Of a stretch of 64,000 nt of DNA, positions 1-64,000 are shown one piece after another (position 1 is the stretch's first letter; every line of letters begins with the position of its first letter). The stretch is from a virus: positions 41,997 to 105,996 of the IMG/VR virus record IMGVR_UViG_3300048838_000238, one strand, 5' to 3'. Both the position numbers and the translations under genes were made by a program. The notes below the pieces were generated by a model. That model made no database searches and was not told where the DNA came from. It saw nothing but the letters and a program-made list of their open reading frames with translations.

Positions 1-833
1 TTAACGAATACTAACGACCCCAGGATGTCGGCGTCAAACCGCACCGTTCCATAGTAGATTCCGCCATCACGAATCCAGAGACCTCGCGAGTCCTGCGGGT
101 TATTGATGTCAAACTCTCGTGTCTGGGCGCCGTAGTTGTTGAAGTGCGGAAGAATTCGATTATCAATATCCGACTCAGAAATTCCACCAAACCGGCCCTC
201 AGAACCGGTCCAGCGTCCGTAACCAATGACCGACGAACCGCTGGGCATCTCCAACGCAGGGTAAGGCTCGTTTCGATTCGTCGTATGCAGCAAGATTATG
301 TTCGGATCTTTCTGCTGACGAGCGCGAACAGATTGAGCGGCGTGACTACGAGGACCGCCCTGAGTCGCCGCCGCATACTTCACAGGAGACGAAATATAAG
401 ACGAGTTGTGCGACAAGCCGTCCGCCGTTCCTACCCACTTGCACTTGTGCCTGTAAAAGGCGTCGGTGAAGTAGTTGATCGGTCCTGGTCCGGTGTTGCC
501 GGTCGTGCTACTGGTCGCCGCCAAGCACAGCGGGTGCATGGTCGCCAGTCCGCGTTTACCTGGCGCGACCGCGCCTAGTCCGTTAAACGCCAACAGCGCC
601 GGATTCTGCAACTCCTGACCATAGACATTAGGCACGGTCCCGTACCAAACTGGCTTCGATCCGTCCATGAAGAACGACTTTGGATCTTCGGTATCGTCGA
701 TCGTGAACGGCTTGAGTTGGATCATGCCGAGCGCGGGGCAGGTTTCGGCGCTCTCGTTCTGCCAATCGAACCAGCGCTGCGTCTGGAACCAGTCTTGGAA
801 GCTCGTCGCGCGCGGCGTTAATGGACTGCTCAT
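1..833 (-). CDS. Virion/baseplate-region protein, 3' end outside window
   Basis: An open frame starts at an ATG at 833 and runs off the left edge without a stop, giving at least 277 residues. The ATG overlaps the TGA of the upstream gene (ATGA), so the two are translationally coupled. The N-terminus begins MSSPLTPRATSFQDWF and is rich in aromatic residues; no transmembrane segment or catalytic motif was seen. I do not recognise the family. Its place after the hub-like protein and the FG-GAP protein suggests a baseplate or fibre component, which is inference from position only. Confidence 0.7.
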   Translation of the reverse strand, partial: MSSPLTPRATSFQDWFQTQRWFDWQNESAETCPALGMIQLKPFTIDDTEDPKSFFMDGSKPVWYGTVPNVYGQELQNPALLAFNGLGAVAPGKRGLATMHPLCLAATSSTTGNTGPGPINYFTDAFYRHKCKWVGTADGLSHNSSYISSPVKYAAATQGGPRSHAAQSVRARQQKDPNIILLHTTNRNEPYPALEMPSGSSVIGYGRWTGSEGRFGGISESDIDNRILPHFNNYGAQTREFDINNPQDSRGLWIRDGGIYYGTVRFDADILGSLVFV

Positions 834-2539
834 GCCGTCCCCGGCTTCTTGGGTGCGGTGCGATTGGCGGAATCTTTCTTGAGCAGTTCCGCGACTTCCG
901 CTTGCTGCTTGCGCTCTTCGTAAGTGAGCGACATGAACGCTTGTTCGCGGTTGCGGCTGATCTGCGTTCTTGCATAGCCTTGTCCGTCGATCGTCCAAGT
1001 GATTTGATGCAACGCGCCGTCGAGGGTGATGTAGCGGAAACCGGCATAGCCACGCGCGCCTGGTCCGGTCATTTGAAACGACCGCAAGAGTTGGTCGATG
1101 TAGTACAGGGCTTGCTGCTTGACTTCGGTCTTATTGTCGATCGTTTTCGAGGGACCGGCCGCCGACTTCTGTACCCAAATCTTCCGCTGGATATCGTTTC
1201 TCTCGATGTAGAACGGCTTGGTGCCGAGCTTCTGACCGGGCGGTGTGAACTCGACAAGTTCGCGCTTTACCGCGCCGGTCTTCTCGTCTTTGATATGCAC
1301 GCCAGTTACCAGCCACAGTTTGGGCGGACGAACGTCTTGAGACGTGGAGTCGACCGCGCGGTCCGAATCGATGATCCCAGCCGAGTCGCCGAACAAAAAC
1401 AGCGGCTCGTCGGTCATCACAATGCCGCGATCCTTGTCAATCGAAAAGCTGCCCTCGTACTTGGCTAGCCTTCCGTGCGGAGTATCGGCGGTCTTCTCGG
1501 GATCAAGCTTCAAGTCGCCTGGGAAAAACAGCCCCCACAACTCCGCCGGCATCGGCTCTTGGACTTCTTTCTTCGGCTCGAACTTCTTGATCTTCGACTT
1601 GGCGACCCGCTCGTCCGTGAGCGGCAAGATGCGGTCGATGTCGTCCTCTTTGATCTTCTCCGGTTTCCCGTCTGCGGTAATGTCGATCGGCAGCTTCACG
1701 CGGAACCATCGCCACACGCACTTTTGCGCCTGCTTGCGGTCTTCAGGCTTGACGACCTCGGGGAAGTCCGGCGGCATGGACGTCTTCCATCCGCCTTGCG
1801 GCTTGAAGCTCAAGTCGTCGACTAGATCAATTTCGCCTTCGGTGTCCGCGCCCACCGCTTCTAATTCGAGCCACTCCTCATAGACCGTTGGCCCCGCGCG
1901 GAAGATGATCTTATCCGGCATTTCTGGCGGATTGATCGACAGCGAATCGGACTCCACGTCAAAGCCCATCGGCAGTTGCTGCCCTTCGCCGGACTTGGCT
2001 ATCAAGATGCCATCCGACTGAGGGTCGTAAATCACTCGGCAGCCGAGACCGTCGACTAGCTCTTGCAGCGCGCGTGAAGGATTGCCGTTCCACTTCACGT
2101 AGGGCAGCGAATCGTTCGGCAGCTTCGAGACGTCGAACTTCTTCTCGCCCATTTCCTTCAGACAGAGTTCCGCGAGTTCGCGCGGCTTCTTCTTGGTCTT
2201 CTCGCGGACCTTATTGTCGGCGGATTCGCGGATGTTGTACTCGCCTTCGATCCAGCCGTAATCGCGCCACTTCCAGCGTCGATCCAAGATTGTCAAGGCC
2301 ATGAACTGGCGGCCGTCGGTGCCGGTTTCAAACGCTACCGAATCGAGCAAGCAGTCGCGCAGCGTAATCGCGTTGCCGCCGTAGATCACTCGAAGATTCG
2401 ACCGCATCGGATAGGGGCCGGGCTGTGGCGCGCAGTAGATCACGTTCGCGCCGGGAGTCACGCCATGCGACACGGATACCGCGCCGTGCATGACGTAGCG
2501 GAAGCCACCAAACTCGAATAGTCCTTGCGGATCGGCCAA
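830..2539 (-). CDS. Baseplate/tail hub-like protein
   Basis: A 569-residue protein. The N-terminal part (residues 1-200) is beta-rich and includes RRWKWRDYGWIEGEYNIR and a PRELAELCLKEMGEKKFDV segment, then a short helical stretch with NPSRALQELVDGLGCRVIY. This pattern recalls hub or late-control-type proteins that bind the tape-measure end. The C-terminal 60 residues contain charged helices. It lies between the FG-GAP protein and the left-edge gene, in the baseplate part of the tail module. The hub role is inferred from order and general pattern; no enzymatic motif was identified. Confidence 0.5.
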   Translation of the reverse strand: MADPQGLFEFGGFRYVMHGAVSVSHGVTPGANVIYCAPQPGPYPMRSNLRVIYGGNAITLRDCLLDSVAFETGTDGRQFMALTILDRRWKWRDYGWIEGEYNIRESADNKVREKTKKKPRELAELCLKEMGEKKFDVSKLPNDSLPYVKWNGNPSRALQELVDGLGCRVIYDPQSDGILIAKSGEGQQLPMGFDVESDSLSINPPEMPDKIIFRAGPTVYEEWLELEAVGADTEGEIDLVDDLSFKPQGGWKTSMPPDFPEVVKPEDRKQAQKCVWRWFRVKLPIDITADGKPEKIKEDDIDRILPLTDERVAKSKIKKFEPKKEVQEPMPAELWGLFFPGDLKLDPEKTADTPHGRLAKYEGSFSIDKDRGIVMTDEPLFLFGDSAGIIDSDRAVDSTSQDVRPPKLWLVTGVHIKDEKTGAVKRELVEFTPPGQKLGTKPFYIERNDIQRKIWVQKSAAGPSKTIDNKTEVKQQALYYIDQLLRSFQMTGPGARGYAGFRYITLDGALHQITWTIDGQGYARTQISRNREQAFMSLTYEERKQQAEVAELLKKDSANRTAPKKPGTA

Positions 2540-2582
2540 GACACCCTCCTTGCTATCCTGCTACCTGCAATCCAGATTTCTT

Positions 2583-5500
2583 CTAGCCGCGAACGTGACG
2601 CTTGTTCGCGCCACCCAGCACGCCGAACCGCGTCGTGTTGTACCACTGGATCGCGAACTCTCCGTCTTCCTGGGTCAGCGTCGTAATGCGATCCTGCAAG
2701 TCGATGATTTCCACCGAGTCGCCGTAGGCCACGATCGGCGCGGACACCAATCGCTCTGCGATTTGAGTGGTGAAGTCAAGCTGCGCGGCGCGTGCAAGTT
2801 GCACCGATCCGACTCGCCCCCACGTCCCCGCCGATGAGTAGGCGGTGTACCCGGTGGAGTCCAAACCGATCAGTTGGAACGAGTAATCGTCCACAACCTG
2901 AATCGTGAATTCGCGCTGATTGACCTCCAGCATTCCAGCGACTTCGGCGATGCGGATACTGTGACCGTTTGACAATCCGTGCGGCACGAAGGCCCGCGCC
3001 GAATCGCCTACCGGATCAGTCGAGACAGTTCCGCCGTTGCGCCGCGCCCGGACGAAGTACAGATCGGCGGAGCTGTTGACTGATGTTTTCTTCCAATCCA
3101 GACCAGGTGCTGTCCAAGTGACATCGTACGAAGACGTGCCGGCCTTGAAGGCGGTGGTCCCATCCGAGATCCCCGCCAGCGCCACCCACTCGTCTCCGTC
3201 CCAGTATTCCCACGTCACGGTATAAGTGCCTGCGCCAGCCGTGCCTAAGTCGATAGCCAGCTTGCCGAATCGCTGTGCAAGGCCGAAGTAACAGGCATCG
3301 TCCGCGCCGACGCCAGCCGGGAAGATATCCCAGTCTCCAGTGCCAGCGTCGTTCGCGTCCGTCGTTTCGGTGACAAACGATTCGCCGCTGCTGTCCTCTT
3401 GCAGCACGATCGCGAGTTGGCTGGAGTAGCTTGTGACCACCGCCGGGCTGGCCTGAGTAATGCCCGAGATCGACCCGTATTGACCAAGTATTCCGGTCGT
3501 TTGCGCGAAGATCACGCCCGCCGTCGCGTCGATCGTGGTTACTTCCTTTGTGCCTTTCAGTAGCGTATCGCCGCCGTGGTTGTTCAGGGTGCCGAGACTG
3601 GCCGCGCAGATCAGCGCCCCGCCAGTCTTGTAGACCTCGTCAATTTCCGCATCGGCTCCGACCGTGACTTCCGCATCGGAACTGACGCTGCTTTGATAAC
3701 TCATCCACAGTTGCGAGACCGTGGCTACCTGCCCGTAGAAGTAGCCGAGACCGAGTTTGCCGCGCTGAATGCGAATGACGTTATCGGGGTGAGTGCCGCG
3801 CCAGTTAATGGCCGGCACGGAGCCGTCAACCGATGTCGAACTGGTATACACGTCGATCACGGTTTCGCGCTTGCCAGTATTGATCCTCGTCAAGCCCGAT
3901 CCAGACCCGCTACCTTCGCCGATTTCGATGATGAGCTGACCATCGTCCGCGCCGTCGCCGAGAACCAACTCGGTCGGTCGGTATTCGTAGTACAGTCCGG
4001 TATGCTGCTTGAGCCCGACCTCCCCGGTGTAGGTTGACTTTTGGATGTACTTCGCTGGCGGCGCTGCCGAGAAGTCGATGCCGTAGAGCAGCGACACGGT
4101 GGAGTTTTCCAGAAGCATCGTTTCGCCGGTTGTCGGGGCGTGACCGAGCGTCCAGTTTGCGGCTTCAGTGCCCCAGTTCGGACCTGTCGGCGACTGGGAA
4201 GTAGTCTGCGTGATTTCAGAAGCGCTCGCGCCGGTCAGCAATTCTCCATCGCCGGTGATGGCTTCGACGTTCGTCGCGGCAAGCGCCGATCCGAACGTGA
4301 CCACCACGGGCAAAGTCGGCAGCGGACCTCCCGTGCAAGTCACGTCGCCAGCGCCGATATTGCTCAAGGCTTCCAAGGCTGAATCGACAGCGGCGGCCGT
4401 GGCGTTGTAGGCGATCACGGAAGTGGTCTGTCCTGAATACGACAGCGTGAACGTGCCAGCATCTGGCGTTTTGTCGAAGGCAATCGATTGGATTTCATTG
4501 ACCGGCGCGATACCGCCTTGAAGAGTCGAGACTGCCACGGTAGCGCCGGTGAGATTACTGCCATCTCCGGTCATCAGAACTACGTCGGTCAGCGCATAAG
4601 CGCCGGTGAACTCGACCAGCCAAGGCCCGCCGTTCGGACCTGTTACTGAGATGTCTCCTGGGACCGGTGTGGTGAGCGCCTCCAAGGCGAGTTGCACGTC
4701 CACCGCTGCCGCATCGAAAGCGATCGCGGCGGTTGTTTCGGAGTCAAAGGTGAGCGTAAACGTCCCGGCTTCAGGAGTTCCGTCGAAGCTCACTTGCTGG
4801 ATTTCATTTTGTCCTTTGGAGTAAATGAAGAACGCTCCCGCGCTTGCGACAGAGTTCGCGCCGCTCTCGTCGTAGTCCTGAGCCGGCGCGCCAATCGCTA
4901 CCACGGTCCCTGTGATTGCCACAGATAGTCCGAACTGGTCTCCAGCAACCCTTCCATTTGTGCCGCTGCCGACCAACTTATCGGCGAGACTCCAAGTCGT
5001 GCCACTGCGAGTGAAAGTGTACGCCGCTCCGGCGCCGCTCAGCAGGTTTGCCCCGGCAGCATCATAATCCTGGCCGAACGCTCCGACGATCGCCATGTCT
5101 CCTTCTACGGCCACTGAAATCCCAAAAACGTCCGCAGCGAGCCTACCATTCGTGCCGCTGCCAACGAGTTTTTGTTCGAGCGCCCAAGTCGATCCTGTTC
5201 TCAGGTACACGTATGCCGCGCCTGCTTCAGTCAGGGCATTAGCGCCTGCTTCGTCATATTGCTGCCGAGGGGCACCGACGATAGCCGTGTCGCCATCGAT
5301 CGCTACGCTTTCTCCGAACCTATCCCCTGCCACACGTCCGTTCGTGCCGCTGCCGACGATCTTTTGCTGAAGCGCCCAAGTCGAGCCGGTACGAAGATAC
5401 ACATAGGCAGCGCCAGCGTTACTGGCAAGATTAGCGCCGGAGGCGTCATAATCCTGGAATGGTGCCCCGACGATGATGGTGTCGCCTGAGATCGCTACTC

Positions 5501-7091
5501 TAAATCCGAAAACGTCTCCAGCGATCCGTCCGTTCGTGCCGCTGCCGACCAGTTTTTGTTGCAGCGTCCACGTCGATCCGGTGCGAGTAAATACAAAAGC
5601 CGCGCCGGCATCCGTCAAGGCGGTCGCGCCGGATGCGTCATAGTCCTGCCTTTGCGCGCCGACCACAATCGTGTCGCCAGAGATCGCCACCGACCACCCA
5701 AAGAAGTCGCCGCTCTGACGCCCGTTGGTGCCACTTCCTACGAGCTTTTGCTGCTTGGTCCATGTCGCTCCGCTGCGAGTGAATACATACACAGCCCCCG
5801 CATTGGCGAGAGAATCTTCGCCATCGGCGTCTAAATCTCCGTTGTACGCGCCAACGACCGCCGTGTCGCCGTCCACAGCGACCGCGAATCCGAAAGAATC
5901 GCTCGATTCGTCACTAACAAGTCGGTCCTGGTAAGCCCATGTCGATCCCTTTAAGAACACCACCGCCTCGTTGTCACCTCCAGCGACCGCAGTGTCGTCG
6001 TCAATGTCGACGCCCGTGCCAAGTTGATCAGAGGCAGTCCTGTGCGGCGACGGCGCTACCAGCTTTTGTAAGTACCCAAGAGGCAGCGCTTCTTGAGTAG
6101 TCTCGATCTCAACGTCATATCCGCCGACGGTTAGACTTGCGCCGTCTCCGGTCATGGCCGCGACATTGGTTTCGGCCAACGCTTCCACAAACTCAACTGT
6201 CCAAGGTCCGCCGTCGGAGCCGGTGACTGTCACGTCAGACGCTACGCCGGCCGTCGTCGTACTGGGAACGACCGTTCCGCCTGTCGCATTGGAGTTATCG
6301 ACCGTGACTTGCGTGCGGTTGGCGCGACCGAGGGACTTCTTGAAGGTGATTGTGATGGGGGTCGTATTTAGCGGTCCTCCGGCGCAGACGGCCTCATCGA
6401 CTCCGATATTGCTCAGCGCTTCGAGTGCTGTTTCAAGGTTAGCGGCCGTCACATCGAAGGCGATCGTCGCGGCGGTCTGCCCCTCAAACGTCAAGTCAAA
6501 TGTTCCTCCGGACGCGGTAGACGTCAGCGTCTGAACTTCGTTTGTGCCAGCGATATTCGATAGATCACACAGCGCATCGCGAACATCGTAGGCAGTAGCG
6601 TCATAGGCGATGGCCGCTGTGACCTGTCCGTCGAATGTCAGTGCGAACGTGCCGCCTACCGCATCTGTATCCACGTCGATGTACTGAATCTCATTCTGCC
6701 CGGCCACGCCTTGCTGAGTGACTGTGACGACGACAGTCGCGACGATCGCATTGGACAGAGTCGCCGTGAAGGGTTTGCCGTCGTCCGGCCCGGTCAAAAG
6801 AATCGCCTCGATACCGTCGTCCCCGTCGTCGGATTCGTAGGTCATCTCGTTGAATTCGGCGATGTCTTCCGCGCCAGCGACCAGCGCCGCCAGCAGATTC
6901 GTCATGGCGACTTGGTCGGTTGTCAGACTGGGCGCCGCGTCGATGTCGTCCTGCGTCAGCGTATAGGTGACGTCCTTGCGGTTGACGGTCGCGGTCCAGG
7001 TTTCGCCGACTTCCGCATCGACGATTACCCAGCGTTCGATTTGAGCCTTGGCCTGCGCGTCGCCGCGAAAACTGTTAATTACTTCGGGCAT
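2583..7091 (-). CDS. Giant FG-GAP beta-propeller virion protein, candidate adhesin
   Basis: A 1502-residue protein. Roughly residues 130-330 and 770-960 hold several copies of an 80-residue beta module (NEIQ...GTFxLTFxGQTxAxIAxxxTA...LEALSNIG). Between them, about residues 340-770, are some seven tandem FG-GAP/integrin-alpha-type blades with cores such as DxFGxSVAIxGDTAIVGA and linkers KLVGSGTNGR, which together should close a seven-bladed propeller. The C-terminal third is a separate beta-rich region. FG-GAP propellers usually mediate protein or glycan binding, so receptor binding or head/tail decoration is plausible. The start MPEVINSF lies 38 bp below a palindromic promoter-like element. 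The Asp-rich blade loops suggest calcium binding (inference). Confidence 0.7.
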   Translation of the reverse strand: MPEVINSFRGDAQAKAQIERWVIVDAEVGETWTATVNRKDVTYTLTQDDIDAAPSLTTDQVAMTNLLAALVAGAEDIAEFNEMTYESDDGDDGIEAILLTGPDDGKPFTATLSNAIVATVVVTVTQQGVAGQNEIQYIDVDTDAVGGTFALTFDGQVTAAIAYDATAYDVRDALCDLSNIAGTNEVQTLTSTASGGTFDLTFEGQTAATIAFDVTAANLETALEALSNIGVDEAVCAGGPLNTTPITITFKKSLGRANRTQVTVDNSNATGGTVVPSTTTAGVASDVTVTGSDGGPWTVEFVEALAETNVAAMTGDGASLTVGGYDVEIETTQEALPLGYLQKLVAPSPHRTASDQLGTGVDIDDDTAVAGGDNEAVVFLKGSTWAYQDRLVSDESSDSFGFAVAVDGDTAVVGAYNGDLDADGEDSLANAGAVYVFTRSGATWTKQQKLVGSGTNGRQSGDFFGWSVAISGDTIVVGAQRQDYDASGATALTDAGAAFVFTRTGSTWTLQQKLVGSGTNGRIAGDVFGFRVAISGDTIIVGAPFQDYDASGANLASNAGAAYVYLRTGSTWALQQKIVGSGTNGRVAGDRFGESVAIDGDTAIVGAPRQQYDEAGANALTEAGAAYVYLRTGSTWALEQKLVGSGTNGRLAADVFGISVAVEGDMAIVGAFGQDYDAAGANLLSGAGAAYTFTRSGTTWSLADKLVGSGTNGRVAGDQFGLSVAITGTVVAIGAPAQDYDESGANSVASAGAFFIYSKGQNEIQQVSFDGTPEAGTFTLTFDSETTAAIAFDAAAVDVQLALEALTTPVPGDISVTGPNGGPWLVEFTGAYALTDVVLMTGDGSNLTGATVAVSTLQGGIAPVNEIQSIAFDKTPDAGTFTLSYSGQTTSVIAYNATAAAVDSALEALSNIGAGDVTCTGGPLPTLPVVVTFGSALAATNVEAITGDGELLTGASASEITQTTSQSPTGPNWGTEAANWTLGHAPTTGETMLLENSTVSLLYGIDFSAAPPAKYIQKSTYTGEVGLKQHTGLYYEYRPTELVLGDGADDGQLIIEIGEGSGSGSGLTRINTGKRETVIDVYTSSTSVDGSVPAINWRGTHPDNVIRIQRGKLGLGYFYGQVATVSQLWMSYQSSVSSDAEVTVGADAEIDEVYKTGGALICAASLGTLNNHGGDTLLKGTKEVTTIDATAGVIFAQTTGILGQYGSISGITQASPAVVTSYSSQLAIVLQEDSSGESFVTETTDANDAGTGDWDIFPAGVGADDACYFGLAQRFGKLAIDLGTAGAGTYTVTWEYWDGDEWVALAGISDGTTAFKAGTSSYDVTWTAPGLDWKKTSVNSSADLYFVRARRNGGTVSTDPVGDSARAFVPHGLSNGHSIRIAEVAGMLEVNQREFTIQVVDDYSFQLIGLDSTGYTAYSSAGTWGRVGSVQLARAAQLDFTTQIAERLVSAPIVAYGDSVEIIDLQDRITTLTQEDGEFAIQWYNTTRFGVLGGANKRHVRG

Positions 7092-7128
7092 CCGTGCCGC
7101 TCCGTCGATGATTCTGAGTGGTGAAACC

Positions 7129-7145
7129 TATATCCCTAAGATATA
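7129..7145 (-). promoter_or_regulatory. Palindromic promoter-like element, copy 1
   Basis: TATATC-CCTAA-GATATA on the plus strand, a near-perfect 6-5-6 inverted repeat. It lies 38 bp upstream of the FG-GAP gene start at 7091, in the only intergenic gap here. No GCGAAT box is visible upstream of this copy. Confidence 0.55.
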
Positions 7146-7197
7146 GCAAGACGAGGCTCGTGTGCGGCGGCTGGACGTGTCTAACTAGCGGTCCAGA

Positions 7198-7971
7198 TCA
7201 CGGGTAGTTGTACCCCAGCCGGTGCGCTCTGCCATACAGCGAGGAACTGCTGACGTAGTTGTAGGTCCAGGAAATCGGCCAATCGACCCACGCCTGCTTG
7301 CCGTCGCTCGCGACCAGTCTGGGTGTCCCCTCGGTAACGAGCGGCACGGAACTGGCGAGCTTACTGGGCCAGATCGGCGGCGGGATGGGCGGATATCCAT
7401 AGAGCCCGACCGCCGATCCCTGCTGGACGGCGCGTACGGCAGTGTATTGACGAAGAGTCTGTTCGACCGCTGGTCCGGTCAGCACGTCGATCGCGCCCCG
7501 CTGCCTGCCAGCTTCCGGCCATTGCACGGTTTCCTGGAACGATTTGACCAGATTTGCCAGCGACAGCGAGCCCGCTGCGTAGGGTATAGTTGCCTTGGCG
7601 ACGATCTGGCTCTGGCAATTCGTAACCAGCGACGCGCGACCTGGATCCGGAAAGTGCGGCGGCGAGATGATTTGCACCCCAGCTAGGGTATCGACCGTCT
7701 TTAGAGTCAAGTGCGTTTCGGTGCCGTTGGGGTGGCAGAAGATCAGATCGCGACCGCTGACCGAGTAGGCTGCTTGCAGAGCCGCCATTTGTGCTTTGAT
7801 ATCGGCCCGCCGTAACGCTTCGGTTGCCTTATGCGAGATTAGCCAGACCGTGATATTCCACGTTTCTTCTTCGGCCCACGCGGTGCCAGCATCCGTCAGC
7901 AGGGCTTGCCTCTGTGTGGTGACTCGCGTCGTGCCGACCGGGTGCGTGAAATTGCCGTATTTCAGGATCAT
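7198..7971 (-). CDS. Tail/baseplate-region protein of unknown function
   Basis: A 257-residue protein starting MILKYGNFTHPVG at 7971. It shows mixed alpha/beta composition, a long helical stretch (residues 48-70) and a Pro-rich turn (GYPPIPPPIWP). No signal peptide or catalytic motif was seen. It sits between the methyltransferase and the FG-GAP protein and has its own palindromic element only 9 bp upstream, so its mRNA would be leaderless or nearly so. A tail-associated role is likely from position; the exact function is unknown. Confidence 0.65.
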   Translation of the reverse strand: MILKYGNFTHPVGTTRVTTQRQALLTDAGTAWAEEETWNITVWLISHKATEALRRADIKAQMAALQAAYSVSGRDLIFCHPNGTETHLTLKTVDTLAGVQIISPPHFPDPGRASLVTNCQSQIVAKATIPYAAGSLSLANLVKSFQETVQWPEAGRQRGAIDVLTGPAVEQTLRQYTAVRAVQQGSAVGLYGYPPIPPPIWPSKLASSVPLVTEGTPRLVASDGKQAWVDWPISWTYNYVSSSSLYGRAHRLGYNYP

Positions 7972-7979
7972 GACGCGAT

Positions 7980-7996
7980 TATATCAGATCGCTATA
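7980..7996 (-). promoter_or_regulatory. Palindromic promoter-like element, copy 2
   Basis: TATATC-AGATC-GCTATA on the plus strand. Read on the minus strand it ends in GATATAAT, a perfect TATAAT -10 hexamer located 9 bp before the start codon at 7971, which would predict a leaderless transcript. Confidence 0.55.
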
Positions 7997-8019
7997 GCCT
8001 GCCGATGGCGCGGAAGCGG

Positions 8020-9750
8020 TCACGCGACGTGTCCAATCCTCAGTAGATTCGACGGCTCGATCCGATTAGACAGCCGAAACACTTCGGCGACGTAAGCCAC
8101 GTCTTCGGGGTCTGGCTGGAGTTCTCGAACAGCCTCTTCAGCCGTGCGAATCCAACCAAGCAGTTTGCCGGCCTGGACGTTGATCGCCAAGATAACTCGC
8201 TTTGCCACGCGGATGTGTAAATTTCCGTTCTGGTATGCCTTGGCGTCCATCAGCGGCTCGCCGTCCTGGAGACATAGTTCGTTTTTCTTGCCAGACGTCC
8301 AGCGGTAGTTAGCTGGGCTGTCCATACAGGCAAACCCGAGATTGTTGGCGACGGTCACGAAGTCCGAAAGGAACTCTATCGACCGCCGCGACAGACCGTT
8401 TACAGCATCGAAGGAATACTGGCTGGTATTGATCCCTCCGAACCCCTCAATAACGAGCCGGTAGTCGATCTTGTATTGAGTCTCGTCTTCGTGGAGGTAT
8501 CGCCAATTTCCCTTGGTGAACACCTTGTCGTTGCTCTTGTAGCGGTGGACGTTGGCGTGTTGCGCGAGTGACTTAAACAGTTCAACGAGCTGGTCGTCAA
8601 AATGATCACTAGCCCACTTGGAAATCCATATCAGCATCGACCGGACATTGCCTTCCGTGAAGTCTACGACAGTTTTGTTTCTGAGCGATTCGAGGAACGC
8701 ATTGCGTTGCTTAGTGGCAAGCCTCTTGGTGATGTCTTCTAAGTGCTCAAACAGGACTTGCCAGTATTTGTTCTTGAGACCGACGATCTTTGACCGCAGG
8801 CCGTCCAGGATGGCTTTTTTCGTGACGCCCAGTTCCTTTAGTAGCAACGGGTTGATTTTGACCACCTTCCGGTAAGTCTCGTACATCTCTGTCAACTCGG
8901 TATCGTAGGCATGGACAAGCGATTCGATGATATTGCCACCCTTAGCGACTTGCCGCAGCCAATCCTTATCCTCTTCGCACTCGTCGTCGATCTTACAATC
9001 GAACTTATCCAGTTCTGGAAGCATCTCTTCAATAGCTGAATTGAATGCCGAGTCTTTGTCGCGGTCTCCCATATCGAAGAGAACGATCTCGACCTTGGCC
9101 CGTGCTCGCCGATCGGCAGTCTCAAAGTCGAACTTGCCCAGCGACTTTGGCTTTAGTTCGAACTGGTCGATCAACTCTTGAATCTTCTGGCTGTCGCGCC
9201 AGCGTCGCGGAATGACCAAGTACACCGACTTGGCGGCGCACTCGCGCAGGATGCGATACGCCCATTCCTCGTACTCGCTGTAGGGCGGATTGCAGAAGAC
9301 GATATCGACCTGTTTGTCGACCAGCGTTTGCTCGTGGAACTCAGTGCCGATCACGACTATATGCTTTGGCATGTTCGCCAAATGGATCATCGATTTTTCA
9401 ACGGCGAACTGATCCAGTGTGATCGTGTTCCGTGAATGCTCGCCCTCGTCACTCAGCATCTCTTGCAGCTTGACCAGCGCCCGGCCGTCGCCAGCCCCGA
9501 TGTCGAGGATATCTAGCGACCCGTGACGACGATAGGCACGATCGGCTTCTCGCCGGATACTCTTGGCGATGACAGCAAGGATCTCATCGGTCGTGGGATA
9601 AAAAGCGTAATCTTCTCCGTTGGCCTTCAGTTCGTCAACTCTGCGACGCGTTGCTGGCCGAGTGAATATCCGCACCGGTTTGCGTGTTGTCCTCAGATTT
9701 ACTGGCGAGGCCAGTTTCGCAGTCGTGCGTGGATGTGGTGTTGCATTCAC
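8020..9750 (-). CDS. DUF4942-type N6-adenine-like DNA methyltransferase
   Basis: A 576-residue protein. A Rossmann methyltransferase domain occupies about residues 50-190, with SAM-binding motif I LDILDIGAGDGRAL and catalytic motif IV VFCNPPYSEYEEW. NPPY is typical of adenine-N6 methyltransferases. The C-terminal half (about 300-480) resembles the DUF4942 domain found in phage and plasmid methyltransferases, with a helical segment, then GNWRYLHEDETQYKIDYR. The start is GTG at 9750 behind GAGGAG, overlapping the stop of the HNH gene (GTGA). Likely roles are protection from host restriction or epigenetic marking of phage DNA. Target specificity cannot be read from the sequence. Confidence 0.7.
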   Translation of the reverse strand: MNATPHPRTTAKLASPVNLRTTRKPVRIFTRPATRRRVDELKANGEDYAFYPTTDEILAVIAKSIRREADRAYRRHGSLDILDIGAGDGRALVKLQEMLSDEGEHSRNTITLDQFAVEKSMIHLANMPKHIVVIGTEFHEQTLVDKQVDIVFCNPPYSEYEEWAYRILRECAAKSVYLVIPRRWRDSQKIQELIDQFELKPKSLGKFDFETADRRARAKVEIVLFDMGDRDKDSAFNSAIEEMLPELDKFDCKIDDECEEDKDWLRQVAKGGNIIESLVHAYDTELTEMYETYRKVVKINPLLLKELGVTKKAILDGLRSKIVGLKNKYWQVLFEHLEDITKRLATKQRNAFLESLRNKTVVDFTEGNVRSMLIWISKWASDHFDDQLVELFKSLAQHANVHRYKSNDKVFTKGNWRYLHEDETQYKIDYRLVIEGFGGINTSQYSFDAVNGLSRRSIEFLSDFVTVANNLGFACMDSPANYRWTSGKKNELCLQDGEPLMDAKAYQNGNLHIRVAKRVILAINVQAGKLLGWIRTAEEAVRELQPDPEDVAYVAEVFRLSNRIEPSNLLRIGHVA

Positions 9751-10262
9751 TGTAACTCTCCTCTGTCGGCCTCTGTGGCCGCTATGTTGTAGGCGTTACT
9801 TGCTTCGTCGATTGTGTAGAAGGTTCCAAGGAACTGTGTCTTGCCATTGACGTACAGGTTCGCCATGTACGGTTTTTTGTTTCTTAATGTGCGAGATACG
9901 CCAGTGGGTAGGCCGCTGGACTTTCCTCTGATGCGATAGCCCTCCGCTATGTTCTTTCTCTGTGAGATGATACGGAGGTTGGATAAACGATCGTCTGTGC
10001 AGTCGTTGTTTATATGGTCAACAACTTTGTCGTACCCTGCTGGTGAGTAACCTAGAAATGCCATCGCCACGAAGACGGCGACAGGCTGTTTTGTTGCCCT
10101 TCCTAGCGAAACATATCGCCGGTTATTCTTGCTGTTGACGTGAGGCGTCAGCATCACACCCTTGCGTTTCCTGCCATCCGCAAGCACGCGATCGATGCTT
10201 CGCACATGTCCGTTATCGGATGCTTCGTAGCCGTGGAATCCTGGTATCAGTCTCCATCTCAT
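9747..10262 (-). CDS. HNH homing endonuclease with NUMOD4 and AP2-like domains
   Basis: A 171-residue protein starting MRWRLIPGFHGYEASDNG; an in-frame start 33 bp upstream at 10295 has less support. It has the NUMOD4 signature WRxIPGFxGYEASDNGxVRSID at the N-terminus, the HNH core VDHINNDCTDDRLSNLRI (about residues 86-104) and a C-terminal AP2-like DNA-binding region (SGLPTGVSRTLRNKKPY to FYTIDEASNAYN). This architecture is typical of selfish phage endonucleases. It is coupled by GTGA to the DUF4942 methyltransferase, so it uses that operon for expression. No intron boundaries were seen around it, so it looks like a free-standing endonuclease gene. Confidence 0.85.
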   Translation of the reverse strand: MRWRLIPGFHGYEASDNGHVRSIDRVLADGRKRKGVMLTPHVNSKNNRRYVSLGRATKQPVAVFVAMAFLGYSPAGYDKVVDHINNDCTDDRLSNLRIISQRKNIAEGYRIRGKSSGLPTGVSRTLRNKKPYMANLYVNGKTQFLGTFYTIDEASNAYNIAATEADRGELQ

Positions 10263-10354
10263 CACGATGAACCTCTTAGAAGAAGTCCGCTTCAATGCAG
10301 GCGGATGGTCTGTTTGTAAACGTGACCCAATACGGCATCATGGCAATATCCCTT

Positions 10355-10609
10355 TCAGGAAGTGGCAGATAGTTCAACAGAAACTTCAGCAACTGGATGA
10401 TTCTCCGGCAATCCGTGCTGAGCGCAGAAGCTCAGCCACAACTTGTATCCGTGGAGATTGATGAACTCGATCCGCGTGAGTGCGCGGAGTAATTCGAGCT
10501 GCTGAATGACTAGCTTGCGGCGACGATCGAAGATCAGGTACGACGGGGTGCCGCTGCGAAGCGAACATTCCTTCATCAGTTCGGCGAGTTGCTTTTCAAG
10601 TTCTTCCAT
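10355..10609 (-). CDS. Small unknown protein
   Basis: 84 residues, mostly helical: an N-terminal amphipathic helix EELEKQLAELMKEC, then RRRKLVIQQLELLRALTRIEFINLHGYKLW. No recognised domain. It is the first gene after a strong copy of the palindromic element and precedes the HNH and methyltransferase genes in the same direction. Function unknown. Confidence 0.6.
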   Translation of the reverse strand: MEELEKQLAELMKECSLRSGTPSYLIFDRRRKLVIQQLELLRALTRIEFINLHGYKLWLSFCAQHGLPENHPVAEVSVELSATS

Positions 10610-10631
10610 CGTTCCGTCCTCGTGGCTTGGT

Positions 10632-10648
10632 TATATCTGATTGATATA
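10632..10648 (-). promoter_or_regulatory. Palindromic promoter-like element, copy 3 (full form)
   Basis: TATATC-TGATT-GATATA on the plus strand. On the minus strand the order is GCGAAT, 17 bp including the palindrome, then TATAAC, 23 bp before the start at 10609. This is one of the best copies of the composite element. Confidence 0.65.
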
Positions 10649-10773
10649 GGTTATTCGCCGCGCGCTGAACAGTATTGGGACCGGCTGGTAAGAAATTGCC
10701 GGGAGAATCTGCAAGTCCCGACGCCTTATCCGGACACGAATGCGGACACCGTGTCCGGATAAGCCTGTCGCAA

Positions 10774-10950
10774 CTACGGCTCCAGAGTTTCCCGGACAAT
10801 ATCCCGCAGTTCGCGGTTGCCTTCCAGTGCTGGCAGCACCTTCCACAGCACGCGACCGTAGAGGGTGATCGTGCCGTACAGCGATGCGATCAGCTCTCTG
10901 GACTCTTCGGGAGACTCAACCGACGGAAGAAAAGGACGTGCATTGCTCAT
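10774..10950 (-). CDS. Small unknown protein
   Basis: 58 residues starting MSNARPFLPSVESPEE at 10950, preceded by GAGG at suitable spacing; the longer frame to 10989 lacks a ribosome site. It is helical and acidic (EESRELIASLYG, ALEGNRELRDIVRE). No known domain was recognised. Confidence 0.55.
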   Translation of the reverse strand: MSNARPFLPSVESPEESRELIASLYGTITLYGRVLWKVLPALEGNRELRDIVRETLEP

Positions 10951-11222
10951 AATTACACCTCGTTGTGAGGGTTCTGACCCGCCGGACACGTAGCACTATC
11001 AATGCCACGAGTCCTTTATTTTTCGAGGCGGCGGCCGACTGCGCGTCGGTGCTGATAGATTATCGCCGCAACTCTCGTAGCAATCACAAGTTAACGATCA
11101 ACCGAAACTTGCGAACTAGCAGACCAGAAAAGAGCGATCCTAGCGTTTAGTGTACGCTTGTCAACTATCCAAGAATGGAAAGATTTACCGACTGGTTTGA
11201 ATGGCGAGAAACTCCGGAATGC
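10951..11222. other. Intergenic region without a convincing gene
   Basis: About 270 bp with no frame showing a ribosome site and protein-like composition. It contains a small inverted repeat CCGAC-GCGCA-GTCGG on the minus strand near 11040 and AT-rich patches that could hold a promoter for the gene at 10950, but no convincing -35/-10 pair. Confidence 0.4.
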
Positions 11223-11615
11223 CTAGCGGTCGGCCAGCAGCGGCACACTTCCGCGATCATCTGGCGGTACGGAATCGTAGCCGCGTAGCCATTCGGATTC
11301 CTGCTCGGGCGATTCGGGACAACAGAGTATTCGATAGCAGCCTTGTAATGCGGCGAGTTGTCCGCATTCGTATGTCTTGTTGTGCGCGGCAAAGAACTCC
11401 GGCACATTGCACGGCATCCAGGCCAGCACGTCTGTCGGTGGCCATTGCTGGTAGTCGTCCGGCTCGTATCGATGCAGAATCAAGCCGTCCAGGTCAACGA
11501 ACGTTTGCGCGTAGTCGACGTGCGCACTTACGCCATCCCGCTCAATGACTGCGACCCAAATAGAATCTCCATCTCCTGGACGTTCAGACGTTGGCATCCA
11601 TCTCGGTTTCGTCAT
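11223..11615 (-). CDS. Small phage protein of unknown function
   Basis: 130 residues starting MTKPRWMPTSERPGDG at 11615, chosen because AGGAGAT precedes it; the longer frame to 11804 has none. The pattern W-MPTSERPGDGDSIWVAV followed by an alpha/beta region resembles small DUF551-like phage proteins that begin with W(I/M)xxxxxxPxxG. Several Trp and Cys residues are scattered along it. It is transcribed with the preceding small genes. Confidence 0.6.
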   Translation of the reverse strand: MTKPRWMPTSERPGDGDSIWVAVIERDGVSAHVDYAQTFVDLDGLILHRYEPDDYQQWPPTDVLAWMPCNVPEFFAAHNKTYECGQLAALQGCYRILCCPESPEQESEWLRGYDSVPPDDRGSVPLLADR

Positions 11616-11703
11616 CGGTTCGGATCTCCTTGTGCCGCATCTCGCGGCCACGGTTGGTGGTGTCGTTGCCAAGTTCACAGCGAGACGTGGGAAGTGTGCT
11701 GGA

Positions 11704-11967
11704 CTAGGATTGCTGCCACCCTGCCAATCCATCCTCAGCAGCCTCGGTGGCAGCCACAGCCTCAGCGACGATCTCTGGCCAGCGGTCGGATTCCCACCAC
11801 TCACCGTATGGTGTCAGATTGCCATCGCTGTCGTGTGTCAATTCGGTGCCGTGGTCGTAGGTCAGATCCCACGGGCCACAGTCCGCAGTGGGGACGTAGC
11901 CGTGCATGTCCGCTGACAGATTCTCGCCAAATGATCCGAGATTTGATTTGTGGAATGCGTTCATCAT
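11704..11967 (-). CDS. Small unknown protein
   Basis: 87 residues, start ATG at 11967 (a second ATG follows immediately) behind GAGGAG. It is acidic and polar with many Asp, Gly and Trp residues (CGPWDLTYDHGTEL, YGEWWESDRWPEI). The leader GAGGAGAAACACG is nearly identical to that of the gene starting at 12576, so the two may share origin or regulation. Function unknown. Confidence 0.6.
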   Translation of the reverse strand: MMNAFHKSNLGSFGENLSADMHGYVPTADCGPWDLTYDHGTELTHDSDGNLTPYGEWWESDRWPEIVAEAVAATEAAEDGLAGWQQS

Positions 11968-12034
11968 CCGTGTTTCTCCTCATGTTGAATTTACTCCCCG
12001 CTCACTGCGAGACGGGGGTGGGTGGGTGGGGTAT

Positions 12035-12358
12035 TTAAGGTCCTGGTCCGCCAGTATGCTTTCCTCGCCGAATCGTTTTCTTGCCTCCGCCGCCGAGCGT
12101 AGCCCTCCTCACGCCCTTCGTTTTTGTCGCCTGCCTCGGCGGTGGAATCGGCGACGAGTCAGCCGGTGCGTGAGTGCCGCAGTACGCTCGCCAATCACCG
12201 CTTGACTTGCTGACGTGCGTTACTTTTTTGCGGCAGACTTCGCACGCGGCTTTTAGGCGCGGATATCGACCGTGGCAGTCGAGGCATTCTTTCGCCGACG
12301 TGATACTATCTGCGGCGAGCATGTGAGATCCGCACTCAGGGCAGAGTAGGTGCCGCAT
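12035..12358 (-). CDS. Zinc-ribbon small protein
   Basis: 107 residues starting MRHLLCPECGSHML at 12358, where the ATG overlaps the TAA of the upstream gene. Two zinc-ribbon-like knuckles are visible: CPEC...CLDC near the N-terminus (residues 6-32) and CEVCRKK...YCGTH about residues 42-65. The tail is basic and Gly-rich (GGGGKKTIRRGKHTGGPGP), consistent with nucleic-acid binding (inference). Confidence 0.65.
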   Translation of the reverse strand: MRHLLCPECGSHMLAADSITSAKECLDCHGRYPRLKAACEVCRKKVTHVSKSSGDWRAYCGTHAPADSSPIPPPRQATKTKGVRRATLGGGGKKTIRRGKHTGGPGP

Positions 12359-12576
12359 TACACCGCCTCCACGTACTCGCCACCGGCAGCCGTCACGCCG
12401 TCCAGGGTATTCGGGCCGAGGTCGCCTTCCTCGATCGCGTCGTATGCCGACTGGACGGAGGCTTGGTCTGACGGGTCGCATACGATCCAGCCGACTGATC
12501 GCGAACCGAATCCGAATTCCCCGACGATCACTTTTCCGGAATCTGTTACTTCGCGTGCTGTCATTTGCTTCGTCAT
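12358..12576 (-). CDS. Small unknown protein
   Basis: 72 residues starting MTKQMTAREVTDSGKV at 12576 behind GAGGAG. It has a C-terminal acidic helix (ASVQSAYDAIEEGD). It is the first gene of the small-gene cluster downstream of palindromic elements at 12630 and 12677, coupled by TAATG to the zinc-ribbon gene. Function unknown. Confidence 0.6.
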   Translation of the reverse strand: MTKQMTAREVTDSGKVIVGEFGFGSRSVGWIVCDPSDQASVQSAYDAIEEGDLGPNTLDGVTAAGGEYVEAV

Positions 12577-12629
12577 CGTGTTTCTCCTCGTGTTAGTTGG
12601 TTTCGTTCTCGCCGGGCTTGTGACCGGCC

Positions 12630-12646
12630 TATATCACCTAGATATC
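12630..12646 (-). promoter_or_regulatory. Palindromic promoter-like element, copy 4
   Basis: TATATC-ACCTA-GATATC, 54 bp upstream of the start at 12576. A second, degenerate copy follows at 12677-12693. Confidence 0.5.
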
Positions 12647-12676
12647 ACCGCTTAGTTCTTGAAACTCCAGTCGGCG

Positions 12677-12705
12677 AGTTGCTTGCGTCTATAGGGTATT
12701 CGCCG
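12677..12705 (-). promoter_or_regulatory. Degenerate palindromic element with intact GCGAAT box
   Basis: AGTTGC-TTGCG-TCTATA followed by GGGTATTCGCCG on the plus strand. The left half has diverged, but the right half and the GCGAAT box (minus strand) keep the exact spacing seen at 10632 and 58797. Confidence 0.35.
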
Positions 12706-12751
12706 CTGATATCAGGATCTTGGTCGGAATTAGCGGTTCTTTCCAGTGACT

Positions 12752-12763
12752 GAACACTCGTTC
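12752..12763. promoter_or_regulatory. LexA-box-like dyad upstream of the SHD1 gene
   Basis: GAAC-ACTC-GTTC, inside the longer perfect arms TGAAC/GTTCA (12751-12764). It matches the GAAC-N4-GTTC form of LexA sites in Gram-positive bacteria. It lies about 70 bp upstream of the forward gene and 28 bp before a possible extended -10 (TGCTATCAT, 12788-12796). Confidence 0.35.
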
Positions 12764-12832
12764 ATCTACATTCAGACCACCCACTTTTGCTATCATCACG
12801 AAAGATACAGACGAACTCTACGGGAGACGAAC

Positions 12833-13774
12833 ATGAGACACCTTCATTTCCTGATAGTGACCGCGATTGCCGCGTCCGCGTTCGGTCAGGGGCTATCTCC
12901 AACAGACGCATATGTTGAAGCGCACCACCGGCACTACGAGGCGCGGCGTGCAGAACTCATAGAAAAGCTGGCCGAAGCGACCGCCGAATACCAGCCGATT
13001 CGCGATGCCAAAGTTGATCGCCGCGCGGAGTCGCTGGCTGCCTTGACGGTAACTTTCGGAGAAGGTGCCGACGCCGTCCAGTGGTTTGAAGACGAAAATG
13101 ATGCCGTCTACTTTAGAACAGCTCGCGAGAAACGCTCTGTCACCGAAAGGTACGAACGACTCTACATTGATCCACGAAAAAAGGAACTTGCCGACTTGCC
13201 ATTGACGTACACAGACGAGCGTCCGTCGATGCCGTTTTCTGGCTCGCACCCAGGAATCATCCGGTGGAAGCCTTACGTATTCCAGGTAATCGACGACGAC
13301 GAAGTGCTTTTGCGAGTCTTCAAGGACACCATTTTGTACTTCAAAGGCGTAGCGACTGAAGGCATGGTTGACGGCGAGTACATCAACTTAGATGGAGCGT
13401 ATCACAGTACCGGCACAACAACCTACCAGACTGCCTCCGGTGGATCGAAGACTGTCCGTGTGATCGAGCCGTTCGATACGTCCTCGGCTGATGCCATTAT
13501 CTCAGAAAAACACGTTGAATTCTTGGACCGTCTAACCGCCGAGATGAAGAAATTAACCGCCGCAAATAAGAAGGAGACGGCAGACATTCGCGAATCCCTT
13601 ACCCGCGAATTCACCGACATCACCGGCACATTCAAAGTGAAAGCCGAATACGCCGGGTACGCTAGCGGAAACGTCCGTCTCAAAAAAGAGAACGGCGAAA
13701 CCATTAGCGTTCCACTGGCAAAGCTGTCGGATACCGACAGACGGTGGGTCGCTGAACAAACCGCGAGGGATTAA
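12833..13774 (+). CDS. Secreted SHD1-domain protein (forward-strand accessory gene)
   Basis: 313 residues starting MRHLHFLIVTAIAASAFGQG at 12833 behind GGGAGA. The N-terminus is a Sec signal peptide with a likely cut after AFG/QG. The middle is a charged helical region. The last 55 residues (GTFKVKAEYAGYASGNVRLKKENGE, then VPLAKLSDTDRRWV) match the SHD1 (SLA1 homology domain 1) fold, a family very common in exported planctomycete proteins. It is one of only two genes on the plus strand. Its TAA overlaps the TAA of the convergent tape-measure gene, which suggests acquisition as a host-derived moron. Possible roles are periplasmic superinfection exclusion or host modification (inference). Confidence 0.75.
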   Translation: MRHLHFLIVTAIAASAFGQGLSPTDAYVEAHHRHYEARRAELIEKLAEATAEYQPIRDAKVDRRAESLAALTVTFGEGADAVQWFEDENDAVYFRTAREKRSVTERYERLYIDPRKKELADLPLTYTDERPSMPFSGSHPGIIRWKPYVFQVIDDDEVLLRVFKDTILYFKGVATEGMVDGEYINLDGAYHSTGTTTYQTASGGSKTVRVIEPFDTSSADAIISEKHVEFLDRLTAEMKKLTAANKKETADIRESLTREFTDITGTFKVKAEYAGYASGNVRLKKENGETISVPLAKLSDTDRRWVAEQTARD

Positions 13775-16700
13775 CGCGGGATTCCGGCCTTGCGACTGGC
13801 GGTCACTTGTGTAACTTGCAGGTTTCTCGTTTGCTTATCGGCTGCCAGCATCTTACTGACTTCTGCCAAGATCGCCTGATTATCTCGGTCGGTGTTCACG
13901 TTGAGGGCATTTTGGATCTGACGCAGCACCTCGTCGCGGTCTGTCACGACAGTGACATTGACGTCCGTTTTGGTTGTGACTTTCGCGGAAATCTCTTCTG
14001 CGAGTTTGTCGTGTGCTGGCCGCGACCGGGACTCGTGTTCCTGTACCGTGTTCCGGTTTTGGCTTTCTCTTGCGACAACCTCGTCCTGGAGCTGCCGCTT
14101 ATTGCGGTCAGCGTCATTGGCGCGAGCACGTTCGTCGCCGCCGAGAATATCCTCGACTCGCCCGAAGCCGCCGGCGCGGGCCGACTGGTCGAAGCCTCGC
14201 CGCTGAATGTCTTCTCCCACCCGCAAGCCGCTTGAGCCTAAGATGTTCCGGTCTTCTCGCGACAAGCCGGAAGCGATCGCGTCACGCCGTCTATTCTCCG
14301 CATCCTCCAACTTCTGCTGCTCGTCGCCTGAGATCGGCATACCGGCTTGTTGTTTCGCCTTAATGGCATTGACCTCGCCATCGCGTTTCCGCTTCTCCTG
14401 CGAGGTTTGCGCGACATCGAACTGGACCATGTCCCTGGAGTTCATGGCTTTCGCCATGCGCTCTTTGGCCTTGGCGTGTCTTTCTTCCGCAGCCTTGATC
14501 TTCTCCTTGCGGTCTGGAGACTCTGTACTGGCCGCGCGGACCGCCTCTTGGGCCTCTTTGATACGTTTGGCCGCCGCTTGCCGAGCCGCGAACTGCTCTT
14601 TAGCAGCTTCTGGAGACTGTTTTTTATCAAAGCCGAAGGCGTCTTTCTTCTCCGACTCCTGCTTTTCTAGCAACTTCTTCTGAGCTTCCCGAGCCGCTTC
14701 CAATTCGCCTTGTGCGTCCGTGAACTTATTGCCCTTGCCGGTCTTGAGCGTCTTCAGTGCGTCGCCAGATTCGGCCAATTCCTTTTGTGCTGCGGTGTAC
14801 TCTGTTTTGGCTGCGCCGATCTTGTCGCGATCCGCCTTACTCATCCCGGTTCTGTCGAATTCCAAGCCTTCCTTGCGAACCCGCTCGGCAGCCAAAACAA
14901 GCTTTTTCTGGTCGGATACATCCATCTGCCCGAACTTCTGACGGGCGTTGTCGATGCGGCCGCGCTCCATCTCGGCTATCTGGCCGCGAAGTTCAATCTC
15001 GCGATGCAAGTCCGCGATCGCCGCGCGATTGGCCGCAAGTTTGGCCTTGGTGATCTCGTTCTCGATCGCTAGTCGATCTTTGCCAGCCGCGATGGCCCTA
15101 GCGTGTGCATCCTGAATCTTCTGATCGGCTTCATCTCGCTTCCTGGTCAGTTCGTCCAGGGATTGTTTCTCGTTGTCAGACAGACCTTTTGCACTCTGTT
15201 TTTTCAGCTCCAGATTTCGGATATCCGCGTTGACGTTTCCGCTGCTGTTCAGGTCTTCGGTTTCTTGCTTGCGAATCTTAGCAAGATCGTTTAGTGCGTC
15301 CTGCTGCTTCTTAATCAGAAGCGTTCTTTTCTCCAGCATCTCCGGACTGAGGAAGTCAGCGCCGCTGTCCCGCCTCTGCTTCTCCAATCCCGCAATCTTC
15401 TGGCTTCGCGCCGCGAACTCCGCAGGATTCCGATCATGCTCTAGCGACCGCTTCTCGCCAGCGATCTTGCGATCCAAGGCGGATTGCTTATCCTCCTGAT
15501 CCGCGTTAGCGACGAAGCGTTTAACGTCGTTTTCCTGGAAGCCTAGTTCGTCCCGCTGCTCGGTGCGCTGCCGTTCTAGGTCCATCTCGCGACGGTGCTG
15601 CTCTAGCTCCTTGAGCATCCGCTCTTTGGAATCGGCGCGAGCCTTCTCGGCGCGCTCGACTCTGGCGGACGTCGCTGTCAGGTCAGTGATTGCCTTGCCG
15701 AATCCGTTCAAACCAGGAATGAGCTTTCCAATTGGACTGATCAAGGCATCGATCGCCCCTGCGCGGGCCTCCGAAGACAGTCCAGTCTTGGCAGCCATTT
15801 TGTCGAGCATGGCCATGAACTTGACTTCCCCGGTGGCGATATTGTCTCCCACCGAGCCTTGCTTCATGCCGCCGCCGAAACCGCTACTGCTGATCCCCTT
15901 GGCAAAATCCTTAGTGACGATCCCGGCCAAGACCGAAGATGCCACCGCTGCGATCGCTGCCGCAACAGGAACACCAATAGTCGCGGCCGTCATGCCGCCG
16001 GTCGCCGCCCCGGCGCCAGCGGCACCAGCACCTGCCGCGCCAGTCGTGGCAGCGCCTGCCGCAGTCGCCGTCCCGGCCGCGCCCGCGCCGGTTAACGCGG
16101 ATTTAGCCGCAGTCGCCGCGACGCCCGTCGCCGCGCCCTTGATGGCTGCATTACCGACTCCTCTCGTCGCCTCACCGGAGACAGCAGAACCGGCCGCGCC
16201 AGTCGCAGCCCCTGTAGTGAATCTGCCAGCCGCGATACCTGCCGCACTCGCGGTACCGGATGCCGCCGCGCGACCAGCCGCACTAGCCGCGAACCGAGTA
16301 GCGGCATTACCAGCCGCTCCCGCTGCGCCACCGCCGCCGCGCCCTGCGTTGAGCCGCATGTATGCCGCCGCCGCTGCGTTGGCGGCCACCGCTTCGCGCG
16401 CTAACGCCGCTGTCATTGCCGTCGACTTCGTGCCTCCGATCGCACTAGCGGCACTAGCGGCATCCATCATGCTTCGAAGATTGGTCCAGACTCCAGAGAG
16501 CCTCTGAATCGATTGCATCCCGCCGACAACGACGTCGAACGTCCCTTGCAATTTCGCCAGACCCTTGACGAAATCCTCCATGTTCTCGTCGCCGACCAAG
16601 CCGAGCATCCCGATGCCACGGGCAAGCTGCATTACCGATGCGGTCGATTCAGCGAGCGAGCCCATTAGCGCCCGACGGCTGCTGGTGTACTGATTCTGGA

Positions 16701-18120
16701 TAGCCTGCGCCTTGGCGACGGCTTCGACTTGCGCGGCTGATACGCTCGCTGCCGCTTCCCGTTCTGCGGCTGCCGATTCACGGGCCATCTTCGTCTGATT
16801 TGTATAGAACTGCTTTTTCAGTCCTTCCCGTTTCTTTATGACGACTTCTTGCTCTTTGGCTGAAAGCTGCATGAACTTCGAATCGTCTACCAAGCCGGCG
16901 CGTTGAGCGTTCGCGACTCGCTTCTGCCACTCCAGCTTCCACTCGGCGGTTCGCTTGGCGATGTCCTTTTCTTCGCGTTCTCGTTCGCGAATCCGATCTA
17001 AGATGCCCTGCTCTCTTTGCCGGTTGTCGTAGCGGTCCTCGCCTGCCTCGTCCTGCGCTGCCTGGCTGACGACGGGCCGCGTCGATCGGCCACGAGGTGC
17101 ATTGCGTGACGTCGGCGATTCCGGCTGTCCTGTCGCCGCTGGAGGGCTTCCTGGAAGAGACGCAAGGATTCGCTTCTTGGCGTCGACCATCCGCTTAGTT
17201 TCGGCGATGCCGTGGTCCGCTTGTCCGGACTCGATGGCGCGGATTTTCCGATCGAGTTCAGCGGTCCATACTCCGTAGTCGCGAAGAATCCGCTTAATGC
17301 GATCCGTTTCCGATTCCTTGGTCGCGACCGCCGTGCTGCTCGGCGGAGGGACATTGGTAGGCGCGTCGTTTCTTGCAACGACGTCGACTCGATTTGCGGG
17401 GACGTTCGGCTTGCTCGGGGCCGGCTGAACGATCGGCGATTCCGGCAGAGAACCACGACCCGATTGGCTGCCGTACACTTCTGCCAAGATTCGTTTCTTC
17501 GCGTCGACCATCCGACGTGTTTCGGCGACGGCATGATCAGCCATGCCGGTTTCAATGGCGCGGATCTTCTGGTCGTGTTCGCCATAGGCAGCTTCGTGTT
17601 CGCGCAGTATCCGCTTCACTCTGTCGGTTTCTGCCTCGGGACCGCGTCCGCCGGCCGGCAAGTCCTGGACCTGCGGAACCCGATACTGATCACCCGGCTT
17701 GCTGGCGGCTGGCGTGCCCCGGTTGGCTGCTGTAACACTCGATTGTGGAACGCTGCGCTGCGGAGCATTCGCAAACGCCTTCATTTGATCGGTGGCGGAC
17801 TGAAAGACAGATCGAATCTGCCCCACGACAGCCGCGCCGGTCGCCTCGATGGCACTCTTCGCGCCGTCTCTCGCCGCCCGGAATGCCGACAGTTGTTCGC
17901 GGCCGAAACCGCGATTCAGCAACTCGACTTCCCGCTTGATCTGATCGCTCGCGGACGTTGCGTGACGAGACACATCGCGCATCGAGGACGCGATTGTCTG
18001 CTGCGTGGCAGTGACCTGCTTGCCTAAGTCCGATAAGACTTTAGAGGTTGCCGGATGAGCCTCGACGCCAACCCGAAAAAGAACGTCCGCGCCGCCGCCT
18101 TTTGTTTTTTTCTTAGCCAT
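13771..18120 (-). CDS. Tail tape measure protein
   Basis: 1449 residues, the second longest gene here after the FG-GAP protein. Long charged coiled-coil regions (about residues 380-480 and 830-1300) flank an Ala/Gly-rich hydrophobic segment (about 560-760) with putative membrane-spanning stretches such as IGVPVAAAIAAVASSVLAGIV. This is the usual tape-measure pattern; its length would predict a tail of roughly 200 nm by the common ruler relation. It lies downstream of the tail tube and frameshifted chaperones, with a terminator-like hairpin just before its start. A 49-residue block is duplicated near the N-terminus. No lysozyme or peptidase motif was seen. Confidence 0.85.
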   Translation of the reverse strand: MAKKKTKGGGADVLFRVGVEAHPATSKVLSDLGKQVTATQQTIASSMRDVSRHATSASDQIKREVELLNRGFGREQLSAFRAARDGAKSAIEATGAAVVGQIRSVFQSATDQMKAFANAPQRSVPQSSVTAANRGTPAASKPGDQYRVPQVQDLPAGGRGPEAETDRVKRILREHEAAYGEHDQKIRAIETGMADHAVAETRRMVDAKKRILAEVYGSQSGRGSLPESPIVQPAPSKPNVPANRVDVVARNDAPTNVPPPSSTAVATKESETDRIKRILRDYGVWTAELDRKIRAIESGQADHGIAETKRMVDAKKRILASLPGSPPAATGQPESPTSRNAPRGRSTRPVVSQAAQDEAGEDRYDNRQREQGILDRIREREREEKDIAKRTAEWKLEWQKRVANAQRAGLVDDSKFMQLSAKEQEVVIKKREGLKKQFYTNQTKMARESAAAEREAAASVSAAQVEAVAKAQAIQNQYTSSRRALMGSLAESTASVMQLARGIGMLGLVGDENMEDFVKGLAKLQGTFDVVVGGMQSIQRLSGVWTNLRSMMDAASAASAIGGTKSTAMTAALAREAVAANAAAAAYMRLNAGRGGGGAAGAAGNAATRFAASAAGRAAASGTASAAGIAAGRFTTGAATGAAGSAVSGEATRGVGNAAIKGAATGVAATAAKSALTGAGAAGTATAAGAATTGAAGAGAAGAGAATGGMTAATIGVPVAAAIAAVASSVLAGIVTKDFAKGISSSGFGGGMKQGSVGDNIATGEVKFMAMLDKMAAKTGLSSEARAGAIDALISPIGKLIPGLNGFGKAITDLTATSARVERAEKARADSKERMLKELEQHRREMDLERQRTEQRDELGFQENDVKRFVANADQEDKQSALDRKIAGEKRSLEHDRNPAEFAARSQKIAGLEKQRRDSGADFLSPEMLEKRTLLIKKQQDALNDLAKIRKQETEDLNSSGNVNADIRNLELKKQSAKGLSDNEKQSLDELTRKRDEADQKIQDAHARAIAAGKDRLAIENEITKAKLAANRAAIADLHREIELRGQIAEMERGRIDNARQKFGQMDVSDQKKLVLAAERVRKEGLEFDRTGMSKADRDKIGAAKTEYTAAQKELAESGDALKTLKTGKGNKFTDAQGELEAAREAQKKLLEKQESEKKDAFGFDKKQSPEAAKEQFAARQAAAKRIKEAQEAVRAASTESPDRKEKIKAAEERHAKAKERMAKAMNSRDMVQFDVAQTSQEKRKRDGEVNAIKAKQQAGMPISGDEQQKLEDAENRRRDAIASGLSREDRNILGSSGLRVGEDIQRRGFDQSARAGGFGRVEDILGGDERARANDADRNKRQLQDEVVARESQNRNTVQEHESRSRPAHDKLAEEISAKVTTKTDVNVTVVTDRDEVLRQIQNALNVNTDRDNQAILAEVSKMLAADKQTRNLQVTQVTASRKAGIPR
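17164..17631 (-). repeat. Internal duplication in tape measure gene
   Basis: Two copies of a 49-codon block at 17485-17631 (residues 164-212) and 17164-17310 (residues 271-319). Shared cores are ETDR(V/I)KRILR, KIRAIE(T/S)G and RMVDAKKRIL. They are separated by a Pro/Ser-rich linker. Confidence 0.75.
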
Positions 18121-18143
18121 TACGTGATTGTATCACGAAGAAA

Positions 18144-18205
18144 AAAGCCGCCCGCGCCGCTGACTAACCTTACGGGGCCGGTTGCGATGCCGGCGCGGCG
18201 CGGGC
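18144..18205 (-). terminator. Rho-independent terminator before the tape measure gene
   Basis: On the minus strand an 11-bp GC-only stem (arms at 18195-18205 and 18150-18160) with a 34-nt loop is followed by GGC and a T-run. It lies between the gene ending at 18272 and the tape measure start at 18120, so it could attenuate tail transcription. Confidence 0.6.
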
Positions 18206-18271
18206 TAAGGATCGCATCTATGCGGACCATCCGAGCGAGCGGGCCTTGTCCAGGATGGCGGACTCATCCGC

Positions 18272-18565
18272 CTAATCCCACCGCTGACGCTGTTGTTGCG
18301 CGACATGCTCGCGCTGCAACCGCACCTCGTACCACACCGGCTCCGTGACGTGGTGCCTGTGCTCCTGATGTGTGAGGGTGTTTCCTCCCAACACGTATTC
18401 ACGGTCGCCGTCGACCGCTACCGAACCAATCAACTCGTGTGCGTGCCCAGTCCGCTCGCCTGCGATGCGAATGCCAACGCGGCCTTCCTGGACTTGCGCA
18501 CCGGTCGGCAACTCGCCAACCGGAACCAACAACACGTCACCCTGCCTGATTGCCACTGCATTCAT
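18272..18565 (-). CDS. Small conserved protein with RQGDVLLVPV motif
   Basis: 97 residues. The layout RQGDVLLVPV...GERTGHAHEL...TLTHQEHRHHV...YEVRLQREHV matches a small beta-rich family I have seen in phages and many bacteria, where it often neighbours a larger protein like the one upstream here. The conserved His residues (TGHAH, THQEH) suggest a metal site. It starts 2 bp after the upstream stop region. Biochemical function is unknown. Confidence 0.65.
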   Translation of the reverse strand: MNAVAIRQGDVLLVPVGELPTGAQVQEGRVGIRIAGERTGHAHELIGSVAVDGDREYVLGGNTLTHQEHRHHVTEPVWYEVRLQREHVAQQQRQRWD

Positions 18566-18566
18566 C

Positions 18567-19655
18567 TTAGCTCTCTCTTTCTGGACGGTACTCGTCCGGA
18601 TTCATTGAAAATGTCCATGCCACGGCAGCACGGATACGTTGTGATGCCGTCTCGCCAGAACGAAGCGGCATTGCGAATTGGGCTGGCACACCGATGCGGT
18701 GTTGCTGTCCGGTTGACGGGCAGCGGACACAGACTTGAGCCTGCGAGACTCGGGCCGTCGTCCCATCGACAGTACGATTAGTAATGATCGCGCCGTCATC
18801 GCTGGCACAAACCAACACCGGGTTCCATATGCTGATTGCGTCGTCTTCTCCGCGTGGACCGAGCCAGTCTAGTAGTCGCAAGTCATCACTATTAGACTCG
18901 CGATCATGGTCGCCATCGCGGCGAGAAGAGAAGGTGCGGTAGACCGCGATCTGCTCGTACCAAGGTACCGCAGTCCAGTCTCTATTATCCCACAGGGATG
19001 CCTGGTGCTGCGTGCCGAACACGCGGGCCAGCGTGCCGATCGCAGCGCGGCGACCAGCATTGCGAGCGCCTAGTGGTCGATTTGTGTTGTATTCCTCATT
19101 GGCTTGCAACGCAAGATCCGCGAGTGCAACCCGCAGCCCCCAACCGGCCAAGATGCGATTAGCGGTGCGGCGCGCCTCACGTAGCCATCGCTCAGCCAGT
19201 CCAGGTGACTGGAATCGCTGAGCTACGTTTACTGGCGAAACCAAGCAAGCCGGGCTGCCAATTCCCCGCGGACTAATACCGCGAGTGAATACCGCCGACA
19301 GTAAAGGGTACTCCGGCACCGCCCGCAGCCACCCGCAGACGCGGCGGGCATGGGAGTAGACGCGGTCCACCTCACATAGAGTTGACTCGCTCCACCGTGC
19401 AGACCAATGGCATGGCACGCCGCTAATCAGATACCCGTGTCCCCAGTTGCGGGGCAGCTTCTCTTGCATTTCACGCGGCCAGTACATGACCGCGTTCTCT
19501 AGCCATCTCTCAATCACGGCTCGCCGAATGAATGGCGAGCGACTCGGAGACTGGGCGTGATGCCATCGGACATGCCGGCGACCGAATGCACCGGGCGTGC
19601 GAACGGGGCGGTCTACAGATAGATGATCTCGGACTTCGGCGGTAAGTACACACAT
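18567..19655 (-). CDS. Unknown protein paired with the RQGDVLLVPV gene
   Basis: 362 residues starting MCVLTAEVRDHLSV at 19655, chosen because AAGGAG sits 8 bp upstream; the extended frame to 19700 lacks such a site. It is rich in Trp and Arg (WPREMQEKLPRNWGHGYL, WSARWSESTL). The C-terminus VCVRCPSTGQQHRI...AAVAWTF...EYRPERE contains a CxxC-less knuckle and a conserved-looking AVAWTF tail. I do not recognise a named domain with confidence. This two-gene cassette sits between the tail chaperone and the tape measure, an unusual place for non-structural genes. Confidence 0.6.
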   Translation of the reverse strand: MCVLTAEVRDHLSVDRPVRTPGAFGRRHVRWHHAQSPSRSPFIRRAVIERWLENAVMYWPREMQEKLPRNWGHGYLISGVPCHWSARWSESTLCEVDRVYSHARRVCGWLRAVPEYPLLSAVFTRGISPRGIGSPACLVSPVNVAQRFQSPGLAERWLREARRTANRILAGWGLRVALADLALQANEEYNTNRPLGARNAGRRAAIGTLARVFGTQHQASLWDNRDWTAVPWYEQIAVYRTFSSRRDGDHDRESNSDDLRLLDWLGPRGEDDAISIWNPVLVCASDDGAIITNRTVDGTTARVSQAQVCVRCPSTGQQHRIGVPAQFAMPLRSGETASQRIRAAVAWTFSMNPDEYRPERES

Positions 19656-19700
19656 CGTTGTCACTCCTTGTGGCTTCGCGGGCCACGGCTGCAACTCCAT

Positions 19701-20001
19701 CAGTTGCCGATTTACGCTTGTTTCTTACAGGTAATTCGCCGCAATCCGGCGAATCTTGGGAAGTTTTTTTCACGAAATCAGTGTACTATTCGCGAAACAG
19801 AACCGCCATCGCGCCGTCGGATCACCGCAACAAGAGCAAGAGCCAAAGCAACCAACTTTGGTTATCTTCAGAGACCTTTTTGCCGACGCCGGCAAGATGG
19901 TCCGTTTTAGCGACTTCGTTCACCGGACGTGGCGGCGCTGCGGATGGCGATGAAAACTTGTCCTTTAATGGAGGTCCGTTGTGACCCATGATTAGCTCCA
20001 G
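19701..20001. other. Intergenic region with possible promoter element and leader peptide
   Basis: It contains a degenerate copy of the palindromic element (19713-19729) followed by ATTCGCCG at 19734-19741, 58 bp before the start at 19655. A GTG frame from 19773 (KKTSQDSPDCGELPVRNKRK) precedes and overlaps the next gene and could be a leader peptide, but has no clear ribosome site. Nothing else was recognised. Confidence 0.35.
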
Positions 20002-20418
20002 CTATTCGCGAAAGAGAACAGCCAGCGCCCCGGCTAGTTCGTTCGCGAGTTGCTTAGACCTCTGGCGAGAAAGCAGCGTCTCGCATATTTCAAATCCGCG
20101 ACGGGTCCAAGCATCCCCTGGATCGGCCACGCCGCCGCCCATAGCGCGATGCTCGTAGTAGAGTTGCAGGAGCTGCTCGTTGCGCGCCGAGAGAACGTGA
20201 AGATACTCTCTCTCGGGTGACTCCTTGGGGCACTGAAATCCGCCCCGGCAAGGCGGTGGACCGTACTGGATGACGGGAAGCAACTCGCCGTCGCCTACCA
20301 TGTACGTCTCGCGCTCGCCGGTCTTCATGTTGAAGACGAACTTCTGGCACTCAGAGCAAGGGATATTGGCGATCTGCGGGCTGTTGATCCTGAGCAACAA
20401 CCCGCCGATTAGTTTCCC
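20002..20418 (-). CDS. Tail assembly chaperone, T-like part made by -1 frameshift
   Basis: This frame is open from inside the upstream chaperone gene. After a -1 slip at GGGAAAC (20412-20418) translation continues as LIGGLLLRINSPQ and ends at 20002, giving a G-T-like fusion of about 289 residues. The T-like part has a zinc-knuckle-like CSECQKF...PPPCRGGFQCP segment and a helical C-terminus (SRQRSKQLANELAGALAVLF). Independent initiation at TTG 20400 is possible but has no ribosome site. In lambda-like phages the G and GT proteins hold the tape measure during tail assembly, and the gene order here matches. Confidence 0.65.
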   Translation of the reverse strand, partial: GKLIGGLLLRINSPQIANIPCSECQKFVFNMKTGERETYMVGDGELLPVIQYGPPPCRGGFQCPKESPEREYLHVLSARNEQLLQLYYEHRAMGGGVADPGDAWTRRGFEICETLLSRQRSKQLANELAGALAVLFRE

Positions 20419-20870
20419 TCTGCTCCCCGCTGCCGCTCGCCAGATACCGTAGTCCCGGCGATCGCCGCTTCCAGTTCCAAGTCAGCTTCGTCGGTGACTT
20501 GCTTCTGCGTCCATTCGGGATCTGGGTCGGAGATCTGGCTGCCGTAGATCACGATCGCGGCCAGCCGGTCCCAAATATCGAAGAACAGCGTCAAGATAAA
20601 TTCGGCGGTAATCGGCGCTTCGCTGCCGTCTTTCAGTTTGATGTCCCAGGACTTGATCCGAGATGCCAAGGCGCGGGCAAAGAGCAAGTCTTGAGCGGCC
20701 GGCGACTTACCGTGCATTGAACCAAGCAAGGTACTGCGCTCGGTGATCAGCGTCGGCCGATAGCGAAACTTCACCGCTGGGTGCAAGAACGGAGCTTCGG
20801 CGACATAGCCATGCAGACTCCAGCCGTCGTCACCAGGAGGGCTGTAGCACAGAGTATTTGGGCACGACAC
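20409..20870 (-). CDS. Tail assembly chaperone, G-like
   Basis: 153 residues ending EGN directly before a TAA. The last two codons GGA AAC form the slippery heptamer G-GGA-AAC in the correct phase. The protein begins with a beta-rich part (VKFRYRPTLITERSTLL), then helices, including a WDIKLKDGSEAPITAEFILTL segment typical of tail chaperones. It sits between tail tube and tape measure. The role is inferred from order, size and the frameshift signal. Confidence 0.65.
   Translation of the reverse strand: MSCPNTLCYSPPGDDGWSLHGYVAEAPFLHPAVKFRYRPTLITERSTLLGSMHGKSPAAQDLLFARALASRIKSWDIKLKDGSEAPITAEFILTLFFDIWDRLAAIVIYGSQISDPDPEWTQKQVTDEADLELEAAIAGTTVSGERQRGAEGN
20412..20418 (-). promoter_or_regulatory. 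Programmed -1 ribosomal frameshift site
   Basis: The minus-strand heptamer GGGAAAC conforms to X-XXY-YYZ in the zero frame of the chaperone gene, one codon before its TAA at 20409-20411. Lambda uses GGGAAAG at the same place. The -1 frame runs on for 136 codons. Confidence 0.7.
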
Positions 20871-20888
20871 GGTAGAGTTTCCCTTCAG

Positions 20889-21254
20889 CTATCGAGTGTC
20901 TTCGGCGCCAGTCTCGTCAGGTCCAGTCACAGCTTCTGCCACCGCTGGCGGCGCGAAGACTTTCGGTAGATCGCGGACCTTCTGGACCGGAACGTCAGCG
21001 ACTGGCTTGATATTCGGCCGCGACTTGGGCTTTCGGTCCTTGAATTTTTGGCCCTTTGGCTTCTCCGGATCGACCGGTTTTGGAATCGGCTCGGTCATGG
21101 CCGTGATCGTCAGATAGATGCCGTCATCGCCGGAAACGTACTCCACGTCCGTGTACGCGGACGGATTCGAGAACGCGCGCCGGATGTTGCGGATAAGCTC
21201 ATCCAGCTTCTCGCGCTTCCGTGGGTCGTCGTGGGCGATTCGGATCTTTTTCAT
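20889..21254 (-). CDS. Small tail-module protein
   Basis: 121 residues. The N-terminal half is a compact alpha/beta segment (KKIRIAHDDPRKREKLDELIRNIRRAF, then VEYVSGDDGIYLTITA). The rest is a basic Pro/Lys-rich tail. It lies directly between tail tube and chaperones. No domain was recognised. Confidence 0.6.
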   Translation of the reverse strand: MKKIRIAHDDPRKREKLDELIRNIRRAFSNPSAYTDVEYVSGDDGIYLTITAMTEPIPKPVDPEKPKGQKFKDRKPKSRPNIKPVADVPVQKVRDLPKVFAPPAVAEAVTGPDETGAEDTR

Positions 21255-21302
21255 GGCACACTCGGTCTGAGGTTTGAGCGACTAGCAACTAGCCGTTAGC
21301 TA

Positions 21303-22208
21303 TTACACTGTCGCGTCGTTGATGATTTGGATCGCGTTCGGAATCGCGTCGCCGTCCAGCGTCCGCGCCGTGAACACCAGCCGCTGCCGAAGCTCGGTCG
21401 AACTGCCTTCCAAGCCTGGCAACTCGGGAGCGATCTGCAAGCACGGGAACAAGAACGACAAGCTGCGCCCGCCATTCGTGTAGACGATCGAGGCGGCCAC
21501 GCCCGCGAGCGCGATTTCATTCAGGTCGATGTCGTTGGTGGTAAACGGCGAATCGCAAGAGAACGTGATATTACGTCCGCCTTGTGGCAGTTCCGTACGA
21601 GTCGAACTTGTGAAGAACCGCTCGGTATCGAGCATGTTGTCGACCATCACTTCGACGTTGTCGACTGGTCGCGCCGTGCCGTCGATCGTGATGACCGCTT
21701 GATTGTGGATGTACGGCTGCAAGATGCTCAGGTCTAGCGTCGGGAACGTGTCAGCCGATGCCTTGGCTTGCGTCAGCCCCTCCAGTTCCCAGTTGAGCCT
21801 CAATAATTGCCCGGCGCTGGACGTGAACGTCGCCTTGGACGTCCGCATGTCAGTGTGGTTGTAGACCGCGATCTTGCGGTCAACCGTGAGCGGAAAGTAT
21901 TGCGTCAGATACGCCGGATCAAGCGTATTTCCAGAGAACGCACCGCCGAAGATCAACGGCAGAATCGCCGTGAGTTCATCGGGTCGCGGCGCCCACGCCA
22001 TCGCGCCGGATACCTTGTACGGACCTTCCGCCAGAGACTCGCTGCGCTGATCGAGCTGTCCGGCCATCTCGTTGTCGGGGAACACTTGCAGCGGAATCTT
22101 CCGCACGCCGCATTGCTGGAGCGCCAACCGTGTCGTGACCGGGAGAGCCGCGCCGAACACGCCCACGCCGACTTTGAGCATGTGCCCCTTAACGGCCAAG
22201 TTCGTCAT
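21303..22208 (-). CDS. Tail tube protein (major tail protein)
   Basis: 301 residues, start ATG at 22208. It is beta-rich throughout, with features common to tail tube proteins: a long hairpin region (GPYKVSGAMAWAPRPDELTAILPLIFGG) and later NVEVMVDNMLDTERFF with repeated short strands (LPQGGRNITFSCDSPF). Position is canonical: after tail completion genes and before the chaperones and tape measure. No sheath gene was found near it, favouring a siphovirus-type tail (inference). Confidence 0.65.
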   Translation of the reverse strand: MTNLAVKGHMLKVGVGVFGAALPVTTRLALQQCGVRKIPLQVFPDNEMAGQLDQRSESLAEGPYKVSGAMAWAPRPDELTAILPLIFGGAFSGNTLDPAYLTQYFPLTVDRKIAVYNHTDMRTSKATFTSSAGQLLRLNWELEGLTQAKASADTFPTLDLSILQPYIHNQAVITIDGTARPVDNVEVMVDNMLDTERFFTSSTRTELPQGGRNITFSCDSPFTTNDIDLNEIALAGVAASIVYTNGGRSLSFLFPCLQIAPELPGLEGSSTELRQRLVFTARTLDGDAIPNAIQIINDATV

Positions 22209-22273
22209 CTCTTACTCCCTGCAACTCGAAAAACGGTGAATCTTGTAAAACGCTTACGCGGCTGGAAAAACGC

Positions 22274-22654
22274 TTACGCCGGGGTCGGGTCGATCTTGCC
22301 CCAGATGCGCAACCGGACTTCCGGCGTATTGGTGATGTAGAGCGCCGTCCAATCCGTGCCGAAGAAGAAGGCGTCGTACGAATCTTCTGTCCAGACGTAC
22401 GGCTTATTCGCGACCAGCGTGATTGGATCGTCGGGTGTGGTGCCGTCGTTCGGCTCCAGCAAGCAGGCCGCGCTCGCCACCAGAACGAACGACTTCACCT
22501 CCGACACGTCGAGTGTTGCCCCGATGATCTTGTTTGTCTGATTGACAGGGATCGTCTCGTCGAGCAACAGTGTTAGGCCGCCCGTGTAGTCCTCTGTGAA
22601 CTCCACCTTGACGCCATCTTCCGGCGTAATTGAGTACCCGATCTTGTGCGACAT
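22274..22654 (-). CDS. Small virion-module protein, unknown
   Basis: 126 residues, all-beta in appearance (GYSITPEDGVKVEFTEDYTGGLTLLLD), with a Trp/Phe-rich patch (SYDAFFFGTDWTALYI). It could be a tail or decoration protein. It is preceded by a palindromic element at 22715. A 13-bp direct repeat (AAAACGCTTACGC, 22247 and 22267) spans its stop region. Confidence 0.6.
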   Translation of the reverse strand: MSHKIGYSITPEDGVKVEFTEDYTGGLTLLLDETIPVNQTNKIIGATLDVSEVKSFVLVASAACLLEPNDGTTPDDPITLVANKPYVWTEDSYDAFFFGTDWTALYITNTPEVRLRIWGKIDPTPA

Positions 22655-22714
22655 GCGGTGGCTTCCTTGCCGTGCTTAGATTTACTTCCGTGTGCGACTA
22701 GCGCCAGCCCTGAA

Positions 22715-22731
22715 TATATCAGACCGATATA
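22715..22731 (-). promoter_or_regulatory. Palindromic promoter-like element, copy 5
   Basis: TATATC-AGACC-GATATA, 61 bp upstream of the start at 22654, in the only gap between the tail completion genes and the tail tube genes. Confidence 0.5.
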
Positions 22732-22754
22732 GGCGGCGATCTAATTATCTCCGG

Positions 22755-23471
22755 CTAGAAGATGCCGCGCGGCATTTGGGCCTGAAACCGCAGCATGATC
22801 GTCGAAATATCAAACAGCTCCGAGAAACCGGACGGAATAACCGGCGGACCTGGATCGACGAAGATATCAATGACCTCGGGCACGCCCGCAAACGGCGCGT
22901 TTTCCGAGAGAGCTTGCGTAATCTGTTGCCGCCAGCCAAGTTCGCCGCGCAGATTCAGCGTCTGATCTGCATCGCTGGCGCGAAGTAAGGAGAGTTGAAC
23001 TCCGTAGTTGATCTCATCCCGCTCGTTATCCAAAGAGTCCCGTGTCTCGCGGATCGGCGTCACGAAGATGGCTAGCGATAAGTCGCGCCGATTCCACGGC
23101 AGTTTCTGCATGATGATATTGGCGGACGGAACATCCGTGAGGCTCATCGCTTGCAGAAATTCAACCACCGCTTCGCAGCAGCGGTAATGAATCGGGTCCA
23201 CTCCGCTTGAAGCGCGGAAGCCGGTGAAGATTACTGAGATGTCAGCGCCTAACTTGCTGACCAGAACTGCGCAGTACAAGCCATTGTCCACATCCAGCGC
23301 GACAGTGCCGTCGCCAGTCCGATTCCCGGAACTGGACCCATCCGCAGGAACGAGCCCGGAACTCCATGGCGCGGTGTAGATTGTGTTCGTTGAAGCCGGA
23401 TCGCTGCCGCTGATCGTCGCTGTCGCGCCCGTCCCGGCTAGGTTATCGGCGATTGAAATAGCAAGAGGCAT
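22755..23471 (-). CDS. Tail terminator-like protein with N-terminal beta domain
   Basis: 238 residues. Residues 1-90 are beta-rich with Thr/Ser-Gly repeats (GSDPASTNTIYTAPW) and look like a decoration or Ig-type domain. Residues 95-238 have the alpha/beta pattern of tail terminator proteins (CCEAVVEFLQAM, then LPWNRRDLSLAIFVTP, then EINYGVQLSLLRA). Position between the tail completion gene and the tail tube fits a terminator. Moderate confidence. Confidence 0.5.
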   Translation of the reverse strand: MPLAISIADNLAGTGATATISGSDPASTNTIYTAPWSSGLVPADGSSSGNRTGDGTVALDVDNGLYCAVLVSKLGADISVIFTGFRASSGVDPIHYRCCEAVVEFLQAMSLTDVPSANIIMQKLPWNRRDLSLAIFVTPIRETRDSLDNERDEINYGVQLSLLRASDADQTLNLRGELGWRQQITQALSENAPFAGVPEVIDIFVDPGPPVIPSGFSELFDISTIMLRFQAQMPRGIF

Positions 23472-23494
23472 CGCGGCTCACTTCACTGGTTCAG

Positions 23495-23929
23495 TTACTG
23501 TCCGAAGGCGTTTTCGATGGCTGCGGACTTCAGTATCTCACCGCACTCTTCCACGATAGCCTCGGTGGCGTAGATGTAGGTGCGAGGCGGGATTGGTCCG
23601 CGACCGTATTGCTGTGTCGCGGCATACGGGATCTCGCCGCCGTTCACCCCTAGCGATGCTTCGCGATCGGCGGTGACAGCGATATTCCCCATCGCGCCAA
23701 GCTGAGTCGTGGCATTCAGCATGTCCTCTGAAAGTCGCAAGAGCGGATGCGGTAGGTTGTCCTTGCGTTGCGGCCACGGTGACCCGTCTGGGTACGACGC
23801 ACTCATGAAGTTGTCGTAGAAGCCTCGCCGCAGAACTTCACCGGCCTGCCCTAGCGGTTCTTGGAATGATCCTGATTCGAAGTAGGCATCGGCGTCGTCC
23901 AGAAGCTCAACGAATTCTTCCGGGCTCAT
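23495..23929 (-). CDS. Tail completion / virion morphogenesis protein
   Basis: 144 residues with the layout of the Mu gpG-like virion morphogenesis family: an N-terminal helical region, then YPDGSPWPQRKDNLPHPLLRLSEDML, then a VTADREASLGVNGGEIPYAATQQYG segment and PPRTYI. Such proteins act in head-tail joining. The ATG at 23929 overlaps the stop of the upstream membrane-protein gene. Confidence 0.6.
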   Translation of the reverse strand: MSPEEFVELLDDADAYFESGSFQEPLGQAGEVLRRGFYDNFMSASYPDGSPWPQRKDNLPHPLLRLSEDMLNATTQLGAMGNIAVTADREASLGVNGGEIPYAATQQYGRGPIPPRTYIYATEAIVEECGEILKSAAIENAFGQ

Positions 23930-24147
23930 GAGTCATTCCGAACTTGAATGAGGGAGTAAATCACGACGATGAGTGACAGCGGGCCAAGGATCAGGAATGA
24001 AAACGCGATCAGCGCCGACTCAGCCCAATACTTTTGAATTTGCCGGAATACGTCGGAGGTTCCGTCCGAAATCATGCAAGCGATCATTAGGACGATCGAG
24101 GCGAGCAGGCCACACGCGAGCCACGCAGCGAACAGGATAAGGATCAT
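23926..24147 (-). CDS. Small two-segment membrane protein
   Basis: 73 residues with two hydrophobic stretches: LFAAWLACGLLASIVLMIACM near the N-terminus and LIAFSFLILGPLSLIVVIYSL near the C-terminus. The topology is holin-like or spanin-like, but there is no specific motif. It overlaps the tail completion gene by 4 bp. Confidence 0.55.
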   Translation of the reverse strand: MILILFAAWLACGLLASIVLMIACMISDGTSDVFRQIQKYWAESALIAFSFLILGPLSLIVVIYSLIQVRNDS

Positions 24148-24151
24148 ATGC

Positions 24152-24529
24152 TCACGCTTTCAATTGGACCTGAATGATCTCTGTCGCGCCGGCGGCTTGA
24201 TTGCTCAAGATGCCGATCTCGTGCGCACCAGCGAGCGCCGCTGGAATTGGATACGACTTACCGGCCGATACTGTGCGAGTGACCGCGACCGGAGGTTCCG
24301 CATCCGTGTACGCTGGCGCGAGCAATCCGCCCTCCCACGAAGACGAGTAAAACGTCAATAGCGTCCCAAGGAATCCGGCCGGAAGCGTGATATTGCCGAC
24401 ATCGAATCCCTTAAAAACAAACTTCCCGGTGGTTGCCGCATCATTGGAGAGCGGCAGCTTAAACTGACGCGACGCTCCACTCCTGGAGATAAAAGCACTC
24501 TTTTCGTCAGTTGGGACGGCGTTGGCCAT
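24152..24529 (-). CDS. Small virion-module protein, possible decoration protein
   Basis: 125 residues starting MANAVPTDEKSAFISRSG at 24529; the longer frame to 24634 overlaps a membrane-protein gene and has no supporting signal. It is beta-rich, with GKFVFKGFDVGNITLPAGF and VTRTVSAGKSYPIPAALA. It resembles a small capsid- or tail-decorating domain. No family was assigned. Confidence 0.55.
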   Translation of the reverse strand: MANAVPTDEKSAFISRSGASRQFKLPLSNDAATTGKFVFKGFDVGNITLPAGFLGTLLTFYSSSWEGGLLAPAYTDAEPPVAVTRTVSAGKSYPIPAALAGAHEIGILSNQAAGATEIIQVQLKA

Positions 24530-24534
24530 TGCGG

Positions 24535-24750
24535 TTACTTTCTCTTGGACCAGTTTGTAAAAAACATCGCGAAGTACAGTGTCACGACTCCGCCAAATAC
24601 CGACACGGCGAAAAACGGCAGCGTGAACCACCACTCCTTAACCGAGTGGCGGATCGTGTTTGTCAGTCCGTCTGCGATGACTGTGCTGCCTGCGAATACA
24701 CACCAGCCAACGAAGCCCGCCAAGAACCAACTCAGGATGATCTCAAGCAT
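24535..24750 (-). CDS. Small membrane protein, holin candidate
   Basis: 71 residues with two predicted membrane segments (LEIILSWFLAGFVGWCVFAG and WFTLPFFAVSVFGGVVTLYF) and a positively charged C-terminus (NWSKRK). It is directly downstream of the CAP-domain gene, with their ends touching at 24750. Confidence 0.55.
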   Translation of the reverse strand: MLEIILSWFLAGFVGWCVFAGSTVIADGLTNTIRHSVKEWWFTLPFFAVSVFGGVVTLYFAMFFTNWSKRK

Positions 24751-25310
24751 TACGCGCCCTCAGAAAAATCAGGGCAGCATCCTGCCTCATCACCTTGATT
24801 TCCACTAGCCGAACCGCGACTTCCGAATGTCACGCACCAGTAGATTGCGCCGTTCGATCCAGTTGCGTAGCCGACTCCTATTTCGTGATACGCGGTGTTT
24901 TTGATGTTACGTCGATGACCGGTGGAGTTCATCCAAACACGCATGACATGCTCGGGAGACTTCTGCCCGTACGCGACGTTTTCGCCGTAGGTATTCCAGT
25001 CGTACCCTGCCAGTTTGATCCTCGCGCCGGGACTACTGAATCCTTCCCCGCGATGCGACATTGTTCGCTTCGATGCCATCCAGTCGGCGTGCTTCTGCGC
25101 GGCCTTCGTCAACAGAGCATTAAGAGCAAGAGGCGATGTTGGATCGCGGTTGGCGTTGTGGATTCTCAGTATCTCGGCAACGTACGGCGGCGCTGTTGGC
25201 GTCGTTGGATATGGCAGAATCGACGGTTTAGGAGGAACCGGCTTAGCTGGCTGCGCGGGCCTCCACCACGGTGAAATAAGTTCCAAAAACAGTGCAATTA
25301 GATTTGTCAT
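24750..25310 (-). CDS. CAP (SCP/PR-1) domain protein
   Basis: 186 residues starting MTNLIALFLELISPWWRP at 25310, overlapping the stop of the holin-like gene (TGATG). A hydrophobic N-terminal stretch and a Pro-rich linker precede a CAP domain: ILRIHNANRDPTSPLALN, KHADWMASKRTMSHRG, YGENVAYG, then WMNSTGHRRNIKN and IGVGYATGSNGAIYWCVTFG. These carry the typical conserved His/Glu positions. CAP domains in bacteria are extracellular, some with peptidase or binding activity. Its place between small membrane proteins suggests a lysis or envelope role, but this is not shown. Confidence 0.75.
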   Translation of the reverse strand: MTNLIALFLELISPWWRPAQPAKPVPPKPSILPYPTTPTAPPYVAEILRIHNANRDPTSPLALNALLTKAAQKHADWMASKRTMSHRGEGFSSPGARIKLAGYDWNTYGENVAYGQKSPEHVMRVWMNSTGHRRNIKNTAYHEIGVGYATGSNGAIYWCVTFGSRGSASGNQGDEAGCCPDFSEGA

Positions 25311-25552
25311 CAGAACACCCTGCCTGTTATCGCCGCGAAGACTTCCACAGCATTCAAGACCAAGAATAAAGACGCTTGCCACTTCTCCCGAGAGTACAGC
25401 CACGCGCCCGCCAAGCCACCGACGTACAAGTGTGCCACGTCCTTGTAGACGTCCAGCCAGATACTGTCAGGCTCGACTAAGTCGCCGATCATCAACCGGA
25501 CAATCGCCAAGGCAATGCCGAACGCGATTACTGAGTCACGAGTACCTGTCAT
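25310..25552 (-). CDS. Holin-like small membrane protein
   Basis: 80 residues with three weak or two strong hydrophobic segments (VIAFGIALAIVRLMIGDLV, VAHLYVGGLAGAWLY, LFLVLNAVEVFAAI). It precedes the CAP-domain gene by a TGATG overlap. A holin or anchor role is a positional guess. Confidence 0.5.
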   Translation of the reverse strand: MTGTRDSVIAFGIALAIVRLMIGDLVEPDSIWLDVYKDVAHLYVGGLAGAWLYSREKWQASLFLVLNAVEVFAAITGRVF

Positions 25553-26013
25553 GGCTTAAGACTCGCGATGCCGCCGCTAACAATCACCGTCACGGGAACA
25601 TTGATCCCACGCACTCCCATCGGGGAAGTCGCCTGGATCGGCCCGCTCGGAATTTCAAACACGACGCTGTAGCCAGATTGTTTGCCGGGATACTCGCCGT
25701 CCTCAAGGTGCGTCGGCTTGAGAAACGTCAATTGAATCCGCGACGTTTCGTGGCAGGTTTTTGCCGCCTGCGTTTTTGTTCCCAACTCGAACGTGCGACC
25801 GTTCGGACACACCACGATCGTCTTGACGACTTGCCGAACTTGCACGTCTCCGTGATCCTCGGCGCTCACGATCTGCCGGCGGCAATTAGGGCACTCCGCG
25901 CCCTCGGAAATCTCGCCAGACAGACACTTCCCGTCGCGGTAGCAGCGATAGAACTTATTGCCGTCCAGCGTGAAGAACTCACCAGTGCAAATCGTTCCGT
26001 GTGAGATTGCCAT
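25549..26013 (-). CDS. Unknown virion-module protein with zinc knuckle
   Basis: 154 residues. Residues 8-45 contain CTGEFF...CYRDGKC...CPNCRRQ, a possible zinc ribbon. The C-terminal half is beta-rich (IQLTFLKPTHLEDGEYPGK, VPVTVIVSGG). It overlaps the downstream membrane-protein gene by 4 bp. No family was recognised. Confidence 0.55.
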   Translation of the reverse strand: MAISHGTICTGEFFTLDGNKFYRCYRDGKCLSGEISEGAECPNCRRQIVSAEDHGDVQVRQVVKTIVVCPNGRTFELGTKTQAAKTCHETSRIQLTFLKPTHLEDGEYPGKQSGYSVVFEIPSGPIQATSPMGVRGINVPVTVIVSGGIASLKP

Positions 26014-26051
26014 CGATCCATCCTTGGAGTCGGCGACCAGTCGCCAGAGTC

Positions 26052-26390
26052 TTAGAGTCGGCCACGCTTACATTGGCAGTGCCATTGCGTGTCCCATAAC
26101 TCCAGCGTAGCGGATACGATCAGCCAACTTTCGCCGTCGACTGCGAATCGCTCATCGCGCAACGGCTCGTGATCGCCCAGGAACTCCGCCCACAGCACCC
26201 ACGTCGCGTTAGTCGACTTCACCGACACGTTCTCGCCGACTTCGCTCCGGGCGCGCGCCGGCAATTCCTTTTTGGCTTTCACGCCCGTGATAGTGGACCC
26301 ATCCGCCTTGGTGTAAGTAACGGCCACGACGCCGTCGTGATACTGCCAATCGTTCTTATACAGTTCGTAGGCGGCGGATCTTGTGGTCAT
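26052..26390 (-). CDS. Small connector-region protein
   Basis: 112 residues, beta-rich (YHDGVVAVTYTKADGSTITGV, FAVDGESWLIVSATLELWD). It begins within the head-tail connector block and could be a head-closure or tail-completion subunit by position. No specific match was recognised. Confidence 0.55.
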   Translation of the reverse strand: MTTRSAAYELYKNDWQYHDGVVAVTYTKADGSTITGVKAKKELPARARSEVGENVSVKSTNATWVLWAEFLGDHEPLRDERFAVDGESWLIVSATLELWDTQWHCQCKRGRL

Positions 26391-26421
26391 CGGTCACTTT
26401 TCCCAAACAGGAAACTACTCG

Positions 26422-26766
26422 TTAACAGGAAATCAACCGGCCGTCTCGGCACCAGCCGTGCCACATCCCGACCCAATGCAGACTCGGTGATAGCGTCGGC
26501 TTCTCCTGGGTGCCGCTCAGTGTCCATTTTGCGCCACACGGATTCCGTCGATCGACCGTCCATTCGCAGACGATGCCGTTCTGCGGCAAGTCGGTGTCGC
26601 CCCAATTGACCGGCATCACGATAAAAACGCTGGCCACATCTTCCGGGAACTGATGCTGCGTGTCCGGCTTCCACGAGTACCAAATCCCTCCTTTGCCGTG
26701 CTGCCGCGCGTCGCCGCTGCATCCGAACACCACAGCATCCACGGACTCGGTAGAGACTTCGCTCAA
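26422..26766 (-). CDS. DUF6527-like small protein
   Basis: 114 residues. The ending KPTLSPSLHWVGMWHGWCRDGRLISC recalls small DUF6527-type phage proteins that end in a PTLxPSI...CHxFxxDGxI pattern. A WKPDTQHQF segment and a second Trp-rich strand precede it. The ATG at 26766 overlaps the stop of the upstream gene. Function is unknown for the family. Confidence 0.55.
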   Translation of the reverse strand: MSEVSTESVDAVVFGCSGDARQHGKGGIWYSWKPDTQHQFPEDVASVFIVMPVNWGDTDLPQNGIVCEWTVDRRNPCGAKWTLSGTQEKPTLSPSLHWVGMWHGWCRDGRLISC

Positions 26767-27023
26767 GAATCAACCTCCCAAGGGCCGTCTGCTCGCGCCA
26801 CTTCGTCGTCAATCTGCTTTTCGATCGCTGACAGCGCGTCAAGGAGTGACATGCGGTAGCCGACGTGGTCGATGGTATGACCAGATCCAGATGCGTTCGG
26901 CTTCAGCGGAGCCTCTTGTAACGCCGTGAGAATCCGCGTTCTCTCTGCGCGAAGCCGCGACAGAGTGGTTCCGGTACTGACACTTGAGACGGGTGTCCCG
27001 TCGTTGATTGTTTGGTCGCTCAT
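26763..27023 (-). CDS. Small helical connector-region protein
   Basis: 86 residues with two helices (TLSRLRAERTRILTALQEAP and RMSLLDALSAIEKQIDDEVA) separated by a Gly/Asp turn. The pattern resembles small gpW-like or DUF6148-like head-tail proteins. Position after the Ala-rich virion protein fits a connector component (inference). Confidence 0.55.
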   Translation of the reverse strand: MSDQTINDGTPVSSVSTGTTLSRLRAERTRILTALQEAPLKPNASGSGHTIDHVGYRMSLLDALSAIEKQIDDEVARADGPWEVDS

Positions 27024-27035
27024 GTCACCGCGCCC

Positions 27036-28175
27036 TTATGCCACCGTCATTACAGTTGGGTTCGTGAAGTCGTGGCTCGTGCTATTTCGCCACAGGTAAT
27101 ACGTTCCGGCATTCAGCATGAACGTGACGTGTCCGAACTCGTCAGTGTAAAGAGTCCCTGCAATGACGTTCGTGCCGGCCGAGTCCGTCGACACCCAGCA
27201 GCCCACGTCACCTATCGGGTCGCCTTCGCTATCGTTTACGGTGATCTGCCAAGGCGTTCCGCCGGGACCGGCCGCACCAGCTAGTAGATCGACAGCCTCC
27301 TGCATGGCTGCGATGTCGGCGATGATTTCATCTTGTTTGGCTTCAGTTGCGTCGCCAGCGTCACTGCCTGGCCCGGCCGCCAGCGCCGCCGCCGTGAAGT
27401 CGTACACCAAGCCGTTGACAATAATCATCGTGGAGAACTGCGCGGCCATCGTGACGACGTTTGCTAGATTGGGAACAGTTACTTGGCGCGTGCTTGTTGC
27501 CACGTCGATCCTCGCCAATTCGGTGGCTAGTTCGGTGCGGACGTCCGCTGGAGAATGCGTGCTGAGTCCAGAAACGTCGGCCGTCAGCCAGTTGCCCTGG
27601 TTGGTCTGCAACTCGTTAGTGTCCGCCAAGATCGCGGCAATCTCGGTATCCAAATAGCCAGCGACCGCAGCGAGATTTGCCGCCGTTGCAAGGCCAGACT
27701 GGATTTCGGTCACAGCGTCCGCAGCCAGCCCGGCGGCTGTCAGCCAGTTCGCGGGAACCGTCGGAAGGTTCGCGAGGTTCGTGGTCGTGCCTACCGAAGT
27801 CACATTGGCTACAGTATCCGTTGCTGGATCGCTGATTAAAACAAGCTCACCTGTGTCGAGTCGCTTCCAAAAGATTCGGACGGGCGAGTTCCCGGTTTGA
27901 TACTCCTTAATACGTGAGTTGCCGGTTTCCTGATAGTGGATATTGAAGGAGTTCACACCGTCGGCGTAGACGCGACTACGAGTCGTCTGTAGTTGGACGC
28001 GGCCAGGGCGTGCGGTTGTGTCGCGGTCCTTCGACTCTCCATCTTCCCAATACGCAGCCTCCACGTATCGACGTCTACCACGTTCATCATCGCGGATCTC
28101 ATCAACGAGAACTTCGCGCACTCCAAGTTCATGGAATCGCGGTTCTACGGCCAAGTCTGATGAAAGCCTGCTCAT
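27036..28175 (-). CDS. Ala-rich structural protein with C-terminal beta sandwich
   Basis: 379 residues. The N-terminal 100 residues are charged. Residues 115-310 are Ala/Thr-rich with helical repeats (NLANLPTVPANWLTAAGLAA, GLATAANLAAVAGYLDTEIAA). The last 75 residues form a carboxypeptidase-regulatory-like beta sandwich (WQITVNDSEGDPIGDVGCWV, then TDEFGHVTFMLNAGTYYLW). This build suits a virion fibre or decoration protein. A terminator-like hairpin lies just upstream. Confidence 0.55.
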   Translation of the reverse strand: MSRLSSDLAVEPRFHELGVREVLVDEIRDDERGRRRYVEAAYWEDGESKDRDTTARPGRVQLQTTRSRVYADGVNSFNIHYQETGNSRIKEYQTGNSPVRIFWKRLDTGELVLISDPATDTVANVTSVGTTTNLANLPTVPANWLTAAGLAADAVTEIQSGLATAANLAAVAGYLDTEIAAILADTNELQTNQGNWLTADVSGLSTHSPADVRTELATELARIDVATSTRQVTVPNLANVVTMAAQFSTMIIVNGLVYDFTAAALAAGPGSDAGDATEAKQDEIIADIAAMQEAVDLLAGAAGPGGTPWQITVNDSEGDPIGDVGCWVSTDSAGTNVIAGTLYTDEFGHVTFMLNAGTYYLWRNSTSHDFTNPTVMTVA

Positions 28176-28196
28176 GATGTTGCCATGCGTCTAAAA

Positions 28197-28240
28197 CAAA
28201 AGCCGCGACCGCCTGCAACAGACGGCGCGGCTTGCGCGTA
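28197..28240 (-). terminator. Rho-independent terminator in the connector block
   Basis: On the minus strand AAGCCGCG...CGCGGCTT closes a GC-rich stem, followed by TTTGTTTT. It lies between the gene ending at 28273 and the gene starting at 28175, so it would limit expression of connector and tail genes relative to capsid. Confidence 0.65.
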
Positions 28241-28272
28241 ACTCGTTTTTCGTGATTAGTCCGTTGCGAGTC

Positions 28273-28884
28273 TTAGGCGGCCAAGGCGCGGACGTACTTG
28301 AGAACTTCCTTCTGGACTACCGGCAACTCGGATTCATCGATCGGAGTTACCCTGATACTCTTTGCCGGATCGATCACCGTGATGATCCCCATGTGTGTCT
28401 CGTATCGGCCCCGTGCTGTGAAGGCGTTGATCGCGCCAACCAATCGCATCGATCGCGGTTCGCCGGGGATCTCGACACGGAACTTCAAATCGCCATCTTG
28501 CAACGACAACTCGGAATCCCTCAGAAGTTCGCTGTACTCGCGATTCCGCTGTTCGGCGCGTTCCTGTGCCAACCGGCGCTTCGTCATCCGCATCTCGCGA
28601 TCGTCGTCGTACATAGCTCGCCGGACGTCGTCGATGCCCATTCGCTCGATTGGGCGGCCACCGCCGGCCAATGCCAACTTCCGCACCATCGCAGTCAACT
28701 CGGCGACCTGATCTCGCAACGCAGTGACTTCGTCGACGTGAGTGGCTGGCGGAGACGGCTCTTGCGGACCTGACTCATTGCGGACCATCGTTTCGGTGGC
28801 ACCGGCTGCCGCTTGACTCGATTGATTGCCTGGCTGCCGTGACTGATTGCCTTGCGGCCGATTGCTGCTTTGTGGGTTGGCCAT
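28273..28884 (-). CDS. Unknown head-region protein
   Basis: 203 residues. An N-terminal Gln/Ser/Gly-rich disordered part (residues 1-50) precedes a coiled-coil (VTALRDQVAELTAMVRKLAL), a charged helix, and a small beta-rich C-terminal domain (LKFRVEIPGEPRSMRLVGA). It is immediately downstream of the capsid gene. It may be a small structural protein; no family was recognised. Confidence 0.6.
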   Translation of the reverse strand: MANPQSSNRPQGNQSRQPGNQSSQAAAGATETMVRNESGPQEPSPPATHVDEVTALRDQVAELTAMVRKLALAGGGRPIERMGIDDVRRAMYDDDREMRMTKRRLAQERAEQRNREYSELLRDSELSLQDGDLKFRVEIPGEPRSMRLVGAINAFTARGRYETHMGIITVIDPAKSIRVTPIDESELPVVQKEVLKYVRALAA

Positions 28885-28904
28885 GACTTAGGAAACTCCA
28901 GAGT

Positions 28905-28955
28905 GGAAAGAAAAATCAGCGGCGGCGCGGGTGGCGTGAACCAGTCCGCGCCGCC
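28905..28955 (-). terminator. Terminator-like hairpin after the capsid gene
   Basis: Ten-base-pair stem of GGCGGCGCGG/CCGCGCCGCC (arms 28946-28955 and 28921-28930) followed on the minus strand by GCTGATTTTTCTTT. It is placed directly after the capsid stop at 28976, as expected for uncoupling capsid expression from downstream genes. Confidence 0.6.
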
Positions 28956-28975
28956 TATCGGGTTGTTGTTCAGGC

Positions 28976-30250
28976 TTAGTTGGTGCTGCGAACGACCCCA
29001 CGAGGATCTTTCACGGAGTATGCGTGCATCTGATCGACGAACAGAGCCAGCAGAATCTTGTGATTCAGCATGGTGTAGTCGTTCGGGGCAGCACGTTGAA
29101 CCGTGAACGGCCAGTTCTCGACTCGGCTGAACGCCTTGCGAGTGTTGATCGCCCACCAGTATGCGAGAGCGTTGGTCGTCGACACGGCCAATCCTCGATC
29201 CGCCACCGCGTCCGTCAGGATTTGATCCATGATCGGAGACGACAGAATCTCCTTGTTGGTGATGCTGGTGTTCGCACCGCGTCGGATCGCCGTGCTGGAC
29301 TGAGTTCGCGTTTCGATCTCCGAAGCGCCCTTGATCTGAGCCGCAGTCTCGTGCTTGTCGTTATGCACAAGCATCACGTCCCAGTCGGTCGCGATCCGCT
29401 CGCCGGTTTCCTGGTCGGTCATGCGGGAGAACAGCAAGTTCGTCGCATTGACGTCCTCCCAGTCGGTCAGCGGGTTGGAGTGGGTATTCACCCAGAACCC
29501 GCCCGAGGCGACGTAAGTTTGGTAGGCCACCCCGCCGTAGTTGTACGGGTTGTCAACGCCTGCGATCAGACGCAGTCCGTCCTTCTCCTTGCGGAGACCC
29601 ATGACTTCGCCGATCTTGTTGGCGTGAGCCAGCACTTGTCCGGTCTGGTCGAACTGGACCGTCTCGAACGTCACCTCCATGCGGAGGCCGTCTTGGTAGG
29701 TTTCGGGAGTCAGCGTGTAGCGTTCGGTGAACTGCATCGCGGCATGTTCTTCACCGGGATTGCGCCGCACGGCCTGATCGCCCAATCCGCCGAGACCCAT
29801 GTACTTCTTCTGCCGCACGTTCGGAGTCGGATCAACCGGGATCAACCGATCAGTGATGAAGTCCGGCCGCTCGTAGTCTTGGAGCAACGCCGCGTCCAAG
29901 AGTCCGCTAACGGACCCCAGGAAGGCCGATACGTTCGGCAAGTCCGAAGGCAGCACGGCTTCCGCCCCACCGGCTTCGTAGACTTGATAGGAGTTCGCGG
30001 TCGAGCGCGACAAACCTTCAGCCCATTGCGGGCCGATGAACGTATCGGCCAAGCCCCGGATGGAGAAGTCTTGCGGCCGCATGTAGTTCGGCCCGGTTTC
30101 CAACACGGCCATGCCGTGCTTGTTGACCTTGATACCGAGGTCTTCATGGAACTTCCGCAAGAAGGCATTCGTGCCTGCGATCCGTTCGCCTTGACTGGCG
30201 TGCGAAGGCGCGAATTGCTCAAGCACGTTACGGAGGGCTTTGTAGTCCAT
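28976..30250 (-). CDS. Major capsid protein (HK97-type fold, inferred)
   Basis: 424 residues, start MDYKALRNVLEQFA at 30250. An N-terminal helical region is followed by a P-domain-like beta/alpha body (FITDRLIPVDPTPNVRQKKYMGLGG, then FTERYTLTPETYQDGLRMEVTFE) and a long helix region (DAVADRGLAVSTTNALAYWWA). The C-terminus ends in NHKILLALFVDQMHAYSVKDP. Size, position after protease and decoration-like genes, and a terminator on its 3' side fit the major capsid protein. The fold is inferred. Confidence 0.75.
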   Translation of the reverse strand: MDYKALRNVLEQFAPSHASQGERIAGTNAFLRKFHEDLGIKVNKHGMAVLETGPNYMRPQDFSIRGLADTFIGPQWAEGLSRSTANSYQVYEAGGAEAVLPSDLPNVSAFLGSVSGLLDAALLQDYERPDFITDRLIPVDPTPNVRQKKYMGLGGLGDQAVRRNPGEEHAAMQFTERYTLTPETYQDGLRMEVTFETVQFDQTGQVLAHANKIGEVMGLRKEKDGLRLIAGVDNPYNYGGVAYQTYVASGGFWVNTHSNPLTDWEDVNATNLLFSRMTDQETGERIATDWDVMLVHNDKHETAAQIKGASEIETRTQSSTAIRRGANTSITNKEILSSPIMDQILTDAVADRGLAVSTTNALAYWWAINTRKAFSRVENWPFTVQRAAPNDYTMLNHKILLALFVDQMHAYSVKDPRGVVRSTN

Positions 30251-30393
30251 CTCTCGAAACTCCTTTTTCGGGGTCGTGACTTCGTGTCACAATGTCTTCT
30301 TGGTGAAGCGTGTTTTTGTGAAAGTCTGGGTTAAAAAGTCCGTGTGGCTTAGGACCGAAATCCACTACCACACAGACCGCTAGAGGGTGCTAG

Positions 30394-30594
30394 TCAGGCC
30401 GTCTCGTCTGCGTCGTCTGCCGATCCCACGAGACAGCTAGTCGCTTTGTCGAGGCTGTCTTTCAGGCTGGCGTTTTCCGTTTGGAGTCTCGCGATCACTT
30501 TCCGCAGAGCCACGATTTCCAACCGTGCGTCCGCATAGGCGATCTTGATTTCGTCGATGCTCAATCCGATCTGATCCATCTTTCCCTCTAGCAA
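30394..30594 (-). CDS. Small coiled-coil protein
   Basis: 66 residues, almost entirely a heptad-patterned helix (MDQIGLSIDEIKIAYADARL, IVALRKVIARLQTENASLKD) ending in an acidic tail. It starts 8 bp after a palindromic element, predicting a leaderless mRNA. It could be a scaffold or small regulatory coiled coil; unknown. Confidence 0.5.
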   Translation of the reverse strand: MLEGKMDQIGLSIDEIKIAYADARLEIVALRKVIARLQTENASLKDSLDKATSCLVGSADDADETA

Positions 30595-30601
30595 GTCTGG
30601 C

Positions 30602-30618
30602 TATATCGACGTGATATA
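30602..30618 (-). promoter_or_regulatory. Palindromic promoter-like element, copy 6
   Basis: TATATC-GACGT-GATATA, in the divergent gap between the coiled-coil gene (start 30594, minus) and the forward HNH gene (start 30651). It could serve either strand. Confidence 0.5.
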
Positions 30619-30638
30619 GTCGCTGTCGCGTAATATGG

Positions 30639-30644
30639 TATAAT
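30639..30644 (+). promoter_or_regulatory. Perfect -10 hexamer before the forward HNH gene
   Basis: TATAAT on the plus strand, 6 bp before the ATG at 30651. A transcript starting near the ATG would be leaderless. No clear -35 was seen, though the palindromic element lies 21 bp upstream. Confidence 0.4.
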
Positions 30645-30650
30645 CCTGGC

Positions 30651-31193
30651 ATGGAAACCATCATTTGTGTTTGTGAGAATTGTTCTGTTGAGTTCCCAAC
30701 TCCTGCCCATGACGTGCGTCGTCGTGGTAGAAGGTTTTGCAGCCCAGCGTGCTACGATGCTTCGCGACGTAACACGCCAGACAAGTTTTGGTCCTTGACC
30801 ACGAAGGTCGATGGGGAATGTTGGCCGTGGAGAGGCCGTCGTACGGAAGGAGGTTACGGCAGATTTCACTTTAGTGGAGAGCAACTCGCCCACCGTGTTT
30901 CTTATCTGCTTACATTCGGCTCCCTGCCGGATGGTTTGTGCCTCGACCACCTTTGCCGGAACCGCCTGTGCGTCAATCCTGCGCATCTCGAACCTACAAC
31001 GTGGCGCGAAAACATCCTTCGCGGTGAAGGTGTCGCTGCACTGGAAGCACGAGCTACTCACTGCAAGTGGGGACATCCATTCGACGCAGCCAATACCATG
31101 ATCCGTAAAGACGGAGGACGGTTCTGCCGCGCCTGTGGACGCAGGCGATACAAGGCATACAAGCAAAAGAAGAAATCTCATATTATTTCCTAG
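30651..31193 (+). CDS. HNH endonuclease, forward strand
   Basis: 180 residues. An N-terminal zinc knuckle (CVCENCSVEF...FCSPACYD) precedes WSLTTKVDGECWPWRGRRTEGGYGRF and an HNH-type core with LDHLCRNRLCVNPAHLEPTTWREN, then a second zinc knuckle near the C-terminus (THCKWGHPFDAANT...CRACGRRR). This is the common phage HNH nuclease layout. It lies between head genes on the opposite strand, and its TAG overlaps the stop of the convergent decoration-like gene, as expected for a mobile insertion that did not disrupt its neighbours. Confidence 0.85.
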   Translation: METIICVCENCSVEFPTPAHDVRRRGRRFCSPACYDASRRNTPDKFWSLTTKVDGECWPWRGRRTEGGYGRFHFSGEQLAHRVSYLLTFGSLPDGLCLDHLCRNRLCVNPAHLEPTTWRENILRGEGVAALEARATHCKWGHPFDAANTMIRKDGGRFCRACGRRRYKAYKQKKKSHIIS

Positions 31194-32209
31194 CCAACCA
31201 GGCCCTTCTCTTGTAGGTCGTCGGCAATCGAATTGACGAAGCTGGCGGTATTGGCCAGATCCACAATCAGCCGGTCACAAGTGCGTGCCAGACTTGCAAA
31301 GTTGCTCCGAATCGCAGCCACGTCGTTCGCGTACGTCGTACCGTCCGCCAGCGCTGCGATCGTGTCAGCCGGGGTTCCTGCCGAGTTGTCTGTCAGGTCA
31401 ACTGCGGTTCGCGCCGCGTGCGTGCGGTCAGCGGTCGAAAAGGTCTGAACGTACGCGGCACATTGATCCGTCGGAGTCGATCCGTGGAACGCGACCAAGT
31501 CGGTGGTGGCGCTGCCGATCTGTGCATCACCAGCCACATTCACGCGGACTGCCGCGCCGAAGGCCAAGACCACCGTGCCTGTCGTGGTATCGATCGTGAG
31601 GATATCGCCAGTCGAATCCTCGATACTCAAGGCATCCGCCAAGTTGGTCGGGACGCGGATCTCGTTCGCGCCGGTAGCGCCGTCGAAGATCAACACCGGA
31701 GTCGTGACCGTAACGAACTCGCTGGTCGTGTCTCCGCTGCCGACGGCATTCGGAGTGACCTTGCTGATCAGCCGCACCAGGACGCGAGTCGTGGCACTGG
31801 AATATCGTTTCACGACCACACCGATCGCCACGCTCTCGACGGTCGTCTTTTCCAGCTTCTGGTTTTCGACCGCGTCGCCGGTACTGACTTCCGTCACGGA
31901 GACCTTGTCGCCGATCTCGAATGTCGCCGACACGCAGTCGTATTCCGCGATAATGTCAGTCGCGACCGGGAAGTACGGATCAGCCGCCGTTTCCAGCACC
32001 GTCCGCGTTTCCGTGGCGACACCAGCGAACAGAGGCGCGAAGGTCGACTTGTTCAGCGCCGCCGTCCCAGCGTCGGCTTGCGAACTCGCCGGCTTCACGT
32101 CGTCCGTATCGTGAAACAGCAGGTCGCCCTTCTCCACGGCGAGCGTGCCGTTGAAGAGGTACTTGACCGGGAATGCGCTGACGTCTTTGAAAATGCGGGG
32201 CTTGGTCAT
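31190..32209 (-). CDS. Head decoration-like protein
   Basis: 339 residues. Residues 10-110 (FPVKYLFNGTLAVEKGDLLFHD through the VATDIIAEYDC strand) resemble head decoration/DUF2190-like proteins. The C-terminal 110 residues (VAFHGSTPTDQCAAYV, FSTADRTHAARTAVDLTDNS, DLANTASFVNSIADDLQEKGL) resemble a tail found in many phage head and fibre proteins. It is placed between the protease/scaffold-like gene and the capsid gene, the usual decoration position. Confidence 0.65.
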   Translation of the reverse strand: MTKPRIFKDVSAFPVKYLFNGTLAVEKGDLLFHDTDDVKPASSQADAGTAALNKSTFAPLFAGVATETRTVLETAADPYFPVATDIIAEYDCVSATFEIGDKVSVTEVSTGDAVENQKLEKTTVESVAIGVVVKRYSSATTRVLVRLISKVTPNAVGSGDTTSEFVTVTTPVLIFDGATGANEIRVPTNLADALSIEDSTGDILTIDTTTGTVVLAFGAAVRVNVAGDAQIGSATTDLVAFHGSTPTDQCAAYVQTFSTADRTHAARTAVDLTDNSAGTPADTIAALADGTTYANDVAAIRSNFASLARTCDRLIVDLANTASFVNSIADDLQEKGLVG

Positions 32210-32312
32210 GACGTGTACTTCCTTGTACTTTTTGGTTGTTCAGTGCGGCCCAGCCGCGATTGTTCAAGTGTCAAAAACGCTGCGAATTAACGCCGGACGT
32301 TGATTGGATTAG

Positions 32313-33695
32313 TTAGCGGATCAGGTTTGCCAAGCTGCCTGGCTCGGCATATTTCTTCGCGACCTCCGCGATGTTCACGGCTGGCTGCTGGACTGGTGCA
32401 ATCGCCGGTTGACTGCGAGCCCTCGGTGCATTTTCGAGGACCGGTGCGCCGCCCTTTGCAGGTGCGACCGGAGCGATCGACAGACCAGCCAAGTCGTTGG
32501 CGAACGCGGTGCGTTCTTCCAGCGTCAACAGCCGAGACATCGCCGTCACGAACTGGCGAGTCGGCGTCACCTTGCGAGCGGTCAACAGGTCCGTGCATTC
32601 AAGCACGACGTTCACGTCTAGCGATTTCCTGGCCGATTCCTCGACGGTTTCTTTTTCCTCCGGCATTTCGGAGGGCATTGGTTCTGGTTCTTCAGCGGGT
32701 GCCGCTTCGGTGACGGCTGCCGCCGCGAGGTTGTCGCTCACGCTGTCGCTCATGTCGAGCGATGCCAACACTGCTCGGAGTTGCTCGGTGCTGGCTTCCG
32801 CCACCTTTGAGGCAATCGCTGCCAGAATGCCGGCCCGAATCTGCGATTCTGGAGACACGTCATCCACCGGCACTTCCACGGGCAGATCGCCCATTTCTGG
32901 ATCGATCGCGCCATCCGCTTCGGAGACGGCGTCTTTCAACATGCCGTACTCTTCCGTGCCTTCCATGTCTTCCGGTGCGGATTCCAAAATCATGCGGATC
33001 GTATGTCGCATCGCAGCGTGACCTTTCCGTTGGGCCGATTCAAAGAGGCTATGCGTGGTGCCGGGATTCCCGTTCACCACTGCGACTCCCGAGACGGCAG
33101 TAATTTCTGTGAGGTAAATCCGCCCGTTTTGCAGGATCGGAGTTGGTCCGCGCTGAGCCTCGTGACTCAGTGCAAAGGCGTCCGGCTTCCGCTTGGCGAC
33201 TTCAACCAGGATGGGAGAGAACTCGCTCGATTCCAGGTAGTGAAGATCGGCGACGATGCCCTTGCCTTCGACAAATCTCGCCTCGGCCAGCCAGCCGACC
33301 ATGCGAGTGTTGTCGTGTGACTCTTCTTTGAGTACGCGGCGACCGCTGGCGTCGTAGCCGAATTCAAGATGCCCGTCGTAGACCTTTGCACCTTCGTACA
33401 AAGGAACAGCCCTGCGCAAACATTCCGTTGTGTACGCATAGGGCCGATCGACCGCGTCTCCAAAATCCCTTTCGGAGAGTCCCAGAACGCGGCCGGTATT
33501 TTTCGATTCCTCCGCGACAACCAGGACGCCGCGAATAACCTTGGCTTCCTCGTCGACTCGCGATACGCCCAGCGCCAATTCCATGACGCCGCTGGCCAAC
33601 TCCAGAACGATTAAGTTCTGAGGGGCTGGTTGTGCCGTCCTGGCTTTCCGTGACAGACGTTTCCGCTGGCGTGTTTTGGCTTCCGTGCCGTTCAT
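32313..33695 (-). CDS. Prohead protease/scaffold-like protein
   Basis: 460 residues. Residues 28-230 form a compact domain with AYTTECLRRAVPLYEGAKVYDGH, a charged LEESHDNTRM-type segment and DAFALSHEAQRGPT, which recalls capsid maturation protease domains acting before the major capsid gene. Residues 250-400 are acidic and coiled-coil-like, scaffold in character (ESQIRAGILAAIASKVAEAS). The C-terminal part is Pro/Ala-rich with a helix (VNIAEVAKKYAEPGSLANLI). A protease-scaffold fusion is common in this position. The catalytic residues could not be assigned with certainty. Confidence 0.55.
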   Translation of the reverse strand: MNGTEAKTRQRKRLSRKARTAQPAPQNLIVLELASGVMELALGVSRVDEEAKVIRGVLVVAEESKNTGRVLGLSERDFGDAVDRPYAYTTECLRRAVPLYEGAKVYDGHLEFGYDASGRRVLKEESHDNTRMVGWLAEARFVEGKGIVADLHYLESSEFSPILVEVAKRKPDAFALSHEAQRGPTPILQNGRIYLTEITAVSGVAVVNGNPGTTHSLFESAQRKGHAAMRHTIRMILESAPEDMEGTEEYGMLKDAVSEADGAIDPEMGDLPVEVPVDDVSPESQIRAGILAAIASKVAEASTEQLRAVLASLDMSDSVSDNLAAAAVTEAAPAEEPEPMPSEMPEEKETVEESARKSLDVNVVLECTDLLTARKVTPTRQFVTAMSRLLTLEERTAFANDLAGLSIAPVAPAKGGAPVLENAPRARSQPAIAPVQQPAVNIAEVAKKYAEPGSLANLIR

Positions 33696-33873
33696 TTAGC
33701 CAAGGATAGAGCGGCAATTGGCGGTTTTTACGCAAACCAGACTGAGGCAGCCTCGCGACGGCGATCCGCGACCAGGCGTGAGAAGTCCGCAGTTGTTGCG
33801 AGACGCGAGCAAACTCGGCAATTCGCACGGCAAGCGATTAGTCGCCGCTTGTGCGATGTGGACCCATCCGCCG
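33696..33873. other. Intergenic region with a weak open frame
   Basis: A 56-codon GTG frame (33728-33898, minus) encodes a Cys-containing sequence with CRANCRVC but has no ribosome site. A 16-bp sequence shared with 34062-34085 (GTGGACCCATCCGCCG) occurs at 33859. No gene was called. Confidence 0.3.
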
Positions 33874-34017
33874 CTAGTCGCGAGAAGCTGGACTCCACGC
33901 AGATGCGAGAATTCTCAGCACGTTCACGCCTAGATAAGTCGCTGCTAAGACATAGACAGCCATCGCGAGTCTCGCCTCGCCGGTGAATTCAAGCAGAACT
34001 CTGACCGTGACTTCCAT
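33874..34017 (-). CDS. Small single-pass membrane protein
   Basis: 47 residues starting MEVTVRVLLEFTGEARL at 34017. One hydrophobic segment, LAMAVYVLAATYLGVNVLRIL, is followed by a short polar tail. It is small but has a sensible start and membrane topology. Function unknown. Confidence 0.4.
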   Translation of the reverse strand: MEVTVRVLLEFTGEARLAMAVYVLAATYLGVNVLRILASAWSPASRD

Positions 34018-34061
34018 CTCTGCATGATAAACGAAGCGGCGCGGCGGTCTTTGTGAGGCAT

Positions 34062-34181
34062 TCAGGAAGTGGACCCATCCGCCGATTCGCGACACGGCTT
34101 ACACTTCCGACCTGGACGTCCGGGAGGTATCGGTTTATCGCACGACGCGCAACAGCTTCTGCGCACCGCAGGTCTGCTCAT
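34062..34181 (-). CDS. Possible 39-residue zinc-knuckle protein
   Basis: Starts MSRPAVRRSCCASCDKPIPP and continues with a second knuckle CKPC, so CASC...CKPC could bind one zinc ion. The tail is ADGSTS. It is too short for confident gene calling, but the paired CxxC motifs argue for it. It fills the gap between two minus-strand genes. Confidence 0.35.
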   Translation of the reverse strand: MSRPAVRRSCCASCDKPIPPGRPGRKCKPCRESADGSTS

Positions 34182-34246
34182 TGGCAGCCGGAATAAATCA
34201 CCTGCGACGATAGCCAATGTGAGCATCTTCTCTCGTGTGTCTTCGT

Positions 34247-34747
34247 TTATAGAGACGCTCTCCAGTTCTCGAACAGTTCAACTGATGCTTGTAGGTACGG
34301 CCGGAATGCTTCCAGCGCTGACTCAGCCTCGTAGTCAGTGACAGTGAATTGACACCGTGGGCATTGGTGCATACCGCCGCTCCGAACTGGCGGATAGAAA
34401 GAATCCGACGTGCCGAGATAGCTGCACTTAGGGCAATGTCCATCGTGCATTGATCGTACGATCCGATGTAGCGCCCGAGCGTGTTCGGCGGATAGGTCAA
34501 GTGACAGACGAGTACATTCGCTCTTGACTTGTTCAGCTTTTGGAGGAAGTGCGTCGGTCGCGGTGGAGTTTAAGTCGCCGCCGATCGACGCATCGAAGTG
34601 GCTAACGGCGATGTCGGCGTTTACCCGAGACTGCTCAAGAGCCTTGCCGTGATTGCAACTCGCGGCGTACACGCCGCACCATAATTTCGTGCGAAGCTCC
34701 TGTGTGTGTTTCCGATCAGAGACCAACCGTTCCGCTTCGTTACTCAT
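34247..34747 (-). CDS. Zinc-ribbon small protein
   Basis: 166 residues starting MSNEAERLVSDRKHTQEL at 34747 (an ATG 9 bp upstream is also possible). The first 90 residues are helical with Cys residues. The C-terminal part has a zinc ribbon: CPKCSYLGTSDSF...HQCPRCQFTVTDYEAESALEAF. It could be a nucleic-acid-associated protein. No family was assigned. Confidence 0.6.
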   Translation of the reverse strand: MSNEAERLVSDRKHTQELRTKLWCGVYAASCNHGKALEQSRVNADIAVSHFDASIGGDLNSTATDALPPKAEQVKSECTRLSLDLSAEHARALHRIVRSMHDGHCPKCSYLGTSDSFYPPVRSGGMHQCPRCQFTVTDYEAESALEAFRPYLQASVELFENWRASL

Positions 34748-34768
34748 CGTGTTCACGTCCTTTCTGTG

Positions 34769-35104
34769 CTAGTTCATTCCGCACACAACGCCCCAAGTGA
34801 TCCGACACTCGCCTTCCGCCGCCAGAACGGCAGACGTGAACGGCCTCGCCATTTCCTCGAATCTAGCGATCTCATGCGAGATTGCTGGGATCGCAAAGAC
34901 CGGCATGTCGTCGTTCTTCGAGAAGCTCATCTGCCGATCGACGCCGGGTAGCTTCCGATTCGGAATCAGGTACTTCCTGACTTCATAGGACCCCAACTCT
35001 CCACGCCCGTCATACACGATGCTTTCATGTTCGTAGATCAGCTCCTCATCGAAGTTCCACGCTTCGATGTACGGCCCGACATAAACACTGAGATTCATGC
35101 TCAT
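34769..35104 (-). CDS. Small unknown protein
   Basis: 111 residues starting MSMNLSVYVGPYIEAWNF at 35104, coupled by ATGA to the upstream gene. It has alpha/beta composition (LIYEHESIVYDGRGELGSYEV, ISHEIARFEEMARPF). The start MNLSVYVGPY resembles a small DUF found across bacteria, but no name is certain. Confidence 0.55.
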   Translation of the reverse strand: MSMNLSVYVGPYIEAWNFDEELIYEHESIVYDGRGELGSYEVRKYLIPNRKLPGVDRQMSFSKNDDMPVFAIPAISHEIARFEEMARPFTSAVLAAEGECRITWGVVCGMN

Positions 35105-35289
35105 CGCGATCTCGACTCTTCTGAAAGCTCGCACCTAGTGACTTGTTTAACGATTGCACCCCAGCGGACGACGCTTATTCCGACTGGCCTGCCACCGCCA
35201 TAGGAGACAATCGTTGCAGCTTTCTGTCGCGTGATATCAGTGACCTTTCCACGTTTCACTAGCCTCGATATTCGTGCGCCGTGGTTCAT
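35101..35289 (-). CDS. Small basic unknown protein
   Basis: 62 residues, basic, with RISRLVKRGKVTDITRQKAATIV. It starts 26 bp downstream of a palindromic element and overlaps a CTATTCGCCG box. It ends with an ATGA overlap to the next gene. A regulatory or DNA-binding role is possible but unproven. Confidence 0.5.
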   Translation of the reverse strand: MNHGARISRLVKRGKVTDITRQKAATIVSYGGGRPVGISVVRWGAIVKQVTRCELSEESRSR

Positions 35290-35314
35290 ATCAGCTATTC
35301 GCCGGTCGGCAGCC

Positions 35315-35331
35315 TATATCGGAAAGACATA
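35315..35331 (-). promoter_or_regulatory. Palindromic promoter-like element, copy 7
   Basis: TATATC-GGAAA-GACATA, 26 bp upstream of the start at 35289, between two minus-strand clusters. Confidence 0.5.
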
Positions 35332-35342
35332 GCAAAGAACGT

Positions 35343-35594
35343 CTAAGATTTCTTCGCAGCGCCAGCGAGCAGCCAAGCAGCCGCCTCGTTACTGCCGACA
35401 TGAAACGACGGCTTGCCGACGATGCGCTCGCCCCTGACCGATTCGCAGGCGTGATAGATCGTCGCGCCACCGCCTTTGACTTTCAGTCGGCCGCCGCCGA
35501 GATTCGGCTCATGGCCGACGATCACCACTTCACGAGAATCCGCTACCTCGCTAGGACACGGTAAGACGTCGCCGATTTCAAGAGTTGCCTGCAT
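35343..35594 (-). CDS. Small unknown protein
   Basis: 83 residues with MQATLEIGDVLPCPSEVADS, then EVVIVGHEPNLGGGRL and SVRGERIVGKPSFHVG. The beta-rich start suggests a small sandwich or SH3-like fold. It overlaps the upstream gene's end. Function unknown. Confidence 0.55.
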   Translation of the reverse strand: MQATLEIGDVLPCPSEVADSREVVIVGHEPNLGGGRLKVKGGGATIYHACESVRGERIVGKPSFHVGSNEAAAWLLAGAAKKS

Positions 35595-35925
35595 GATCCA
35601 ACTTCCCTCTATAAGATTCCCGACCAGCGATCACTAACTGTTCACTGGCCTCTTTCCAGCCGGCACGATACGAGTCACGAAACATTCCGATCTCTTGCGG
35701 CTCGCTCGCGCCGATACATCGCGAACACCAACCAGCGAGGAACGCCGTCAGAGATGGAATGATGCCGCCTATCTCGTTCCAACGCAAATGCACAACCGAC
35801 CACCGCGTTAGCGCCAACTCGATTGGCAGTTCCATCGGGCGAATCTGCGCCGGAGACTGCTGCGGCTTCTCACATCCAGGTCCATCGCAGTACGGTGTAC
35901 GAAGTTCAGGGTTGCACTTGCACAT
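35578..35925 (-). CDS. Small unknown protein
   Basis: 115 residues, N-terminal CKCNPELRTPYCDGPGCEKP with four Cys that could bind zinc, followed by a helical region (VHLRWNEIGGIIPSLTAFLAGWC). It overlaps the next gene by 17 bp. No recognised family. Confidence 0.55.
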   Translation of the reverse strand: MCKCNPELRTPYCDGPGCEKPQQSPAQIRPMELPIELALTRWSVVHLRWNEIGGIIPSLTAFLAGWCSRCIGASEPQEIGMFRDSYRAGWKEASEQLVIAGRESYRGKLDHAGNS

Positions 35926-35927
35926 GG

Positions 35928-36182
35928 TTACTCTTCCACTACTTCCGCGAACAACCGAATACCGGTGAAGTTCCTGGGCAGTCGCCGCAAGAACTTCTCG
36001 CCATCGCTGGCATCGACCGCGCCTTCCACCTGACCAGGATTGTCGCCGAACTTGCCTGACAGCACACGTTCCGCTAACGACTCATCGCCGGATAGTCGCA
36101 CAGCGCGGCCGTCCTGCAATCCCAGTGTCAGCACCGTTACAATGTTGGCATCGCGGTCGGCAGTCTTGAACTTAACGATCAC
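35928..36182 (-). CDS. Small unknown protein, GTG start
   Basis: 84 residues. The GTG at 36182 was chosen because AAGGAC precedes it and because the upstream in-frame extension overlaps the MazG gene. It starts VIVKFKTADRDANIVTVLTLG, then AVRLSGDESLAERVLSGKFG, and ends with NFTGIRLFAEVVEE. It looks like a small alpha/beta protein. Unknown role. Confidence 0.55.
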   Translation of the reverse strand: MIVKFKTADRDANIVTVLTLGLQDGRAVRLSGDESLAERVLSGKFGDNPGQVEGAVDASDGEKFLRRLPRNFTGIRLFAEVVEE

Positions 36183-36205
36183 CTGGCTGGTCCTTGCTTG
36201 AGAGT

Positions 36206-36541
36206 TTAAGCGGATTCGACATAGCCAATTTTCTGGCTCGTCTTTTTGAACTTCGCGTCGCGGATCGTTTCCAAGTCTAGGCCCGCAGCCTGAGCCCACA
36301 GATCCAAGTAGATTGCCGCGTCGGCAATCTCATCGGCTAGTTTTCCGCGAAGTTCTTCTGGAGTTTCGTCATTCCCTGGAATGCCGTCACGCACTCGATT
36401 GAGCTTCTTGACGATGTTTGCGGCCTCGCCTACTTCACCGACAGTGGCTGTCACCCAATCACTGAGGCTCCACGAATTGAGCGGGTGATTGAATCCGTCC
36501 GGAGCCTCGCAACGACGTCTGTTTCGTTCGCTGAATTTCAT
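36206..36541 (-). CDS. MazG-like NTP pyrophosphohydrolase
   Basis: 111 residues, the normal length for single-domain phage MazG proteins. The metal-binding EXXE...EXXD pattern is visible in GEVGEAANIVKKL and KLADEIADAAIYLDLWAQAAG. Such enzymes hydrolyse nucleoside triphosphates to monophosphates and are frequent in phages, where they may lower ppGpp-type alarmones or clean the nucleotide pool. It lies among head genes as an accessory gene. Confidence 0.75.
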   Translation of the reverse strand: MKFSERNRRRCEAPDGFNHPLNSWSLSDWVTATVGEVGEAANIVKKLNRVRDGIPGNDETPEELRGKLADEIADAAIYLDLWAQAAGLDLETIRDAKFKKTSQKIGYVESA

Positions 36542-36568
36542 TCGGTAAATCCCACTTTCTGGCCTGCG

Positions 36569-36889
36569 TTATCGGAGCCGAACCGACTCGACTCCGTCTC
36601 CGAATAGCTCGGAAGCTTCTGGTGTAAATTTGACATCGGCCATGAGTACCGAGCCGACTCCTTCCATCTTCTCTTCCCTGAATTTCGTCACGTAGCCAAC
36701 GCAATAATTGTCTCTGTAGACGAGTGTTTTCGAGTTCACGATTGTCGCTTCGATTCGTCCTGACAGATACTCAGCAGGAACGTCGTAGCCCCAAATGCGG
36801 ATTGTTTTAGGTGGCTTCTTGGCGAACACCGACGACAACGGGCTAAACAGTGCGGCCACGGCGGCGACGAAACTACGACGGCTCAACAT
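36569..36889 (-). CDS. Small exported protein with Tat-like signal
   Basis: 106 residues. The N-terminus MLSRRSFVAAVAALFSPLSS has a twin-arginine motif (SRRSF) followed by a hydrophobic core and AFA-type cut site near residue 23. The mature part is a small beta-rich domain (IRIWGYDVPAEYLSGRIEATIV). It follows the head-morphogenesis gene by 5 bp. Export by Tat is inferred from the signal only. Confidence 0.55.
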   Translation of the reverse strand: MLSRRSFVAAVAALFSPLSSVFAKKPPKTIRIWGYDVPAEYLSGRIEATIVNSKTLVYRDNYCVGYVTKFREEKMEGVGSVLMADVKFTPEASELFGDGVESVRLR

Positions 36890-36894
36890 TAGAT

Positions 36895-39684
36895 TTAATC
36901 CTTCAGGGCTCGTCCGCCATCAAAAGCATTGCCGGTGTACTGGTCGTGAGGCGGCGCGATCTTGCGGAAGTTGTCGCTGTGCTTGTGCAAGACTTCGGCC
37001 CGCTTCCAAAAGGCTTGCAGTTGATCGTCTTCCAGGAACGGTTTCAGTTCGCGCGTAACAGTCTCGCGGTCTGATAGTAGCTTGCCGAGACTGTCTTGGA
37101 AATCCTGCGGCAGCTTCTCGGCGTAGAACTTCGGAGGCCAGACTCCCTTGAGCGCGTACTTGCCAGCGATGTACGGCTCGTTGTGCTTCGGAAAGCCCAT
37201 GCCGTTATCGATAGCTACTGGCTTATCGCCGTCGGCCAGCACGTTTCCGTAGTGCCGATCCGGATTGCCGATCAGCAGATCAAACGCGGCGAGCTTCGTC
37301 ATTCCTTCCTCGGACACTCTATCGAGGACTTTGTAGTTGATGAAGCCGTTCTCGACCGCTGCTTTGCCGTTGGACCATTCCTGGACGCTGCCGATCCCGA
37401 GTTCGCCATCGGCCAAGGCAGTCTTGGGGACCATGCCGAGTCCCATGATCTCATCGAGGACCGATGCCGCGACTTCGGATTTGTGCATGGTCTGCGGATG
37501 CCACATCTCAGGATCCCAACCGTGGTCTGCGATCTTCGCATCGCCGGAGGCTGGCTTGTAGACGCCTCTCTTGTCGCCTTCCAGATCGACAACATAAGAC
37601 GAGTTGATCCCTTTTGTTTCGGTGATCTTCCTCGGTTGCGAGATAGCGACTCGCTCTTTCGATCTCGGTGTTTCAGGGCGCGGCGATGCGGTTGTAGTTT
37701 TGTCGCTGCGCGGCGAGGCGTCGTCTTTGCCTGTCTCTGCTTTTCCGCCATCAGTGAATGCCTGCGTAGACGCGACTCCGCCGCCGGCGGCTTTCAAGTC
37801 GCGATCCAGCTTCTCCCTTTCCTTGGGATCAGTGACTGAGTCGCGCAGAGCTTTCTCTTTGGCTGGATTACCAGCGGCTAGCGTGATCGCTCCGCTCGAT
37901 ACAAACTTCCCGTGGTCGTCGCGCGGATGATCGGACTCATTAAATGCTTCCGCGATAAAGCGACATTCTCGCTCCCAGCGTTGGATGTCTTCAAACGACT
38001 CATGCACACGTCCAGACTTGCCTGACTTAATGGCCGCATCCAGCATCTTAATTGCATCGTCAACAGTCGCCCCGCTTTCTGGGTCGATGCTGATATCGGA
38101 CGACGTGTGACGCTTCCCTCGTTTCGTATCGAAGCCACCGACAGTTTGCAGTTTTCCGTCAACCCAATCGCGTGGTTGCGGATGATCGGCGAAGCGAATC
38201 TTGTATTCTCCTCCGGACGGCAGTGTCGCAAATACATAACGGCTCGTCGAATCATCAGGGACGCTCACGCGAACCTGGACTCCCATGTCGGCGATTTTGG
38301 ACGCCAAGTCTATCGACGGCTTGTCAAACTTCCGAGACAGCGAGTCAATGTGCGTTCGCTGGTCAATAACTTCATTTCTGACCGCAGACTTCACCTTATC
38401 TCGCGACTCGTTGTCGATTTTGTATGGCTCTGGAGTATCCATTACCCCAGCGGACTTGCGGCTGTACAGGTTGCCTGCTTTATCGATCGCGAACTCCCGG
38501 CCTTCGACGTGAAGCGTTCCGAACGGCGATACCTTCTGAAGCGACAGTCGTCTCTTTTTACCGTCTCCTTTGATTGCCGCCTCGGCGCTGCGGAATTGGC
38601 CTTTCGTCCAGTTCATCGTTCGCGATTCAACCTTGTCGGCGAACGAGTTGAGTTCAGCCATGTCGATCGGCGGCTTAAACGATCCTTCCACTTTAATCTT
38701 GCGATCTGGTGACTTACCTCTGGCGGCCAGTAACTCGCGATCTAATTTCTCCCGCTGCTGCGGATCGGTGACTGAGTCTCGCAGTTTATTCTCTTTAGCC
38801 GGATTCCCCGCTGCCGACGTGATCGAATCACCAGAAACAAATCGCCCGTTGTCAGCCCTTGGATGGTCGCTCTCAACGAACTCGGCGATGAAGCCACCAT
38901 CCGCGCCGCCACCGAACCCCATCACCAGCAAGTCCACCATCGCTCGGCAAGTCTGATGATCGGATTCAAAGAGTCCTTCGGTATCTGGTTCACCGGGATC
39001 TGGTGTTCGGGATGCGGTGTCGCGCGGAACAATAGAGAGGGTACAGCAGCAGTGGGGGTGACTTGGCGGTCCATCAGAATACTTCGACCAGTACGATTGA
39101 TCCGTCCCGGCCATCCGTTCGCAAAACTCACAGTGATCGCAATTTCCTAGTGTCCAGATCACTTTGTACTGGCTCGCCACAGCGGCACTCCCGCGCCCGG
39201 CTGCAAGCAACGTACCCGCAGAAGCGGCCTTCGTTGTCTCGGTAACGGCGACCGTCCCCATCCGCTCGGGACCGAGTACCTTCATCAGGTCCGCGCGAAT
39301 CCGCGTCACGCCGATCTTCTTACCGGCTGCGATTTCTGCGTTCCAGACTTCTTGCGTTGCGTTCAACTGCTTGACGGTGGTTTGCATCATCCGCCGCGCG
39401 GCGAACGAGGCGCGAATCCGCCCCCAGCCACCGGACTGCGCACTAGCAAAGTCAGCAGGTACGCCTTCCTGGATCGCGCTGGCCATCATGATCAGGATCA
39501 GAATCGCGGCCAGTTCAGCGTTTGTCTCTTGCTCGACGCGATCCCAGAAGCTGGTCGGCACGTTCCGTAGATTTGGCGGATTGCCGAGATAGGCTTCGAT
39601 TTCACGGCGGTGCTGGGCGCTGAGCTTGCTCAAGCGGCGGAAGGCTTGCTGCTCGAATTGATCGCGTTCTACTAGTTGGGCCAT
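36895..39684 (-). CDS. Mu F/SPP1 gp7-like head protein fused to kinase-like domain
   Basis: 929 residues. Residues about 60-220 form the minor head protein domain with the signature NCDHCEFCERMAG...PPSHPHCCCTLS. A 60-residue linker module (ESDHPRxDxGxFVS...SVTDPxxREKLDR) occurs twice, at residues 264-323 and 576-635, and separates a middle domain (about 330-570). Residues 690-900 resemble PI3/4-kinase- or HipA-type folds: K710 in GVYKP, catalytic-loop GNPDRHYGN (D809, N814) and AIDNG (D826). A head protein injected with or packaged in the virion and carrying a kinase would be a polyvalent-type effector; kinase activity is inferred from motifs. Confidence 0.75.
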   Translation of the reverse strand: MAQLVERDQFEQQAFRRLSKLSAQHRREIEAYLGNPPNLRNVPTSFWDRVEQETNAELAAILILIMMASAIQEGVPADFASAQSGGWGRIRASFAARRMMQTTVKQLNATQEVWNAEIAAGKKIGVTRIRADLMKVLGPERMGTVAVTETTKAASAGTLLAAGRGSAAVASQYKVIWTLGNCDHCEFCERMAGTDQSYWSKYSDGPPSHPHCCCTLSIVPRDTASRTPDPGEPDTEGLFESDHQTCRAMVDLLVMGFGGGADGGFIAEFVESDHPRADNGRFVSGDSITSAAGNPAKENKLRDSVTDPQQREKLDRELLAARGKSPDRKIKVEGSFKPPIDMAELNSFADKVESRTMNWTKGQFRSAEAAIKGDGKKRRLSLQKVSPFGTLHVEGREFAIDKAGNLYSRKSAGVMDTPEPYKIDNESRDKVKSAVRNEVIDQRTHIDSLSRKFDKPSIDLASKIADMGVQVRVSVPDDSTSRYVFATLPSGGEYKIRFADHPQPRDWVDGKLQTVGGFDTKRGKRHTSSDISIDPESGATVDDAIKMLDAAIKSGKSGRVHESFEDIQRWERECRFIAEAFNESDHPRDDHGKFVSSGAITLAAGNPAKEKALRDSVTDPKEREKLDRDLKAAGGGVASTQAFTDGGKAETGKDDASPRSDKTTTASPRPETPRSKERVAISQPRKITETKGINSSYVVDLEGDKRGVYKPASGDAKIADHGWDPEMWHPQTMHKSEVAASVLDEIMGLGMVPKTALADGELGIGSVQEWSNGKAAVENGFINYKVLDRVSEEGMTKLAAFDLLIGNPDRHYGNVLADGDKPVAIDNGMGFPKHNEPYIAGKYALKGVWPPKFYAEKLPQDFQDSLGKLLSDRETVTRELKPFLEDDQLQAFWKRAEVLHKHSDNFRKIAPPHDQYTGNAFDGGRALKD
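37780..38895 (-). repeat. Duplicated 60-codon linker in the head-kinase gene
   Basis: Copies at 38716-38895 and 37780-37959. Both encode FIAE...ESDHPRxD(N/H)G(R/K)FVS, AAGNPAKE, LRDSVTDP and REKLDR. They act as boundaries between the three main domains and may be processing or recombination sites (inference). Confidence 0.8.
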
Positions 39685-40135
39685 TGACTTTTTTCCGAGT
39701 TCTTTGTTCGTCGCTCAACTCGGTCCCACCCGCAGTGAGTAACTAAAAGTTCTTTCACTGTGAGGGCCGGGGACATAAGTCCTGTGATCCTCACGCTTTC
39801 GACGGCGTTCCGCGACTGCTCCGACCGGTAAACGTATCGGGCATTGATCGCGCTCAGCCTTGCGGTGGCTGAACTGTATCAGTCGTATCCATCGGAGACT
39901 ATATCAGGTTGAAATAGCCAGTACAAGCAGATTTCTGACCGGCTAGTATCTATTCGCTATAGGCGGCAGGATCTTGGTAACACAGTTCCTGAACTGTAAC
40001 AGAGCCAGAGTTACTTAGAGGTGACAGCGTTACTACGTCTAGGTTTCAGTTCGCGCCGCTCCCGTTCTGGGCTAAGCTGTCGAGCGTCTAGCTCTCGATC
40101 GAATGATGTCCATGTCTCAAGGAAGGTCGTCGCAG
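39685..40135. promoter_or_regulatory. Intergenic regulatory region between portal and head protein
   Basis: Holds two palindromic elements (39900-39916 TATATC-AGGTT-GAAATA; 39945-39961 AGTATC-TATTC-GCTATA), a 7-2-7 dyad ACAGTTC-CT-GAACTGT (39982-39997) and a GTAAC/GTTAC inverted repeat (39996-40014). A related GAACTGTATCAG occurs near 39875. A 34-codon frame with an AGGA site (39776 to 39672, minus) overlaps the next gene and is not called. Confidence 0.5.
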
Positions 40136-43100
40136 TTACGGGTAAGACTCGACGATCCGGTTGGCAGGCTGCTGCTTGAGAAGCTGAAGAAACGCCTTGG
40201 CTTCATCGGATAGCTCAGCGCCGGTATCGCTGTCGCCGCATCCCTTGCACTCGGCAACTAGGTCGGAAGCCGACTCCGCACCTGCCTGCGGCGATCCCGC
40301 ACCTGCCTGCGGTTTGACCGCACCCGAGTGCCGTCCGGTCATTACCCAGTCGCGGAACTCGTCGATGTGCATGGCGCGGATCGGCCCAACCTTCCAGCCA
40401 GCGTCATAGCTTCCAAGGTACGCGCCGACGGCCCCGAGCTTGCTATTGAAGCCAAGGAACGCCTTGTGCTCGTCGAACTCTCCGGTCTGCTGATCGATCT
40501 GATCCATGACGAAGACAAGTTCGCTGTCTGCGTTCGGCCCGAGAAACACGTCCACGTAGTCTCCGTCAGCGCCGGCGAGCCCGATGACTTCCCCGTAGTG
40601 CGCGGCCATCGTGTTCGCCCACGGCTTGCCGTCCGCGCCGACGCCACGACGCACCGAGCCCTTTGGATTCTCGATCAGGATCGTCAGCCCGTGGAACTGG
40701 ACAGCATGTTTCGGCAAGAGTTCAGGCGGTGTCTGCTCGCGGATCATCTGAGATTGCACCATCTCGGTAACTAGCAGCTCAATCTGCTGTCGCGACATAA
40801 CCGGCCCCACGCCCTCCGGTGCGCCCAACTCCTTGCTGATACTCGGGAGGTCAGACATACCGGCGGCTGGCGCTGCGGTCTTAGGGTCGCGGATACCGGC
40901 TGGCGGTTGCCCGACCGGCGGCTGCTCGCCTGGCGGTTGTCCATGTGGCTTGCCGGTAGCCGCGTCGCGCTCCGCCTCTTCCTGGATATGCTTGTCCTCG
41001 ACTTCACCGTCTAGTTCAGCTTGCGCCTGCCACGTCTTGCGGCTGAGTACCTTAGCGGCTTGGCGGATTTGCCGGATCTGCTCTTCCTCCAGCTTGTTCC
41101 TCTCGTTGATCGGCGGCGCTTCGATCTGCAAGTCGATCGTCCGCTTGAACTCGCGCCATGATTTCTGGCCGGGCGCGAATCCGAACCGCTCGAACCGCCC
41201 GGCGTGGTAGTTAAACAGCAAGACTTTCCAGAAGATTTGGCGGTAATACTGTTTGCGCATTCCTTGCTCGGATCGGCAACTAACGTGAAATCGAGAACCA
41301 GCGACAATACCAGACGCCATGTTGTTATTCGAATCGTCGCCGGAAATTTGTCCTTCCGACATGCAATTTCCAGATACGGCAACGGTCCCGTGCCTGCGAG
41401 TAACCATCGTTCCATTCGGAACCGAGACGCACCACACCTTGCCGACGTACTCGCTAATCTGGACGTTGTCGATCGGCGTAAATCCAACACGATCTGCGAG
41501 TCTGAACCTCACCCTCCATTGAGAGCCCTGTCGTCCCCGAACGGTGGCGACGTATCCGCAACGTACTGCAATCTCCTGGACGTCGTCGGCGAGCTGACGG
41601 CTTGCGGTGTGGTACTCCATAACATTGGCCGTTGCGTTACCTCCGTCGCCTTGCCATAGAGCATGTAGAAGCACCTCTAATAGCTCTGGAACCAGCATCT
41701 TGAATTGGCTAGGGATTCTCTTGTTGCGCGACCCCTCTCCGCAATTCTCGCGAAGCCACAGGCATAGCGACTTGTTCAATACTTCCCATTGGTAAAAATC
41801 CGCAGTCATCTCAGTTTCGCCGATTGGACTTACCCGCTTTGTTCCGGCCGGCGTAATCGATTCAAAAACCTTGTGCCCCAGTAGGTGAATCGACGACTTG
41901 ATATCTTCAAATGCCTCGTTGCCGATTCCCTGGCAAAGGCCAACGCGGTAATTGGCTTGCTCTTTCTGAATTGTTGTCCATCCTTCCGACAGAAAGTGGC
42001 CAATGAATTTAATGAACGGAATGGCATCAAAGCACTGGTCTTGATACTGACTCGCGTTCTCTCGGCGATATGTTTTATTGGAGACGATCTGCCTCACAGC
42101 TCCGGGAGTTACAGAAAACTCGCGTGCTGTCCCGGCGATTGAACTCCCAGACGAAACCAGTTCTCGAATACTTTCCGCCTTCTTGAAGTTAAGTCGCCCC
42201 CTTCCGTCGACGCTTGGTATCGTGATGCTTTCAGGCTTCCAGCCCTCTTCGCAAGCCATCGCAGTAGGAATAGCGTATTGTCGATGGCGATTCCCTTCGA
42301 CAAGATCCCACGCCGGATAGAACCTCCCGACGTCGAATACACGATCACGGCCCCGTGGCGTCAGCAAATACATGCGATGGTCTGGAGTTACCATCATGTC
42401 GACTTTCGCGTTCTTGACACGGACCATCGGCCCCGCGTAGTCGTAAATATGGATCTTCGTAGGTGCCTGGAATTCAAGTTTTCCAGTCTTTTGATTCATC
42501 GTTCCGATGCGATCATCGCTTGAAAGCTTGTCATATTCCTTCCACCCACTATCCGTTAAGCACTCCGTATCCGTATCGTGGCACCATCGCACAGCCACTT
42601 GCCGCAAGATCCCCTGGACAACGTCCAAGAATGCAGAGCCGCGTTCATGGCCGGTCGGACCCGGTTGGTATTCCATCCCCTCCGAGATGTGCTTATGCGT
42701 CCCTGGTGGGTGGTGGCGCTTCGAGACTTCGCGGGTGCCGTTCTGGCCATAGACGTTTTGCTCGTAATCCGCGTTGTTGCGGACCATCGATTCGACTTGG
42801 TCTTTACTGGTGCCCTTGACGTGCTGAATGATGTAGGCGATCGCGGCCTGCTCGGCTGCCGCTTCCCCTGTGTTTTCCAGGATGCGCGATTGCTGGAGAA
42901 TCCACTTCCACACGGGGTAGAAGTCTGTCATCCCACGCTTCACGTTCTGGAATGAATTGCGCTTGCTGTGCTCGACATAGAGCTTCGGCAAGTAATCCCG
43001 TGTCCCGGTGTCCCATTGAACGCAGTAGCCGATGACATCTACCACGTCGTGATCTGGCGTATGCAGTCCGAACGTGCAATTGTCGGCGTGTTCGCGCACA

Positions 43101-43768
43101 ATGCCGAACTTCTCATAGAGCGTGTCGTCGTCCAGCGGTAGATTACCGGTGTCCGTGACGTACTCGGGTTCGATCACGCGAGCTTTGACGCGCCCCGCTT
43201 GGTTCGGATGCAAGCCCAGGAACGTCTCGCCGTCCGCTAGATCGCGGTTGTAGAGTTCCTTGTCGAGGTTACCTGTGAACTTGTTGTCCTCGTCGAACTC
43301 GTCGATCACGTCTTGGACTTCTTCTAGCAGTCCGTCCGGTGTCTGCTTGCCGCGCCTCGCAATGGCCTTATAGATGTAGCCGTCGCCGATCACGTAGTCC
43401 GTGAGCGTCTTGACGATGCCTACCCCGACGGATTCTGCGGTTGTGACCAGTCGCGCGAAGGCGCGTTGCTGCCGCAGGTCTTCCTCGGTCATCACGAACG
43501 GGGCGTTATTGCCGTCGCGGCGCTCGGTCAGACCGCCCATCGCCAGCCCGCCGCCGCCGAAGCCGCCGTTCGCACCTCCCCAGAAATTCGGCAGCCAATC
43601 CATGCGATTGACGGTCTTGATGGCGCTCTCGGATATGCCGAGTTGCCGTTCCAGACCTTGCTTCTTAACGCTCAGTTCGAGGTCGCGGACTTGCCGCTCC
43701 AGGGTTGCCGAGCCGCCGTTATCCGACCCGCTGGCTGCGCCACCTGACTTTTTCCTACGTCGCGACAT
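40136..43768 (-). CDS. Portal protein with intein and C-terminal InPase domain
   Basis: 1210 residues. The portal body spans residues 1-395 and 802 to about 925, interrupted by an intein (396-801). After a Pro/Gln-rich linker, residues 1018-1145 match the phage InPase (inorganic-pyrophosphatase-like) domain: HGLTILIENPKGSVR, GKPWANTMAAHYGEV, DGDYVDVFLGPNADSE, TGEFDEHKAFLGF. InPase domains occur in phage polyvalent proteins, so fusion to a portal is unusual. After splicing the product would be about 804 residues. The portal forms the dodecameric DNA channel at the head vertex. Position next to terminase supports the call. Confidence 0.8.
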   Translation of the reverse strand: MSRRRKKSGGAASGSDNGGSATLERQVRDLELSVKKQGLERQLGISESAIKTVNRMDWLPNFWGGANGGFGGGGLAMGGLTERRDGNNAPFVMTEEDLRQQRAFARLVTTAESVGVGIVKTLTDYVIGDGYIYKAIARRGKQTPDGLLEEVQDVIDEFDEDNKFTGNLDKELYNRDLADGETFLGLHPNQAGRVKARVIEPEYVTDTGNLPLDDDTLYEKFGIVREHADNCTFGLHTPDHDVVDVIGYCVQWDTGTRDYLPKLYVEHSKRNSFQNVKRGMTDFYPVWKWILQQSRILENTGEAAAEQAAIAYIIQHVKGTSKDQVESMVRNNADYEQNVYGQNGTREVSKRHHPPGTHKHISEGMEYQPGPTGHERGSAFLDVVQGILRQVAVRWCHDTDTECLTDSGWKEYDKLSSDDRIGTMNQKTGKLEFQAPTKIHIYDYAGPMVRVKNAKVDMMVTPDHRMYLLTPRGRDRVFDVGRFYPAWDLVEGNRHRQYAIPTAMACEEGWKPESITIPSVDGRGRLNFKKAESIRELVSSGSSIAGTAREFSVTPGAVRQIVSNKTYRRENASQYQDQCFDAIPFIKFIGHFLSEGWTTIQKEQANYRVGLCQGIGNEAFEDIKSSIHLLGHKVFESITPAGTKRVSPIGETEMTADFYQWEVLNKSLCLWLRENCGEGSRNKRIPSQFKMLVPELLEVLLHALWQGDGGNATANVMEYHTASRQLADDVQEIAVRCGYVATVRGRQGSQWRVRFRLADRVGFTPIDNVQISEYVGKVWCVSVPNGTMVTRRHGTVAVSGNCMSEGQISGDDSNNNMASGIVAGSRFHVSCRSEQGMRKQYYRQIFWKVLLFNYHAGRFERFGFAPGQKSWREFKRTIDLQIEAPPINERNKLEEEQIRQIRQAAKVLSRKTWQAQAELDGEVEDKHIQEEAERDAATGKPHGQPPGEQPPVGQPPAGIRDPKTAAPAAGMSDLPSISKELGAPEGVGPVMSRQQIELLVTEMVQSQMIREQTPPELLPKHAVQFHGLTILIENPKGSVRRGVGADGKPWANTMAAHYGEVIGLAGADGDYVDVFLGPNADSELVFVMDQIDQQTGEFDEHKAFLGFNSKLGAVGAYLGSYDAGWKVGPIRAMHIDEFRDWVMTGRHSGAVKPQAGAGSPQAGAESASDLVAECKGCGDSDTGAELSDEAKAFLQLLKQQPANRIVESYP
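41366..42583 (-). mobile_element. LAGLIDADG-type intein in the portal gene
   Basis: 406 codons. N-terminal splice block CHDTDTECLTDSGW with Cys1; block B-like VDMMVTPDHRMY; endonuclease motifs FIGHFLSEGW and LLHALWQGDGG resemble paired LAGLIDADG helices; C-terminal block VSVPNGTMVTRRHGTVAVSGN with Cys+1. The penultimate residue is Gly, not the usual His, but His is present shortly before. Flanking portal sequence joins as QVAVRW-CMSEGQ. Confidence 0.85.
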
Positions 43769-43771
43769 GCG

Positions 43772-43951
43772 TTACCCCGGCTGTTGGTCTGTTGGTGCCT
43801 TGGCGGATTCAAAGATCCGGCGTACCGTCCAGCGGCTGACACCGGCCGCTTCCGCAATCGCCTGCTTCGATAAGTCCGTTTCCGACAACATCTTGAGTAT
43901 CTTCCGCTCCGTCGGCTTGGGAGTCTTGTTGCCTCGCCCTCGTTTCAGCAC
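43772..43951 (-). CDS. 59-residue helix-turn-helix protein
   Basis: GTG start at 43951 behind GGAGAC. A basic N-terminus (KRGRGNKTPKPTERK) precedes a helix-turn-helix with KQAIAEAAGVSRWTVRRIFE, typical of small DNA-binding or invertase/transposase-type HTH units. It ends just before the portal start, with a palindromic element 17 bp upstream. It is a candidate regulator or a small terminase-type DNA-binding subunit; the latter is a guess from its place between terminase and portal. Confidence 0.65.
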   Translation of the reverse strand: MLKRGRGNKTPKPTERKILKMLSETDLSKQAIAEAAGVSRWTVRRIFESAKAPTDQQPG

Positions 43952-43967
43952 GCCGCGTCTCCGTGAC

Positions 43968-43984
43968 TATCTCATAGTGATATA
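43968..43984 (-). promoter_or_regulatory. Palindromic promoter-like element, copy 10
   Basis: TATCTC-ATAGT-GATATA, one mismatch from consensus in the left arm, 17 bp before the GTG of the HTH gene. This is the copy closest to a DNA-binding-protein gene, compatible with autoregulation. Confidence 0.5.
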
Positions 43985-44009
43985 GCGTTAGTATAGGCGA
44001 CGAACTGCT

Positions 44010-44450
44010 TTAGAGCTGGCGCGGCAGTTCTCCAGAGAACTCGTACTCCCGGTACAGCGTGCCGCGCTCAGTCCGCTTCGTGACGTGGTCATAAAGATCC
44101 GCATGGCCGCAGCCGTAGCGGCAAGCAACATGCGGCGGATGCTGGTCTAGCGTTATCACTTGGCCGCCCATGCCGCCGCCAATGAAACGAATCGGCCCGC
44201 CGTCCGACCTTGGCTGAAAGAGCAGGAACTCGCCATCCGGTATTCGGTAGCAGATCACCACTGGATGCGCGAACAACCTTCCTGATTCGTAACAGTACGG
44301 ACTAGCGCCTATCAGGAAGTACGCTTCCATGAGTAGGTGTTCCGTTGCTGGGCTGAATCGGATCGGCAAATCCGCTGGCACCTTTGGCAGATCGTAGAAG
44401 CGGCACCAGCGCTGACACTCCCGCCAATACTGACTCAGAAGATCCGTCAT
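44010..44450 (-). CDS. Small packaging-region protein, unknown
   Basis: 146 residues starting MTDLLSQYWRECQRW at 44450. It has aromatic-rich and Gly-rich segments (FIGGGMGGQVITLDQ) and a CRYGCGHADLYDHV segment with possible metal ligands. It is situated between the large terminase and the HTH gene. No family was recognised. Confidence 0.55.
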   Translation of the reverse strand: MTDLLSQYWRECQRWCRFYDLPKVPADLPIRFSPATEHLLMEAYFLIGASPYCYESGRLFAHPVVICYRIPDGEFLLFQPRSDGGPIRFIGGGMGGQVITLDQHPPHVACRYGCGHADLYDHVTKRTERGTLYREYEFSGELPRQL

Positions 44451-44522
44451 GGCAGCCACCTTGATTGCGCCTTTGCTGGCATCCTTGCTTGCATTACTGG
44501 ACCCATCCGCTTGCTTAGCCGA

Positions 44523-46643
44523 CTAACCGAATCTCGGCTTCTCCATCGTGCCCTTGGACCAGTGAAGGCATACGGCGAACGCGGTTCCAAGCGGCAAAGA
44601 GTCGCCGTGTTCCATGATATAGCCGCCCGAACTCCGCTCTTTGATTTCCAGCGAACACAACTCCCCGAACAGATCACGATCGGTGTACAAGTCCATTAGA
44701 TGCTGTCGAGTCTTTGCCAACAGCGTCGTGGCGGACTTGGCGCGGTTGGTATTATCCATCGGGAACGGATAAGTAATCATCCCGACGCTTCTCAGGAGAC
44801 CGGCCAGATCATCGCACTGCGTCGGATCGTACGCGATGCCGAGACACCGGAGCCGCTTGCCGTGCGTCATCACGTGCGCCGCGATCTCGGACACGTCCAC
44901 CCTCTGGGTGTCAGGCGTTCGCTGCCACCGCTGAGCGTGCAATATGACGATACGCTGTCGCTGGTCATCCGTTCCCATCACCACAAACGCGGCGTCGGTC
45001 AAGGTCCGGTTGCAGAAGAGCGCCCCGACTGCGGCGTTGTACGGGTGACGATCTTCAATCCAAGGACCGTCCAGCACGGCCATCGCCTCCAAGTCCGCTG
45101 GTTCGACTCGGATAAACGATTGCCGCATGAGCCGCCGGTACATGCCCGAAGCTGCGTCCACCATATCGTCATGTGTGCCGTTGGGAAATAGCTCGTGCTC
45201 CGCGATGAACTTATCCGTCCACTCGTCCTCGACAACGTACACTTCACCGTTTTCAACGGCGATTGAATACGATTCGGCGCGTTGTGACTTGCTACCGCGT
45301 GGATGCTCGGTATCGAACCGGAGCCCCTTGAGTGCGGGCGTGGTCATGGCGGTTTGATATTTGTTGTCCTCTTCGATAACCGTCTGGACTAGCGCGCCGT
45401 AGTCGCGGTCATCTTCCGAAGATGTACTGGCGATGGAGCTTACGACTCCACGAGGGGACGCCTGTTCGTGCTTAACGTCCACGATGTAGACCTTGCGCCC
45501 GCACCGGCCACCGAGAACGCCAGCCGTTGGGTCGCCGGTGACGGTCTGGGATGTGTCCCAATAACGAACCAGTTCATCGAACGACGCTGGCAGTTCGCTC
45601 CTTGCGATCCTCTCGAACTTGTCGACCTTAAAGAATCCGCCTTCATTCGGCGATGGGCGCTGTTGAAACTGACCGGCCCGGCCGTATTCCCCAAGCGGCT
45701 TGCCGATCCGATTAACGGTGGCTTCGCTCATGTAGTTCGGGTCGATCAACTGCCCTTCTTCGGTGCGAGGATCGAACTGCCGAGAGTACGATATGAACGG
45801 GTGATTCCGCTCGAATCGCATCGGGAAGCACAGGTGGACGTAGCCGTAATCTTCTAATTCGTTGGCGATGATATGCCCGCTCAAGTCATCCTGACCGAGT
45901 CGCTGCATATCGACGACCCGAGACACGTCTCGGGTGGCACCGCGAGTAGGCATTTCGCGAGTCCACCAACTGATAACCTCTTTCAGCTTGGCCTTACTTT
46001 CCAGCCGTTGCGGGTTGTGCGCGTCGTCCACGACGATGCGGTCTGGGTGCTGTCCGGTTGCACCGGTGCCGGATGTTCCAGCACTGCGAAAGCCGCCCCT
46101 TGTCGTGTTGTATAACGTCCGCTGATTCTGGTCGTGCGACAGCGCAAAGCGGTCCCCCCAATGGCCTTGATACCACGCGCTATCCATCAGCGTCCGGCAT
46201 TTCAGGGAATCACGAGTCGACAACTCTTGGTCGTAGGAGAAGAACATCCAACGGGTATCGGCGCGGTCGCGCGGCCCCCACTCCCACATTGGCCAGAACA
46301 CGCAGCACGATAGCGACTTGGTAAATCCCGGCGGGACGTTAATCAGCAGATTCTTGATCTGCCCCAACGACACCGCTTCCAAGTGTTCCGCCACACAGTC
46401 CACGATCCAGGTCCGCTTGAACGGGACTGTCGGTTCCAGGACTTTCCAGCCCTGTGCCATGAATTCGATCAGCCGCGACTCCGCCAACTCCCGATTCGTC
46501 TGGAAGTCCTGCATCTGCTTCAGGACATCCGCCCTCTGCCAGCAAGGCATCTGCTCCAGGAGGAAGGCTGATGCCGAGGCGCTGAGCGAGAAGAGTAACT
46601 CGATTTCGTCGTTGCTCAACGGAGACGTAGTGCTCATGGACAT
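44523..46643 (-). CDS. Large terminase subunit (TerL)
   Basis: 706 residues. ATPase part: deviant Walker A NVPPGFTKSLS (about residues 105-115) and Walker B-like DRIVVDDAHNP. The RNase H-like nuclease part contains RYWDTSQT, then KVYIVDVKHEQ and a late DDMVDAASGMYR. A C-terminal extension of about 190 residues (from VEPADLEAMAVLDG) looks like a second RNase-H-type domain. Terminase translocates DNA into proheads and cuts it. Start MSMSTTSPL at 46643 overlaps the candidate small terminase gene by about 300 bp. Confidence 0.9.
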   Translation of the reverse strand: MSMSTTSPLSNDEIELLFSLSASASAFLLEQMPCWQRADVLKQMQDFQTNRELAESRLIEFMAQGWKVLEPTVPFKRTWIVDCVAEHLEAVSLGQIKNLLINVPPGFTKSLSCCVFWPMWEWGPRDRADTRWMFFSYDQELSTRDSLKCRTLMDSAWYQGHWGDRFALSHDQNQRTLYNTTRGGFRSAGTSGTGATGQHPDRIVVDDAHNPQRLESKAKLKEVISWWTREMPTRGATRDVSRVVDMQRLGQDDLSGHIIANELEDYGYVHLCFPMRFERNHPFISYSRQFDPRTEEGQLIDPNYMSEATVNRIGKPLGEYGRAGQFQQRPSPNEGGFFKVDKFERIARSELPASFDELVRYWDTSQTVTGDPTAGVLGGRCGRKVYIVDVKHEQASPRGVVSSIASTSSEDDRDYGALVQTVIEEDNKYQTAMTTPALKGLRFDTEHPRGSKSQRAESYSIAVENGEVYVVEDEWTDKFIAEHELFPNGTHDDMVDAASGMYRRLMRQSFIRVEPADLEAMAVLDGPWIEDRHPYNAAVGALFCNRTLTDAAFVVMGTDDQRQRIVILHAQRWQRTPDTQRVDVSEIAAHVMTHGKRLRCLGIAYDPTQCDDLAGLLRSVGMITYPFPMDNTNRAKSATTLLAKTRQHLMDLYTDRDLFGELCSLEIKERSSGGYIMEHGDSLPLGTAFAVCLHWSKGTMEKPRFG

Positions 46644-46914
46644 GGTGTACTTCCGCCGGATTCTTGCTCTGCTCTTCCTTCATTTGCAGGCTTTCGCGTT
46701 GGATGTTGTTCCGATCGGCTGCGATCAATACCCGCGCGGCTGCGATCTGGCTGCGCTCCGACTCCCCGGCTACTGCCACATTGGTCATCTTTGCCATGAT
46801 GGCTTGCCGGACCAACGGCGAGATTGGCCAGCCGTTCTTGATGGCGCGCTCGATAAGCTGCATATCGCTGCGGCTGGTCTTGTCGTCCGGCGATGGCGCG
46901 GCCTGATCTGTCAT
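46339..46914 (-). CDS. Candidate small terminase subunit
   Basis: 191 residues starting MTDQAAPSPDDKTSRSD at 46914, coupled by ATGA to the ParB-like gene. Residues 15-110 are helical and basic (DMQLIERAIKNGWPISPLVR, ARVLIAADRNNIQRE, VEQRRNRVTLLAQRLG), similar in general layout to small terminase proteins. The last 100 codons overlap the large terminase gene in another frame and have less natural composition (Gly/Ala/Asp-rich), so the functional part may end near residue 110. The role is inferred from position. Confidence 0.5.
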   Translation of the reverse strand: MTDQAAPSPDDKTSRSDMQLIERAIKNGWPISPLVRQAIMAKMTNVAVAGESERSQIAAARVLIAADRNNIQRESLQMKEEQSKNPAEVHHVHEHYVSVEQRRNRVTLLAQRLGISLPPGADALLAEGGCPEADAGLPDESGVGGVAADRIHGTGLESPGTDSPVQADLDRGLCGGTLGSGVVGADQESAD

Positions 46915-47468
46915 GCACCAGCATCCCACGAATGGCCACAATGTGGACAGGTAATTACTTCCGCCGCACCGGCCGCCGGCGTATCTGGCGGCAAGTCTTC
47001 TGGGATATCGAGCACTGCCAGCAGTCCGTTGTCTTCGGCTAGCTGCGTGAGCATTTCCGCTAGAGCGCCGTTACCGGTCTGAACTGATCTCAGCAGTTCA
47101 TCGAGCTTCTGCGCATCGGCTTCCGCCATAGCGGCAAGAGGATCTTTGGTAAGAGTGGCCTTGCGGGCTTCCGCCTCGTCGAAGTCGGTCACGTTGACTT
47201 CGATCTCGCAATCGGGACCGTACTTTGCCAGCAGGTGTTTCTTCCGCAAATGCCCGTCACAGAGCTTGATTCGTCCCGGCTCCGGTTCGAATGTATCGGG
47301 GTACGAATACCAACCTAGCTCATCGATCGCGCCCTCTAAAGCATCTTGCTGAGCTTGCGGATGCGTCCGAAAGTTCCATTCGGCATCCTCGATATCGGCG
47401 ACCCGTACTAGACGGATACCGATGTTCCGTGTCCGCAGTTCCGGCTTGGCTTCCGTGCCTTCTGCCAT
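46911..47468 (-). CDS. ParB-N-like protein beside terminase
   Basis: 185 residues. The N-terminal 110 residues have the ParB/sulfiredoxin-fold pattern (VRVADIEDAEWNFRTHPQAQ, LEGAIDELGWY, KLCDGHLRKKHLL). The C-terminus ends with a zinc knuckle CPHCGHSWDAGA. Such ParB-like genes often sit directly upstream of phage terminase genes. It could bind DNA at the packaging site or act as a nuclease/CTPase; neither is proven. Start at 47468, 132 bp after a palindromic element. Confidence 0.65.
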   Translation of the reverse strand: MAEGTEAKPELRTRNIGIRLVRVADIEDAEWNFRTHPQAQQDALEGAIDELGWYSYPDTFEPEPGRIKLCDGHLRKKHLLAKYGPDCEIEVNVTDFDEAEARKATLTKDPLAAMAEADAQKLDELLRSVQTGNGALAEMLTQLAEDNGLLAVLDIPEDLPPDTPAAGAAEVITCPHCGHSWDAGA

Positions 47469-47599
47469 CTATTTCAACCCCCTGACCCCCGGCTGAATCA
47501 CTGATCTTCTCGGGTGCCATCGTCCATGTTTTAATTACTCGGTTCGACCGTTATACAACCCGCGTTACAACTACTTACGGGGCGGTCAGTTGCACCGAT

Positions 47600-47616
47600 T
47601 ATAGCATGGTGATATA
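47600..47616 (-). promoter_or_regulatory. Palindromic promoter-like element, copy 11
   Basis: TATAGC-ATGGT-GATATA; on the minus strand this reads TATATC-ACCAT-GCTATAAT, i.e. TGCTATAAT, an extended -10. It follows the end of the csf/CysH unit (47630) and precedes the ParB-terminase unit. Confidence 0.6.
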
Positions 47617-47629
47617 GGTCGCGACGGAG

Positions 47630-48391
47630 TTAAACAGCCGAGACTCGCCCCTTACCTGCTTGTGCCAGCAGCCTGTTAATCACGTCTTGGTAGTATTCTT
47701 TTTCCCACTCGGCGCGGCCTCCGCCGGCGCCGTGGGTGTCTCCGATCTCGGCCACCCGCAGTCTTTCTCGTGGCCAACGGCCGCCTCCCAGCATCGCATA
47801 AGCAGGGTGAATAGGCAGGTCGTGGATGGCTAGATATCCGAATACATCGGCCGTGTTCCATCGTCCAATCGGCGAGCAGCCTTTAGGGCTGTTCAGTCCC
47901 CAGCGTAGCATCCGAATCCTCCTGCCGCTTGACTCATCTGCGCGGATACCAAGGATGTGCCGTCCGCTGTATGGCTTCTCGAATCTCCGAATCTCCGCGT
48001 ACCATATCTTGTCGGTGAGTTTATCGACGTCCTGATGAGGAGCGTTGCGATCGATGCCGACGTAGTCGACGTCAACTTCCTGATACAGTTGCCCAGGGAA
48101 TTGGCTGAAGTAGGCATCGCGAACCGCGTCACAATCCGGGTTATGGTTTGTCGGGCGCAAGTGCATTAACGGGACGTGACGTGCCACTTTCCACAACAGA
48201 TGGGCAATGACAACGCTATCTTTGCCCCACGAAATTCCTGCGTAGCAATGGCCGTCGCCGATGAACTCAGTGATCGCGCCGATGGATTGCCGTTCACGAC
48301 CATCAACCTCTCTAAGACGATCGCTTTCGGCGTATTCTTTCCACAATAGTAGGTCGCCCGGACGATGCCGTTCACTCTGTATCAGCATCAA
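47630..48391 (-). CDS. PAPS reductase-family (CysH-like) PP-loop protein
   Basis: 253 residues. PP-loop SWGKDS at residues 54-59, followed by LMHLRPTNHNPDCDAVRD and a conserved-looking IRADESSGRR...WNTADVFGYLAIHDLPIHPAY segment, as in PAPS reductase/3-mercaptopyruvate-type adenylating enzymes. The usual enzyme activates substrates with ATP or reduces PAPS, but no redox Cys at the normal C-terminal position was seen. It closes the csf/IbrAB unit: its start overlaps the stop of the IbrB-like gene. Confidence 0.75.
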   Translation of the reverse strand: MMLIQSERHRPGDLLLWKEYAESDRLREVDGRERQSIGAITEFIGDGHCYAGISWGKDSVVIAHLLWKVARHVPLMHLRPTNHNPDCDAVRDAYFSQFPGQLYQEVDVDYVGIDRNAPHQDVDKLTDKIWYAEIRRFEKPYSGRHILGIRADESSGRRIRMLRWGLNSPKGCSPIGRWNTADVFGYLAIHDLPIHPAYAMLGGGRWPRERLRVAEIGDTHGAGGGRAEWEKEYYQDVINRLLAQAGKGRVSAV

Positions 48392-48962
48392 TCATTTCCC
48401 ATGCGGTTGAATACTGGACGTTTGCAAACAATGATGCAATGCCGGTAAGTTGCTTGTACCGATGAACGGAATCCAAATCGAGGCCGAGCTTCTCCGCAAC
48501 CTCTTCCTCGCTCATGCCTTGCTGAATTAAGGCACGAACGACGTCGGCATCCAAGTCTACCTGATGAAATCCGCGAGCGTTATTAAATTGAACTGTCGCA
48601 GCCATCCTCTTGGCCATCGTGTGCGGCAAACAAACAACTGGAATGTGCGACATATCCAGCCAGTCAGGTCCAGCAATTAAGTGCCGGTGAAACCCGTCTA
48701 TAATCACGAACTGGTCAGCCTCATCGCTCCAGATCGTGACCACGGGGAAGCAGAATCCGTTTTCAATGATGGACGTCTTTAGCAACTCCATTTTGTCGGG
48801 AGGAACGGAATTGGGGTTGTACGTGTTCGCGACTACCAGTCGCCTATTGACGAGCATGGTTTCAATGCACGGGATCGGGATGTCGATCGCCAGCGATGAC
48901 GACTTAATAGCAACAGACTCACGTCGATACCTTCTATAGTCGTCGGCTGTTTCGATAATCAT
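48372..48962 (-). CDS. IbrB-like ParB-domain protein
   Basis: 196 residues starting MIIETADDYRRYRRE at 48962, coupled by ATGA to the IbrA-like gene. The ParB N-terminal pattern is seen in NPNSVPPDKMELLKTSIIENG, then VIIDGFHRHLIAG and AAATVQFNNARGFHQVD-like segments, followed by an HTH-like helix (SEEEVAEKLGLDLDSVHRYKQ). It matches the IbrB member of the IbrA/IbrB pair. IbrAB pairs are known in phages and plasmids; their biochemical role is not settled. Confidence 0.7.
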   Translation of the reverse strand: MIIETADDYRRYRRESVAIKSSSLAIDIPIPCIETMLVNRRLVVANTYNPNSVPPDKMELLKTSIIENGFCFPVVTIWSDEADQFVIIDGFHRHLIAGPDWLDMSHIPVVCLPHTMAKRMAATVQFNNARGFHQVDLDADVVRALIQQGMSEEEVAEKLGLDLDSVHRYKQLTGIASLFANVQYSTAWEMIDADTE

Positions 48963-50083
48963 AGGACGCTCCGGTAGTAGGCGAGCAACTGATCTCTCGG
49001 ATCTTCCGCGTTGTCGACTGGGAGGTTGTTCTCGTAATCGTTCAGAAGAAGTTGTCGGCACTGCTGACGCGCCACGTACTCGTTATTGCGATGCTTAGAG
49101 AATCGCGACCTAAAGACATTGACCGCCATTGAGTCTTGGTGAGTTGCCAACAGAAAGTCGCGGTAGACCATCCATGAGGTGTAACCCTTTGGCAGCTTCC
49201 GTGCGGCGAACATCTTGCTGTTCTTCCCGGTCTCTTGAGCGAACGACACGCCATTCACTCTTTTGAGAAGCTTGGCGTATGTCTTCGGTTCAAACTCCGG
49301 CAGTTCGCAGATACTCTTGAACGACCGCTCGTGAATAAGCGAAGAGCAACGAATCTCGGTGATGCTCATGCCCTTTTTGAACTGCATGTCGTATATTTTT
49401 GAGTACAGAAGTCCTTCGTCGTGGATGAACTTCCACACGTCATGGAAGTTCCAATCGTAGATCGGATAGACGGATGCCGAGTTGCGGTTCTTTTTGGTCG
49501 CGTAGTAGATGCGTTCGCCGTGTCTCTCGACAGGGTTCTTGCTCACTGCCCGGTAACGGTTTGGACCCTCAGTCGCGCGCAGTCCGACCAGAAACGCGGT
49601 ATCAGTAAAACAACTCTCAAAGTTGTCGATCACGTCATAGAACCCGAACCCCTTACGTTTATCTCGGACGGTCGGATTGCGACCCCACATCGGCGAGACA
49701 ATATTCCCATTGCCTTTCGGTCGCATCCAAATTTTATGTTTGCCTTCCTCCCAGCACTTGAGCTGTGTTTCGGATTGCGACGTGGCGTTCGTTAAATGAA
49801 ACTCGACTTGCAGCCACAGTCGATTCGTCCACTCGGGTGATAAGTTCATCAGCCATTCAACTTGGTCGATCGTCGACTGATAAACCACCTCTTCGTCCAG
49901 AAAAAACAGACCGACTTTCTGTTGTCGACGCTCCGCCTCTTGGACGGCCAGATAGGCAAGAACCGTGCTGTCCTTGCCGCCGCTAATGGAAACAATGACG
50001 TTTTCAAATAGATCAAACGTCTTGGCGATCCTCCGCCGCGCCGCTTCAACCACGGATTCGTCAAGATATTTTTGCGTAAGCAT
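48959..50083 (-). CDS. IbrA-like PAPS reductase-family protein
   Basis: 374 residues. PP-loop SGGKDS at residues 34-39, then VGLFFLDEEVVYQSTID, WLQVEFHLTNATSQSE, a LVGLRATEGPNRYRAV segment and YPIYDWNFHDVWKFIHD. The C-terminal 120 residues (ITEIRCSSLIHERSF through the KLPKGYTSWMVYRDF segment) match the extension found in IbrA-type proteins. Its closest partner is the IbrB-like gene, with an ATGA overlap. Within the CRISPR-linked unit it is a candidate for the CysH accessory protein of type IV-B loci. Confidence 0.75.
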   Translation of the reverse strand: MLTQKYLDESVVEAARRRIAKTFDLFENVIVSISGGKDSTVLAYLAVQEAERRQQKVGLFFLDEEVVYQSTIDQVEWLMNLSPEWTNRLWLQVEFHLTNATSQSETQLKCWEEGKHKIWMRPKGNGNIVSPMWGRNPTVRDKRKGFGFYDVIDNFESCFTDTAFLVGLRATEGPNRYRAVSKNPVERHGERIYYATKKNRNSASVYPIYDWNFHDVWKFIHDEGLLYSKIYDMQFKKGMSITEIRCSSLIHERSFKSICELPEFEPKTYAKLLKRVNGVSFAQETGKNSKMFAARKLPKGYTSWMVYRDFLLATHQDSMAVNVFRSRFSKHRNNEYVARQQCRQLLLNDYENNLPVDNAEDPRDQLLAYYRSVL

Positions 50084-50906
50084 CGGCTACCCGCAGACTC
50101 CAATCGCACGTTCTCTGGATGTACCAATGATCCACCTTCAATTCAGTGGTAAGAAACGGAATCCGTGCCTGTCCCGTCAAACTAAGGAAGTCGATCAGGT
50201 CAATATAGTTGTGGCACATCTCAAAGACGGTTCGTTCTCCTGCGATGGAGTCGTCTTTGAATGTGACAAGATATGGTAGCTTCATCCGGTTATTGCGCCC
50301 CACGAGCTGTCGATCCCCGGCCACGGCAGCCTTGTCAGCTCCGCCGATAAGATGCAAGTTACGCGGGATCGTGTGCGGGTCTTTAAGGCCGATGCCGTCA
50401 AACAATTGCTGCCGCTGCTTCTTATACTCCGCTATCGTCTTACTTGATACGGCAACACGTTCTTCAATGAAGACCGGGTGCCTATCGATGACACGGACAT
50501 CAACGTGCGACTTGAACTCGTCCGACCATCCACATCCCTTGAACCGGCTATTGGTGTCAAAGTCCATCAGAATCATCAGGTCGTTAATTGAGTCGATGAT
50601 CGGCAGCCACTGGAATACCAACTGATGACGAGTTTGTGACAGGAAGTGGCGAATGCAATTGTAAGTCAAGTCGCTTCGGTTCTGAGTTCTCAGACACTCG
50701 TTGACGACGACCAGAGTGTTTGAATCGATCTCTCTAAGCAACCGGTAGAATACCTTGTACTTGATGATCTGATGCCAATCGACAAACTCACAGCCATCCA
50801 GTTCAAACCAAAACTTACTTGGCGACAGCACGACCACTTTGCGGCCTTCTGCGTGTTCTCGCACGATCTCAGCCTTATCGGAATTGTGAACGCCAAGATA
50901 GATCAT
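50061..50906 (-). CDS. Unknown protein in the csf/IbrAB unit
   Basis: 281 residues starting MIYLGVHNSDKAEIVREH at 50906, coupled by ATGA to the methyltransferase gene and overlapping the IbrA-like gene by 23 bp. It appears alpha/beta in the first 130 residues (VVVLSPSKFWFEL, NTLVVVNECLRTQ) with a helical C-terminus. A late ERTVFEMCHNYIDLIDFLSL segment is conserved in look. No ATPase, nuclease or transferase motif was identified. Its tight coupling suggests it works with the IbrAB/methyltransferase proteins. Confidence 0.6.
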   Translation of the reverse strand: MIYLGVHNSDKAEIVREHAEGRKVVVLSPSKFWFELDGCEFVDWHQIIKYKVFYRLLREIDSNTLVVVNECLRTQNRSDLTYNCIRHFLSQTRHQLVFQWLPIIDSINDLMILMDFDTNSRFKGCGWSDEFKSHVDVRVIDRHPVFIEERVAVSSKTIAEYKKQRQQLFDGIGLKDPHTIPRNLHLIGGADKAAVAGDRQLVGRNNRMKLPYLVTFKDDSIAGERTVFEMCHNYIDLIDFLSLTGQARIPFLTTELKVDHWYIQRTCDWSLRVADAYAKIS

Positions 50907-51496
50907 TGAATCGCCTTCAACCGCTTCGCACATTCCAATGATCGCTTCTCATTCAACTCGATAGCTGCAACTCGCATCCCGACGTCCATGAACTTCTTGA
51001 GCATCTTTCCCTTGCCAGCGCAAACATCAGCCACTGTCCGACAGCCCTGCCGAAGGAACCATCCAGATAATGCCGTCGTTGCGTCGCGGCTATCCTTCAG
51101 TTGCGGTGCGATCGATGGATCGCCTTGCCTTGAAGCAACGATCTGATAGTTGTTTCCGGCGTAGTAGTTGGTTTGCCATCCGACTTGGCTTCCATATCCA
51201 ACGTCATACAAAGCGTTCATCCAATGGCGAGACTCAGGAACGCCGGTCTTCAGGTAAACCCATGCTGGATTAGAGCGTTCGACAACGCCAATCAGTTCTT
51301 CGCAGAACCGCGACCAGTCTTGCTCAACTCCAGATTTACGACTCCAGTACGTCAGATTCCCTTGCCTCCAAGGAGGATCGATGGCAAGTAGATCGGCATT
51401 CAGACTCGTGCCGTAAAAACTGCCGCAGTAGACCTCGGATCGATCACTTCTGCCAGTAAACCGAGTCCCACTTGGTTCTCTCAGCAATGACATCAT
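50903..51496 (-). CDS. DPPW-type DNA methyltransferase
   Basis: 197 residues from the ATG at 51496 (next ATG 51493; the frame extends farther up without a signal). The catalytic motif IDPPW lies before the SAM-binding motif TVADVCAGKGKMLKKF...VAAIELNEKRS, i.e. permuted order as in beta-class/MT-A70-like methyltransferases. Substrate is probably adenine-N6 or cytosine-N4; target site cannot be told. It overlaps the GNAT gene at its 5' end and the unknown gene by ATGA at its 3' end. Confidence 0.7.
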   Translation of the reverse strand: MMSLLREPSGTRFTGRSDRSEVYCGSFYGTSLNADLLAIDPPWRQGNLTYWSRKSGVEQDWSRFCEELIGVVERSNPAWVYLKTGVPESRHWMNALYDVGYGSQVGWQTNYYAGNNYQIVASRQGDPSIAPQLKDSRDATTALSGWFLRQGCRTVADVCAGKGKMLKKFMDVGMRVAAIELNEKRSLECAKRLKAIQ

Positions 51497-51869
51497 TTGG
51501 GATTGAGTAGACAAGGTGCGTCGTCCCCATCTTGAACTTTTTGAGGTGAACAAAACCAAGGGATTCAAATAGCGATGGTCGGAATGCAAAAGTATCTAGC
51601 TTCTTGGCGGACGTGTTTTGGCAACCGTACGCAAACCGGTGCTCAACAAGCAGCTTACCGAGCCCCTGGCAGCGAAACTCTGGTGCCACCCAGCATCCGC
51701 ACAAGCGTACCGCGATGCTGTTTAGCTTTCGAAGGCAACCGATAGCAGGCTTTCCGTCGACAACAAAGATGATGTCTCGTTGCCGGATCGATACGCGATC
51801 GCGTTTTGCTTTCGCGACCAAGCCGCTTGCGACTGCAAGATCAAATGGTATCTGAAGAACCTTCAACAT
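51444..51869 (-). CDS. GNAT-family N-acetyltransferase
   Basis: 141 residues starting MLKVLQIPFDLAVASGL at 51869, 6 bp inside the end of csf3. The acetyl-CoA-binding motif A is visible as CWVAPEFRCQGLGKLLVEH, with FESLGFVHLKK near the C-terminus as usual for GNAT. Possible targets are proteins, small molecules or modified nucleosides; nothing in the sequence decides. It is co-transcribed with the CRISPR effector genes. Confidence 0.7.
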   Translation of the reverse strand: MLKVLQIPFDLAVASGLVAKAKRDRVSIRQRDIIFVVDGKPAIGCLRKLNSIAVRLCGCWVAPEFRCQGLGKLLVEHRFAYGCQNTSAKKLDTFAFRPSLFESLGFVHLKKFKMGTTHLVYSIPNDVIAERTKWDSVYWQK

Positions 51870-52537
51870 GGAACTACGATCTCTCGGAAGCGATCCGGGT
51901 GCCACCTCGGCGGCTGGCAGGCTCCGAACCACCGCTTGAATCCGGTCAAGTCAGGCGGCAATTTGTCACACCACGGCAAGGCACGCATAAGCAGTGTCCC
52001 GGCCTCGCATGGCGCGAACCAACTCCAGTCGTGTTCGACTTCCACGGCAGTCCATTCACTCACCCGACCAAATCCTTGAGAGCGTTTATGGCCGATGGAA
52101 TGGACCGAGTCAAGCAGGGACAACAGCGTCCGTCGCTCCGAGCCCCCGACGAACCACACCACGCGATCACAGTCTCTTAGTCGCAACGGCAAGCGATAGC
52201 TCTTGTACGTGGCATTTCCGACTGCTACACACAGTCTCTTGTCTGGCGACAAGACGTCGGCATATTCGACAGCCAGCCGCTTGGCGAATCTTTCCACCCG
52301 ATCCCTGGCGGGCGACAGGATCGGCGCCGAACATCGCGGGATATTATTCACTCCGCCTATCGCGCCTCGCAAGCACGGAATATGAATCTCTCCCGGCGGC
52401 GGTGCCGGTGCGCTCCGAACAATGCGGCTTGCCAAGCCTAGCCGCTGGCTCATCTCGTACTCCAGAAGTGAATCTAGGTACGGGGCGTCGCCAGCCAGCG
52501 GGCTCGACAGGCAGGCCGTGACTTTCCAGTTAGCCAT
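51863..52537 (-). CDS. csf3: Csf3 (Cas5-like) subunit of type IV CRISPR effector
   Basis: 224 residues. Features of Csf3/Cas5 RAMP proteins: N-terminal VTACLSSPLAGDAPYLDSLLEYEMS, then IPCLRGAIGGVNNIPRCSAPIL, and a C-terminal Gly-rich loop HKRSQGFGRVSEW. In type IV complexes this subunit caps the Cas7 filament at the crRNA 5' end. Start 52537 lies 7 bp before the csf2 stop. Assignment rests on motifs and on the neighbouring csf2, cas11 and csf1 genes. Confidence 0.75.
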   Translation of the reverse strand: MANWKVTACLSSPLAGDAPYLDSLLEYEMSQRLGLASRIVRSAPAPPPGEIHIPCLRGAIGGVNNIPRCSAPILSPARDRVERFAKRLAVEYADVLSPDKRLCVAVGNATYKSYRLPLRLRDCDRVVWFVGGSERRTLLSLLDSVHSIGHKRSQGFGRVSEWTAVEVEHDWSWFAPCEAGTLLMRALPWCDKLPPDLTGFKRWFGACQPPRWHPDRFREIVVPC

Positions 52538-53423
52538 TAGATGCCGCCTTGCTCGTTTTGCGTCCGCGCGGCGACACCGTGACGAACGCCTCGTTTAGCC
52601 ATTGAACGCACTCGTCACGATTGGCGTCGACGTGCGACACGTAATCCAGCAACAGCGAATCGTCACCGTCATCCATGTTCACGAACGACATCCTCAGTCT
52701 GCCATGCCCTATCCGTGATTGCCCTCCGATCGTTCCCCCTGAATCCTGCCACAACCGCAGAGACAATCGCAGGCAGCCCAACTCCAGTTCATTGACGTGC
52801 TTCAATACGAAGCCGTGATGAAACACCGCCCCTCGACCAACGGCTTGGCCGGAGTAGATCATCAGACTGGAGGTGTCTCCGTCTTGCGTCTCAGCTTGTC
52901 CCAACTTCGCAGCGTCACCACGGGTGTACTGATATCCGCTCGCGAACCGCTCGGCTGACCAGAGTCTTGCCGTCGGAAAGTCCGCGATCATACTGGCTAA
53001 CGACTCGCGGTTCTCTTCACACACTAGTACCCCGCGCCACACGTCCATCGATCCGGCAAGTATCTGGTTCGGCAGCGATCCTCCGCACAATCGCAGCAAC
53101 GGAAATAATCGATGGCAATCGGCGATGCGACGGGTATTCTCTTGCGCCGTCGATTGTGTGAGGTTCCCACCGTGCAACAGGAAGTTCAGTTGCGGAAGCG
53201 ACAGTTTGCCTCGCAACCCCAGGCGATCAATCAGCCACATCGCGCCGGGCTCACGAACGAACCGGTGACGGATTGCGTTGCCGCTCAGGAACGGGACGTA
53301 AGCCACGCCACAAGGAGTCGTCACCGGTTCGCGGGCTACAATCGCCTCGTTACCAGCCGTCCCGCTGGCGTGCGTAATGGGCGAGATGGCTTTCGATAGG
53401 CAGTGAATCGTGTACGTTTTCAA
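52530..53423 (-). CDS. csf2: Csf2 (Cas7-like) backbone subunit of type IV CRISPR effector
   Basis: 297 residues, near the usual Csf2 length. The N-terminal RAMP core has ISPITHASGTAGNEAIVARE and VAYVPFLSGNAIRHRFVRE, where the VPxxSGNAxR pattern is typical of Csf2. It continues with an inserted helical region and an LSLRLWQDSGGTIGGQSRIG segment with a Gly-rich loop (GGQSRIGHGRL). Csf2 oligomerises along the crRNA. Its ATG overlaps the cas11 stop (ATGA). This is the most secure member of the set. Confidence 0.8.
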   Translation of the reverse strand: MKTYTIHCLSKAISPITHASGTAGNEAIVAREPVTTPCGVAYVPFLSGNAIRHRFVREPGAMWLIDRLGLRGKLSLPQLNFLLHGGNLTQSTAQENTRRIADCHRLFPLLRLCGGSLPNQILAGSMDVWRGVLVCEENRESLASMIADFPTARLWSAERFASGYQYTRGDAAKLGQAETQDGDTSSLMIYSGQAVGRGAVFHHGFVLKHVNELELGCLRLSLRLWQDSGGTIGGQSRIGHGRLRMSFVNMDDGDDSLLLDYVSHVDANRDECVQWLNEAFVTVSPRGRKTSKAASNG

Positions 53424-53875
53424 GCGGCACCTCCGATCTTGTCTTTCCAGCGGCGACGAGCCAACACCAAAACGGGAATGAGATGTGTCGTCAGATACTT
53501 CAGCCAGTCGGCGCGTGACTCTGCCGGTAGGTCGTAAAGCGATTGCAAAGCGTTAACGAAGTCGTCATCCGCGACCGCCTTGGCTGGCTCTGCTTTGATA
53601 TGCTCGCAGACGTGCTGTACGAACAGATCCAAATCGCCGTCGATTGTCTTCGCATAGGCCGACTGGATCGCGGTGGCGATGCGGTCCCAGAGCGTGAGAC
53701 GGTCCAGGTCAGACCCAAAGATTCTCGGCAGCGACGCGCAGAAATCGACGGCCAATTCCTTGGCGACGCTGACAAACCATTCCGGCTTGTCGGCGTCATA
53801 GTCGATCAGCCCGGCTAATTCTTGTCGCAGTCTCTCGGTATCAAGAGTCGGCAGTGGCGGTGGCAGGGTAGTCAT
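53420..53875 (-). CDS. Cas11-like small subunit of type IV CRISPR effector
   Basis: 151 residues, all-helical (LRQELAGLIDYDADKPEWFV, DRIATAIQSAYAKTIDGDL, ADWLKYLTTHLIPVLVLARR). Size, composition and position between csf1 and csf2 fit the Cas11 small subunit of type IV-B loci. The sequence alone would not identify it, since Cas11 proteins diverge strongly. Its ATG overlaps the HNH gene stop and its stop overlaps csf2. Confidence 0.6.
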   Translation of the reverse strand: MTTLPPPLPTLDTERLRQELAGLIDYDADKPEWFVSVAKELAVDFCASLPRIFGSDLDRLTLWDRIATAIQSAYAKTIDGDLDLFVQHVCEHIKAEPAKAVADDDFVNALQSLYDLPAESRADWLKYLTTHLIPVLVLARRRWKDKIGGAA

Positions 53876-54720
53876 CGTATTTTCTTTCCTGGTTGTATTG
53901 GTAATGTTGCGGCCAATTCCGGATCAATCCCTTTCCTTATCCGAGACGTCAACGTAGCTTTCCGAACGACACACAAGGGATGGCGAGACAATTCCGTAAC
54001 GGTAATCGTCTCGCCAAATGCGTCTACAACGCAATTTATGTCTGCCCTCCCAACAGGAACTGATGCCGCCTTTTCGATATCCCACCCATTGCAAATTCTG
54101 TAGGCAAGAGTTTTGTAGGACACCTCGCATCTGCTGTCTCTGCTTAATTCTGCTAAAGTCATTCCGATTCCAAATGCGATAATTGGTAGATTTCGGCTAG
54201 TGTTATTTGCCTGTTGTGACTTTGTTGCCCATCGGCAGTTGCAAGGTTCGTAGTTACCGTCATTGTCCTTGCGATCTATTTCGTGCTTTGGGGGTCTCTT
54301 CCCCATGTCGGCAAGAAAGTTACTGAACCCGTCTATTCCAGTCCATCGCTCGCAAACTGTAATCCCTCTTCCGCCGTAATGGCGATATGCGTCATGCGAC
54401 GGCCTGTAGCATCTTGCCTTCATGTTCATCCACACAATCCATTCTGGAGAATTGGTTTGCCCATGAGACGTGTTGCGTTTCCTAGTTGTCTCACTTCCGG
54501 CACACCCACAGCTTTTAGAGTTACCGCTTTTAAGGTTGTATCCATCGACGACAGTTAATGACCCACACAAGCACTCGCACAGCCACTTACATTTTGACTG
54601 TGCGTCCCGGCCATGAAAGTTCTTCACAGTCAGCCTGCCGAACTTCGTTCCGCATAAATCATTTTTTGGCTGTCGGTATTGGTTCGGTGACGGTGTCGCG
54701 GTATTGTCTAAAGCAGACAT
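53872..54720 (-). CDS. HNH endonuclease inserted in the csf operon
   Basis: 282 residues starting MSALDNTATPSPNQYRQ at 54720 behind AAGGAGC. A zinc knuckle region (CKWLCECLCGSLTVVDG...SCGCAGSE) precedes the HNH core WMNMKARCY...YGGRGITVCERW...HEIDRKDNDGNYEPCNCRW, a widespread phage HNH family. Two HTH-like repeats follow (GMTLAELSRDSRCEVSYKTL; TITVTELSRHPLCVVRKATL). It separates csf1 from cas11 by 0.87 kb yet is coupled to cas11 by ATGA, so it does not break the unit. Confidence 0.85.
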   Translation of the reverse strand: MSALDNTATPSPNQYRQPKNDLCGTKFGRLTVKNFHGRDAQSKCKWLCECLCGSLTVVDGYNLKSGNSKSCGCAGSETTRKRNTSHGQTNSPEWIVWMNMKARCYRPSHDAYRHYGGRGITVCERWTGIDGFSNFLADMGKRPPKHEIDRKDNDGNYEPCNCRWATKSQQANNTSRNLPIIAFGIGMTLAELSRDSRCEVSYKTLAYRICNGWDIEKAASVPVGRADINCVVDAFGETITVTELSRHPLCVVRKATLTSRIRKGIDPELAATLPIQPGKKIR

Positions 54721-54748
54721 GACATTGCTCCTTGTTAGCGTGTCGTGT

Positions 54749-55480
54749 TTAGAAGAGCGTTGGCCGGAATCCAACGCTCTTCGCATTTTCTCCTATCGTC
54801 TGTGGATACACAAGAAGGCACTCGCTTCGAGGCGGGCAGAGCCACAGACTAAGACGACTAAGTGGTTCGGTGGCCACGGCGAGCCACGCCGATAGCCATT
54901 GGTCAGAATCGTAATGTTCGACAACGCGGATTTGCTGCATGAATGACAGTCCAGCGTCCAACGCCGGCTTTCCGGTCACTGCCGCGATCCGCTGGCATAA
55001 GTCAACTCGGTCGCGAAGTCCCGGTAGACCGTAATCGATCCGTTCACCTTCAAGAGTAACGGTCGGATGCTTCTGATCGTGACACACGACTGCGCGGTAG
55101 AGTAGATGCTTCTGTCCGCTGTCGCTGATACAAATCACAAACGGAGGTGGTGGCGGATACAGGCATACGCTCAGTAGCCAATCGCGATGAGACTTCGTCG
55201 CCGCGATCCGCTTTCCATTAGCCACTACCCACGAGTAACAGCGGACCTTCTGCCCATCTCGCGACGTCCCGTCGTGAAACTGAACGCTAGTCGATTCAGC
55301 CTGACTGGCAACGCATCCTCGACATACGTGAGCCGCTTGCGTCACGGTATCGAGCCCTGTAAACGAACTCTTAACGAAGTCTCGCGACAGCGTTTCACCG
55401 TCACACTGGCCGCCGCAAAAGAAGCAGCGGCAGTTGCCGGTTTCAAAATGGCCGTTCCAGAGTTGTGGTGCGGTTTGCAT
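54749..55480 (-). CDS. csf1: Csf1 (Cas8-like) large subunit of type IV CRISPR effector
   Basis: 243 residues starting MQTAPQLWNGHFETGN at 55480 (TAATG overlap; an ATG at 55501 is an alternative). A Cys4 zinc finger typical of Csf1 is visible: CFFCGGQC at residues 18-25 (CRCFFC counted) and HVCRGCVAS about residue 54-62. The rest is alpha/beta with YSWVVANGKRIAATKSHRDW and VICISDSGQKHLLYRAVV. Length is close to known Csf1 proteins (about 230-260). Csf1 is the signature large subunit of type IV complexes. Confidence 0.7.
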   Translation of the reverse strand: MQTAPQLWNGHFETGNCRCFFCGGQCDGETLSRDFVKSSFTGLDTVTQAAHVCRGCVASQAESTSVQFHDGTSRDGQKVRCYSWVVANGKRIAATKSHRDWLLSVCLYPPPPPFVICISDSGQKHLLYRAVVCHDQKHPTVTLEGERIDYGLPGLRDRVDLCQRIAAVTGKPALDAGLSFMQQIRVVEHYDSDQWLSAWLAVATEPLSRLSLWLCPPRSECLLVYPQTIGENAKSVGFRPTLF

Positions 55481-56055
55481 TAATTGCTCGGCATATCGCA
55501 TTCGTGACGTGGCTTGACGCAACCATCCTCAAGATCAACACACCAGCCGTCCGGGACTCCGCCGTTCTTTACGGTCGATTCGTCTCGCTTCGACTTCTCG
55601 ATGAAGCGGCGGATTCCACCAACCGTCTGATAGACCATGCGTCCGGTCGACCGCCCATAGTTACCACGCTCTTCGCGTGCTTCGTATCGCTTCACCCATT
55701 TGCAATCGGATTCAGCGGCCCAGAAGTCAATCGAGCAATCCAGAACGGTCAGCCACAGCTTGCCGGTCTTATCCGACCGTCCAATGACGTAGTAGGTGCG
55801 ACCCTTATACTCGACTTTGCCAGTGCATTGTCGATCGGCCAGTTCCTTCTTGTCGGGCTCGATGGTCTTGCCGTCCATGCCTCCGACGAGTGATTCGATC
55901 TGGCTGGCCTTGGCCGCGCCGATCCACCATTGCTTGCGGTCGCCATCCCAGTGACAACCGGCTGACTTGAGTTGCGACTTAATGGGGAACGTATTCCCCA
56001 CGACATAGATGCGGGCTCCGACCTTTTCCGTTCCGATGGACATGACGGCTGACAT
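55480..56055 (-). CDS. DUF5710-like protein at the head of the csf unit
   Basis: 191 residues. The N-terminal part KVGARIYVVGNTFPIKSQLK...AGCHWDGDRKQWW matches the small DUF5710-type domain found in phage and plasmid proteins that handle DNA. The middle (VEYKGRTYYVIGRSDKTGKL) is beta-rich. The C-terminus is basic, then KPRHECDMPSN. It is the first gene of the 12-gene unit, 34 bp after a palindromic element, and overlaps the start region of csf1. Confidence 0.6.
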   Translation of the reverse strand: MSAVMSIGTEKVGARIYVVGNTFPIKSQLKSAGCHWDGDRKQWWIGAAKASQIESLVGGMDGKTIEPDKKELADRQCTGKVEYKGRTYYVIGRSDKTGKLWLTVLDCSIDFWAAESDCKWVKRYEAREERGNYGRSTGRMVYQTVGGIRRFIEKSKRDESTVKNGGVPDGWCVDLEDGCVKPRHECDMPSN

Positions 56056-56088
56056 TGAATTAGCTCCTGATTGCGAGTTGATTTGACC

Positions 56089-56105
56089 TACATCACACTG
56101 ATATA
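56089..56105 (-). promoter_or_regulatory. Palindromic promoter-like element, copy 12, heading the csf unit
   Basis: TACATC-ACACT-GATATA on the plus strand, followed by TGTAATTCGCTGG, which is the GCGAAT box (minus strand) at the standard spacing. It lies 34 bp upstream of the start at 56055 and is the only such element before the CRISPR-associated genes. Confidence 0.6.
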
Positions 56106-56165
56106 TGTAATTCGCTGGCCAGTCAGGATATTGGCCAACCGCTGAAAAGAATCTGGAAAAAGCCG

Positions 56166-56438
56166 TCAGTTAACGCTTTGTCGGCTGATTTCGTTCAGAA
56201 TCGCGACTAACCTAGACTCCAGTTCCATAGCGGAATCCGCCTTTCCGGCCATATCCAGAAGCACTTCTCCCGACTCTTCTAGCATCTTGGGGAGTTTTGA
56301 GATGTGTTCGCGGAGTTTGCGGATTTGGGTATCGCGGTCTCGGTCTGCGGCTAGCAGTCGGCGTAGGGAATCGCTGCGACCTTCGTACTTGGCGAACAGG
56401 CGGCGTAGGTATTGGTGGTCGTCGGGGCGGCCGCTCAT
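56166..56438 (-). CDS. Small coiled-coil protein
   Basis: 90 residues starting MSGRPDDHQYLRRLFAKY at 56438, coupled by ATGA to the prepilin-like gene. A long charged helix is present (SDSLRRLLAADRDRDTQIRK...KLREHISKLPKMLEES). Function unknown. It is followed by a short gap and then the csf unit's element. Confidence 0.55.
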   Translation of the reverse strand: MSGRPDDHQYLRRLFAKYEGRSDSLRRLLAADRDRDTQIRKLREHISKLPKMLEESGEVLLDMAGKADSAMELESRLVAILNEISRQSVN

Positions 56439-56692
56439 TCGCAGTTCTCTGCCAAGGCGACCTCTAGGCAAGGGCATCTCGGGTGATGAATGACGCCAGC
56501 GCCGCCACCACTCTTGGTGATCGTGACAAACTTGCGACCGTCATGCTCGATTGTCCGCAAGGTTGCGATCCATCCAACGTCGGTTTCACGGCTTGTCCCC
56601 ATTGATCCCCAAATCAGAATCGCGATGAGGATACCACTGATCGCAATCCCGACCAGTATCTCAACAAACGTAAACGCGGATCTCTTTTTCAC
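56435..56692 (-). CDS. Miniature type IV prepilin-like protein
   Basis: 85 residues. The N-terminus MKKRSAFTFVEILVGIAISG has the class III prepilin signature: basic leader, AFTFVEI with Glu at +5 and a hydrophobic helix (ILVGIAISGILIAILIWGSM). The -1 residue is Ala where Gly is usual. The remaining 55 residues are short for a pilin (IEHDGRKFVTITKSGGGAG) and end with CPCLEVALAENCE. Prepilin-like proteins are abundant in planctomycetes. A phage copy could interfere with pili or be a surface decoy (inference). Confidence 0.6.
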   Translation of the reverse strand: MKKRSAFTFVEILVGIAISGILIAILIWGSMGTSRETDVGWIATLRTIEHDGRKFVTITKSGGGAGVIHHPRCPCLEVALAENCE

Positions 56693-57234
56693 CGTTCCAC
56701 CTGCTTTCTAAGGAACTGCTGAAACCACTTATTCAGGACTTCGCGAGTCTTGTCCGCTTCGCAGGACATCCCTTCATTTGCAGAAATGTCGGCCCTCGCC
56801 TTGCGGTACAGATACGGCAGCAAAGTGATCGCGTCCCACAATTCGTTCTCTTTGCCTTCAGCGATCCCGATTTCCTTGAAGACTTGGTAAAGGTCTAGGC
56901 TCGTCCGCGAATACTGCCTCTCTGACTTTGACAGCAGGCTGCGCAGCCCGTGCTTGCTCGCTTTGAACATCTCGCGGTATGGTTCGGATGCGCGACGTTC
57001 TGCGTCGATCGTCTTCATCAGGGAATCGAGGACGGATTTGATATCCGCCTCGGTCGCTTTCAGTGGATCATTCACACCAACCTCGCCATCCGCTTGCGAG
57101 ACACAGACCGGATCGCACTTCATACAAATCCCAACGACTTGCCGACTAACTTCTGCAATGAGCCTTCCGCAGCTGACACAACGTGGCAGCGTATCGTGCT
57201 CGAATTTTACGCTTCTATGCGATTCTTCATTCAT
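56689..57234 (-). CDS. Zinc-knuckle helical protein
   Basis: 181 residues. N-terminal CVSCGRLIAEVSRQVVGICMKC forms a zinc ribbon (residues 19-40). The rest is helical with a charged segment (DAERRASEPYREMFKASKHG) and a C-terminal helix (REVLNKWFQQFLRK). It overlaps both neighbours by 4 bp (ATGA). Function unknown. Confidence 0.55.
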   Translation of the reverse strand: MNEESHRSVKFEHDTLPRCVSCGRLIAEVSRQVVGICMKCDPVCVSQADGEVGVNDPLKATEADIKSVLDSLMKTIDAERRASEPYREMFKASKHGLRSLLSKSERQYSRTSLDLYQVFKEIGIAEGKENELWDAITLLPYLYRKARADISANEGMSCEADKTREVLNKWFQQFLRKQVER

Positions 57235-57524
57235 GCTTCGATCTTCTCCACGGCTTGCAGTTCGATCATTCCAAGCCGCTCGGCAATTTGCAGCGGCTGC
57301 GTCTTGTGCGCGTCAAAGAATCCACGGCAGACCGCATTGTCGCCGTCTAGCGTCGAATGGCAGATGATCGCCGAGTTGTCTTTCACTGCATCAGCAACCA
57401 TCCCTTCAAGACGGCCTTCGGTCAGATTCATCAAATTCCCAGGTCGGAAGACGCAAGTAGGGCAGCGACGCTCACAGACGTGGACCTTGCCGTGTCGATA
57501 TGCGTTGCCGTGTTTTTTGCTCAT
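57231..57524 (-). CDS. Small Cys-rich phage protein
   Basis: 97 residues. It contains CERRCPTCVFRPGNLMNL, then CHSTLDGDNAVCRGFFDAHKT and a C-terminal helix (LQIAERLGMIELQAVE). I have seen this arrangement in small phage proteins of unknown function; the four or more Cys residues could bind zinc or an Fe-S cluster. Confidence 0.6.
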   Translation of the reverse strand: MSKKHGNAYRHGKVHVCERRCPTCVFRPGNLMNLTEGRLEGMVADAVKDNSAIICHSTLDGDNAVCRGFFDAHKTQPLQIAERLGMIELQAVEKIEA

Positions 57525-57527
57525 CGG

Positions 57528-57920
57528 TTAGTAGACCTTCTCCAAATCTCCGAAGCTCACCTTCGCCTCGCGACCAGTCAGAACTGAAACGAGAAACGCT
57601 TGTCTGGCGATTAGGCAACACAGGTACGTGTGACCGTCCTTGTCTCGGTAGTAGCTTCCTGGAACTAGCGCGGGCTCTGCGTCGTACCAGTCTTCGTCGC
57701 CGGCCCCCCAGTAGTCATCCTCGAAATCGTCATGGCCGTAGAAGTATTTGCATTCGAGGCAAACGTCCGTCTCTTGGCGTGACAGTTCCGCATCGCAGTC
57801 GCGACACACCGGGAACACCTGAGTCCGAAGGAACTCGTCGATCTCGGCTTGGTGAATCCGATCTAACGACTTTGCAAATTCTTGCTTGGCGCGGATTCCG
57901 TTTCGAGAACTCCTGCTCAT
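57528..57920 (-). CDS. Small zinc-ribbon protein
   Basis: 130 residues. Residues 34-62 hold CRDCDAELSRQETDVCLECKYFYG, a zinc ribbon. An acidic stretch with many Trp/Tyr/Asp (DDFEDDYWGAGDEDWYDAE) follows. The C-terminus is a small beta region (TYLCCLIARQAFLVSVL). It overlaps the upstream gene stop by 1 bp. Function unknown. Confidence 0.55.
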   Translation of the reverse strand: MSRSSRNGIRAKQEFAKSLDRIHQAEIDEFLRTQVFPVCRDCDAELSRQETDVCLECKYFYGHDDFEDDYWGAGDEDWYDAEPALVPGSYYRDKDGHTYLCCLIARQAFLVSVLTGREAKVSFGDLEKVY

Positions 57921-58777
57921 CAGTCCACGAACTCCGTTCCGGCGTTAACCCAAGCGTTATCACGTACTTCGATCGCCTCGCGATCAGCCGGCACGATCGT
58001 CACTCGCGCAGCCCGCGCCTTCACCTTCCCCCACGTCTTGCCGTAGGCGTCGATGCTCTCAGTTGTCAGTTCTTCGCCGTCCCATCGCCACGTCACTGGA
58101 TAGTTATTGCCTTGCGTGGTCCATTCGATCGGAGCGTTTAGCGTGTCCAGAACCGCTTTGCGTCCGACATAGTTCGGAGCAACGTCGTACTTCGGATTCC
58201 TCGCGACGAATGCTTGCCACATCTTGGCATCGCCCTCTCGCAAATGCCGCAAGAACAACGGAACGTGCTCCTTTTGATACGAAGCGATCTCGCCGCCCAT
58301 CATGGCCTGCGGACGGAAGGCGACCAGTTTCTCCACGTTCTCGACGGTCCAGTCAGCTTTCGGCAAGAGGCTGTCGCCGTTGACAATGAACGCCGAATGC
58401 TTTCTGAACGGCACTTCCTTGCACATCGGCATGTGCGCATACGGCAGGTACACGTAATCGCCGATGAATGCCAACTTAGTGGCAGCCAAGCCAAGTTGCG
58501 GAATACCCTTGCCTTTCTGCTTATGCTCGTGAACCCACGAGCTGAACGATCCGGCGCGACGTGTCGGACCTGACTCGGTACTCATCCTGCCGTAGGGGCA
58601 CTTCTGGTGACTGAAAATCTGGACTTGAATGCAGCCGCCGCGTTCGCGAACCGGACACGATTCGAGCGAACAGAAGATGGACGTGCATGTCGCGCGTTCG
58701 TTTGCAGGAGCTTTGAACAGCGAATTCGTCGGATCGTAAACCCGAAGAGACACGAGTTTTTCTTCTGGCACTGTCAC
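57920..58777 (-). CDS. Unknown Cys-rich protein, GTG start
   Basis: 285 residues, GTG at 58777 behind GGAGAG. The N-terminal 65 residues have CTSIFCSLESCPVRERGGC...HQKCPYGR, a Cys cluster that may bind zinc or Fe-S. The rest is alpha/beta with an IGDYVYLPYAHM segment and a C-terminal WRWDGEELTTESIDAYG region. It lies next to CysH-like genes. I do not recognise the family. Confidence 0.6.
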   Translation of the reverse strand: MTVPEEKLVSLRVYDPTNSLFKAPANERATCTSIFCSLESCPVRERGGCIQVQIFSHQKCPYGRMSTESGPTRRAGSFSSWVHEHKQKGKGIPQLGLAATKLAFIGDYVYLPYAHMPMCKEVPFRKHSAFIVNGDSLLPKADWTVENVEKLVAFRPQAMMGGEIASYQKEHVPLFLRHLREGDAKMWQAFVARNPKYDVAPNYVGRKAVLDTLNAPIEWTTQGNNYPVTWRWDGEELTTESIDAYGKTWGKVKARAARVTIVPADREAIEVRDNAWVNAGTEFVD

Positions 58778-58796
58778 TGCGTTCTCTCCGTGTGGT

Positions 58797-58813
58797 GATA
58801 TCTGATCGCTATA
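58797..58813 (-). promoter_or_regulatory. Palindromic promoter-like element, copy 13 (full form)
   Basis: GATATC-TGATC-GCTATA on the plus strand followed by GGCTATTCGCCG, so the GCGAAT box is intact at the standard spacing. It is 20 bp before the GTG at 58777. Confidence 0.65.
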
Positions 58814-58815
58814 GG

Positions 58816-59928
58816 CTATTCGCCGCGCGAGCGCTGTTCTTGCATCAGTTCGCGGTATCTCTCGATCACTTGCTTCGCCGATGTGAACTTCACAGGAATG
58901 CCGACGGCGGTCCCCACTTCTTGTCTCATCGCGGCGATACTGCGAGCCTCATCTAAAGTCAAGATGCAGGTCGGCCAGCCTTTCGTGTACAGCAAGTGCT
59001 TCGGAAGCCACCGCTCCGCGTTCTCGCGAATCACCTGGACGCACTTGGCGCGATCTAGTCCAGAATGTTGCTCGTTGGTCAGGAGGTTCGGCGCTACATC
59101 CCCCAGCCACTTCGCTTGAAAGGCAAACGAAGAGTCGATTTCCAACTGAACCATCTGGCGGTACAACTCGTGGTTGTCCGGACAAGTGGAAGCCGCCAGA
59201 AGATCCGGCCGCGCCGACAAGATGCAGTAGCAGCAAGACACTCGCGATGCGCCGTACGTCACGTAGGCTTCGTGTAACGGGAACTCGCGATTAGCGTGCA
59301 AGGCGATAACATCGTCAAGAGTCCACTCGATGATCGGGTGCCAGTTGAATCCGTTCGTGTCGTCGCTCCTGCGGTACAGCAGAGACTGCGGGCTCGACAC
59401 TGGCTTCTTGGCGCGGCCGGGGCTTTCCTGGCGGCGGATACCAACGGCGTTGATAATCGTCTGACCGCCGAACCGTTTTTTAAGATAGCTACAGATCACG
59501 GCTGTCTTCAACTCGCTGGTGCAAAACCTCATCGAGGGCGTGCTCCAAGGCAGGATCAGCTTGACGCACTCCAGGTTTCCATATCGCCGGACGTTGTTGT
59601 CCCAGCGAGTCAACCAGCGGTCGAGCATATCGCCAGCCTTGCGACGAACCACGACCAGTTCCAGCCCGAGCCTGTCAGCCAGCTTTTCACATTGCGGCAA
59701 GCTGGCCTTCCACTCAGTTCTGCCGAGGTCACTGTGAATCAATATCCGCTCACCACGATGGCCGACAGTGTCTAAGTGATCGATCGTCGCGAACGCCAGT
59801 GCATCGCTGTCCTTGCCTCCTGACACTCCGATGGCAACCGGGGCATGGTCCGCGACCGCCTTATCAATCTCTGGCGTCGTAGCGACGCCTGGCTCGCAGC
59901 CAGCCGTGAATAGTTTTGCTTGCTTCAC
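58816..59928 (-). CDS. PAPS reductase-family (CysH-like) protein
   Basis: 370 residues, GTG start at 59928 behind GGAGAG. PP-loop GVSGGKDSDALAF (SGGKDS at 36-41), ILIHSDLGRTEWKASL, then RFCTSELKT and AVGIRRQESPGRA, and a later WTLDDVIALHANREF. The CCYCILSARPDLL segment has paired Cys residues that could form an Fe-S or zinc site, as in many phage PAPS reductase homologues. Catalytic reduction of PAPS is not shown; DNA, RNA or tRNA sulfur chemistry and ATP-dependent activation are alternatives. Confidence 0.75.
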   Translation of the reverse strand: MKQAKLFTAGCEPGVATTPEIDKAVADHAPVAIGVSGGKDSDALAFATIDHLDTVGHRGERILIHSDLGRTEWKASLPQCEKLADRLGLELVVVRRKAGDMLDRWLTRWDNNVRRYGNLECVKLILPWSTPSMRFCTSELKTAVICSYLKKRFGGQTIINAVGIRRQESPGRAKKPVSSPQSLLYRRSDDTNGFNWHPIIEWTLDDVIALHANREFPLHEAYVTYGASRVSCCYCILSARPDLLAASTCPDNHELYRQMVQLEIDSSFAFQAKWLGDVAPNLLTNEQHSGLDRAKCVQVIRENAERWLPKHLLYTKGWPTCILTLDEARSIAAMRQEVGTAVGIPVKFTSAKQVIERYRELMQEQRSRGE

Positions 59929-59939
59929 GTTCTCTCCAG

Positions 59940-60320
59940 TTACCCTTGATGGTGGCCCGTCGACTTTGCCTTGGTCGCTTCTTTCAGATACGCGCGAGTC
60001 TCCTCCACCGACAGTATCCTACCTCGCAGTCTTGCCATGTCGGTCAACTCAAAGACTGGCTTGCCAGAAGTCATCGCCGCTTCGACCTCGCCACCAACAC
60101 CCGCTGTAATCTTCCCGTCTGACAGACTGCGGAATGCCAAGCAGTCGACCGACAACAGCATGTCGTAAAAGAACTGCATCCCGAATTTTCGGTAGGCTTC
60201 GTCGTTGCCTGGACGATTCGGATTGACGACTTCAAAGCCGATACGCTCCAGAGCCTCGACATCGTCTTTCTCTTGATTGGTGTCGTAGCTATCGGTGCTG
60301 TGTGCGTAGTAGCATTTCAT
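59940..60320 (-). CDS. Nucleoside 2-deoxyribosyltransferase-like protein
   Basis: 126 residues starting MKCYYAHSTDSYDTNQEK at 60320 behind AAGGAT. The pattern YAHSxxSYDTNQE...LERIGFEVVNPN...MLLSVDCLAFRSLSDG...GVGGEVEAAMTSGKPVFEL resembles the Rossmann-like DRTase/TIR-adjacent fold. Such enzymes process nucleosides or related N-glycosides. A role in nucleotide modification is plausible but no catalytic residue was assigned with certainty. Confidence 0.55.
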   Translation of the reverse strand: MKCYYAHSTDSYDTNQEKDDVEALERIGFEVVNPNRPGNDEAYRKFGMQFFYDMLLSVDCLAFRSLSDGKITAGVGGEVEAAMTSGKPVFELTDMARLRGRILSVEETRAYLKEATKAKSTGHHQG

Positions 60321-60338
60321 GCGTCGATCCTTGCGGGT

Positions 60339-60355
60339 GATATCTAACTGATATA
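60339..60355 (-). promoter_or_regulatory. Palindromic promoter-like element, copy 14
   Basis: GATATC-TAACT-GATATA on the plus strand, 19 bp before the start at 60320. The GCGAAT box is absent. Confidence 0.5.
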
Positions 60356-60361
60356 GCCAAT

Positions 60362-61555
60362 CTACATGAAGCAAAGTCCAGAGTCGCATTGCAGGTCCGA
60401 CACAGCGTCTTCGCCAACCTGGAAGTCGAGAATCGGCAGCAGCTCAAGAGGCACCAACGTCTGCGAACAGAACACTTGGTTCTTGGCGCCAGCGGCTGCG
60501 AAGTCGCGCAGCTTGCGGTCAAGAAATGCCGCCTGAACCCAATCCTCGGAATGGTTCTCGTACATATCTCGCAGCGAGCGAATCCCTTGGAACGGACACA
60601 TATTGCACATCGATATCGCCGGTTCACCGAGCCCCCAGCGTTTCCAGTCGGCGTGAACTCGGTCGGGACCGATGCCGCGTTCGATCATCGGGAACCGCAG
60701 CTTCTGCCACCGCACGTCTTCTTTGGCCTTGGCTGCGCGCCACCGTTCGTGATCAGCGAAGCCGATCCACGTCTCGGCGATACCCGGCCACACTCGCCGC
60801 GAGCCAGTTAGTTTCTCCAGGTGAGTTCTAATCGCTCGCCGGATGGGCGCGACTTTGTAGTAGGCGGTGCAACACTGTGCCAGTTGACCAGCAGCCCCTC
60901 TTTGTTCTCGTGTCGTCCGATACCTGTCTGGGTTCGCGATCGCGTCGTGGTAGTAAGCCAGCGTCCGATTGTCGTTGGCCCATTCCATCGACTGCTTCTC
61001 GGGATCTGGAATCGTGTCGCCTGCCGCGCGAGTCCACATCGGCGGGTTGTCGATCCGATGCTTATCGCCTCTCTGGATAGCCAGCAGGTCGTCGGAGAGC
61101 TTCGGGCCGTCGGCGACGACGAAGGCGATACCAGCCTCTTCGCAGAGCGTCTTGTATTTGGCAACCGTATCGTAGGTTCGTTGTTTCTCGGCGCCGGGAT
61201 TCGCCGTGACAACCAGGAATGGATCTGGTCGCTCGACTTCTCCGCGCAGGACCGCTTCCAGAATCCAAGTCGACTGACGGCCACCGGAGAAGCTGAGCGT
61301 CGTCAGTTCGCACGTTCCTGCCAAGCGTCGGTCGCGACCAAGCACGGCGTGCTTCTCTTCTGGCATGTCGTCGATATCGCACGTCGCGAAGTACGAGCCG
61401 ATACCACCGCCGACTACCACCGCGTTCTCACAGGTTCTGCGAGCAGCAATGGCCTCGTGAGCCGTCTCGTACCGCCTGTGCTTCTGCTTGAACAGCAAGC
61501 CTTGTGAGAGCGACAGTCGGCTAGCATGATTTCCAGTCGGAGCGGCTTGAATCAT
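60362..61555 (-). CDS. PAPS reductase-family PP-loop protein with Cys cluster
   Basis: 397 residues, start at 61555 (ATGA overlap with upstream gene). An N-terminal extension of about 85 residues is followed by the PP-loop TLSFSGGRQSTWIL (SGGRQS, Lys replaced by Arg), VVTANPGAEKQRTYDTV, and a CCTAYYKVAPI segment; MCNMCPFQGIRSL and C-terminal CDSGLC provide further Cys residues that could bind a [4Fe-4S] cluster. This is a distinct subfamily from the other three CysH-like proteins. Confidence 0.7.
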   Translation of the reverse strand: MIQAAPTGNHASRLSLSQGLLFKQKHRRYETAHEAIAARRTCENAVVVGGGIGSYFATCDIDDMPEEKHAVLGRDRRLAGTCELTTLSFSGGRQSTWILEAVLRGEVERPDPFLVVTANPGAEKQRTYDTVAKYKTLCEEAGIAFVVADGPKLSDDLLAIQRGDKHRIDNPPMWTRAAGDTIPDPEKQSMEWANDNRTLAYYHDAIANPDRYRTTREQRGAAGQLAQCCTAYYKVAPIRRAIRTHLEKLTGSRRVWPGIAETWIGFADHERWRAAKAKEDVRWQKLRFPMIERGIGPDRVHADWKRWGLGEPAISMCNMCPFQGIRSLRDMYENHSEDWVQAAFLDRKLRDFAAAGAKNQVFCSQTLVPLELLPILDFQVGEDAVSDLQCDSGLCFM

Positions 61556-61752
61556 TGCGGCTTATCCTTTACCCAGTCTCGCGACTGAACACGGGTCGGG
61601 ACGACTTTGCCGCTCCAGCGACTTGCGATGGATCGAAAATGTGGAGCATGGAACGAATACGCTCCGTCATCGTCGAGTTCCACGATAAGGCATTGCGTAC
61701 GGACGACTCCGCACTTGATCGTCTTATCGTAAAAGTACATGGCTTGAATCAT
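61552..61752 (-). CDS. Small unknown protein
   Basis: 66 residues (IQAMYFYDKTIKCGVVRTQC...DGAYSFHAPHF), beta-rich, with a basic C-terminus. It overlaps both neighbours by ATGA. It is probably a small accessory protein of the CysH-like gene downstream. Unknown function. Confidence 0.55.
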   Translation of the reverse strand: MIQAMYFYDKTIKCGVVRTQCLIVELDDDGAYSFHAPHFRSIASRWSGKVVPTRVQSRDWVKDKPQ

Positions 61753-61919
61753 CGTTCGGACTCCACGGAAACTTCCGACCGCATCTCTGCGATTATTCTC
61801 TCCGCAAGCTCTAGTCTCTTGATCGCTTCTAGCGCGATCGACCGTTGCGCGGCTTCTGTCAGGTAATGCGGTTCATCGTTCAGCACTTGGCAGCAATGTC
61901 GGAAATGAGCTTCGGTCAT
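61749..61919 (-). CDS. Small helical protein
   Basis: 56 residues starting MTEAHFRHCCQVLNDEPH behind GAGG at 61919, then a long helix (SIALEAIKRLELAERIIAEM). It ends with an ATGA overlap into the next gene. It is too short for most automatic callers, but its ribosome site, coupling and position after a promoter-like element argue for it. Confidence 0.55.
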   Translation of the reverse strand: MTEAHFRHCCQVLNDEPHYLTEAAQRSIALEAIKRLELAERIIAEMRSEVSVESER

Positions 61920-61949
61920 GCGGCACCTCGTGTCGGTTTCCTGCCTGAC

Positions 61950-61966
61950 TATATCGTACTGATATA
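61950..61966 (-). promoter_or_regulatory. Palindromic promoter-like element, copy 15 (full form)
   Basis: TATATC-GTACT-GATATA followed by TCTAGTTCGCCG, with the GCGAAC box (minus strand) at the standard spacing; 31 bp before the start at 61919. Confidence 0.65.
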
Positions 61967-62038
61967 TCTAGTTCGCCGCGAGTCAGACGATCTTGGCAAC
62001 CAGTTTGAAAACTTTCTCAGCGGCAAAAATCGCCGCCG

Positions 62039-62404
62039 CTACTTAGCGCGGAAGTGATCGGCGGCCATGCGGATGATGACCCGCACTGCATCCGTCAAGG
62101 ACTCGGCCTTGGTCCTCGCGATGAAGGCATCCAAGTGCTCTCGCTGTTCCTCGGTAAGCCGCAAGACAAGCGGTTTCCCGGTTGAATAGGCCGCATCGGA
62201 TTCACGCAGATGCTTTTTGTAGATCGCGGTCGACTTCTCTACAGCGCCGCAGGCCCAGCGCAGAGAGTGAATGAAAGCGCTGTTCCATGAGTTCGCCCAC
62301 AGGGAATGGCGGAGTTGCTCGACTGTTTCCTGATCTTCGTCGTCCAGCCATATCGGGTGGAGCATCTTCGCAGGTTCGGATTTGACTCGCTTTTTCTTGG
62401 CCAC
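62039..62404 (-). CDS. Ribbon-helix-helix-like DNA-binding protein
   Basis: 121 residues. A basic N-terminus (AKKKRVKSEPAK) is followed by a helical region and a C-terminal LVLRLTEEQREHLDAFIART...LTDAVRVIIRMAADHF, similar to ribbon-helix-helix (Arc/CopG-like) repressors with a strand then two helices. It is a candidate phage regulator. No operator was identified for it, though a palindromic element occurs just downstream at 61950. Confidence 0.5.
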   Translation of the reverse strand: MAKKKRVKSEPAKMLHPIWLDDEDQETVEQLRHSLWANSWNSAFIHSLRWACGAVEKSTAIYKKHLRESDAAYSTGKPLVLRLTEEQREHLDAFIARTKAESLTDAVRVIIRMAADHFRAK

Positions 62405-62508
62405 AGCGGTACTCTCGAAGCATCTGAGGTAGCCCCTAGACGGGCTACTCTACTCAGTGTGGCACCGCTTGTCTATCGCAATCTGAAAACCTCTCCAGAT
62501 TACCGCTC

Positions 62509-62820
62509 TTACCAGTCTGGATAATCGAGCCGATGCTGCGGAACTAGATGGTCCGGCGCGTCCCACCGCATCGTTCTTCCGTCTGGTAGCTTGTATCGTT
62601 GCGGTGCGATCAGCAGGGCGTCAGCAAGGGCTTGCTTCAGGTCGGAGTTCTGCTGAGAAGTGACTACCACGCAGAGCTTCAGGGCGTCTGACTCTGGCAG
62701 ACCGGTTCTCAACGCGCCGGCGACGAAGCAATCCGTGGCTTTCAGCTTGTCGAATTCGTCGCGGATTCCCTGGATCGATTCAAAGTCAAATGGCCCGGCG
62801 GATGGGTTGGTCATCGTCAT
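62509..62820 (-). CDS. Small unknown protein
   Basis: 103 residues. A central helical part (SIQGIRDEFDKLKATDCFVAG) and a SDALKLCVVVTSQQNSDLKQ segment are followed by a basic LPDGRTMRWDAPDHLV tail. It is coupled by ATGA to the gene upstream. Unknown. Confidence 0.55.
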   Translation of the reverse strand: MTMTNPSAGPFDFESIQGIRDEFDKLKATDCFVAGALRTGLPESDALKLCVVVTSQQNSDLKQALADALLIAPQRYKLPDGRTMRWDAPDHLVPQHRLDYPDW

Positions 62821-63083
62821 TGCAGTTTAGCTCCAGCGTCAGCAGACCCCAGTGAGTTGCCTCGATATTTGCCGTAGGCGCGAACGAACACCGCCATCTC
62901 GCGCCCGTCATCGTGCCAGTCTTGGATGATGGCGACGCACGGATCGGCTTCGATGTCGTCGCTGCGGACCAACGTCCTGACAAGACCCTGCGCCGCGACT
63001 CGTTGAATGGCAGCCGACAGTCGCATCGCCTGATAGCGGCCAGTTCGCGACTCGCCTTTTCGGTAGGTGGTGAGTTGGACCAT
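62817..63083 (-). CDS. Small unknown protein
   Basis: 88 residues, start MVQLTTYRKGESRTGRYQ at 63083, alpha/beta with AAQGLVRTLVRSDDIEADPC...DDGREMAVFVRAYG. It is coupled by ATGA to the next gene, 29 bp after a palindromic element. Unknown. Confidence 0.55.
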   Translation of the reverse strand: MVQLTTYRKGESRTGRYQAMRLSAAIQRVAAQGLVRTLVRSDDIEADPCVAIIQDWHDDGREMAVFVRAYGKYRGNSLGSADAGAKLQ

Positions 63084-63111
63084 GATGCGTGCCTTAGGTT
63101 TCGCTGTCGGT

Positions 63112-63128
63112 TGTATCTAGGTGATATA
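63112..63128 (-). promoter_or_regulatory. Palindromic promoter-like element, copy 16 (full form)
   Basis: TGTATC-TAGGT-GATATA followed by GGTTGTTCGCCG; the GCGAAC box (minus strand) is intact at the standard spacing. 29 bp before the start at 63083. Confidence 0.6.
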
Positions 63129-63151
63129 GGTTGTTCGCCGACGGCGCGGCA

Positions 63152-63349
63152 TTATTGGAGAGACCCAGGAAAGATTAACGGAACCGGCTTTGTCCTGCCA
63201 GCGATGTACAGCGGATGCTTGGGAGTTCCGTCGTTGTTCAGTCCCAGACAAAACAAGCGGCCAGGAGGCACGGTCTTAAAGACTATCTTGTCGCGATCCT
63301 TCAGGTGCTTTGGAAACTTCGACCGCCGCCCCCAGCAGGCCAGCACCAT
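63152..63349 (-). CDS. Small unknown basic protein
   Basis: 65 residues starting MVLACWGRRSKFPKHL at 63349 (an extended TTG start at 63385 is less likely). It has a Lys/Arg-rich segment and FKTVPPGRLFCLGLNNDG. It overlaps the end of the next upstream small gene by 74 bp in another frame. Unknown. Confidence 0.45.
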   Translation of the reverse strand: MVLACWGRRSKFPKHLKDRDKIVFKTVPPGRLFCLGLNNDGTPKHPLYIAGRTKPVPLIFPGSLQ

Positions 63350-63461
63350 TCCCGTCTGGTCGTTGGATGAGCGACTCCGTTTCAAGAATGGATGCGACTT
63401 TTTCTTCTGAGATTACAACTGGAACGATCTTCCCGTTGATTCTCGTTCTTGGCCTAACCAC
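63276..63461 (-). CDS. Small unknown protein, GTG start
   Basis: 61 residues from a GTG at 63461 behind AAGGACT. It begins VRPRTRINGKIVPVVI, then EEKVASILETESLIQ, and has a Gly-rich stretch near its end. Composition is natural in the first 40 residues; the last 25 overlap another gene. Confidence 0.45.
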   Translation of the reverse strand: MVRPRTRINGKIVPVVISEEKVASILETESLIQRPDGNGAGLLGAAVEVSKAPEGSRQDSL

Positions 63462-63511
63462 TGGTTCAGTCCTTTCGCATCTTACAAAAACCGCTGCGCC
63501 ACGCTTTAACT

Positions 63512-64000
63512 TTAGGTGAACTCGCCAACAATCTGTCCGTTCTGAATCTTGCGAGTCGCTTCAATTTCTCCAACGAATACGCGATGCTGAACTACGTCGT
63601 CAACTATCCAATGGGCGAGCAAGACAGCGCCGGGATGCTCAACCCAGGTGAATCTCGTCGCGGTCGATACACCAGCCGACTTTGGTCCGAGTTCGATTGT
63701 GCTGTATTCACCCGTCGTCAACGCGGCACCTCCGTAGCCCGAGTTGGACGCGGCACCTCTGTAGCCCGAGTTGGACGCGGCACCGCTGTAGCCCGAGTTG
63801 GACGCGGCACCGCTGGAGCCCGAGTTGGACGCGGCACCTCCGTAGCCCGAGTTGGACGCGGCACCTCCGTAGCCCGAGTTGGACGCGGCACCTCTGTAGC
63901 CCGAGTTGGACGCGGCACCGCTGTAGCCCGAGTTGGACGCGGCACCTCTGTAGCCCGAGTTGGACGCGGCACCGCTGTAGCCCGAGTTGGACGCGGCACC
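63512..64000 (-). CDS. Repeat protein with Gly-Ala-Ser repeats, 5' end outside window
   Basis: The window holds the C-terminal 162 codons or so. Nine-residue repeats GAASNSGY(G/R/S) run from the right edge and lead in the same frame into a unique domain (TTGEYSTIELGPKSAGVSTA, then TRFTWVEHPGAVLLAHWIVDD, then IEATRKIQNGQIVGEF). The alternative frame reading PRPTRATEV stops exactly at the repeat border and has no continuation, so the GAASNSGY frame is the likely one. The unique part looks like a small beta domain; surface or fibre role is possible. Confidence 0.6.
   Translation of the reverse strand, partial: GAASNSGYSGAASNSGYRGAASNSGYSGAASNSGYRGAASNSGYGGAASNSGYGGAASNSGSSGAASNSGYSGAASNSGYRGAASNSGYGGAALTTGEYSTIELGPKSAGVSTATRFTWVEHPGAVLLAHWIVDDVVQHRVFVGEIEATRKIQNGQIVGEFT
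63722..64000. repeat. 27-bp tandem repeat array, at least 10 copies
   Basis: Unit CGCGGCACC-nnn-GTAGCCCGA-GTTGGA, where the variable triplet is TCC, TCT or GCT; one unit has GGA for GTA. Units are in register from 63722 to the window edge. In the coding frame only the ninth residue (G, R or S) changes, plus one Y-to-S change. Recent slippage or unequal crossover is likely. Confidence 0.9.

What the first reader, a model, noticed from the sequence alone, without database searches (positions are those of the whole stretch)
24535..25552. CAP-domain protein flanked by small membrane proteins
A CAP/SCP domain with hydrophobic N-terminus lies between two holin-like genes and just upstream of tail genes; no standard endolysin was recognised in the window. 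It may be an unusual lysis or envelope-modifying cassette for a planctomycete cell wall.
Basis: inference. Interest (0 to 1): 0.5.

Follow-up and report, generated by a model that had tools for sequence, protein, structure and literature searches.

The report
CAP gene in phage lysis slot
A virus of planctomycete bacteria carries a CAP-type protein wedged between small membrane proteins at the spot where phage P2 keeps its cell-bursting genes, but a second candidate cassette elsewhere in the same virus means that a role in bursting the host is plausible, not shown.

Summary
The CAP gene is real (window 24750-25310, minus strand; Pfam CAP E 1.2e-16; the modelled fold matches bacterial SCP/CAP structures, Z 20.6). 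It overlaps by 1 nt two-segment membrane genes on both sides (80 and 71 aa); a third (73 aa), probably a paralogue of the 71-aa one, follows. The run ends at a P2 gpS homologue, where P2 keeps its holin-endolysin genes. No peptidoglycan-hydrolase family was shown for 137 proteins of the 106-kb record. Prophage relatives point to a planctomycete host. In five prophages the slot is closed; in other relatives it mostly holds no membrane run; in L357, L424 and (with another capsid type) prophage G335 it holds a different membrane or peptidase cassette; CAP in none. Verdict: plausible auxiliary envelope/lysis cassette, CAP activity unproven; new variant of a known kind.

The parts
24750..25310 (-). 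CAP/SCP domain protein, 186 aa: short hydrophobic N-terminus (res. 3-16), Pro-rich linker (17-42), CAP domain (43-166), 20-aa tail
   Evidence: PF00188 E 1.2e-16; AF2 model, VIA Z 20.6 to 4ifa; His86 and Glu110 invariant, His132 at least 90% conserved in 32 sequences
25310..25552 (-). 80-aa membrane protein with two hydrophobic segments, holin-like by position only; overlaps the CAP start by 1 nt
   Evidence: no Pfam or PHROG match at E 0.1
24535..24750 (-). 71-aa membrane protein with two hydrophobic segments; overlaps the CAP stop by 1 nt
   Evidence: similar to the 73-aa protein (local score 50, 1 of 2000 shuffles as high)
24152..24529 (-). 125-aa protein without family match or membrane segment, in the cassette
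23926..24147 (-). 73-aa membrane protein with two hydrophobic segments, likely paralogue of the 71-aa one; overlaps the tail-completion gene by 4 nt
   Evidence: PF07332 E 0.055, below cut-off
23495..23929 (-). tail completion protein, P2 gpS homologue (Phage_tail_S)
   Evidence: PF05069 E 2.7e-6; phrog_26 E 6.6e-12
25549..26013 (-). 154-aa protein, upstream neighbour, 4-nt overlap with the 80-aa gene
   Evidence: no family match
26052..26390 (-). 112-aa protein conserved in relatives; upstream border of the slot
   Evidence: homologues next to the 22755-23471 homologue in planctomycete prophages L202-L205, L207
22755..23471 (-). 238-aa protein conserved in relatives; downstream border of the slot
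   Evidence: homologues in L198, L202-L205, L207
21303..22208 (-). tail tube protein
   Evidence: PF18906 E 1.3e-13
28976..30250 (-). major capsid protein, used to find relatives
   Evidence: relatives in 26 of 392 genomes and in L357 (E 4.9e-108); a Phage_capsid_4 match is among the families of alignment A2, which holds this protein, but one search does not name the member

Best explanation
The genes from 26013 down to 23926 form an accessory late cassette in the head-tail slot of a planctomycete tailed phage. It is translated with the virion genes. The CAP protein (no clear signal peptide) is made late and reaches or crosses the inner membrane with help of the coupled two-span proteins; there its CAP domain acts on an envelope component (wall-associated or surface protein, lipid or peptidoglycan) and helps to open the envelope for phage release. 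It is auxiliary: the main envelope-opening activity is more likely the papain-like peptidase cassette elsewhere in the genome. Shown: gene order, overlaps, fold, position, absence of a recognised PG hydrolase among the proteins scanned. Inferred: late timing, export route, target, role in release.
For: Overlaps of 4, 1 and 1 nt chain the 154-aa, 80-aa, CAP and 71-aa genes, and 4 nt link the 73-aa gene to the gpS homologue. In P2 the annotated order is adaptor L-X-holin Y-endolysin K (1-nt overlap with Y)-lysA-lysB-lysC-R-S. Three of the record's four small two-segment membrane genes lie here. The border genes are adjacent (100 nt or less) or overlapping in prophages L202-L205 and L207, so the cassette is extra. 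Relatives that do fill the slot with membrane genes: L357 (capsid E 4.9e-108), six small genes with membrane segments among the 15 sense genes after the capsid gene; L424, secreted protein + papain-like peptidase + membrane gene; prophage G335, which shares the tube family but has a GP7-type capsid, membrane gene + papain-like + secreted gene between capsid and tube. No PG-hydrolase family shown for 137 proteins.
Against: CAP domains are not established peptidoglycan hydrolases. No clear signal peptide. Stills and Bo-Finn have CAP genes apart from annotated lysis genes. CAP: 0 of 20 relatives downstream of the capsid gene and over the cut-off in 0 of 28 related records, one weak match below it. 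19 of those 20 relatives show 0-2 small membrane genes there (gene calling drops small overlapping genes, so a lower bound), and several have soluble-type genes in the slot, so the slot is not a dedicated lysis place. In L420 and L422 the L424-type peptidase lies upstream of the capsid gene, not in the slot. A rival cassette exists in the same record. CAP genes in other viral contigs are only mildly enriched for small membrane neighbours (31 of 59 against 70 of 204 control genes, p 0.015, not dereplicated). A cultured planctomycete phage is reported to be released without host lysis (PMC10945688, passages), so a lysis module cannot be taken for granted.
Confidence: 0.38

Rival explanations
1. 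Secreted or surface-held host-modifying factor (moron): the CAP domain alters the host surface, for example for superinfection exclusion, as the plasmid protein PrgA does with its protease-like CAP domain; the membrane proteins anchor or export it.
For: Several phage CAP genes lie, by my reading of their neighbours, in settings unlike a lysis module: L017, L020, Stahl, Bo-Finn. PrgA gives surface exclusion and its protease domain likely cleaves PrgB (passages of PMC10588982); PrgA CAP structures match the model at Z about 10.
Against: Here the gene overlaps its neighbours inside the structural run, unlike a moron with its own promoter. PrgA has a long stalk and wall anchor; this protein has 186 aa and neither.
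Confidence: 0.3
2. The lysis function of this phage lies in the papain-like (C1) peptidase cassette at record 3.2-7.4 kb (outside the window); the CAP cassette has another role or none. (Not exclusive of the best explanation, in which CAP is auxiliary.)
For: The record ORF 4508-6550 carries, after an intein, a C-terminal part homologous to the papain-like peptidase of L424 (phmmer E 3.5e-15), among secreted and membrane ORFs; one neighbour has a homologue two genes after the peptidase in L300 (E 2e-4), another has homologues in 15 of 80 viral peptidase loci (E 7e-8 to 2e-3; partly near-identical contigs). The related peptidase family: Gln, Cys and His in 55 of 55 sequences; papain/procathepsin fold, Z 22.4; small membrane or secreted neighbours in 54 of 69 loci against 40 of 259 control genes; in 10 of 392 genomes, 8 of which carry this capsid type.
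Against: No activity known; C1 peptidases cut protein, not peptidoglycan. The record's ORF is a non-member by the main family profile (E 2.7 whole, 0.38 for the C-terminal piece); the link runs through L424 (profile comparison E 5.7e-6, probability 85.5%). Asp stands where papain has Asn. The family was found in only 4 of 28 related records, many of them fragments, and not in L424's own record at that threshold.
Confidence: 0.35
3. The CAP protein is a virion or tail-assembly component or an entry factor.
For: It lies among head-tail and tail-completion genes.
Against: The slot is closed in prophages that keep the border genes, so assembly does not need it there; membrane genes on both sides.
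Confidence: 0.1

Closest known systems
Phage P2 lysis cassette (Y-K-lysA-lysB-lysC between X and R-S)
   Same: Position before the gpS-type tail completion gene, a small gene overlapping the next by 1 nt, further small genes after it
   Different: P2 K is an annotated endolysin; here the middle gene is a CAP protein without known PG-hydrolase activity; relation of the membrane genes to Y or lysA-C was not tested pairwise, only by family profiles without a match
Phage CAP/YkwD-like proteins (Bacillus phages Stills, Stahl, Slash; Butyrivibrio phages Bo-Finn, Arian; phrog_16914)
   Same: Same domain, 37-39% identity
   Different: Stahl's is annotated as LysM/SCP and Bo-Finn's looks alike by eye; this one has a Pro-rich linker, no LysM, and sits among structural genes
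Bacterial SCP/CAP proteins 4ifa (B. anthracis) and BB0689 (4d53)
   Same: Fold, Z 20.6 and 19.7
   Different: Cellular proteins; I know of no proven enzymatic activity (recalled)
PrgA CAP domain (conjugative plasmid pCF10)
   Same: CAP fold (Z about 10) on a mobile element
   Different: Long stalk and wall anchor; surface exclusion, not lysis
Papain-like (C1) membrane cassettes of planctomycete phages (this work)
   Same: Membrane-flanked cassette; in L424 and G335 in the same head-tail slot
   Different: Unrelated enzyme fold

Membership tests
CAP/SCP superfamily (PF00188) | Profile match over the curated cut-off | tested here: met
   62.1 bits against 21.1
CAP/SCP superfamily (PF00188) | alpha-beta-alpha CAP fold | tested here: met
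   AF2 model and VIA Z 20.6
CAP/SCP superfamily (PF00188) | Conserved His/Glu of the central cavity | tested here: inconclusive
   His86 and Glu110 invariant, His132 at least 90% in 32 sequences; that these line the cavity is recalled, geometry not measured
CAP/SCP superfamily (PF00188) | Secretion signal, usual in the family (recalled) | tested here: inconclusive
   19-residue hydropathy never above 0.82, no positive n-region; no signal-peptide predictor at hand
P2-type lysis cassette | Position between head-tail adaptor and gpR/gpS | tested here: met
   which window gene is the adaptor was not established
P2-type lysis cassette | Endolysin with a known PG-hydrolase domain | tested here: not met
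   Only CAP found in the cassette; no hydrolase family shown for 137 proteins of the record
P2-type lysis cassette | Holin activity of the small membrane gene | not testable with these tools
   two hydrophobic segments; no family match
Known holin families | Pfam or PHROG holin profile over threshold | tested here: inconclusive
   best PF07332 E 0.055 for the 73-aa protein, below cut-off; none for the other two
PrgA-type surface exclusion protein | Long stalk and wall anchor beside the CAP domain | tested here: not met
   186 aa: short N-terminus, linker, CAP domain, 20-aa tail
Papain-like (C1) planctomycete phage cassette | Papain-like peptidase gene in the cassette | tested here: not met
   none among the cassette genes; the record's papain-like ORF lies outside the window at record 4508-6550

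The most novel reading that the evidence does not exclude
Some planctomycete tailed phages have replaced peptidoglycan-hydrolase endolysins by exchangeable attackers of envelope proteins (papain-like C1 peptidases, and in this phage also a CAP protein) carried with small membrane proteins in cassettes that move into and out of one head-tail slot; the CAP protein is a release effector of a new enzyme class.
Probability: 0.2. Interest if true: 0.8.

Novelty: new variant of a known kind. Interest (0 to 1): 0.5.

Why it matters
How phages leave planctomycetes is little described. In my three searches (9 papers listed; 12 of 2,520 listed; 6 listed) I saw one paper on a planctomycete phage's exit, which reports release without lysis (PMC10945688, passages); I saw none, by title or abstract start, on a lysis enzyme of such phages. 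This work gives two cheap-to-test candidates (CAP cassette; papain-like cassette) and a genome slot where cassettes are exchanged. If a CAP protein or a C1 peptidase opened cells, it would add an enzyme class to phage release and give an assayable activity to bacterial CAP proteins.

Tried and rejected
Endolysin labels that do not hold: phrog_938 'endolysin' (6.7e-26) falls on residues 1023-1166 of the portal-like ORF 40136-43768, together with head-protein and DarB-like labels; an InPase match (PF18823) is, member not named, and its identity with this region is my inference. phrog_2252 'endolysin; inhibits RNA polymerase' (2.1e-16) falls on the same residues of record ORF 1497-2081 as a dATP/dGTP pyrophosphohydrolase profile.

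Limits of the endolysin search: of the ORFs I scanned 133 of 142 minus-strand and 1 of 15 plus-strand ones, plus 3 others, 137 in all; itself left out ORFs under 60 aa and those cut by stretch borders. In one search only 25 of 31 matched families were shown (weakest shown E 2.4e-5), so a weaker hit may be hidden; only 25 of 56.

Searches that led nowhere: exact-peptide scans with the tail tube and capsid proteins; tblastn of both against cultured phages, no match; Phage_tail_S in 8 CAP-bearing viral records, 0 of 8; capsid protein in 6 CAP-bearing viral records, 0 of 6; scans with the intein ORF (none, the records shown cover the intein part, residues 63-483, 0 of 10 records, no positive control); PDB search with two L357 cassette proteins: hits that do not fit, or none. 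My by-eye reading of L357 13649-14272 as papain-like was not confirmed. My by-eye reading of the intein ORF failed against the main peptidase profile and against L357 and was rescued only through L424. A weak CAP match in the record of L411 (G425, E 2.4e-4, below cut-off) was looked at: I recognised no CAP gene among the ORFs listed. Three paper searches on CAP in phages or bacteria gave no test of a CAP protein as a phage lysin in the listings.

Considered and rejected: chance cluster of membrane ORFs (p 0.0069, but 0.057 with the looser rule). CAP as typical of planctomycete prophages: in the rows listed no CAP hit lies on the same contig within 340 kb of a capsid hit (list truncated, many genomes in pieces), and the CAP sequence matched nothing at E < 0.01 in the prophage and peptidase loci.

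Full report
What is there. The record is a 105,996-base IMG/VR virus contig; the window is its bases 41997-105996. I read the other 42 kb too. By my gene calls nearly all genes are on the minus strand. From the capsid gene (30250-28976) the order is 203 aa, 379 aa, 86 aa, 114 aa, 112 aa, 154 aa, 80 aa (two hydrophobic segments), CAP 186 aa, 71 aa (two segments), 125 aa, 73 aa (two segments), Phage_tail_S, 238 aa, 126 aa, tail tube. The CAP gene overlaps its membrane neighbours by 1 nt on each side, the 80-aa gene overlaps the 154-aa gene by 4 nt, and the 73-aa gene overlaps Phage_tail_S by 4 nt. This looks like one translated unit of the structural run, not a free-standing moron.

CAP identity. 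Pfam CAP E 1.2e-16, phrog_16914 E 3e-22. An AlphaFold2 model on 32 sequences has block pLDDT 92-98 over residues 41-160 and superposes on bacterial SCP/CAP proteins at Z 20.6 (4ifa) and 19.7 (BB0689), on GAPR-1 at about 15 and on the CAP domain of PrgA at about 10. His86 and Glu110 are invariant and His132 at least 90% conserved among the 32.

Host and relatives. tblastn of capsid and tube finds nothing in cultured phages. The capsid protein matches 26 of 392 genomes drawn from the phylum of a Planctomycetaceae genome. A prophage in G313 has homologues of the record's terminase, portal, head, capsid, 238-aa, Phage_tail_S, tube and later tail genes in nearly the same order; the portal and head-morphogenesis genes, and Phage_tail_S and the 238-aa gene, are in swapped order. 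The host is therefore very probably a planctomycete.

The slot. In prophages L202-L205 and L207 the genes on either side of the cassette (112-aa and 238-aa homologues) are 100 nt or less apart or overlap: the CAP cassette is extra. Of 46 viral loci with a capsid relative, 45 could be mapped, and 20 have at least 10 sense genes downstream of the capsid gene. Among the next 15 sense genes of these 20, CAP is found in 0, a papain-like hit in 1 (L424, weak, E 5.8e-4), and 0 to 2 small membrane genes in 19; the exception, with 6, is L381, the same contig as L357. My gene calling drops small overlapping genes, as it did in the window, so these are lower bounds; several loci have soluble-type genes in the slot. 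L357 is the nearest relative seen (102-kb contig, capsid E 4.9e-108): the slot holds a run of small membrane and secreted genes. L424 has a secreted protein, a papain-like peptidase and a membrane gene there. Prophage G335 at 2.74 Mb, with a GP7-type capsid but a tube of the same Pfam family, has membrane gene, papain-like, secreted gene between capsid and tube. Against a dedicated slot: in L420 and L422 the L424-type peptidase lies upstream of the capsid gene. Phage P2 has its annotated holin, endolysin and spanin genes at the matching position, with a 1-nt overlap between holin and endolysin. So the slot is mostly without membrane genes, but where it has a run of them it looks like an envelope cassette. 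That is the main argument for an envelope or lysis role of the CAP cassette; it is positional.

A second cassette. No PG-hydrolase family was shown for 137 proteins scanned (10, 45, 55 with 25 of 31 families shown, 27). But record ORF 4508-6550 (outside the window) is a papain-like protein interrupted by an intein (intein matches). Its C-terminal part matches the L424 peptidase at E 3.5e-15, all other ORFs of the record scoring E 4 or worse; the residue after the intein aligns with the Cys of L424's GSCVSF motif, followed by a shared GRSGHSI and by LDSYG in place of VNSWG. Its neighbours are a secreted 159-aa ORF, a membrane 154-aa ORF, a secreted 133-aa ORF, a membrane Pro-rich 163-aa ORF and an HExxH-type 100-aa ORF (secretion and motif by eye). 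The 154-aa membrane ORF has a homologue two genes after the peptidase in L300 (E 2e-4); the HExxH ORF has homologues in 15 of 80 viral peptidase loci.

The main papain-like family, found through G313, is in 10 of 392 planctomycete genomes, 8 of which also carry this capsid type and 5 of which have the two within about 21 kb on one contig (distances from the listed places). But among 28 records with a capsid relative (28 of the 46 loci, many fragments) only 4 matched it. Gln, Cys and His are conserved in 55 of 55 dereplicated sequences, and SWG follows in at least 54 of 55. The model (pLDDT 93.4) matches xylellain at Z 22.4 and procathepsins at 17-20. It has a small membrane or secreted same-strand gene within two genes in 54 of 69 loci, against 40 of 259 control genes (80 loci given, 4 too near an edge and 7 without a gene call dropped; not dereplicated; Fisher p 1e-22). 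For CAP viral loci the figures are 31 of 59 against 70 of 204 (80 given, 13 edge and 8 without a call dropped; p 0.015). The viral structure library holds phage proteins named Peptidase_C1, so the fold in phages is not unknown; a lysis role was not seen in the listing.

Other phage CAP genes. [quoted passage not shown] is unknown', beside separately named endolysins and a holin (PMC4541274, passage). Bo-Finn: CAP (annotated hypothetical) about 16 kb from the annotated endolysin and holin (passages of PMC7372960). PhaLP 2.0: some proteins that its SUBLYME tool predicts as endolysins are annotated as cysteine-rich secretory protein family, which the authors call unrelated annotations (PMC13237592, one passage); this can be read either way. 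In the viral contigs L025, L031 and L065 CAP genes sit beside small membrane genes, in L031 after an Amidase_3 gene. A Rhodobacter YkwD gene is among insertion mutants with raised fatty acid in a paper on envelope-altering mutations (PMC5442454, table passage). A cultured planctomycete (strain ZRK32) is reported to release a phage without lysis (PMC10945688, passages); its phage was not compared here.

Judgement. CAP membership is certain by profile and fold. The lysis-type position is real and has some comparative support. That CAP itself helps to open the envelope is inference (about 0.38), with surface modification (0.3) and 'the papain-like cassette does the lysis' (0.35, not exclusive of the first) as rivals.

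Noticed in passing
record bases 4508-6550 (locus L002, minus strand; outside the window): Intein inserted in a papain-like peptidase directly before its catalytic Cys (by alignment); the L424 homologue has none. Asp replaces the usual Asn of the NSWG motif.
   Followed up: partly
L275-L354, L249, L265-L273: Large phage family of papain-fold (C1) peptidases in membrane/secreted cassettes, in several with a secreted thioredoxin-like gene, in planctomycete prophages and many viral contigs; no Pfam match at E 0.05 for the five members tested.
   Followed up: partly
L202-L205, L207: Planctomycete prophage modules with the same head and tail genes but only about 200-300 aa where the tape measure protein should be; perhaps gene-transfer-agent-like remnants.
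   Followed up: no
40136-43768: Portal-like ORF with a C-terminal domain that PHROG_938 labels endolysin.
   Followed up: partly
12746-13774 (+): Protein with an N-terminal hydrophobic segment and a C-terminal SHD1 domain (PF03983, E 3.3e-15), on the opposite strand to nearly all other genes.
   Followed up: no
47630-59928: Three proteins with a PAPS reductase domain and one with a DUF3440 match among 27 scanned; only the one at 47630-48391 is named there, the places of the others are inferred.
   Followed up: no
63721-64000: 27-base tandem repeat, 10.4 copies, at the very end of the contig, reading as a VPRPTRATE repeat protein; may have stopped the assembly.
   Followed up: partly
L012:5146-7337: Another viral contig with a CAP gene after a 200-aa and a 71-aa ORF, followed by a subtilase (PF00082).
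   Followed up: no
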